Shown here piece after piece: positions 1 through 32,863 of a stretch of 32,863 bases of DNA. Position 1 is the first letter of the stretch; each line of letters opens with the position of its first letter. The position numbers and the translations under genes were made by a program. The notes beneath the pieces were generated by a model. That model was given only the letters and a program-made list of their open reading frames with translations. It did no database searches and had not been told where the DNA came from. The stretch is from Candidatus Omnitrophota bacterium (GTDB lineage: Bacteria; Omnitrophota; Gorgyraeia; Gygaellales; Profunditerraquicolaceae): positions 1-32,863 of the forward strand of contig VGKM01000003.1 in the NCBI GenBank assembly GCA_016867005.1. The letters run 5' to 3'.

Positions 1-63
1 TTTGGCTAGAGCGCAGCGTTCGGGACGCTGAGGCCGACAGTTCAAGTCTGTCCGCCCCGACCA
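1..63 (+). tRNA. tRNA-Pro (anticodon CGG), 5' end cut by window edge
   Basis: Only the 3' part is inside the window. The anticodon stem CAGCG/CGCTG (14-18 and 26-30) encloses the 7-nt loop TTCGGGA, which gives anticodon CGG at 21-23 (reads CCG, proline). The T arm is GACAG-TTCAAGT-CTGTC (36-52). The 3' acceptor strand CGCCCCG (53-59) is followed by discriminator A and a genomically encoded CCA (61-63). The acceptor strand would pair with a 5' CGGGGCG, typical of bacterial tRNA-Pro. The 5' acceptor strand and most of the D arm lie before base 1, so the full fold cannot be checked here. Confidence 0.93.
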
Positions 64-110
64 CCTTTCGATAAACTCAAGGTGATCGCCCTGAGTGGAA
101 TCGAAGGGCG
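62..110. repeat. Two adjacent, mutually inverted REP-like hairpins
   Basis: Hairpin A has stem CACCTT/AAGGTG (62-67 and 79-84) and hairpin B has stem CGCCCT/AGGGCG (87-92 and 105-110). The reverse complement of B shares a TTCGAT..ACTCA core with A, so the two units are inverted copies of one another, as in a paired REP/BIME element. The first stem overlaps the last two bases of the tRNA CCA end. This could be a dispersed repeat and could also assist tRNA 3' processing or termination. The genome-wide copy number cannot be seen from this window. Confidence 0.6.
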
Positions 111-146
111 GACAAATAACAAAAGCCACAAGGAGTCCAAGAAGTT

Positions 147-3100
147 ATGAAAACCGGGCCCAGGCGCAAATATTTAATAATTCCGGTTGTGGTTATTACG
201 GGGATAATTATTTCTTTTATCCTCTTTTTTATGTCAAAGCGCCTGGAGAATAAGCGCCTGATCGCCGATTTTGAGTTATTGGCAGATGCAAGAAGCGACG
301 CGATACAACTCAGTTTGCAGGACCATATATTCGAGCTTTATTCTTTGCAAAGTTTTTTTGATGCCTCGCAATCGGTAAATAGGCAGGAATTTTCCACTTT
401 TGTCTCTGTTATTTTGCCCCGCCATCTCGGAGTGATCTCTTTTGACTGGGTCCCGCGCATAACCGATTCTAACAGGGAAAAATTTGAGGAGGCAATCCAG
501 AAAGAAGGCGTTGGCAGCTTTAAAATCAGGGACCTGGGAAATGAAGGAAAACTTTCAGAAGCCAAGCCCCACCCCGAGTATTTCCCTATCTATTATTCAG
601 TCCCTCCTGAAAACAATGCAAATGTCCTTGGTTTTAACCTTATGTCCAGTGAAGTACGCTGGCAGGCAATGCTGAGGGCGGTAAATGATGATGCCCCGAT
701 AGCTACTCCCCGCATAAGATCAATCCGGAAGGGTTCGGATTATGCCTGCCGTTTGTTTCTGCCTGTATACCGCAATGGCGTTATTTATAATACAAAAGAA
801 CTTCGTCAGCAGAATTTATTAGGTTATGTTTCGACGCTTTTCTTGGTCAAGGATACTATAGACGAGGCCTTAAAAGGCATGAAGCAGGCAGGTATTAATG
901 TATGCCTCTATGACGAAAGCGCGCCTCCCGATGATAAATTGCTGTATTGCCATATAGAAAATGCCTCCTTAGGCAATAGTAAACAAGGCTCAAGCAGAGG
1001 ATTTATCGCCCGTTCTACATTTGATTTCGGCGGCAGAAAATGGAGGATTGTTGCAACGCCTACAGAAGAATTCTTTGCTGTAAGAAAATTTGCCGGGCCA
1101 TGGTTTGTGCTCTTTGGGTCATTTATTTTAACATTTTTCTTAGCATCGTATTTATTCAGTATCTTAAACAGGTCAGCTGAAATCGAAAGGTTGATCGAGG
1201 AGCGCACAGCGGAATTAATCAAAGCAAAAGATAAAGCTACGCTTTTGTATAAGGTAAGCCCCAGCGCTATTTTTACGGTTGATAAAGAAATGCGGATCGT
1301 AAGCTGGAATAATAAGGCAACCGAGATAACCGGCTATACCAATGAAGAGGTAATGGGTAAGCAGTGCTTTATGTTTACCGAATACCCCTGCAAGGATAAA
1401 TGTGGACTTTATTCTGACGATGTCTCAAAACCTATAATCGGCCAGGAATGCACGATAAAGAGAAAAGATGGCACGATGCGTATTGTTACAAAGAATGCCG
1501 ATTTTCTAAAAGACGAATTCGGCAATGTAATGGGAGGCATTGAGAGTTTTGAAGATATCACCGAAAGAAAGCTTGCTGAAAACGCAATTAGAATTGCTTT
1601 TGATATGACGCATTCCATCCTGGAAAAGGCGCCGTTCGGCATATTTGTTGTAAATAAAACAGGAAATATCGATTATGTAAATACCCGCATGATTGAGATC
1701 TCCGGCTCGACTTACGAGCAATTCAAGGGAATGAATATTCTGCAAGTCCCCACATATAAGGAACTCGGCCTGGACCAGAAAATAAGGGATGTAATAAATT
1801 CTGGCGAATCATTTTTTATGGGTGACGTTGATTATACTTCTTTTTACAGCAAGAAAAGGAGCATCAGGAATTTTACCGGGATGTCTTTTGAAGAAGAGGG
1901 GCAGAGAAAAGCGCTTATTTTCGTAGAAGATGTTACTGCGGAAAAGCAGGCTGAGCAAAAGCTTGAAGAGGCGGCAGAAGAATGGAAGAGGACATTTGAT
2001 TCTATTTCCGATATGATCTTTATCCAGGATATCGACTCTACTATATTAAGGGCAAATAAGGCCTTCCTTGAATCTATAAAATCTCCTGCCGGCGACGTAA
2101 TCGGAAAGAAATGTTATCAGGTAATGCATAACCTTGACCATCCCTGGCCGGAATGCCCGTTTGAAAAGACCAAGCAGGATAAACTTACGCATACCGAAGA
2201 GGTCCATGATAAAAATATCGGTATCCCGCTTTTGGTTTCTACTTCTCCGATCTTTGACAACAAGGGTAATTTGATCGGCTCTGTCCATATTGCCAAGGAT
2301 ATCTCTGATATTATCAGGGCAAGAGAGGAACTTGAAAAAAAGAATGAAGAACTGAGAAAGCTCGATCAGCTCAAATCAGATTTTGTTTCTACGGTTTCGC
2401 ATGAATTACGCACCCCGCTATCTATTACCAAGGAAGGGATAAGTTTAATAATCGACGGTATCCCGGGAGCGATAAATGAAAAGCAGCGGAAAATATTAAG
2501 TACGGCAAAAGATAATGTGGACAGGCTGGCGCGCATCATCAATGAATTGCTTGATATTTCAAGGATCGAGGCAGGCAAGATTGAGATCAGAAGAGAATCC
2601 ACCAGTTTGAATCATATTATAGAGACAGTTATTACTTCGTTTTCATTAAAGACGCAGGAAAAAAACCTGGAATTGAAGTTAACCATGCCCGGGAGGCCTG
2701 TTGAAATCTATATTGACCCGGATAAAATAATCCAGGTATTTACTAATTTTGTGGATAATGCGATTAAATTCACCGAGAAAGGCACAATTGAGGTTTCTTG
2801 CTTTGAAAAAGAAAATGAGGTTGAGTGTTGTGTCAGGGATTCGGGTATCGGCATATCCGCTGATGACCTGCCTAAGCTGTTTGATAAGTTCCAACAATTC
2901 GGCCGTACGCCCGGGCCGGGAGAAAAAGGGACTGGCTTAGGGCTATCTATAGCCAAAGGGATAATCGACCTGCATAAGGGGCGTATTTGGGTAGAAAGCG
3001 AATTCGGCAAAGGCACGAAGTTTTATTTTAGCCTGCCCAAATATACTTATGAAACTCTTACAAAGGAATATGTTGATTCAGGCATCGATGATTCTTTGAA

Positions 3101-3458
3101 AAATCATACTAAATTCTCTTATATAATTGTAACTGTCGTAGATTTTAACAAGATATCCGAAGAAATCGAAAAAAATAAATTACATGAAGTCCTGCGTGAT
3201 ATCGAGGCGGCCATACGCAACAGTTTACGCCGTTCAAAGGATACTACATTAAAAGGGGAAAAAGAATTCGGTGTCTTCTTGTATGACTGCAACAGGGAGA
3301 ATGCTTTAAGGGTCGAGGGTAGGATCGAGCAGGTCATAGAGGATTGTTTGATTACGCATAGTTTGAGCGGAAGGCTGCAATTTAAATTCGGCTGCGTTAC
3401 ATATCCGGATCAGGCATCAAATTATGAAGAACTGATCAATATAATCAGGAAAGAATAA
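147..3458 (+). CDS. Membrane-bound hybrid-sensor histidine kinase, CHASE-PAS3-HisKA-HATPase with degenerate GGDEF-like tail
   Basis: This is a 1103-aa sensor kinase. A membrane segment at about residues 10-30 and another at about 317-338 bracket a periplasmic CHASE domain (motifs SFDWVPRI, HPEYFPIYYSVP, LGFNLMSS). Three PAS domains follow (about 360-475, 485-605, 615-735). The first and third contain GK(Q/K)C and further Cys residues. The HisKA phospho-acceptor is His752 in SHELRTPL. The ATPase domain shows the N box DNAIKF (about 870), DSGIGI and GTGLGLSIAKG. The last ~120 residues resemble a GGDEF fold, with KGEKEF where GGDEF should be and a FGCVTYP strand, so cyclase activity is unlikely. 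The start is supported by AAGGAG at 130-135. The next gene is a receiver protein, its likely partner. The ligand is unknown; CHASE domains usually sense small extracellular molecules. Confidence 0.93.
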   Translation: MKTGPRRKYLIIPVVVITGIIISFILFFMSKRLENKRLIADFELLADARSDAIQLSLQDHIFELYSLQSFFDASQSVNRQEFSTFVSVILPRHLGVISFDWVPRITDSNREKFEEAIQKEGVGSFKIRDLGNEGKLSEAKPHPEYFPIYYSVPPENNANVLGFNLMSSEVRWQAMLRAVNDDAPIATPRIRSIRKGSDYACRLFLPVYRNGVIYNTKELRQQNLLGYVSTLFLVKDTIDEALKGMKQAGINVCLYDESAPPDDKLLYCHIENASLGNSKQGSSRGFIARSTFDFGGRKWRIVATPTEEFFAVRKFAGPWFVLFGSFILTFFLASYLFSILNRSAEIERLIEERTAELIKAKDKATLLYKVSPSAIFTVDKEMRIVSWNNKATEITGYTNEEVMGKQCFMFTEYPCKDKCGLYSDDVSKPIIGQECTIKRKDGTMRIVTKNADFLKDEFGNVMGGIESFEDITERKLAENAIRIAFDMTHSILEKAPFGIFVVNKTGNIDYVNTRMIEISGSTYEQFKGMNILQVPTYKELGLDQKIRDVINSGESFFMGDVDYTSFYSKKRSIRNFTGMSFEEEGQRKALIFVEDVTAEKQAEQKLEEAAEEWKRTFDSISDMIFIQDIDSTILRANKAFLESIKSPAGDVIGKKCYQVMHNLDHPWPECPFEKTKQDKLTHTEEVHDKNIGIPLLVSTSPIFDNKGNLIGSVHIAKDISDIIRAREELEKKNEELRKLDQLKSDFVSTVSHELRTPLSITKEGISLIIDGIPGAINEKQRKILSTAKDNVDRLARIINELLDISRIEAGKIEIRRESTSLNHIIETVITSFSLKTQEKNLELKLTMPGRPVEIYIDPDKIIQVFTNFVDNAIKFTEKGTIEVSCFEKENEVECCVRDSGIGISADDLPKLFDKFQQFGRTPGPGEKGTGLGLSIAKGIIDLHKGRIWVESEFGKGTKFYFSLPKYTYETLTKEYVDSGIDDSLKNHTKFSYIIVTVVDFNKISEEIEKNKLHEVLRDIEAAIRNSLRRSKDTTLKGEKEFGVFLYDCNRENALRVEGRIEQVIEDCLITHSLSGRLQFKFGCVTYPDQASNYEELINIIRKE

Positions 3459-3463
3459 ATAAT

Positions 3464-3491
3464 TTTACAAAACTTGATTTATGTGTAAAAT
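3464..3491 (+). promoter_or_regulatory. Candidate sigma70-type promoter for the receiver/gsp operon
   Basis: TTTACA (3464-3469) and TAAAAT (3486-3491) are separated by 16 nt, each one mismatch from consensus. They lie 36 nt upstream of the receiver gene ATG, just after the kinase stop. A strong GGAGGT ribosome binding site (3518-3523) sits 4 nt before that ATG. This would let the receiver and the assembly genes be transcribed independently of the kinase. It is a sequence match only. Confidence 0.5.
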
Positions 3492-3527
3492 AAGGCAGGA
3501 TAGGATTTTTTATTACCGGAGGTAGAA

Positions 3528-3899
3528 ATGGGAAATAGCAGGATTTTGCTGGTTGATGATGAGACGGACCTGGTTGAAATGGTCAAGATGCGGCTTGAGG
3601 CCAATCATTACGAAGTAATTACCGCTTTTGACGGGCAGGATGGCCTGGAGAAGGCGCGCAGCGTAAATCCTGATTTGATCATCCTGGATATTATGCTTCC
3701 TAAGATGGATGGTTATAAGGTCTGCAGGATACTGAAATTTGATGAGAACTTCAAGAAAATACCCGTTATCATGTTTACCGCACGCGCTCAAGACCAGGAC
3801 AAGGAGACCGGTACGCAGGTCGGGGCAGATGCCTATATAACAAAACCGTTCGAGCCGGAAGTATTATTGAATAAAATCAATGAACTAATGCCAAAATAA
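3528..3899 (+). CDS. Stand-alone CheY-like response regulator receiver protein
   Basis: This 123-aa protein is a single receiver (REC) domain with no output domain. The acidic pocket is D10-D11 (VDDETDL), the phospho-acceptor is Asp54 in LILDIMLPKMDGY, and the switch residues are Thr84 (MFTAR) and Lys106 (TKPFEP). It follows the sensor kinase and ends 7 nt before the assembly ATPase gene, with its own GGAGGT ribosome binding site. Single-domain receivers act by protein-protein contact. The location suggests that it signals to the pilus/secretion machine or relays phosphate to another regulator, but no partner is visible in the sequence. The domain call is very secure and the target is inference. 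Confidence 0.95.
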   Translation: MGNSRILLVDDETDLVEMVKMRLEANHYEVITAFDGQDGLEKARSVNPDLIILDIMLPKMDGYKVCRILKFDENFKKIPVIMFTARAQDQDKETGTQVGADAYITKPFEPEVLLNKINELMPK

Positions 3900-3906
3900 G
3901 GAAAAT

Positions 3907-5580
3907 ATGGATATCAGGCCGGATATTAATTTATTGATACAAAAAGGGATCATTAGCCAGGAACAGGTGGATAAAGCAAGGGAAGAGAGCGCCAAGACAG
4001 GGCTTCCTATTGAGAAATCACTTGAGCGGCTGGGTTTTATTTCTGAAGTGGATATCGCAAAAATTGCCGCGGATTCTATCGGCGTGCCTTTTATCAATTT
4101 GACCGATTACCTGATAGATGCTGAAGCAATCAAGCTTGTCCCTGAGGCATTGGCGAAGAAATTTAAAGCAGTGCCTATTTTTAAAATAGGCGATAGTTTA
4201 ACCGTGGCAATGGCAGATCCCCGCGATATCGCGGCAATCGATGAAATCAGGTTAAAAAGCAAGGTCGGGATAATCGAGCCGGTCATATCTACGGTAGACA
4301 TGATCCAGAAAGTTATTGACCAGTATTATGGGGCTATCGGTAGCGCCGAGGAATTAGTCAAGGGCCTGACCAAAGAAAAAATGGAGGAGCGCCTCAAAGG
4401 GACAAAGGGGCTTGCCGAGATCGCCGAAGATGCACCTATCGTAAAATTAGTAAGTTTAATAATCATGCAGGCCGTAAAAGACAAGGCAAGCGATGTGCAT
4501 ATTGAGCCGGCTGAAGATAAAGTCCTTGTGCGTTACCGCATAGACGGTATTTTGCATGAGGTACAAAAGATACCTAAACACTTGCAGAGTGCTTTGGCAT
4601 CGCGCGTCAAGGTAATGGCAAGGATGGATATTGCCGAGACCCGTAATCCTCAGGACGGAAGGATACAATTAAAGATGGAGAATAAGGATCTTGACCTGAG
4701 GGTTTCTTCTTTTCCGACAATAAACGGAGAAAACCTGGTTTTAAGGATTTTGGATAAATCATCGGTCCTTATGGGGCTTGCGGAACTCGGGTTTGCCGGC
4801 AAGGATTTAAAAAACTTTGATAAACTTATCAGGCGGCCAAACGGGATAATCCTTGTTACCGGCCCCACTGGTTCGGGAAAAACCACGACTTTGTATGCCG
4901 CGCTTTCCACTATCAATTCCATAGAAAAGAATATCATTACCATTGAGGACCCTGTTGAGTATGAGATCCCGCTTATCCGGCAGACGCAGGTAAATCCGAA
5001 GGCAGGGCTTACTTTTGCTAACGGCTTGCGCAGTATCCTTCGCCAGGACCCCGATATAATCATGGTCGGCGAAATACGCGATAAAGAAACCGCAGAGATA
5101 GCGATCCAGGCGTCTTTAACCGGGCATTTAGTTTTTTCAACGCTGCACACAAACGATGCCCCGGGCGCCCTTACCCGCCTGATAGATATGGGGATTGAAC
5201 CGTTTTTAATCGCAAGTTCCATCACCGGTATCCTGGCTCAGAGATTAGTGCGTGTGATCTGCCCGAAGTGTAAAGAAAAATATACTCCTTCGGATGAGGT
5301 CATGCATGATTTAGGGTTGAAGGAGAAAGTTGAATTGTACCGAGGAAAAGGATGTATGCACTGTAAAGAGACCGGTTTTTCCGGAAGAGTAGGTATTTTT
5401 GAATTACTTCTTATGAATGAGGAGATAAAGAACCTGGTTACCGCAAAGGCATCAAGCGGCGATATCAAGAAAAAGGCCTTGGCTCAAGGGATGACTACTT
5501 TATATGAAGACGGGATGGAGAAAATAAAGAGCGGAGTAACTACCGCAGAAGAAATGCTTAGAGTGACAGAGGAGGTGTAG
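3907..5580 (+). CDS. gspE: GspE/PilB-type secretion/pilus assembly ATPase
   Basis: This 557-aa cytoplasmic hexameric ATPase powers pseudopilus or pilus polymerisation at the inner membrane. The N-terminal ~150 residues look like the T2SSE_N/MshEN domain. The motor core has Walker A GPTGSGKTT at about 319-327, a Walker B-type segment DPDIIMVGEIRD at about 380-390, and the His box TGHLVFSTLHTND. A C4 zinc site is formed by CPKC (about 452) and CMHC (about 483), as in both GspE and PilB. Length is normal. The start is an ATG 7 nt after the receiver gene. The downstream order F-G-H-I-J-K-L-M favours the gsp name, while the PilM/N/O/P-like genes are shared with type IV pili, so PilB is an equally valid label. 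No PilT-type retraction ATPase is in the window. Confidence 0.95.
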   Translation: MDIRPDINLLIQKGIISQEQVDKAREESAKTGLPIEKSLERLGFISEVDIAKIAADSIGVPFINLTDYLIDAEAIKLVPEALAKKFKAVPIFKIGDSLTVAMADPRDIAAIDEIRLKSKVGIIEPVISTVDMIQKVIDQYYGAIGSAEELVKGLTKEKMEERLKGTKGLAEIAEDAPIVKLVSLIIMQAVKDKASDVHIEPAEDKVLVRYRIDGILHEVQKIPKHLQSALASRVKVMARMDIAETRNPQDGRIQLKMENKDLDLRVSSFPTINGENLVLRILDKSSVLMGLAELGFAGKDLKNFDKLIRRPNGIILVTGPTGSGKTTTLYAALSTINSIEKNIITIEDPVEYEIPLIRQTQVNPKAGLTFANGLRSILRQDPDIIMVGEIRDKETAEIAIQASLTGHLVFSTLHTNDAPGALTRLIDMGIEPFLIASSITGILAQRLVRVICPKCKEKYTPSDEVMHDLGLKEKVELYRGKGCMHCKETGFSGRVGIFELLLMNEEIKNLVTAKASSGDIKKKALAQGMTTLYEDGMEKIKSGVTTAEEMLRVTEEV

Positions 5581-5581
5581 G

Positions 5582-5791
5582 ATGGTAATTTTAGTTATTA
5601 TCGGGGTTGTTTCTTTGATTTTAGGGTTGTTCCTTATGACCGATCCAAAATTATTGGAAAAGTTTATTAATCAGTTGAACAAAGTCATTATAGCAACAAG
5701 GCCGCCGAGCCTTAAGCAGAATAAGCTCCTCGGGATCTTCTTGATTGTTTTTTCCTTAGTTATGTTTTATATAGGGATGAAGTTAAGGTAA
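5582..5791 (+). CDS. Small two-helix membrane protein between the ATPase and platform genes
   Basis: This 69-aa protein has two hydrophobic segments (about residues 2-19 and 48-66) joined by a polar, basic loop containing TRPPSLKQNK. It begins one base after the ATPase stop and ends 12 bases before the PilC/GspF gene, with GAGGAGGTG just upstream of its ATG. Translational coupling in the operon makes it very likely to be real. I do not recognise a family. Its position suggests an accessory subunit at the inner-membrane platform, but nothing in the sequence proves that. Confidence 0.78.
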   Translation: MVILVIIGVVSLILGLFLMTDPKLLEKFINQLNKVIIATRPPSLKQNKLLGIFLIVFSLVMFYIGMKLR

Positions 5792-5803
5792 CTGATAAGG
5801 ATC

Positions 5804-7018
5804 ATGCCAAACTTTAAATATAGGGCAAGAGATAAGTTTTCGAGGGCAGTTAGCGGCACAATTGCCGCATCCGGAGAAGACGAAGCAGCCAAAAAGCTCC
5901 AGGATATGGGGTATGTGCCTATATCTGTTGAAAAGGCCCGCGATTTTTCCGCCCATGACCTGCTTAAGAAATTCAAAAGCGTAAAGCTGGAGGAGGTTAA
6001 TGTTTTTACCCGCCAGCTTTATTCTTTGCAAAAAGCCGGCGTCCCTCTTTTGTCCAGTTTGGAAGTAATCGCTATCCAAAGTAAGAACATGTATTTCAGA
6101 AGTGTTATCGAAGAAATAGCGGCAAATATCAGGTCAGGCAATAGTTTTTCTGCCTCTCTTCGAAAATACCCAAAGATCTTCGACGAAGTTTATGTCAGTA
6201 TGGTTAAAGCAGCAGAGTCAGGCGGTAATATCGCCAATATCCTGGAAAGGTTAAGCGCCTTACTGGAACAGGATATTGATACAAGGGCAAGGATCAAATC
6301 TGCAACGCGTTATCCCTTGCTTGCTTTTGTAGTTTTGTGTATCGGGTTCCTGATCATGGTCACTTTTGTAATCCCCCGTTTTTCAGTGATTTATGGCCAA
6401 TTTAATGCGGAGCTGCCTTTGCCGACCCGCGTTTTAATTATGATAAACCTCTTAATCAGAAAATTCTGGTTTTTGTTTATCACGCTTATTATCGCAGGTT
6501 TTATCGGTTTTAGAAAATTCATTAGATCCGGCTTTGGCCGTCCTATATGGGATAATTTTAAGCTTAAAGTTTATGTCCTGGGCCCTTTGATGCAAATACT
6601 GATAATGTCCCGTTTTGCCAGGATCACCAGTTTATTGATGAAAAGCGGGGTCCCGATATTGGAGATCCTGGATTTAGTGGCAAATACATCAGGTAATATT
6701 ATTATCGCCCGCGCCATAAGAAACGTCAAAGAAAGCGTTAACCAGGGAAGGGGCATTTCAGAGCCGATGAAAGCAAGCGGCCTTTTCCCGCCGGTTGTCG
6801 TACAGATGGTGGCAATAGGAGAGCAAACCGGCAAAGTCGATGAGCTGCTTTTAAGCGTCGCAGACTACTATGACCGCGAATCCAGCTATATGATCAAGAA
6901 TTTGAGTACCTATATTGAACCGGCGTTGATCTTCGTTTTAGGAATAATGGTTTTAGTGATGGCACTAGCGATATTTTTGCCGATGTGGAACCTGATCAGG
7001 TTATTCAGGCCTTCTTAA
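5804..7018 (+). CDS. gspF: GspF/PilC-type inner-membrane platform protein
   Basis: This 404-aa polytopic protein couples the assembly ATPase to the growing pseudopilus. It opens with the typical NFKYRARD start and has two related cytoplasmic T2SSF domains (about 65-165 and 265-370), each with the phage-like FTRQL/FARITSLL helix pattern and GNI or SGN turns. Membrane helices fall at about 167-190, 218-238 and 370-395, and it ends with the common PMWNLI motif. Length matches PilC/GspF. It is cotranscribed with the ATPase and pilin genes. There are no unusual features. PilC of type IV pili and GspF cannot be separated by sequence inspection alone. Confidence 0.95.
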   Translation: MPNFKYRARDKFSRAVSGTIAASGEDEAAKKLQDMGYVPISVEKARDFSAHDLLKKFKSVKLEEVNVFTRQLYSLQKAGVPLLSSLEVIAIQSKNMYFRSVIEEIAANIRSGNSFSASLRKYPKIFDEVYVSMVKAAESGGNIANILERLSALLEQDIDTRARIKSATRYPLLAFVVLCIGFLIMVTFVIPRFSVIYGQFNAELPLPTRVLIMINLLIRKFWFLFITLIIAGFIGFRKFIRSGFGRPIWDNFKLKVYVLGPLMQILIMSRFARITSLLMKSGVPILEILDLVANTSGNIIIARAIRNVKESVNQGRGISEPMKASGLFPPVVVQMVAIGEQTGKVDELLLSVADYYDRESSYMIKNLSTYIEPALIFVLGIMVLVMALAIFLPMWNLIRLFRPS

Positions 7019-7020
7019 AG

Positions 7021-7404
7021 ATGGCAAAGCGCGGCCTTACGCTCTTTGAGTTATTGGTTTCGGTTTGCGTTATTTCTACTCTTATCGGTTTATTTGCAAT
7101 TTATGCCAACAATACCGTAAAGGTCTCAAGAGAGATTGCCTTGCAAAGCGAGCTTAAGAATATCCGGATGTCTATCCAGCATTTTTATATTTTAAACGGA
7201 AGATATCCCAACGATTTGTTTGAGTTAACGCGTGAGCCCTTGACAATAGGCAGTGATAATAGTAAAATAATACTTCAAAGTTACTTGGGTTCTTTCAGGG
7301 TTGACAAGGAAGGCTGTATGCTCGACCCTTTCTTCAATAGGTATGTTTATAACAAAGTAGATGGCTCGGTTCATCCGGGAGGCAATGATTACCAGCGGTG
7401 GTAA
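7021..7404 (+). CDS. Prepilin-like protein, GspG position (first pseudopilin)
   Basis: This 127-aa prepilin has a very short leader, MAKRG, followed by LTLFELLVSV, so cleavage by a prepilin peptidase would fall after Gly5 and leave the required Glu at +5. The +1 residue is Leu rather than the usual Phe. The hydrophobic N-terminal helix is followed by a soluble part with a proline- and Asp-rich end (MLDPFFNRYVYN), as in GspG-type pseudopilins. The ORF track extends to 6985, but that start lies inside the platform gene and adds 12 residues ahead of the leader. The ATG at 7021, two bases after the platform stop, is preferred. Its position after GspF matches gspG. Confidence 0.85.
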   Translation: MAKRGLTLFELLVSVCVISTLIGLFAIYANNTVKVSREIALQSELKNIRMSIQHFYILNGRYPNDLFELTREPLTIGSDNSKIILQSYLGSFRVDKEGCMLDPFFNRYVYNKVDGSVHPGGNDYQRW

Positions 7405-7424
7405 ATTTTTGGAATTAATAACAC

Positions 7425-7466
7425 CCCGCGCTTATCGGAATTGCGCGGGCGTACCCTTATTGGGTA
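7425..7466 (+). promoter_or_regulatory. Two tandem hairpins between the first and second pilin genes
   Basis: CCCGCGC/GCGCGGG (7425-7431 and 7443-7449, 11-nt loop) is followed by TACCC/GGGTA (7452-7456 and 7462-7466, 5-nt loop). The second ends just before the AAGGAGGGG ribosome binding site of the next prepilin. The 11-mer TGGGTAAAAAG occurs twice, at 7461 and 7481, flanking that site. There is no U-run, so this looks like an mRNA processing or stabilising element that could give the second pilin its own expression level. Confidence 0.5.
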
Positions 7467-7479
7467 AAAAGGAGGGGTA

Positions 7480-7881
7480 ATGGGTAAAAAGTCAGGTTTT
7501 ACTTTAATTGAATTAGTAATGGTCATAGTTATCCTCGGGATACTCGCCTCAGTCGCATTACCGACATTTTTCAACTTGCAGGAAGATGCAAAAAGAGCAG
7601 CTGTTAAAGGCGATTTAGGCGGCCTTCGCAGCGCAATTGCTATCTGGTATGCCAAGACAGCGGCATCGGCTGGTGTGGCATCATATCCTTCTATTACAGA
7701 ATTGAATTCTTCTCCCGGCGGGCCTTTAGCATTCGGCGTCCCGGTCAACCCTTATACAAATTCAAGCGGAATAATCGCGGGTGCCGCAGAAACTGCTAAT
7801 TCAAGCCAGGGATGGATTTATGACGTTACTACCGGCAGGATTTGGAGTTCCGCTCCGCAGACCCAGGGTTCGGGTTATTAG
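7480..7881 (+). CDS. Type II secretion/type IV pilin-like major (pseudo)pilin
   Basis: This 133-aa class-a-type prepilin has leader MGKKSG followed by FTLIELVMVIVILGILASVALP, the textbook type III signal, with cleavage after Gly6 and Glu at +5. The soluble part is small and Gly/Ser/Ala-rich. It contains a repeated-use YPS..ELNSSPGGPL segment and a C-terminal WIYDVTTGRIWS strand resembling the end of many PilA/GspG proteins. It has the strongest ribosome binding site of the cluster (AAGGAGGGG), is preceded by two hairpins and followed by a 12-bp hairpin, so it is likely the most abundantly made pilin here. It could be the major pseudopilin or a short type IV pilin. Confidence 0.9.
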   Translation: MGKKSGFTLIELVMVIVILGILASVALPTFFNLQEDAKRAAVKGDLGGLRSAIAIWYAKTAASAGVASYPSITELNSSPGGPLAFGVPVNPYTNSSGIIAGAAETANSSQGWIYDVTTGRIWSSAPQTQGSGY

Positions 7882-7907
7882 TAAGATATTTTAGTTTGAC
7901 TTAAACG

Positions 7908-7949
7908 TAATGGCTGGCTTTTCAGAACAATTTGGAGAGCCAGCCATTA
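7908..7949 (+). promoter_or_regulatory. 12-bp perfect stem-loop after the major pilin gene
   Basis: TAATGGCTGGCT (7908-7919) pairs exactly with AGCCAGCCATTA (7938-7949) across an 18-nt loop. It lies 26 nt after the pilin stop and 6 nt before the likely start of the next gene. No U-tract follows (AATTATATG), so it is not a classical intrinsic terminator. It could stabilise the pilin mRNA 3' end or dampen translation of the glycosyltransferase, because its 3' arm occupies the ribosome-landing region. Confidence 0.6.
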
Positions 7950-7955
7950 AATTAT

Positions 7956-9461
7956 ATGATTAAGCGGCCGTATTTTAAACTTAAGTTTATCCTCATTGTT
8001 TTATTGGCTTGTATAAGTTTTGGTGTTTATATCAATTCTTTACAGGGCGGGTTCCTGATTGATGACCATGCAGGGATACTTGAAAATAAAAATATCCACG
8101 ATTTAAATTCCTACCTTAAGAATAATTTTAATTTTTCGCCAGGCGCTTTTGTTGAATTGGTGCGCGCAGTAATCTGGAACTTCTTTGGCAGCAATACCTT
8201 GCCTTATCACTTATTCAATGTCTTGGCGCATGTTGTTACGGTCATCCTTATATTTGTACTTTGCAATATTTTATTCAAAAATATAACCCTGTCATTTTTA
8301 ACAGGGCTAATTTTTGCGGTACATCCCATTCATACCGAAGCGGTAAGCTGGATTTCGGGCGGGCCTTATGTTTTATCAGCGTTATTTTTTACGCTTTCGC
8401 TTATTTTTTACATAAAATCAGAGCAGTCGATGTTTTATCTGGTTTTAACTGTTCTTGCTTTTGTATTGAGTTATCTGACCGGGAATTCCGCAGTTTCGCT
8501 TCCCCTTATATTTATAGTATATGAATTATTTTTCAGGGACAAAACACAAGATAGGGGAGTATTTTCCAGAAAGATAAGGATTTTTGTATTAGCTGCGCTA
8601 TTATTAACGGCAATAATGGTGGCAGCCATATTCTTTTTAAGAAGAAACACATTTATCCATACTATTTTTTATTTTAAGGGATTCAGCTATTTGGTAGTTG
8701 TTACAAAAGCGTTTCTTTATTATTTAAAGATCATTTACCTCCCCTTAGCAAGGGGGCTGTACCATCCTTTTGCCTATAACTCGGTTGATACCAGCAAGTT
8801 GAGCCCGGCATTCTTTGTTTCTCTGTCTGTGCTGGTATTTTCAATATTTTTGTTTTTTAAATGCCTTAAGAAAAACAAGCCGGTATCTTTTAGCATCGCT
8901 TTGTTTTTTGTCACCTATCTGCCTTATTCCAATATTATCCCTGTATGCAACATCATTTCCGAACGCTACGTTTATCTTCCGTCTTTGGGGGTCTCGCTTC
9001 TTATCGCCGCACTTTTTTTAATAGCATGGGAGGCGATAAATAAAGACCTTTCTTCTAAGAAAGTTTTAAGGATTATTGCTATGGTATTGCTGGTTTTATT
9101 TATTTTAAGTTACTCAATTCTGACGGTAAAACGCAATAATGAATACAAAGACATCATTACTTACTGGAAAACAAACATAAATAACTTTCCGGACGGTTAC
9201 ATGGCCTACAATAATCTGGCCGGTACATTTTATGTGATGGGCCAGACCGAGCAGGCCCTGGCTTATTCCTGGATAACGCTGATGATCAAGGCTGACCAGC
9301 CGCATGTCTGGTGCAATCTGGGTAAAGTTTATTTTGAGAAAAAAGATATGGCGATGTCGGAATTCTGCTATAAAGAAGCATTGAAGCTGGATAAGGGGTA
9401 TCCGCCGGCGATCCAGGGGATGAAACTGATCAAAGAAAAAGAGCTCCCTAAAAAGGATTAA
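7956..9461 (+). CDS. TMTC-like membrane glycosyltransferase (GT-C fold) with C-terminal TPRs
   Basis: This 501-aa polytopic protein has about ten hydrophobic segments, an early luminal loop with the acidic pair LIDDHAGI (catalytic Asp region of GT-C enzymes), then HPIHTEAVSWISG and a later ISERYVYLPS motif. These are typical of the TMTC/PMT-like family that transfers sugars from lipid carriers to proteins. Two TPR-like repeats occupy about residues 415-482 (YNNLAGTFYVMG, WCNLGKVYFEKKD). The ORF track starts at a TTG (7932) that lies in the loop of the hairpin at 7908-7949, so the ATG at 7956 is preferred. Lying inside the pilin gene run, it is a good candidate for pilin or pseudopilin O-glycosylation. 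The substrate is inference. Confidence 0.82.
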   Translation: MIKRPYFKLKFILIVLLACISFGVYINSLQGGFLIDDHAGILENKNIHDLNSYLKNNFNFSPGAFVELVRAVIWNFFGSNTLPYHLFNVLAHVVTVILIFVLCNILFKNITLSFLTGLIFAVHPIHTEAVSWISGGPYVLSALFFTLSLIFYIKSEQSMFYLVLTVLAFVLSYLTGNSAVSLPLIFIVYELFFRDKTQDRGVFSRKIRIFVLAALLLTAIMVAAIFFLRRNTFIHTIFYFKGFSYLVVVTKAFLYYLKIIYLPLARGLYHPFAYNSVDTSKLSPAFFVSLSVLVFSIFLFFKCLKKNKPVSFSIALFFVTYLPYSNIIPVCNIISERYVYLPSLGVSLLIAALFLIAWEAINKDLSSKKVLRIIAMVLLVLFILSYSILTVKRNNEYKDIITYWKTNINNFPDGYMAYNNLAGTFYVMGQTEQALAYSWITLMIKADQPHVWCNLGKVYFEKKDMAMSEFCYKEALKLDKGYPPAIQGMKLIKEKELPKKD

Positions 9462-9477
9462 ATAAATGCAGATTAAG

Positions 9478-9486
9478 TGTTATAAT
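9478..9486 (+). promoter_or_regulatory. Extended -10 promoter just upstream of gspH-like gene
   Basis: TGTTATAAT (9478-9486) is a perfect TGnTATAAT extended -10. Transcription would start about 7 nt later, at or next to the ATG at 9493, giving a leaderless or nearly leaderless mRNA. The -35 region is weak (TTAAAT at 9458-9463), which is normal for extended -10 promoters. It also argues against the upstream ATG at 9466. Confidence 0.45.
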
Positions 9487-9492
9487 AATCGC

Positions 9493-9987
9493 ATGAAAAG
9501 GCGCGGGTTTACTCTTATTGAAGCAATAATGGTCATTATGATCGTCGGGATCCTTGCCGCAGTAGTCTCTGTTGATTTTATCTCATCTTTTTCTACGTCG
9601 AAAATAGAAGCGGCCAGGTTTAAGCTGAAGAGCGATATTATTTATGCCCAGGAGTTAAGTGTTACGCAGCAGTTGAATCACGGCGTTATTTTTGATCCGG
9701 GCGGGGAAACCTATTCGGTTTATAAACAAACTACCGGCAATATCATTAATAACCCTTTGACAGGGGCGCCTTTTACAGTGAATTTTAATACGGACCCGGA
9801 TTTAACCGGCATAGATTTAGTATCTGCCAATTTCGGCGCGCCGACAACAAACCGTGTTGAATTCAATAGCTATGGCATTCCTTCCGACGGCACAACTGTT
9901 TTGGCTGCTAACGGCTCAGTTTCTCTTAGTTATTCGGGGCTAAACGGTTTGGTTACGGTAACCAAGAATACAGGGATGGTTAATTGA
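9493..9987 (+). CDS. GspH-like pseudopilin
   Basis: This 164-aa prepilin has leader MKRRG followed by FTLIEAIMVIMIVGILAAV, with cleavage after Gly5 and Glu at +5. The soluble region looks like GspH/FimT: a helix ending in KLKSDIIYAQELSVTQQ, then Gly/Thr-rich beta strands with V.FDPGGETYSVY and a final LNGLVTVTKNTG, as expected for the minor pilin at this place in gsp operons. The ORF track begins at 9466, adding nine residues. I chose 9493 because it gives a normal leader and lies just after a perfect extended -10 element. It overlaps the next gene by one base (TGATG). Confidence 0.85.
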   Translation: MKRRGFTLIEAIMVIMIVGILAAVVSVDFISSFSTSKIEAARFKLKSDIIYAQELSVTQQLNHGVIFDPGGETYSVYKQTTGNIINNPLTGAPFTVNFNTDPDLTGIDLVSANFGAPTTNRVEFNSYGIPSDGTTVLAANGSVSLSYSGLNGLVTVTKNTGMVN

Positions 9988-10373
9988 TGGGGAAAAAAGG
10001 GTTTACTCTTATCGAGACGGTAATTGTGATTATTGTTTTAGCAATTACCCTTACGCCCTTCAGCGTCCTTACGACCAATGTAATAAGCCGCAATGTCCGT
10101 TCTCAGGGGACGGCAACAGCTGTCAGCCTTGCTGAACAGGAAATGGAGAGGGTGACGGCTCTTAGGTTTTCTTTGGCCGTTGATGAGGCGGCTGCTTCTT
10201 TTTCCGCTCCTTTTAACGGTTTTACAAAAGAAATAATTGTAGATTATGTTAATTCAGGCAGCCTGAATACTCCTGTTGCAGGGCCTACTGATTATAAAAG
10301 AGTACAGGTAAAGGTCACAAGCGCCACTGCCGATACCATAACCCTTACAACATTAATAACAAATGACTGGTAA
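9987..10373 (+). CDS. GspI/PilV-like pseudopilin
   Basis: This 128-aa prepilin has leader MGKKG followed by FTLIETVIVIIVLAITLTPF. The helix continues into SLAEQEMERVTALRFS, the signature of GspI/PilV minor pilins (AEQEMERVTAL). The start is the ATG in TGATG, sharing a base with the previous stop. The ORF track's extra Met is a TTG one codon earlier. It ends 11 bases inside the following gene. Order and motif support the I position of a gsp set, a component of the tip complex with J and K. Confidence 0.87.
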   Translation: MGKKGFTLIETVIVIIVLAITLTPFSVLTTNVISRNVRSQGTATAVSLAEQEMERVTALRFSLAVDEAAASFSAPFNGFTKEIIVDYVNSGSLNTPVAGPTDYKRVQVKVTSATADTITLTTLITNDW

Positions 10374-10878
10374 AAAAAGTTTTACACTTATTGAACTTGT
10401 TATGGTGATGGTAATCGTAGGCATAATCGCCGGTATCGGTGTGCCTGTCATACTGACAACTGCTGATGCCTGGTCATTGGCAAGTTTTTTTCAGGATAAT
10501 GCGGTTTCTCAGGCAATAGTTGCGCAAAGCAGGATGTCCAGGGAGATCCGCCGGCTCTTAAATGACGCATCTGTAGCAGGCGCAAGTTCAACACAATATT
10601 CATTTACTGACCTAGGCAGCAATGTGATCACCTATAACAGAAGCGGCAATACCCTGATGCGTAATTCCGACGGGCTGGCAGCCAATGTTACAGCATTAAG
10701 TTTCATATATTATGATGATGATAACAATACTATAACTACCCCGGTAGTAAGCCCAGATGATACCGATATCAGGATAGTCCAGGGTAACTTTTCAATTCTG
10801 GCAGGCAGCAATACCTTGAATTTCCGATTTGCAACCAGGCCACAGAATTTAAGGCGGTTAAATGAAAAATTTAAATAA
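10363..10878 (+). CDS. GspJ/PilW-like pseudopilin with Ser at the -1 cleavage position
   Basis: This 171-aa minor pilin has N-terminus MTGKKS followed by FTLIELVMVMVIVGIIAGIGVP. The N-helix, +5 Glu and C-terminal half (SRMSREIRRLL, then ...LNFRFATRPQNLRR) match GspJ/PilW. The residue before the cleavage site is Ser, not the near-invariant Gly. Everything else in the signal is standard. Thus processing may be slower or need a tolerant peptidase, unless a base was miscalled (AGT for GGT after a run of seven A). It overlaps both neighbours by 11 and 17 bases, indicating translational coupling. Confidence 0.85.
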   Translation: MTGKKSFTLIELVMVMVIVGIIAGIGVPVILTTADAWSLASFFQDNAVSQAIVAQSRMSREIRRLLNDASVAGASSTQYSFTDLGSNVITYNRSGNTLMRNSDGLAANVTALSFIYYDDDNNTITTPVVSPDDTDIRIVQGNFSILAGSNTLNFRFATRPQNLRRLNEKFK

Positions 10879-12364
10879 AATTAAAGGCGTCAGTTTAGTT
10901 GTTGCCGTAGCAATAATGTTGATCTGCGGCGTACTGGGAGCTGTGATGGCGCAATTATTGGGAGTTACTTCGCGCGGCTCCGTGGATTATATGCGTTCTT
11001 CCCAGGCCTTAGGACTGGCTCAGGCAGGCATCAATTGGCAGATGATGCAACTAGCTACTGCAGCAGATTGGGATGTTTTGACCGGGCAGACGGTTTCTTT
11101 AGGGGGTTGGATATTTACGACAAGCTTAAGCAATTGGGCGCAGCCGCAAACCGACAGCTCTACAAGCACGCGCCTGGATATAAACGTTACAGGAAAGACA
11201 AACGGCTCGGATGGCGCTATCATCCAGCGCACGATGTCTCAATCCGCCTGGAAACTTCCTTCAGCAACTAAATTCGCACTTTTTTGGGGGAGAGACGTGG
11301 CAAATCTTTCTTTCAGTAATGTAGCGGTTTCCGGAGATTTTTGGTCAATCGGCTCAACCAGTATTCCCGGGAGTTCTTCCGTAACAAGCGGAAGCGCCTA
11401 TAGGCCGCAAGGAGAGGATATTTCAGGGGCGGGCTCATATACGGAAGTCGATGTTGGTGTATTCCCGTATTTTTCCAATTTTACAGGTTCAACTTCCACT
11501 CATTCTACTCCGCCTTTTGATGCGTCTTATTTTACAACTTTAACCAGTGACTACGATAGCCGTGAGGCAGCTTGCGTTACCGGCACTGATATTAACCAGA
11601 ATTCAAGCTTGGCTTTATCAGGCAATACAGTTTGCTGCCGCGACTTTAACACAAACGGGACTATAACAATAAGCGGTAACGGGTATATTATTGCCAATCG
11701 GGATATGTTGTTGCATACGCAGAACGGTGATTCAGGGACATTGACATTTTCTCCTTCCGGAGGGAACATTGTTTTGATCGCCGGGCGCGATATCCTTATT
11801 AATTCAGGCCAGAATGATACTCCGGTTACAATGAATTCCGGGGTAAGGATGTATTCGAAAAGCGACGGGGTTAATACCGGCGAGATTACCATTCGCAATA
11901 ATACGACAAACATCGACGATGCTTTAATATTGGCTGATCGGCGCATTATTATTCAGGACAGTGCAAATATAACCGGTTCTACTCTTTTTGTCAATGACCC
12001 TGGCAATGCCACAAATAATGTGCTTCGAATTGAGGATTCAGGCACAAGCGTTGGCACGCAAGCGTCTCCCTGCAATGTAATAAGTATCGGCCGCGGGACA
12101 CCGACAATCCAGATTACGGATACTGCAAGCGTTATAGGCCTTGTTTATCAAAGAGATGCAAATAATTTGGGAAGGACCAGGATTGACGGGCAAAATAATG
12201 CCAACAGGGTTAATATCACCGGTTCTGTAATAGCCAATGCTTTTCAGGGCAATGATATAGATAATGCCAATATTACTTATGACCCGGATAGTTTGCCTGA
12301 TCCTCCTATTGAAGGATTTGACGGTTTTGCTACCAAAAAACCTGATTCCTGGAGCGGAAATTGA
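10862..12364 (+). CDS. PilX/GspK-position protein with long beta-rich exported domain
   Basis: This 500-aa protein has an N-terminal signal resembling a type III prepilin signal, IKG followed by VSLVVAVAIMLICGVLGAVM, but lacking Glu at +5, as is common in GspK. The ~460-residue remainder is rich in Gly, Asn, Ser, Thr and Asp with repeated short beta patterns (GNIVLIAGRDILI, DALILADRRIIIQDSANITG, NRVNITGSVIANAF), suggesting a right-handed beta-helix or similar fold. Position after H-I-J is that of gspK, the pseudopilus tip. The usual GspK domain pattern is not evident, so it may be a PilX-like tip protein or surface adhesin. The prepilin signal is moderate evidence; the tip role is inference. 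Confidence 0.75.
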   Translation: MKNLNKIKGVSLVVAVAIMLICGVLGAVMAQLLGVTSRGSVDYMRSSQALGLAQAGINWQMMQLATAADWDVLTGQTVSLGGWIFTTSLSNWAQPQTDSSTSTRLDINVTGKTNGSDGAIIQRTMSQSAWKLPSATKFALFWGRDVANLSFSNVAVSGDFWSIGSTSIPGSSSVTSGSAYRPQGEDISGAGSYTEVDVGVFPYFSNFTGSTSTHSTPPFDASYFTTLTSDYDSREAACVTGTDINQNSSLALSGNTVCCRDFNTNGTITISGNGYIIANRDMLLHTQNGDSGTLTFSPSGGNIVLIAGRDILINSGQNDTPVTMNSGVRMYSKSDGVNTGEITIRNNTTNIDDALILADRRIIIQDSANITGSTLFVNDPGNATNNVLRIEDSGTSVGTQASPCNVISIGRGTPTIQITDTASVIGLVYQRDANNLGRTRIDGQNNANRVNITGSVIANAFQGNDIDNANITYDPDSLPDPPIEGFDGFATKKPDSWSGN

Positions 12365-12383
12365 TGTAGTTTGGCTGAATTTA

Positions 12384-12392
12384 TGATATACT
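12384..12392 (+). promoter_or_regulatory. Extended -10 promoter ahead of pilM
   Basis: TGATATACT (12384-12392) matches TGnTATAMT. It sits 10 nt before the pilM ATG at 12403, in the only real gap (38 nt) between the K-position gene and pilM. A start site about 7 nt downstream gives a leader of only a few bases, echoing the arrangement at 9478. A -35 is not clear. Confidence 0.4.
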
Positions 12393-12402
12393 ATTTATTT
12401 AT

Positions 12403-12654
12403 ATGAAAATATCAGGCCTGAAGATTGATTCCATTTCCTCGCTATTCTCTCCGAAAACGAATTCCTTTGTTATCGCTGACCTTAGTTCAGGGTTAAAGCT
12501 TTCTTATGCCAATTTTAGTAACGGTATCAAGGTTTTAGCGGCAGAAGATATTGCATGCAGCCACCAAATGCATGAGGTGATATTGAGCTCACTGCGCGCT
12601 TTCTTAAAAGATAATAATATACAGTCAAGGAACACGATTCTTCCCCTTTCTTAA
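12403..12654 (+). pseudogene. pilM: PilM N-terminal part, upstream half of frameshifted pilM-pilN
   Basis: This 83-aa fragment reads as the start of the actin-like PilM/GspL cytoplasmic domain (FVIADLSSGLKLSYAN, then ILSSLRAFLKDNNIQSRNTI). It ends at TAA after TILPLS. The next frame continues with the expected PilM text LSSVFVKRIQLP, overlapping this stop region, so a single missing base in or near CCCCTTTCTT (12643-12652) would join both halves. PilM normally continues without a break at this beta strand, so this is a real mutation or a sequencing/assembly error. A classic -1 slippery heptamer is not present in frame. Confidence 0.8.
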
Positions 12655-12680
12655 GCTCTGTTTTTGTAAAAAGAATACAA

Positions 12681-14027
12681 TTGCCCTGTGTTTCGGACGC
12701 GGAATTGCTGGAGGCGATTAAATGGAAGATAAAGGATGAACTGCCGTTTGAACTTGAAAAAGCGGTTTTCGATTATCAGATCATCAAGAAGAGTTCTTTA
12801 AATGACGGCTCAAAGGTATTTGACCTGGCCTGTATTGCAGCGCTTGAAGAAGAAATAACCAGCCAGGTAGTTTTATTAAAACAGGCAGGGCTTAATGTCA
12901 TCGGAGTAGGTTTTGCGCCTTTCGGTTATATCAGGCTGATAGAAAAGTATCTGGCAGAGGATAAAGGGGCAGCCCAGGCAGTATTATACCTATGGGCAAA
13001 TGCCAGTTATCTTAATATTTATAAAGACAATAAGCTGGTTTTCTTCAGGGAGCTTCCGGTCTCCCTCAATAAATTCAGAAATTCTCTTTCTGCTGCGTTG
13101 GTCACCGAGAAAGGCAAAGTCCAATTAAGCCCTCTTCAGATAGAAGACATCCTTTTTAAACACGGCGTCCCGATCCCCGAATCGGGCCTTTATAACGACA
13201 AAACAATGGCAAGCCAGATCATGGCAATGTGGCGCCCAGCCCTTGAAGCATTAGCCCAGGAAATAAAGCGTTCCTTTGTTTATTATAAATCGCAATTCCA
13301 GGAAGAAGATGCCGGTAAAATATTTGTTGCTGCTGAGGCACAAAATATAATCAACCTGGATAAATTCCTGGCAAAAGAGCTATCTTCCGAAGCCGAAGTT
13401 TTTCCCGTTATAGAGAAAATCTTGCCTCCGCCGCAAACCAGCCCTTCGGAATTGGTAAAAATTTACCCGGGTATCGGGCTGGCAATTGATTATAAACACA
13501 ATATCAATCTTCTGCCGCGGCAATTCCGGACAGAGAAAATTGAGAATGTCCAGAAGATCTCTCTGCGTTGGGTCGCTTTTATCGCATTTTTATTGTTAGC
13601 GGTTTCATATATCCTTGCCCGGGCAGGCGTGACTGCTTATGAAAAAAGATTGGACCGCACATTATTCCAGCTCAATGTCTTATCCGAGATAAAGAATATA
13701 AAAAATAAGCTGGATGCATTCGAGATCTTTTCTGCCGGTGTCAAGGACAGAGAGCTGCCGTTAGGGGAGATTTTTAAAAAAATCAGCAATATTTCCCCCA
13801 GAGAGATGTTTTTTAATTCACTCGTAATTAATTGCGGCTCAAAGACAGGTTCGATTTCCGGCTATGTTAAGACCACAAATCAAAACGCAGATTCAATCCT
13901 TACCCAGTTTATCAGCCAGTTAAATTCTTCAAAGATGTTTTTTGATGTTAATCTGAGCGAGCTTAAGAAAACCGGCACTCAGGGGTTTGATTTGGCAAAT
14001 TTTGAAATAAGCTTTAGGATAAAATGA
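12681..14027 (+). CDS. PilM C-terminal part fused to PilN (GspL-like), downstream half of the frameshifted gene
   Basis: The ORF track starts at a TTG that is probably not a true start; the same frame is open to at least 12651 and supplies SSVFVKRIQLP. The first ~265 residues complete PilM: CVSDAELLEAIKWKIKDELPFE, then an ATPase-like fold ending IYPGIGLAIDY. Immediately after comes the PilN hallmark NINLLPRQFR (about 274-283), a membrane helix (about 296-318), a coiled coil and a periplasmic ferredoxin-like domain with GSISGYVKTT. PilM and PilN are normally separate, with PilM binding the INLLP tail. Here they are one chain, the architecture of GspL. It overlaps the PilO gene by four bases. 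Function is the inner-membrane alignment complex. Confidence 0.88.
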   Translation: MPCVSDAELLEAIKWKIKDELPFELEKAVFDYQIIKKSSLNDGSKVFDLACIAALEEEITSQVVLLKQAGLNVIGVGFAPFGYIRLIEKYLAEDKGAAQAVLYLWANASYLNIYKDNKLVFFRELPVSLNKFRNSLSAALVTEKGKVQLSPLQIEDILFKHGVPIPESGLYNDKTMASQIMAMWRPALEALAQEIKRSFVYYKSQFQEEDAGKIFVAAEAQNIINLDKFLAKELSSEAEVFPVIEKILPPPQTSPSELVKIYPGIGLAIDYKHNINLLPRQFRTEKIENVQKISLRWVAFIAFLLLAVSYILARAGVTAYEKRLDRTLFQLNVLSEIKNIKNKLDAFEIFSAGVKDRELPLGEIFKKISNISPREMFFNSLVINCGSKTGSISGYVKTTNQNADSILTQFISQLNSSKMFFDVNLSELKKTGTQGFDLANFEISFRIK

Positions 14028-14590
14028 TGGAACTCACAAGAGAACAGAAGAAGATCATTTATATTGCCGCGTTGGTTGCGGCATTTTTGATGTTTTTCTG
14101 GATTTTTATTTATATACCGCAAAGCCGTAAGCTTAAGGAAATCCAGCATAAATTAAGTATCACCGAGGGCGAAATTTCCGATATAAACCGTATCACCGGA
14201 GGCATGCCTGAAGCAGAGGCCGTACAAGGCCTGAATAATAAGCTTAACCAGATGATAGCAGGTTTCGGAGATTCCGACGATGATATAATCGATGCATTGT
14301 CTAAGGCAGCCAGGGAGCTGAAAATAACCATCAATAATATTTCACTTTCCAGCCGTCAGTTGATAAACTCTCAAATTCCCGGATATGAAGTCAGGGAAAT
14401 GCCGGTTTCTTTGAAGCTTACGGCTGAATACAGGCCGTTGGGGGAATTTTTGTACAGGATAAGGGATAATTTCCCTGTTTTATTAACAGTAAGGAATCTT
14501 TCAATAAGCGGCGAAGGAGAAGGGGATCCCCGTTTAGACGTGGATTTGGAGATCTCGGCCTATTTATTATCGCCTGCTTCAGGGCAATAG
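14024..14590 (+). CDS. pilO: PilO/GspM-like inner-membrane alignment protein
   Basis: This 188-aa bitopic protein has a short cytoplasmic start (MMELTREQKK), one membrane helix (about 11-31), a coiled-coil region (QSRKLKEIQHKLSITEGEISDI), and a periplasmic ferredoxin-like domain with YEVREMPVSLKLTAEYRPLGEFLYRI, typical of PilO. It pairs with PilN (here the C-terminal part of the fused protein) to form the inner-membrane alignment complex. The start ATG overlaps the previous stop (ATGATGG; either Met could be used). Next gene is PilP-like. Confidence 0.88.
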   Translation: MMELTREQKKIIYIAALVAAFLMFFWIFIYIPQSRKLKEIQHKLSITEGEISDINRITGGMPEAEAVQGLNNKLNQMIAGFGDSDDDIIDALSKAARELKITINNISLSSRQLINSQIPGYEVREMPVSLKLTAEYRPLGEFLYRIRDNFPVLLTVRNLSISGEGEGDPRLDVDLEISAYLLSPASGQ

Positions 14591-14594
14591 AAGA

Positions 14595-15050
14595 ATGGAT
14601 AAGCAAAAAAAAGAGATTATCATTACCGGGGTACTGGCATTGGTCTTCGTTTTTACTCTTACAAACAGTATCCGCAAGATAAAGGCGCGCTATAGCCCTG
14701 CAGCAAGGACTGTTGTTCAATCTATACCAGGGAAGGCGCAGGTATCAGTACCTTCTGTATCTCTAAAACAGGAAGATGCCGCGCCGCTAAAGAATATCGA
14801 GAAAGAACAACTGGATTGGATCAGGGATCCTTTTTCAGGAAAGATCTATTTTAGCAAAGAAGAAGGTGCGGCGATTGATTTAAACCTGACCGGTATTGTC
14901 TGGGATGAGCAAAAACCCCGGGCGCTTATCAATAGCGACATAGTCCAGGAAGGAAGCACGATAGGCCAGTTCAGGGTATTGAAAATTTTTAAAGATAAAG
15001 TAGTATTGGAGCAGGGGGCGAAAACTTTTGAGCTCCGTTTAAAACAGTAG
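14595..15050 (+). CDS. PilP/GspB-GspC-like periplasmic connector protein
   Basis: This 151-aa protein has an N-terminal membrane anchor (about 8-25), a Pro/Ser/Val-rich linker, a WIRDPFSGK motif (about 75), and a compact beta domain with LNLTGIVWDEQKPRALIN and VVLEQGAKTFELRL. This matches the HR-like domain shared by PilP, GspB and GspC, which links the inner-membrane complex to the secretin. There is no lipobox, unlike many PilP lipoproteins. It starts 5 bases after pilO and is the last gene of the assembly run. Its presence implies a secretin elsewhere in the genome. Confidence 0.82.
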   Translation: MDKQKKEIIITGVLALVFVFTLTNSIRKIKARYSPAARTVVQSIPGKAQVSVPSVSLKQEDAAPLKNIEKEQLDWIRDPFSGKIYFSKEEGAAIDLNLTGIVWDEQKPRALINSDIVQEGSTIGQFRVLKIFKDKVVLEQGAKTFELRLKQ

Positions 15051-15073
15051 CAAGCCAATCTTTTTTCGTGTTT

Positions 15074-15115
15074 CTTCAAAAATCCCTTCAAAAATCAGGC
15101 AATCCTGTGTATAAT
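15074..15115 (+). promoter_or_regulatory. Promoter with 11-bp direct repeat upstream of acylphosphatase
   Basis: TTCAAA (15087-15092) and TATAAT (15110-15115) are spaced 17 nt apart, a good sigma70-type promoter, with a predicted start about 16 nt before the acylphosphatase ATG. The -35 lies within the second of two CTTCAAAAATC copies (15074-15084, 15086-15096). This marks the break between the assembly genes and the housekeeping run. No hairpin terminator is seen after the PilP-like gene. Confidence 0.5.
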
Positions 15116-15137
15116 TATTATGTTAACTTAAGCGAGG

Positions 15138-15409
15138 ATGAAAAAACAAGTCCACCTTCTTTATAGCGGCAGGGTCCAGGGCGTGGGATTCAGGTTTTCT
15201 ACCGTCAATTTTGCCGATGGCCTTTCCATAAGCGGATGGGTAAGGAATTTGAGCGGCGGGAAAGTGGAGGTAATGGCAGAAGGCGAAGAGAAAGACCTGA
15301 TGGATTTTTTAAGCCGTATTAAAATGCACTTTGGCAGCTATATATCGGATGTAGAGGCCCGGTGGCAGGCGGCAACCGGAGATTACCATGATTTTGAAAT
15401 AAGGTTTTA

Positions 15410-15410
<1 letters not shown>
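15138..15410 (+). CDS. acyP: Acylphosphatase
   Basis: This 90-aa protein hydrolyses acyl phosphates such as carbamoyl or acetyl phosphate. It has the family signature SGRVQGVGFRF with catalytic Arg19, and ISGWVRNLSGGKVEV with catalytic Asn37. Length is exactly typical. Its last base is shared with the ATG of the phosphoesterase gene (TAATG), so the two are translationally coupled. A promoter lies directly upstream. There is nothing unusual apart from a GAGG motif unusually close to the ATG. Confidence 0.94.
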
Positions 15411-18631
<3,221 letters not shown>

Positions 18632-18635
<4 letters not shown>

Positions 18636-19258
18636 TCTTAGAGTGTATCAAGGTCGGGCAGCTTGAGGCCAATTGTTATGTGTTGGCAGAGTCCGCCGGT
18701 TCAGGGGCGGTGATTATCGACCCGGGGAGCGAATTTAAAAAAATCCGGAAGGTGCTCAGTAAGCATAATTTATCTCCGGCATTCGTCATAAACACCCACG
18801 GCCATGTTGACCATATCGGTTCTGATGCTGAATTTAAAGTGCCCGTATATATTCATAAGCTTGATGCCCCAATGCTCAAAGACCCTGAGCTTAATTTTTC
18901 CTCTTTTTTCGGCGCGCCTTTTTCTGTCGGCCAGGATGCCGAAATCCTGGCGGTTAATGACGGCGATTATTTGGAATTAGGAAAAATTAAGCTGCGGGTG
19001 ATCCATACGCCCGGCCATTCTCCCGGGGGGATCAGTTTGTATCTGGAGGACGGGGCAAAGAAAATATTGTTTACAGGAGATTCATTATTTTCCGGCAGTA
19101 TCGGCAGGACGGACCTGGCTGGTTTAAGAGATGCGGATTTAGTAAAGTCAATTAAGGAAAAATTACTGGTTTTCCCCTCTGAGACAATCGTTTATCCCGG
19201 GCACGGGCCCGGTTCAACAATAGGAGATGAGGCCAGAAATAACCCCTTTTTATTATGA
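18632..19258 (+). CDS. MBL-fold hydrolase, glyoxalase II-like
   Basis: This 208-aa metallo-beta-lactamase-fold protein has THGHVDHIGS (HxHxDH metal site), HTPGHSPGG, FTGDSLFSGSIGRTD and YPGHGPGS, matching the GloB2/YcbL group of small glyoxalase II-like thioesterases. It is missing the C-terminal glutathione-binding domain of classic glyoxalase II, so a different thioester or sulfur substrate is possible. It shares four-base overlaps with both neighbours. Substrate is not determined. Confidence 0.92.
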
Positions 19259-20142
19259 AGGAATTTATCGATATGTTTTTGAATTATATTTCAGTTGAGC
19301 GGGGGCTTGCCAGCAATACCATTATTTCATACAGGGAAGACCTGGAGTCATTTATGGATTTCTTAAAAAAGCATCCGCCTATTCAGTTATCAAAGACGAC
19401 CAGGAATGATATCAGCAATTTTATGCTTCAGCAGAAAGACAGGGGGCTCTCCAGCAGTTCTATTTCAAGGCGGCTTGCCGCAATAAAATCATTTTACCGT
19501 TTCCTGGTGAGAGAAAAAATCTTAAAGGCCGACCCGACCAGTTTGATTGATTCTCCGAAACTCTGGAAAAAAATTCCGGAGACGCTTTCTTTAAACGAGG
19601 TCGATTCTCTGCTGAATGCCCCGGACCTAAGGAATATACAGGGGATAAGAGACAAGGCAATTCTAGAGACGTTATATGCAACCGGCATGCGGGTTTCCGA
19701 AGCCGGTAACCTTAAGCTTGATAATGTAAATTTAGATATCGGTTTTTTGCGTTGTATCGGTAAGGGCAATAAAGAACGCGTTATACCTTTCGGGAAGAAA
19801 GCAATTGTGGCTGTTAAAAGATATCTGGAGGTATCAAGGCCGGCTTTGTTAAAGAAAAATGAAAGCGATATCTTGTTCCTTAGCCGTTTCGGCAAGAAGA
19901 TATCCCGGCAGTCCATTTGGAAGATCATCCAGCGTTACACCAAAGAAGCAGGCATCAAAAAACATATTAAGCCGCATCTTTTAAGGCATTCTTTTGCGAC
20001 TCATCTTTTGGAGAGAGGGGCTGATCTAAGGAGCGTACAGGAAATGCTTGGCCATGCCAATATTTCCACGACGCAAATTTATACGCACATAAATAAAGAC
20101 AGGCTTAAGAGTATCCACAGGATGTTCCATCCGCGTCCTTAA
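19255..20142 (+). CDS. xerD: Tyrosine recombinase XerD/XerC
   Basis: This 295-aa site-specific recombinase resolves chromosome dimers at dif sites with FtsK. The N-terminal SAM-like core-binding domain (about 1-88) precedes the catalytic domain with Arg146 (ATGMRVSE), His241 and Arg244 (HLLRHSFATH), His267 (LGHANIST) and nucleophile Tyr276. All catalytic residues are present and the length is typical, so this looks like the housekeeping enzyme rather than a phage or integron integrase. The start overlaps the previous stop. No att-like repeats or cargo are adjacent. XerC versus XerD is not certain. Confidence 0.93.
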   Translation: MKEFIDMFLNYISVERGLASNTIISYREDLESFMDFLKKHPPIQLSKTTRNDISNFMLQQKDRGLSSSSISRRLAAIKSFYRFLVREKILKADPTSLIDSPKLWKKIPETLSLNEVDSLLNAPDLRNIQGIRDKAILETLYATGMRVSEAGNLKLDNVNLDIGFLRCIGKGNKERVIPFGKKAIVAVKRYLEVSRPALLKKNESDILFLSRFGKKISRQSIWKIIQRYTKEAGIKKHIKPHLLRHSFATHLLERGADLRSVQEMLGHANISTTQIYTHINKDRLKSIHRMFHPRP

Positions 20143-20157
20143 TGAGGGGTAAGTTTG

Positions 20158-21435
20158 ATGAAAAAATATTTGGATAAGCTACCGCAGGAATTACGCAAGC
20201 TGGTTTCTTTATGCGCCAGGACCGCAGAGGGCCATAATTATAAAGCTTATCTTGTCGGGGGTTTTGTACGGGACCTGATAATCGGGGTCGATAATTTTGA
20301 CCTCGATATCGTAATTGAAGGAGATGGTATTAAATTTGCAGAAGAGCTTTCAAGCCGGTTAAAAGCTAAGCTTATCTGCCACAGAAGATTCGGTACCGCG
20401 ACAGTAATGAGCGGGCAAACTTTGAAGGTTGATATCGCATCGGCAAGAGAAGAATGTTACCCGCACCCCGCATGCCTTCCTTTTGTCAAGCCGGGGACAG
20501 TTAAAGATGACCTTAAAAGGCGCGATTTTTCCATAAATGCCATGAGCATAGGTTTAAATAGGGATAACTACGGGAAATTGATCGATTTTTTCGGGGGGTT
20601 GGAAGATCTTCGTAATAAAAAGATCCGTATCCTGCATGATTTAAGTTTTATCGATGACCCGACTAGGATATTGCGGGCAGTCCGTTTTGAGAAAAGGTAT
20701 AGTTTTCATATTGAGCCCTGCACCTTAAAGGCATTAAAGGAGGCAAACAGGCTAAAGATGCTGGAAAAAGTGCAGCCGCAGCGCCTGCGGGATGAATTGA
20801 TTTTAATATTGAAAGAACAATGCCCCTCCAGGCCTTTAAAACGCCTGCAGGAACTTGTCGGGTTAAAATTTATAAATCCCGCGCTCTCGTTGGACAATAA
20901 GGGTTTTTACCTTATAAAATCATCAGGCAGGCAAATCCTGTGGTTTAAAGAGAATTGCAGCGGCAGGAGGCACCTTGATGACTGGGTGGTTTATCTGTCG
21001 GCAATGCTGGACGGGCTCACGCTTTCGTCTATGCAGGAGGTCTTTAAGAGGTTTGTTTTCAGAAAAGGGGAAGAGAAAAGGGTCATTGATTACAGAAAGA
21101 TCAACAGCCGCATATTAAGGAAATTAAAAAGCGCATCGGTTAAGCCTTCGGAGGTCTTCAAAGCGCTTAACCCTTTAAGTTATGAGACTATCCTCATGCT
21201 CCGGGCCAAACATAGGGACCCTTATTTTCTGAAACATAGCGGAGATTTTCTTGAGTCCTACCATTCTATACGCATACATTTAAGAGGGGATGATTTGCTG
21301 GGGCTGGGGATAAAGCAAGGCCCGGATTTTAAAAAAGCTTTCCAGAAGGTCTTTAATGCCAAGCTGGACGGAAGGATTTCCACAAAAGAAGAAGAATTGA
21401 TCCTGGTAAAGAGATTATTAAAGGTAAAAAAGTAA
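20158..21435 (+). CDS. Class II CCA tRNA nucleotidyltransferase / poly(A) polymerase
   Basis: This 425-aa nucleotidyltransferase has VGGFVRD (about 33-39), the metal-binding DLD at 48-50, RRDFSINAMS and DDPTRILRAVRFEKRY, the class II head and neck signatures. A C-terminal helical body follows. No HD domain is obvious. It adds or repairs tRNA 3' CCA ends, or adds A tails. The tRNA-Pro in this window already encodes CCA, so repair or tailing would be the role for such tRNAs. The ORF track's TTG at 20155 is one codon upstream; the ATG at 20158 after GAGGGG is the better start. Confidence 0.9.
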   Translation: MKKYLDKLPQELRKLVSLCARTAEGHNYKAYLVGGFVRDLIIGVDNFDLDIVIEGDGIKFAEELSSRLKAKLICHRRFGTATVMSGQTLKVDIASAREECYPHPACLPFVKPGTVKDDLKRRDFSINAMSIGLNRDNYGKLIDFFGGLEDLRNKKIRILHDLSFIDDPTRILRAVRFEKRYSFHIEPCTLKALKEANRLKMLEKVQPQRLRDELILILKEQCPSRPLKRLQELVGLKFINPALSLDNKGFYLIKSSGRQILWFKENCSGRRHLDDWVVYLSAMLDGLTLSSMQEVFKRFVFRKGEEKRVIDYRKINSRILRKLKSASVKPSEVFKALNPLSYETILMLRAKHRDPYFLKHSGDFLESYHSIRIHLRGDDLLGLGIKQGPDFKKAFQKVFNAKLDGRISTKEEELILVKRLLKVKK

Positions 21436-21484
21436 TCAGTTTAAAGACAGGCAGATGTAACAACTACGGGATGGAGAAAATCTG

Positions 21485-21928
21485 ATGGCAAGATATGAAA
21501 AAGTTGCAGAGGCGATTAGGCAGGAAGTAAGCAATATTGTGCATGATGAATTAAACGACCCCCGGGTGGGTTTTGTAACGGTTACGCGGGTTGAGCTGAC
21601 CGAAGATTTGCGCTACGCCAAGATTTTCTTCAGCGTATTAGGCAAAGAAGAGGATTATAAAAAAACTCAGGCAGCGCTGGATTCTGCACTTGGGTTCATC
21701 CGCCGGCTGGTCGCAGAAAGATTACAGCTTAGGTTCGCACCGGAGATTATTTTTAGGGAGGACAGGTCTCAGGAATACAGCGTACGCATTGAAGAGGTCT
21801 TAAATGAAATTAAGGGCTTATCTAAACCGCAGCCCTTGCCTGTGCCCATAGTCAGGATTAATCCTAAAAAGAGAAAGGGAAGAAAAATTGGGGCTAAAAA
21901 AAGTAATCCGCCTAATAAGAAAAAATAA
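21485..21928 (+). CDS. rbfA: Ribosome-binding factor A
   Basis: This 147-aa protein assists 30S maturation and 16S rRNA 5' processing. The KH-like core is clear: YEKVAEAIRQEVSNIV, DPRVGFVTVTRVELTEDLRYAKIFFSVLG and LRFAPEIIFREDRSQEYSVRIEEVL. It has a lysine-rich tail (about 125-147, KKRKGRKIGAKKSNPPNKKK) beyond the usual ~115-aa core. GGAG lies before the ATG. The 3' end overlaps the following gene by 41 bases in another frame. Confidence 0.96.
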   Translation: MARYEKVAEAIRQEVSNIVHDELNDPRVGFVTVTRVELTEDLRYAKIFFSVLGKEEDYKKTQAALDSALGFIRRLVAERLQLRFAPEIIFREDRSQEYSVRIEEVLNEIKGLSKPQPLPVPIVRINPKKRKGRKIGAKKSNPPNKKK

Positions 21929-22856
21929 AACTTTTTTAATCACTGCGCATACTAATCTTGAAGGCGATGCCTTGGGTTCGGAATTGGCTTTTGCCTCTCT
22001 TTTGAAATCCATTGGTAAAAAAGCCATTATCGTAAATGATGATATCCTTCCGCAGGGATATGAATTCTTGCCGGGTTTAAATTCGGTAAAAAGGTATAAA
22101 GCAGGGATGGATATCGGCAAATTCGATTGTTTCGTGCTGTTGGATTGCTCCGATTTAAAACGCCCGGGGAATGTCTATAAACTCAACAATGAAAAAAAAC
22201 CGGTTTTAAATATCGACCATCATATAAGTAATGTATATTTCGGCGATTACAACTGGGTGGAGCCCCGGGCCTCTTCCTGTGCGGAGATGGTTTATAAACT
22301 TTTTAAAGCTATGCGTGTCCCTTTAAATAAAGATGCAGCGCTTTCTTTATATGCCGGGATACTTACCGATACTGGCTCTTTCAGGTATTCGACAACCTCA
22401 AGCTTCACGCATCAGGCAACAGCTGACCTGTTGCGTTATGGGATAAATATCGTCGAGGTATTCAGGAATATTTATGAGAATAAGCCCTATCAGGATATGC
22501 TGCTTCTGGCGCGGATTTTAAGCAGTATTAAACGAACGGCTTCGGGGAAAATCGCCTGGGTTGAGCTTAAGAGGGGCATTTCGCATAATAAGGGCATTGC
22601 GTTTGATCTGTCGGAGCGTGTCTTAAGTTTCTTGCGCGCGATAAAAGACGTGGAGGTAGCGCTGCTTTTTAAAAAAATAGAAGGCAGGGTAAATGAGGTA
22701 AGGGTCAATTTCCGTTCGCAGGGTAAAGCCGATGTAAATAAAATAGCTCAATCCTTCGGCGGAGGCGGGCATAAGACCGCCAGCGGCTGTACGGTTAAGG
22801 GAAGCATTCAACAAGTTAAAGCAAAAGTTTTAGCTAAGATTAAAGAAGGCTTATAA
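21888..22856 (+). CDS. nrnA: NrnA-like DHH/DHHA1 phosphoesterase
   Basis: This 322-aa enzyme probably degrades short oligoribonucleotides and/or dephosphorylates pAp. Motifs: HTNLEGDALGSELAF (first metal site, Glu where Asp is usual in NPDGD), VLLDCSD, NIDHHIS (DHH), TDTGSFRYS, and the DHHA1 end GGGGHKTASG. The start is TTG with AAGGGAAG about 8 bases upstream, giving the usual short stretch ahead of the first motif. It overlaps rbfA by 41 bases, a pairing seen in many bacteria. Confidence 0.92.
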   Translation: MGLKKVIRLIRKNKTFLITAHTNLEGDALGSELAFASLLKSIGKKAIIVNDDILPQGYEFLPGLNSVKRYKAGMDIGKFDCFVLLDCSDLKRPGNVYKLNNEKKPVLNIDHHISNVYFGDYNWVEPRASSCAEMVYKLFKAMRVPLNKDAALSLYAGILTDTGSFRYSTTSSFTHQATADLLRYGINIVEVFRNIYENKPYQDMLLLARILSSIKRTASGKIAWVELKRGISHNKGIAFDLSERVLSFLRAIKDVEVALLFKKIEGRVNEVRVNFRSQGKADVNKIAQSFGGGGHKTASGCTVKGSIQQVKAKVLAKIKEGL

Positions 22857-22887
22857 ATATTTATTTGCAGGTTCTCTTATAGCAGTG

Positions 22888-22924
22888 TTTTTGCGGGTGG
22901 CGCAGCAGACAGGACCCGCAAAAA
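22888..22924 (+). promoter_or_regulatory. 11-bp perfect hairpin in the ribF leader
   Basis: TTTTTGCGGGT (22888-22898) pairs with ACCCGCAAAAA (22914-22924) around a 15-nt loop, ending 14 nt before the ribF ATG and just before its AGGA site. There is no U-run on the 3' side on either strand, so it is not a standard terminator. It is too short to be an FMN riboswitch. It may affect ribF translation or mRNA decay. Confidence 0.55.
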
Positions 22925-22938
22925 TCCATAGGAAACAA

Positions 22939-23844
22939 ATGAAAACTTATTACGGATTAAATAAGCTGAAAGAATTAAAGGCCCCTGTTGTGGTATTGGG
23001 AGTGTTTGATGGGGTGCATAAAGGGCATATCTTAATTTTGCGCGCCGCGGCAAAGAAGGCCAGGCAGACAAAGGCAAAAAGCATTGTCGTTACCTTTGAC
23101 CCCCATCCGCAAAAAGAAGAGAGTTTGTATTCCCTGGAGCACCGGCTTAAATTGATCGCCGGCTCAGGTATAGATATCTGCGCAGTGATCAGGTTCAATA
23201 AGAGGTTTGCCCGTATATCTGCCCATAATTTTATCAAGGATATTTTGTTAAAAAAACTAAAGCCCGGGTATATTTTCGTCGGAGAAAATTTTACTTTTGG
23301 GGCAGGGGCTAAGGGTAATATCGCGCTGCTAAAAATTTTCTCGGGAGAATATAACTTTAAATTAAAAGTTTTCCGCGTCCTTAAGAAGAAAGGCCGTGTT
23401 ATAAGCAGTACGCAAATCCGCAGGTTTATAAAAACCGGAAAGTTCTCGCTGGCAGAGAGCTTGTTAAGCCGTCCTGTAAGTATTTTAGGGACGGTAATTA
23501 AAGGTGCTTCTGTAGCCAGGCAATTAGGCGTTCCTACTGCAAATATTGACCCGCATCATGAAGTTTTACCTCCTTCAGGGGTTTATTTGGTAAAGGTCAA
23601 TTATAATAAAAAGAAGCATTTCGGCGTCTGCTCTATAGGCAATAAGCCGACTTTCGGTATCAATAAGATGCAGCATATTGAAGTGCATATTTTAAATTTT
23701 GATAAAAATATATATAAAGAATTCCTCGAAATAGAGTTTATCAAACTCTTAAGAAAGCAAAAAAAATTCTCTTCCAGAGAGGCATTAGTTGCTCAGATAA
23801 GAAAAGATATAATTTCTGCCAAAAGATTGATCTCCAGCCACTGA
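22939..23844 (+). CDS. ribF: Bifunctional riboflavin kinase / FAD synthetase
   Basis: This 301-aa enzyme makes FMN and then FAD from riboflavin. The N-terminal adenylyltransferase has GVFDGVHKGH, TFDPHPQ, FVGENFTFG and STQIRRFIKTG; the C-terminal kinase has PTANI and PPSGVYLVKV. Length is typical. The ORF track begins at 22885, adding residues encoded by the leader hairpin, so I chose the ATG at 22939 after ATAGGA. Unlike the common rbfA-nrnA-truB-ribF-rpsO order, neither truB nor rpsO is adjacent. Confidence 0.95.
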   Translation: MKTYYGLNKLKELKAPVVVLGVFDGVHKGHILILRAAAKKARQTKAKSIVVTFDPHPQKEESLYSLEHRLKLIAGSGIDICAVIRFNKRFARISAHNFIKDILLKKLKPGYIFVGENFTFGAGAKGNIALLKIFSGEYNFKLKVFRVLKKKGRVISSTQIRRFIKTGKFSLAESLLSRPVSILGTVIKGASVARQLGVPTANIDPHHEVLPPSGVYLVKVNYNKKKHFGVCSIGNKPTFGINKMQHIEVHILNFDKNIYKEFLEIEFIKLLRKQKKFSSREALVAQIRKDIISAKRLISSH

Positions 23845-23923
23845 TAAACACCACAATATCTGCACTCCCCATCTTTTAATACCACTACCCATTGTGTCTA
23901 TTATATTTAGAGAAATATTTTTC

Positions 23924-23952
23924 TTGACAAAATGGCGGAATTTGTCTACAAT
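23924..23952 (+). promoter_or_regulatory. Strong promoter of the mraZ division/cell wall cluster
   Basis: TTGACA (23924-23929) and TACAAT (23947-23952) are spaced exactly 17 nt, the first a perfect -35 and the second a one-mismatch -10. The start site would fall near 23959, right at the edge of three MraZ-type boxes, about 68 nt before the mraZ ATG. Nothing recognisable is seen between the ribF stop and this promoter (23845-23923). Confidence 0.8.
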
Positions 23953-23960
23953 CAACCTAC

Positions 23961-23990
23961 AAAGTGGTTAATAGTGGAGTAAAGTGGATT
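23961..23990 (+). promoter_or_regulatory. Three MraZ-type operator boxes with 10-bp period
   Basis: AAAGTGG at 23961, ATAGTGG at 23971 and AAAGTGG at 23981 repeat every 10 bp, so they face the same side of the helix. MraZ proteins bind 10-bp-phased direct repeats upstream of mraZ (TGGGN-type in enterobacteria, AAAGTG-type in Mollicutes). The boxes cover the expected transcription start, which would allow the ring-shaped MraZ to repress its own operon. Confidence 0.78.
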
Positions 23991-24026
23991 TCAGTTAAAT
24001 AAGGATCCTAAAAGGAGTTTCTGTTT

Positions 24027-24464
24027 ATGTTTTACGGCGAGTATCTTCATTCTATAGACAGGAAAGGCCGTCTCATTCTGCCTGCCAAATTTCGCGAGTC
24101 AGCTAAGAACAATTTCATTGAGAAATTCTTTATGACGCGGGGTTTGGACAAATGCCTTTTTATGTTCGGGGAAGAGGAGTGGAAACAACAGGAAAATAAA
24201 TTTAAATCCGTGTCCTTTACCAAGCAGGAATCGCGTACATTTAACCGCCTGTATTTTTCCGGAGCCGTAGATATCGTGCCTGATAAGCAGGGGAGGATCC
24301 TGGTACCGCAATACCTGAAGGATTTTGCGGAAATCAAAAAAGATGTTATTGTGGTCGGGGTCTCCAACAGAATAGAGATTTGGTCAAAAGACAAATGGCA
24401 GAGTTTTTATGGGAATTCCCAAAAGTCCTTTGAAGAGATCGCTGAGAAATTAATCGATTTATAA
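24027..24464 (+). CDS. mraZ: Transcriptional regulator MraZ
   Basis: This 145-aa protein has two SpoVT/AbrB-like halves, the N-terminal FYGEYLHSIDRKGRLILPAKFRE and the central SGAVDIVPDKQGRILVPQYL, each carrying the D.(K/Q)GR.L(L/V)P DNA-binding motif. It forms a ring-shaped oligomer that binds repeat boxes upstream of its own gene and controls the dcw cluster. AAAGGAG lies about 10 bases before the ATG. Its cognate-looking boxes are in the leader. First gene of the division block. Confidence 0.97.
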   Translation: MFYGEYLHSIDRKGRLILPAKFRESAKNNFIEKFFMTRGLDKCLFMFGEEEWKQQENKFKSVSFTKQESRTFNRLYFSGAVDIVPDKQGRILVPQYLKDFAEIKKDVIVVGVSNRIEIWSKDKWQSFYGNSQKSFEEIAEKLIDL

Positions 24465-24484
24465 AACATAATGGATTTTCTTAA

Positions 24485-25375
24485 GTGGCAAAACTACATA
24501 TACCCGTAATGCTTAAAGAAGCTACAGAATATTTAAATTTATCGCCCGGAAATATAGTAGTGGATGCGACGGTAGGTACGGCGGGCCACTCTGAGGCCAT
24601 ACTGGAAAGCATTACTCCCGGCGGGCGCCTGATCGCCGTTGACCGCGATCAGGAGTCGCTGGTAATAGCAAAAGAGAGGCTTAAGCGCTGGCAAGATTCA
24701 TGCAGCTTTGTGCATGGGAATTTTTCTGATATCAATATCATTTTAGGGGAGCTGGGCATCAAGAGGATCGACGGCATATTATTCGATCTGGGGCTTTCTA
24801 CTTTTCAACTTGATAATCCCGAAAGGGGTTTTAGTTTTCAGCAGGAAGGGCCGCTCGATATGCGCATGGACAGAGAAAGCTATATCTCGGCATATGACCT
24901 GGTGAACAACCTTAATGAGGAAGAGCTTTCAGGGCTTATCCGTAATTACGGGCAGGAAAGGTTCCATAACCGTATCGCGCATCTGTTGGTCCAAGAAAGA
25001 GAGAAGCATCCGATTGCCACGACCCGTGAATTATCCAATATCATAGTCCGGGCAATACCGCATCGTTTCAGGCACTACCGGATCCATCCGGCAACCAGGA
25101 CTTTTCAGGCCGTGCGGATCGCAGTGAACAGGGAGCTGGAGATATTGGAAGGGGCACTGGAGAAAGCAATCAGCTTCCTGAACAATAAGGGAAGGGTCTG
25201 CGTGATCTCTTTTCATTCGCTCGAAGATAGGATCGTAAAATTAACTTTTAAGAAAGCAAAGGCTCAAGGGCTGGTAGAGATCGTTACTCCTAAGCCCCTG
25301 GTCCCACAGTGGCAGGAGGTTAAGGATAATTCCGCCAGCCGCAGCGCTAAATTCCGCGTTGCAGAAAAGGTCTGA
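24485..25375 (+). CDS. rsmH: 16S rRNA (cytosine1402-N4)-methyltransferase RsmH
   Basis: This 296-aa S-adenosylmethionine-dependent methyltransferase modifies C1402 of 16S rRNA. Key motifs: HIPVMLKEA at the N-terminus, VVDATVGTAGHSEAIL (SAM site), GILFDLGLSTFQLD, GPLDMRMDR, TFQAVRIAVNRE and VISFHSLEDRIVK. The start is GTG at 24485; a nearer ATG at 24471 is out of frame. No strong ribosome binding site precedes it. It stands in the conserved position between mraZ and ftsL. Confidence 0.97.
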   Translation: MAKLHIPVMLKEATEYLNLSPGNIVVDATVGTAGHSEAILESITPGGRLIAVDRDQESLVIAKERLKRWQDSCSFVHGNFSDINIILGELGIKRIDGILFDLGLSTFQLDNPERGFSFQQEGPLDMRMDRESYISAYDLVNNLNEEELSGLIRNYGQERFHNRIAHLLVQEREKHPIATTRELSNIIVRAIPHRFRHYRIHPATRTFQAVRIAVNRELEILEGALEKAISFLNNKGRVCVISFHSLEDRIVKLTFKKAKAQGLVEIVTPKPLVPQWQEVKDNSASRSAKFRVAEKV

Positions 25376-25377
25376 CT

Positions 25378-25746
25378 ATGAAGTTAAATAAATTTATATC
25401 CGCAACTGTTTTTGTTACTGCTTTTTCCCTCCTTTATGTATACCAGCAAACAGAGGTTTTCCGGCTTGCTTATGTAGGGCAGAAAAAGGCCTCCAGCTTC
25501 CAGGATTTACTTGATAAGAATTCGTTTCTTCGTTATAATATAGAACGCAGCACATCGCTTACTCGTATCGGAAGCAAGATTTCCGGCGCGCATGATTATG
25601 AGATGCCGGAAAGCTACCGTTTGGTTAGGTTAAACAGGCCTCCTGCAGCTTTTAAATTAGCCAGACACGTTTACAAGAAAGAAACGTTATTATCTCGCCT
25701 TTTTGGGATTAAAAGACAGGCTGAGGCAAGGCAAGTCAATCCTTAA
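25378..25746 (+). CDS. ftsL: FtsL-like division protein
   Basis: This 122-aa bitopic protein has one membrane helix at about residues 5-22 and a short coiled-coil-prone region (VFRLAYVGQKKASSFQDLLDKNSFLRYNIERSTS), then a basic, proline-containing C-terminus. Sequence conservation in FtsL is poor, so the assignment rests on size, topology, and the slot between rsmH and ftsI, two bases after the rsmH stop. It would form a complex with FtsB and FtsQ-type proteins that regulates septal FtsWI. Confidence 0.8.
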   Translation: MKLNKFISATVFVTAFSLLYVYQQTEVFRLAYVGQKKASSFQDLLDKNSFLRYNIERSTSLTRIGSKISGAHDYEMPESYRLVRLNRPPAAFKLARHVYKKETLLSRLFGIKRQAEARQVNP

Positions 25747-25779
25747 AATTTAGTTTCCAATATTTTATTTTAAAATTTC

Positions 25780-27480
25780 GTGTATATCCGTAATTACCAT
25801 CGCCGAGTCAATGCGGTATTTTTAATCTTTTTTTTGCTGTTGGTTTTTTGCGCCTTTCGCCTTGTTTTCATCCATTTTTTCCGCGGAAATTACCTCGCCT
25901 CTTTAGCAAGAAAGCAGCATAACCTTTTTATAGAGCTTGAGCCCCGCAGAGGGGCTATTTATGATACCAACCTCCGCCCGCAGGCCTTTAATGTAGCCGT
26001 TGATTCGGTTTATGCCGCTCCAAACGAAATACCGGAAAAAGATAAAGATAGGATTGCCGGCCAGCTTGCGCCTATTCTTAATACAGAATATGCCAAATTA
26101 AAGGACAAGTTGTCGCGCAAAAAGTCATTTATCTGGCTGGCGAGAAAAATTTCTCCGCAACAGGCCAATGCCATTAAAGAGCTAAAGATCAAAGGAATCG
26201 GCTTTATCAAAGAAAGTAAGCGCAGCTATCCTAATGGATACCTCTTAAGCCATGTCATCGGTTTTGCCGGGATTGATAATCTGGGGCTCGACGGAATAGA
26301 ATTAAGATTGAACAATTACCTCAAAGGAGAGCCCGGCTGGGCGCTGTTTTTAAGGGATGCCCGGCAGAAGAAGCTGGACATCTGGGAAAAAATGGTTTCT
26401 CCCCGCGACGGTTTTGATGTGATATTGACTATAGATGATGTTATTCAGTATATCGCAGAAAGGGAATTGGATAAGGCCTTTAAAGCGACTCACGCAAAAG
26501 GGGCAAGCATTGTTGTTATGAACCCCCATACCGGAGAGATACTCGCTTTGGCAAATAGGCCGACGTTTGACCTCAATGAATACCCCGGGGCACCCAAAGA
26601 TAATCTGCGCGACCGTGCCATTACGGATATGTTTGAACCAGGCTCAGTATTTAAGATCGTCACCGCTTCCGCTGCGATAGAGGAAGGCAAGGTTTCAGAA
26701 GAAGAGAAGGTCTATTGTGAAAACGGCGCTTATAAGATCGCCGGGCACATACTTCATGACCATCAGCCGCATGGGACGCTTACTTTTACCGAAGTGATCG
26801 AGCAGTCCAGTAATATCGGCACATGTAAAATCGCTCAAATAGTGGGAGCCGAAAATATATACCGCTATGAAAAGAAATTTGGTTTTGGCATAAAAAGCGG
26901 GATCGACCTGCCCGGAGAGATCTCCGGTTCCGTAAAAGAACCGCGTTTCTGGTCTAAGACCTCTATCACTGCCGTACCTATGGGGCATGAGGTGGGGGTT
27001 ACTGCTTTACAGCTGGCAAATGCTGTTTCAGCAATAGCTAACGGCGGTAACCTGATGAGGCCTTATGTTGTCCGCATGATAAGGGATAAATTCGGCGAAG
27101 AGATCGTTTCTAATGAACCTGTATTCGTCAATAAGGTGATGTCTTTGGATTCTGCGGCAAGGGTCAGGAAGATGCTTATTGGAGTTGTAGAAAAAGGGAC
27201 GGGGAAACTAGCAAGGATCCCTCAGGTAACTGTTGCCGGTAAAACCGGCACTGCCCAGAAAATCGAACCTAACGGAACATATTCGCATGATAAATTTGTG
27301 GCGACCTTTATAGGTTTTACTCCTGCTGAGGACCCGGTTTTAGCGATTGCAGTAGTAATTGATGAGCCCCGCCCTTATTATTTCGGCGGGGTAGTGTCTG
27401 CGCCGGTATTTAAGAATGTTGCAATGGATGCCCTGAGGTATTTAAAATCAAGAGAGCCGCTTGTAGTATTGCAAAATTAA
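25780..27480 (+). CDS. ftsI: Division penicillin-binding protein FtsI (PBP3-type transpeptidase)
   Basis: This 566-aa class B penicillin-binding protein cross-links septal peptidoglycan. One membrane anchor (about 12-33) is followed by the dimerisation domain (RGAIYDTNLRPQAF) and transpeptidase with Ser289-Lys292 (GSVFK), Ser343-Ser344-Asn345 and Lys488 (KTGTAQK). No PASTA domains follow. The start is GTG 33 bases after ftsL, without an obvious ribosome binding site; no in-frame ATG lies before the anchor. It works with FtsW encoded at the window end. Confidence 0.96.
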   Translation: MYIRNYHRRVNAVFLIFFLLLVFCAFRLVFIHFFRGNYLASLARKQHNLFIELEPRRGAIYDTNLRPQAFNVAVDSVYAAPNEIPEKDKDRIAGQLAPILNTEYAKLKDKLSRKKSFIWLARKISPQQANAIKELKIKGIGFIKESKRSYPNGYLLSHVIGFAGIDNLGLDGIELRLNNYLKGEPGWALFLRDARQKKLDIWEKMVSPRDGFDVILTIDDVIQYIAERELDKAFKATHAKGASIVVMNPHTGEILALANRPTFDLNEYPGAPKDNLRDRAITDMFEPGSVFKIVTASAAIEEGKVSEEEKVYCENGAYKIAGHILHDHQPHGTLTFTEVIEQSSNIGTCKIAQIVGAENIYRYEKKFGFGIKSGIDLPGEISGSVKEPRFWSKTSITAVPMGHEVGVTALQLANAVSAIANGGNLMRPYVVRMIRDKFGEEIVSNEPVFVNKVMSLDSAARVRKMLIGVVEKGTGKLARIPQVTVAGKTGTAQKIEPNGTYSHDKFVATFIGFTPAEDPVLAIAVVIDEPRPYYFGGVVSAPVFKNVAMDALRYLKSREPLVVLQN

Positions 27481-27490
27481 AGCGATTACG

Positions 27491-28942
27491 ATGAAGCTAT
27501 CCAGCTTGTTTAAAGGTATTTTAGAATATAAGGCCGGGGCCGGAATACCCGATATCGAGATCAAAGGTATTAGCAGTGATTCCAAGAAAACATCCTGCGG
27601 GTATATTTTTGTTGCGGTAAAAGGCGCCTGTTTTGACGGCCACCGTTTTATCAAAGAGGCGGTGGATAACGGTGCCAGCGTAATATTGGCAGAAAAACCC
27701 CGGCAGGCAGGTTATTGCCATAATGTGCCGGTGCTCCCGGTAAAAGATTCAAGGAGCGTATTAGCAAGATTAGCATCTGTATTTTACGGCAGGCCAAGCG
27801 ATAAACTTAAAATTATCGGTATCACCGGGACTAACGGAAAAACAACAGTCACATATCTTATAGAGGCATTGTTAAGAAATGCTAAGAAAAAAACAGGAGT
27901 CATAGGGACGATCAATTATCGTTTTAACGGGAAAATCATACCTTCGGTCAATACTACTCCCGGGCCGCTGGAGTTGCAGCCGATGTTTAAAGGCATGTTG
28001 GATAGTAAAGCAGAGTATCTTGTTATGGAAGTTTCTTCGCATGCATTGGACCAGAAGAGAGTCGAAGGCATAAAATTCCAAAGTGCCATATTTACAAACT
28101 TAACAGGCGACCACCTTGATTACCATGGGAGTTTCTCGAACTATTTTCATGCAAAAGCTAAACTCTTCAGGGCTCTCCCCGGAAGTTCTGCAGCCATTAT
28201 CAATATTGACGACCCTTATGCTAATAAGCTGATAAATATGACCAAGGCAAGAGTTATCACCTATGGCATAAAGAACAAGGCAAATATTATGGCAGGCGGT
28301 ATAAAATCCGGCCCCCGGTATACCGAATTTATTTTAAGCTGGGGAAAAAATAAGCTGCAGGTTAAGTCCCCGCTTATAGGCAGGCATAATATTTATAATA
28401 TTCTTGCTGCAGCCAGTTTTGCGCTTGAAGAAGGGTTAAGGCCGGCACTTATTAAATCGGCATTGGAGAAATTTGTGGCGGCCCCCGGCCGGCTGGAAAG
28501 GATAGATTCGGGTAGGGATTTTAGTTGTTTCGTTGACTATGCCCATACGCACGATGCCCTTAAGAACGTCATAGTCGCCCTTAGAGAAATTTCCCGCAAT
28601 AAAATAATCGTGGTCTTTGGTTGCGGCGGAGACAGGGACAAGTTAAAAAGGCCGCTGATGGGTAAAGTCGCTACCGAGTTGGCAGATTTTTCCGTGATAA
28701 CCAATGATAACCCGCGTTCAGAAAATCCCCGGAAGATAATCTCTGATATTGAAAGAGGGATAAGAAAAGACAATTTTTGCGTTGTCCTGGACCGTAAAAA
28801 GGCAATCAAAAAAGCGATTTCTCTTGCCGCCAAAGGAGATGTTATCCTGGTAGCCGGCAAGGGGCATGAGGTTTACCAGGTTTTGGGGGATAAAAAGATC
28901 CATTTTGATGACCGAGAGGCAGTCAGAGAATGTTTACGATAA
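27491..28942 (+). CDS. murE: UDP-MurNAc-tripeptide synthetase MurE, likely meso-DAP specific
   Basis: This 483-aa cytoplasmic ligase adds the third residue of the stem peptide. Motifs: GISSDSKKT (UDP-MurNAc binding), ITGTNGKTTVTYL (ATP), NLTGDHLDYHGS, FVDYAHTHDAL and the substrate motif DNPR at residues 406-409. DNPR is the signature of meso-diaminopimelate enzymes, as opposed to lysine-adding forms, indicating a DAP-type peptidoglycan. VAGKGHE is present near the end. The last 13 bases overlap murF. Confidence 0.97.
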   Translation: MKLSSLFKGILEYKAGAGIPDIEIKGISSDSKKTSCGYIFVAVKGACFDGHRFIKEAVDNGASVILAEKPRQAGYCHNVPVLPVKDSRSVLARLASVFYGRPSDKLKIIGITGTNGKTTVTYLIEALLRNAKKKTGVIGTINYRFNGKIIPSVNTTPGPLELQPMFKGMLDSKAEYLVMEVSSHALDQKRVEGIKFQSAIFTNLTGDHLDYHGSFSNYFHAKAKLFRALPGSSAAIINIDDPYANKLINMTKARVITYGIKNKANIMAGGIKSGPRYTEFILSWGKNKLQVKSPLIGRHNIYNILAAASFALEEGLRPALIKSALEKFVAAPGRLERIDSGRDFSCFVDYAHTHDALKNVIVALREISRNKIIVVFGCGGDRDKLKRPLMGKVATELADFSVITNDNPRSENPRKIISDIERGIRKDNFCVVLDRKKAIKKAISLAAKGDVILVAGKGHEVYQVLGDKKIHFDDREAVRECLR

Positions 28943-30282
28943 AAGAAATACTTTTTGCTACCAAGGGAAAACTGATCAAGCCGGTAAAGGATTTTAGCAT
29001 ACGGTCATTTTCTACCGATTCCCGTTCGATTAAGAAAAACGATGCTTTTATTGCTTTAAAAGGCGATAAGTTTGACGGGCATTTGTTTATCCGGGAAGCG
29101 CTTAAGAAAGGCGCAAGCTGTATTATTGTTCAGTCATCAGCTTTCAGCTTTCAGCTGCCAGCTAAAATTCCTTTTATTATCGTTAAAGATACTGCAAAGG
29201 CATTGGGCGACCTGGCGCGGTTTAACAGGCTTAAATTTAATATTCCGATCATTGCCGTAACCGGGTCCAACGGAAAAACAACTGCCAAGGAAATGATCGC
29301 CTGTGTTTTATCCGGAAAATTCAAAGTTTTAAAAAACGAAGGGACAAAGAACAACCATATCGGCCTGCCGCAGGCACTATGTAAACTCGATGCCAGTTAT
29401 CAGGTAGGCGTTTTAGAATTAGGGGCGAACCACTTCGGAGAAATCAAATATCTGGCAGGGATATTGCGGCCGAATATCGGGTTGATCACCAATATCGGGC
29501 CGTCGCACCTGGAGAATTTTTCCAGCCTTAGCGGAGTCTTTAAGGAAAAAAGTTCATTAATGGCGTCGCTTATCAGCCCGCATATCGGGGTGCTTAACCA
29601 GGATGATGCATTTTTAAGAAAGATACCCGGCAGAGAAAAGCTTAAGCCGTTCATTTTTGGTTTTGGGATTGACAGGAAAAGCGATTTTACCGCTTCCGAT
29701 ATCAGGGCAAGCGGCGACAAAATATCTTTTTTGGTCAAAGGCAATAAATTCACCCTTTGTAATTTCGCCAGGCACAATATTTATAATGCAATGGCTGCAA
29801 TTGCAATCGGCAGGATTTTCGGCTTAAGCTACCGGCAGATAAGCCAGAGATTAGCCGGGTTTTCTTCTCCGAAAGGGCGGTTCAATATCTTTGAGCTATC
29901 CGGTGCCACATTTATCGACGATACTTATAATTCTAATCCGTTCTCATTCAGGGCGGCCCTGGAGGCGCTGGAGAATTATAAGAAAAGCGGCAGGAAGATC
30001 GTGGTTATGGGTGATATGCTTGAGCTGGGAGCCGATAAAGAATCATTCCACCGTAAGGCGCTTATTGATGCGGCGCGCGTTTCTGATTGCATTATTACTG
30101 TCGGCCCGCTTTCAAAAATAGCCGCAGAGGCAGCCCAGAAGGCCGGGGCCGGCAATATCTTTACCTGTTTTGACCCGCACCAGGCGCGGGACGTCCTGTT
30201 TAACCAGGTTTATCCGCGCAAAAACGATGTCGTTTTAGTCAAGGGCTCCCGGTCGATGCGAATGGAAGGAGTTTTTATTTAA
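28930..30282 (+). CDS. murF: UDP-MurNAc-tripeptide-D-Ala-D-Ala ligase MurF
   Basis: This 450-aa ATP-dependent ligase adds D-Ala-D-Ala to complete UDP-MurNAc-pentapeptide. Motifs: SFSTDSRSIKKNDAFIALKG, AVTGSNGKTTAKEM, KNEGTKNNHIGLPQAL, NIGPSHLENF, DDTYNSNPFSF and VKGSRSMRME near the C-terminus. The region encoding QSSAFSFQLP (about 67-78) is a 7-nt tandem repeat inside the N-terminal domain, in a loop that varies between MurF proteins. The start overlaps murE by 13 bases and the stop is two bases before mraY. Confidence 0.96.
   Translation: MFTIKEILFATKGKLIKPVKDFSIRSFSTDSRSIKKNDAFIALKGDKFDGHLFIREALKKGASCIIVQSSAFSFQLPAKIPFIIVKDTAKALGDLARFNRLKFNIPIIAVTGSNGKTTAKEMIACVLSGKFKVLKNEGTKNNHIGLPQALCKLDASYQVGVLELGANHFGEIKYLAGILRPNIGLITNIGPSHLENFSSLSGVFKEKSSLMASLISPHIGVLNQDDAFLRKIPGREKLKPFIFGFGIDRKSDFTASDIRASGDKISFLVKGNKFTLCNFARHNIYNAMAAIAIGRIFGLSYRQISQRLAGFSSPKGRFNIFELSGATFIDDTYNSNPFSFRAALEALENYKKSGRKIVVMGDMLELGADKESFHRKALIDAARVSDCIITVGPLSKIAAEAAQKAGAGNIFTCFDPHQARDVLFNQVYPRKNDVVLVKGSRSMRMEGVFI
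29130..29164 (+). repeat. Heptanucleotide tandem repeat inside murF
   Basis: Five consecutive 7-nt units begin at 29130, 29137, 29144, 29151 and 29158: TCAGTCA, TCAGCTT, TCAGCTT, TCAGCTG, CCAGCTA. The array is in frame and encodes the SSAFSFQLP stretch in a variable loop of MurF. It resembles the short heptamer repeats that spread in some environmental genomes, but the genome-wide copy number is not visible here. Confidence 0.6.
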
Positions 30283-30284
30283 GC

Positions 30285-31373
30285 ATGCTGTATCATTTTT
30301 TATACCCGCTGCATGAAGCAGTATCATTTTTGAATATCTTCCAGTATATTACTTTCCGTAGTGCAATGGCGGCCATCACCGCATTTTTGCTCAGCCTGAT
30401 CTTCGGCCCCGTGATTATAAATAAACTGAAGGCCTTAAAGATAAGGGACAAAATCACCAAGGGTGACAGCGTAGAATTAGATAAATTACACAGTTATAAA
30501 CGCGATACCCCGACTATGGGCGGGATACTGATTTTGTCCGCGGTGATCATTTCGGCTTGTTTATGGGCGGACCTTTCTAATAAATACATATTGCTAGGCC
30601 TTTTTGTGCTGGCCTGGCTCGGCCTGACAGGGTTTATCGACGATTACCTGAAACTGGTAAAGAACAAATCCAAGGGCCTGACTGTTGCATCAAAATTTAC
30701 CAGCCAGCTGATACTCGGCCTTTTGATCGGTGTTATTTTATTTATGGACCCGGAGTATAATTCAAGGCTGGATATCCCTTTTTTAAAGGGTGTATCCGTT
30801 GACCTGGGATTGTTTCTTATTTTATTTGTGATCATAGTGCTTACAGGTACTTCCAATGCCGTTAACCTCACCGACGGCCTTGACGGACTGGCTATCGGCT
30901 GCGTGATCATGGTCAGCATAGCTTTCAGCGTGTTAAGTTATGTTTCAGGCAATATTAAATTTAGTGATTATTTATTGATCCCATACATAAAAGGGGCAGG
31001 AGAGCTGGCCGTATTCTGTTCTGCTATTTTGGGAGCGGGCCTGGGGTTTCTGTGGTTCAATTGTTTTCCTGCGTCAGTTTTTATGGGGGATGTCGGCTCA
31101 CTGGCATTGGGAGGCGCTTTGGGGATGGTAGCTTTGTTGATTAAAAAAGAATTACTCCTTATGATTGTCGGGGGAATTTTTGTCGTAGAGGCGCTTTCAG
31201 TAATCCTGCAGGTAACATCTTTCCGTTTTTTGAAAAGGCGTATCTTTAAGATCGCGCCGCTGCATCATCATTTTCAGTTTCTTAACTGGCCGGAAAGCAA
31301 GATAATCGTAAGGTTCTGGATCATCGCCGGGCTCCTGGCACTTTTTACAATAATCACACTGAAGATCAGGTAA
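30285..31373 (+). CDS. mraY: Phospho-MurNAc-pentapeptide translocase MraY
   Basis: This 362-aa polytopic enzyme (about ten membrane helices) transfers phospho-MurNAc-pentapeptide to undecaprenyl phosphate, forming lipid I. Motifs: KRDTPTMGGI, GFIDDYLKL with the catalytic Asp pair, NAVNLTDGLDGLA, FMGDVGSLALGG, and the C-terminal APLHHHFQ. Length is standard. Start ATG lies two bases after murF and the stop is six bases before murD, in the expected dcw order. Confidence 0.98.
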   Translation: MLYHFLYPLHEAVSFLNIFQYITFRSAMAAITAFLLSLIFGPVIINKLKALKIRDKITKGDSVELDKLHSYKRDTPTMGGILILSAVIISACLWADLSNKYILLGLFVLAWLGLTGFIDDYLKLVKNKSKGLTVASKFTSQLILGLLIGVILFMDPEYNSRLDIPFLKGVSVDLGLFLILFVIIVLTGTSNAVNLTDGLDGLAIGCVIMVSIAFSVLSYVSGNIKFSDYLLIPYIKGAGELAVFCSAILGAGLGFLWFNCFPASVFMGDVGSLALGGALGMVALLIKKELLLMIVGGIFVVEALSVILQVTSFRFLKRRIFKIAPLHHHFQFLNWPESKIIVRFWIIAGLLALFTIITLKIR

Positions 31374-31379
31374 ATTTCT

Positions 31380-32648
31380 ATGCGCAATCATGATTATTTC
31401 AGGGGGAAAAGCGTAACAGTCGTCGGGCTGGCAAGAAGCGGATTAAGCTGCGCTAATCTTTTATTTGACTTGGGAGCAAAGGTCAGCGTGACAGATAGCC
31501 AGGATAATGCAATCACCCGTCAGAATGCCTCGAAATTAAGATCAAAAGAAATAAAGGCCGAGCTGGGGGCGCACACCTATGAATTTATAAAAGGGCGAGA
31601 CCTGGTTGTTATTTCTCCCGGGGTCCCGGATTCGGCGCCGCCCATTGCCTGGGCAGGAGATTTGAAGGTCCCGGTTAAAAGCGAGATAGAGATCGGTTCA
31701 ATTGTATGCCCCGCTACCATTATTGCGGTAACGGGTTCTTGCGGCAAGACCACTGTCACTACTTTAATCGGTAAAATCCTTGAAGCAGAGGGCAGGAGGG
31801 TGTTTACCTGCGGCAACATCGGCAATCCTTTTTGCGGAGAAATACAGGATATGCGGGAAGGCGATTTTGTGGCCTTGGAGGTCAGTTCATTTCAGCTGGA
31901 ACATATTGTTTCTTTTAAGCCGAAAGCAGCGCTGATCTTGAATTTCAGCCGCAACCACCTGGACAGGTATAATAATATGGAAGAATATATTACAGCCAAG
32001 AAGCGCATTTTTATGAATCAGGATGAGGGCGATTTCCTGGTTTTAAACAAAGAGGATAAGCTTTCCGGAAAAATAGCCGCTGAAGCTAAAGCGAAAGTTA
32101 TATTTTTTTCCCGCACCAGCAGGCTTACTTCAAACCAGGCAGCAGTGGCGGCTATAGGCGGGATATTCGGCATAAAAGAAGAAACCTGCCAAAAGGTATT
32201 CTCTGAATTTAAAGGGCTGGAACACCGGTTTGAATTTGTTGCAGAGATCAACAGAGTAAAGTTTATTAACGACTCCAAGGCAACAACGGTCGAGTCATGT
32301 AAAATGGCGCTGGAGAACTTATCTTCTCCTGTGATCTTGATTGCAGGGGGCAGGCATAAAGGGCTTGATTACAGCGGCCTGCTTTCGTCTGCGCGGGGAA
32401 AGGTCAAGGTCGCGATCTTGATCGGAGAAGCAAGGCAGAATATAAGAGAAGCTTTTAAAGAAGAGCTTCCTTTGGAGGAAGCAAATACCCTGGAAGAGGC
32501 AGTGGGAAAGGCCTATAGAAATGCGAAAGCCGGGGATTCCGTATTATTATCTCCGATGTGCTCGAGTTTTGATATGTTTTCAAGCTACGAGGAAAGAGGC
32601 AGGGCCTTTAAAAAGGCAGTTAATGATTTGTTGATAGAAGAGGGCTGA
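31380..32648 (+). CDS. murD: UDP-MurNAc-L-alanine-D-glutamate ligase MurD
   Basis: This 422-aa ligase adds D-glutamate. Motifs: VVGLARSGLSCA, VISPGVPDSAPP, VTGSCGKTTVTTL (ATP loop), LEVSSFQLE, LNFSRNHLDRY, FINDSKATTVE, LIAGGRHKGLDY and LLSPMCSSFDMFSSYEERG. The ATP loop reads GSCGKTT where GTNGKTT is usual, though Lys and the following Thr are intact. It is slightly shorter than the common 440-450 aa, mostly in the middle domain. It ends one base before the ftsW ATG. Confidence 0.96.
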   Translation: MRNHDYFRGKSVTVVGLARSGLSCANLLFDLGAKVSVTDSQDNAITRQNASKLRSKEIKAELGAHTYEFIKGRDLVVISPGVPDSAPPIAWAGDLKVPVKSEIEIGSIVCPATIIAVTGSCGKTTVTTLIGKILEAEGRRVFTCGNIGNPFCGEIQDMREGDFVALEVSSFQLEHIVSFKPKAALILNFSRNHLDRYNNMEEYITAKKRIFMNQDEGDFLVLNKEDKLSGKIAAEAKAKVIFFSRTSRLTSNQAAVAAIGGIFGIKEETCQKVFSEFKGLEHRFEFVAEINRVKFINDSKATTVESCKMALENLSSPVILIAGGRHKGLDYSGLLSSARGKVKVAILIGEARQNIREAFKEELPLEEANTLEEAVGKAYRNAKAGDSVLLSPMCSSFDMFSSYEERGRAFKKAVNDLLIEEG

Positions 32649-32649
32649 T

Positions 32650-32863
32650 ATGCTGCGTACCATCCGGATAAACCTGTTTATTGTAACCGTGATCCTGATC
32701 TGTATCGGGGTCGTAATGATTTTCAGCGCTTCGAGTATTTATACATGGGAAAGGTACAAAGACAGTTTTTTCTTTTTAAAGAGGCACCTTTTGTTCCTTC
32801 TGATCGGTTCTGTCCTGACTTTTCTGGCTATGGCAATCGATTACCGCATACTGCGTAAATTTG
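32650..32863 (+). CDS. ftsW: FtsW, N-terminal part (runs off the window end)
   Basis: The frame from ATG at 32650 stays open to the last base (71 codons) and is absent from the ORF track because no stop is inside the window. It reads MLRTIRINLF, a hydrophobic helix, GVVMIFSASSIY, then FLKRHLLFLLIGSVL and a second helix ending DYRILRKF. This is the characteristic SEDS start (VMIFSASS, KRHLLFL) of FtsW, the septal glycosyltransferase partner of FtsI. Position after murD is the conserved dcw order. RodA is less likely here. Confidence 0.9.
   Translation, partial: MLRTIRINLFIVTVILICIGVVMIFSASSIYTWERYKDSFFFLKRHLLFLLIGSVLTFLAMAIDYRILRKF

Follow-up and report, generated by a model that had tools for sequence, protein, structure and literature searches.

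A PilM–PilN fusion in the GspL position of a pilin gene cluster from a Candidatus Omnitrophota bacterium

The window, by which we mean the whole stretch of 32,863 nucleotides analysed here, carries a gene that joins the pilus proteins PilM and PilN in one chain. We are confident, on balance, that it represents the L subunit of a type IV filament machine whose genes are ordered as in a type II secretion system (T2SS); in this clade it probably serves as an ATP-free tether. A preliminary description of the sequence had proposed a true PilM–PilN fusion with the single-chain layout of GspL, and intact orthologues, sequence profiles and an orthologue model all bore this out.

Intact orthologues identify a PilM–PilN fusion

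The open reading frame 12681–14027 on the forward strand is open throughout, and its translation runs from PilM through the INLLP motif and a membrane helix into a PilN-type periplasmic domain without a stop, as had been described (Table 1). The PilM share of this frame corresponds to the C-terminal two thirds of the domain. The preliminary description had treated 12403–14027 as one fusion gene; the PilM–PilN content stood, whereas the region is read in two frames, with the switch somewhere in 12618–12654. The gene is interrupted in this assembly, with a sequence error and a real lesion both candidate causes. Of the seven orthologues described below, L002 is the best match to the N-terminal piece (42% identity over 73 residues, E = 5e-12). 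A programmed frameshift was considered unlikely, as inspection of the switch by eye revealed no canonical slippery heptamer and no orthologue is broken.

Table 1. Coordinates of the fused gene, its parts and the surrounding cluster
Feature	Position	Strand	Evidence
GspE/PilB assembly ATPase with MshEN domain	3907..5580	+	family models
GspF/PilC platform protein	5804..7018	+	family models
Two GspG/pilin-like genes	6985-7404, 7480-7881	+	family models
Three minor pilins, H-I-J position	9466-9987, 9984-10373, 10363-10878	+	N-methylation motif, GspH/PilV-type matches
GspK-position gene, hydrophobic N terminus	10862..12364	+	no family match; same position in relatives; K by position only
PilM-like domain, N-terminal ~80 residues (83 codons)	12403..12654	+	different frame; stop inside gene; matches seven orthologues
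Interval holding the frame switch	12618..12654	+	only place where both frames are open; seven orthologues unbroken
PilM-like actin-fold domain, rest	12681..13493	+	PF11104, TIGR01175; PilM structures match orthologue model
INLLP motif at PilM/PilN junction, the N-terminal PilN motif of split systems	13503..13517	+	NLLP nearly invariant across alignment of 26 relatives
Single membrane-spanning helix	about 13563..13619	+	hydropathy; long helix 380-452 in orthologue model
Periplasmic PilN/GspL-type domain	13620..14027	+	PF05137; 3jc8 PilN alignment; orthologue-model secondary structure
GspM/PilO-like inner-membrane protein	14024..14590	+	T2SSM_b above its cut-off (E 1.5e-4); PilO (E 8e-4)
PilP/GspC-HR-like protein	14595..15050	+	N-terminal membrane helix, no lipobox; T2SSB weak

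A search of 58 related genomes for the same fusion returned orthologues in seven of them (G006, G009, G012, G008, G051, G016 and G030; 40–52% identical), each a single open frame of 539–567 codons encoding a chain of about 530–550 residues, and none with a stop between the pilM and pilN halves. Because all seven are unbroken chains, the fusion must be both real and ancient. That two adjacent genes were joined by an error of assembly or annotation can be dismissed with near certainty: the frame break does show that errors occur in the window gene, but it falls within PilM and some 850 bases away from the PilM/PilN junction, and the single frame recurs in seven independent genomes and in the 88 fused genes counted below. 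We also consider it unlikely that the window copy is a decaying pseudogene. Such decay would fit the break and the absence from the genome of another member of this clade, yet conserved sequence survives in both halves (42% and 52% identity to the nearest orthologue), there are no further stops and the operon genes next to it are intact, as expected if the break is a sequencing error or arose very recently. With its own copy interrupted, the fusion may not be active in this organism.

Family models recognized both halves. Among 26 relatives, Pfam PilM_2 matched all and PilN matched 21. The window protein itself matched PilM_2 over residues 5–126 (E = 7.6e-15; 55.1 bits against a cut-off of 27) and TIGR01175 below the cut-off of that model; its PilN match was borderline overall, scoring 20.1 bits in the protein scan (residues 364–447, E = 6.9e-4; cut-off 22.8) and 23.5 bits, over the cut-off, in the genome search. 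Profile comparison with solved PilM chains gave E-values of 3e-54 and 1e-51. The match to 5eou ran 10 residues further, into the INLLP stretch, and the PilN of 3jc8 aligned collinearly from INLLP onward (E = 0.004); the INLLP region does match PilN. Conversely, GspL models found little in the 26 relatives and the window protein: PF05134 matched none, PF12693 (GspL_C) and TIGR01709 one relative each, and the profile comparison with E. coli GspL was weak (probability 39.6 over 87 columns). A phage origin was rejected, the protein from the junction to the end having no match in phage records.

The preliminary description had also suggested comparing the predicted structure with GspL and PilM–PilN. 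An AlphaFold model of the orthologue in G006, for which an alignment of 26 rows was used, reached a mean pLDDT of 86.8, and its best PDB match was the PilM:PilN(1-12) complex of Pseudomonas aeruginosa (5eou, E = 6.5e-23), followed by other PilM chains, Myxococcus xanthus PilM (3jc8) and Thermus thermophilus PilM–PilN (2ych). Cytoplasmic domains of GspL matched less well (1yf5, E = 1.2e-8; 4pht, E = 7.4e-8). The periplasmic part is modelled as helix-strand-strand-helix-strand-strand, and this C-terminal order fits the ferredoxin-like fold described for PilN, PilO, GspL and GspM (PMC4471445; PMC6233222).

Open reading frames with a PilM domain were counted in 57 genomes and one Saganbacteria record. 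The 144 frames comprised 88 fused, 55 non-fused and one unclear case, all counts being lower bounds that cover fetched matches only, and 33 genomes carried both types. Three of the 55 non-fused frames look like truncated or interrupted fused genes. In a 44-row tree, which is unrooted and leaves out the more divergent fused lineages, the window clade had a support of 100, its grouping with a sister clade 96, and a single branch divided fused from separate proteins. On a 144-row tree, independent fusions would require a minimum of 4 to 7 changes, a count set aside as unreliable given long branches and truncated rows.

The fusion occupies the GspL position of a T2SS-ordered cluster

The cluster follows the order E-F-G-H-I-J-K-L-M, as in gspE–M of E. 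coli K-12, with the fused gene in the GspL position between the GspK-position and GspM/PilO-like genes; the E–M block recurs in G006 and G012. That the fusion adjoins PilO- and PilP-like genes was likewise correct. The start codon of the GspM/PilO-like gene overlaps the stop of the fused gene, and its product also matched GspM/XpsM with an E-value of 3e-8, below the cut-off of that model. For the PilP/GspC-like protein, a predicted model (pLDDT 70.6, C-terminal domain ordered) had M. xanthus PilP, the GspC HR domain, GspB and P. aeruginosa PilP as its top folds, with weak E-values of 0.014 to 0.17.

From this arrangement we propose how the fused protein may work. The actin-like half in the cytoplasm most likely keeps the assembly ATPase of the cluster at the membrane, and the INLLP stretch would dock on the actin-like half of the same chain, as the PilN tail does in split systems. 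The helix and periplasmic half would pair with the PilO/GspM-like protein, and the PilP/GspC-like protein may link the fused protein to a secretin.

Split and fused systems run in parallel in one genome

A conventional split system and fused systems are present side by side in the genome of the window. Contig C73 starts with a separate PilN (MIEINLLPEEL...), followed by genes for PilO, a PilP-like protein and PilQ, the contig edge cutting anything before; because the same genome has this pilN-pilO-pilP-pilQ operon, the window cluster represents a parallel machine. Three fused PilM-type genes were found, on C3 (the window), C2 and C129. The surroundings of the C2 gene (L055, 7872–9410 and 10677–12357) resemble the order pilM(N)-O-P-secretin-E-F, and it adjoins ExbB/ExbD/TonB-like sequences. 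A prepilin peptidase (PF01478) was not found in this 86%-complete genome, and five relatives have exactly one each.

The window operon contains no secretin, with four secretin matches elsewhere in the genome, and none was found in the operons of G006, G009, G012, G030, G022 and G027, all of which have a separate pilM or pilN elsewhere. In G008 and G016 the contig stops a short way past the operon. In G011, G037 and G044, for which no separate pilM was found, the operon ends in a secretin that scored 615, 353 and 124 bits, respectively, to the PilQ of the window genome. Both its score and its synteny, with the same downstream genes, mark the G011 secretin as a PilQ orthologue. This pattern (Fisher p about 0.005 over nine genomes, post hoc and ignoring kinship) suggests that PilQ may be shared between systems.

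These secretins also bear on whether the cluster is instead a type IV pilus with an incidental fusion of PilM and PilN, drawing on PilQ and PilT retraction ATPases encoded elsewhere. We regard this as possible though somewhat improbable. PilT-length ATPases are present in these genomes, and the three genomes without a separate pilM place a secretin at the end of the operon, in G011 a PilQ orthologue; but the pattern was noticed post hoc in few and related genomes, and the G044 secretin is not clearly PilQ. The T2SS gene order, the membrane-anchored PilP/GspC-like protein without a lipobox and the genome's own pilN-pilO-pilP-pilQ operon likewise point away from a pilus. The placement of the system between type IV pili and type II secretion in the preliminary description needs qualifying: matches to PilM and PilN models and the G011 PilQ support it, whereas the T2SS gene order and the separate pilus operon do not.

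The window clade lacks the nucleotide-binding signatures of PilM

Judged from the alignment, the window clade has lost all three nucleotide-binding signatures. The first-loop glycine is absent from all nine rows (0/9), the second-loop glycine is present in one of nine, that one a contig-edge fragment, and the adenosine GG is present in at most one of eight readable rows, L002, where it lies one position off. The first-loop lysine is retained. By contrast, the signatures are mostly kept by separate PilM (first loop 47/54, adenosine 44/54, second loop 52/54) and by the three nearest fused lineages, namely the sister clade (5/6, 4/6 and 5/6 in the same order), a clade of 525-residue proteins (10/10, 7/10 and 10/10) and one of 600-residue proteins (12/13, 13/13 and 13/13). 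Fused clades further away, among them those of the C2 and C129 genes, are largely degenerate as well (29/52, 5/52 and 7/52). The signatures were therefore probably lost more than once, and fusion does not in itself entail their loss.

In the window clade, the actin-like half is thus probably an ATP-free tether. A PilM half of this kind would be workable, because in T. thermophilus PilF is still bound, and in vitro stimulated, by a PilM variant that has no ATP binding (PMC6325625).

Relation to known systems

GspL has been described as a PilM–PilN fusion (PMC10191384, PMC6325625), and the layout itself is therefore not new. GspL, EpsL and PulL share with the window gene a single chain in which one membrane helix connects an actin-like domain in the cytoplasm to a ferredoxin-like periplasmic domain (the last as seen in the orthologue model), as well as the gene position between gspK and gspM. 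They differ in that the window family lacks the T2SSL match, gives only the isolated GspL_C and TIGR01709 hits mentioned above, and has kept a PilM-sized actin-like domain and the NLLP motif. PilM and PilN of type IVa pili are closer in their PilM_2 and PilN matches and in the best structures, which are PilM and PilM:PilN complexes. There, however, PilM is a separate soluble protein, whereas in the window family one gene encodes both parts, as every intact orthologue shows. The nucleotide-binding signatures are gone from the window clade, and in the window E-F-G-H-I-J-K lie upstream. The best fold match, 5eou, likewise holds PilM and a PilN tail in one chain record, but is an engineered laboratory construct with only 12 PilN residues. 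All 26 relatives also matched the Amuc_1101 family (NF045709, a PilM-like pilus protein of Akkermansia; best E = 2e-38), whose model of about 600 residues consists of a PilM-like part and further sequence, although scores were far under the cut-off (41 against 650 bits for the window fragment).

Three points seem new: a version of PilM/PilN type in the GspL position, its coexistence with split systems, and a loss of the nucleotide signatures that is specific to certain lineages. Systems resembling T4aP are held to be the source of the T2SS (PMC10191384; for a study of the superfamily, see PMC6668835). It is conceivable, if rather doubtful, that one bacterial order keeps the whole path, from split PilM and PilN through fused chains with ATP-site signatures to fused chains without them, often in the same genome. 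Were this true, the transition from type IV pili to the T2SS, or a parallel repeat of it, would be open to experimental dissection. Known GspL sequences have drifted so far that such steps are difficult to make out, whereas the fused chains here are still recognizable as PilM and PilN. Lineages that differ in the survival of the signatures would further offer a route to asking what purpose ATP binding serves in PilM and whether a fused chain can do without that binding.

Further genes in and around the clusters

Within the pilin cluster, 7932–9461 encodes a multi-pass membrane protein with C-terminal TPR repeats. It occurs in the same place in G006 and G009 (L057, L058); in G012 a glycosyltransferase-like pair takes that place. 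The gene just upstream of pilM or pilMN ends, in many loci, in a short C-terminal tryptophan motif, seen by eye in the variants SWSGN, SWSGI, SWREQES, SWEE, NWQE and EWQETD; these loci include the window (10862–12364), L002, L004, L005, L036–L040 and others. The pilus cluster is followed by a division and wall cluster at 24027–32863, with mraZ, mraW, ftsL, ftsI, murE, murF, mraY, murD and the start of ftsW, names assigned by reading the sequences only. Finally, locus L166 (4616–8042) carries a tandem pair of PilB-type ATPase genes.
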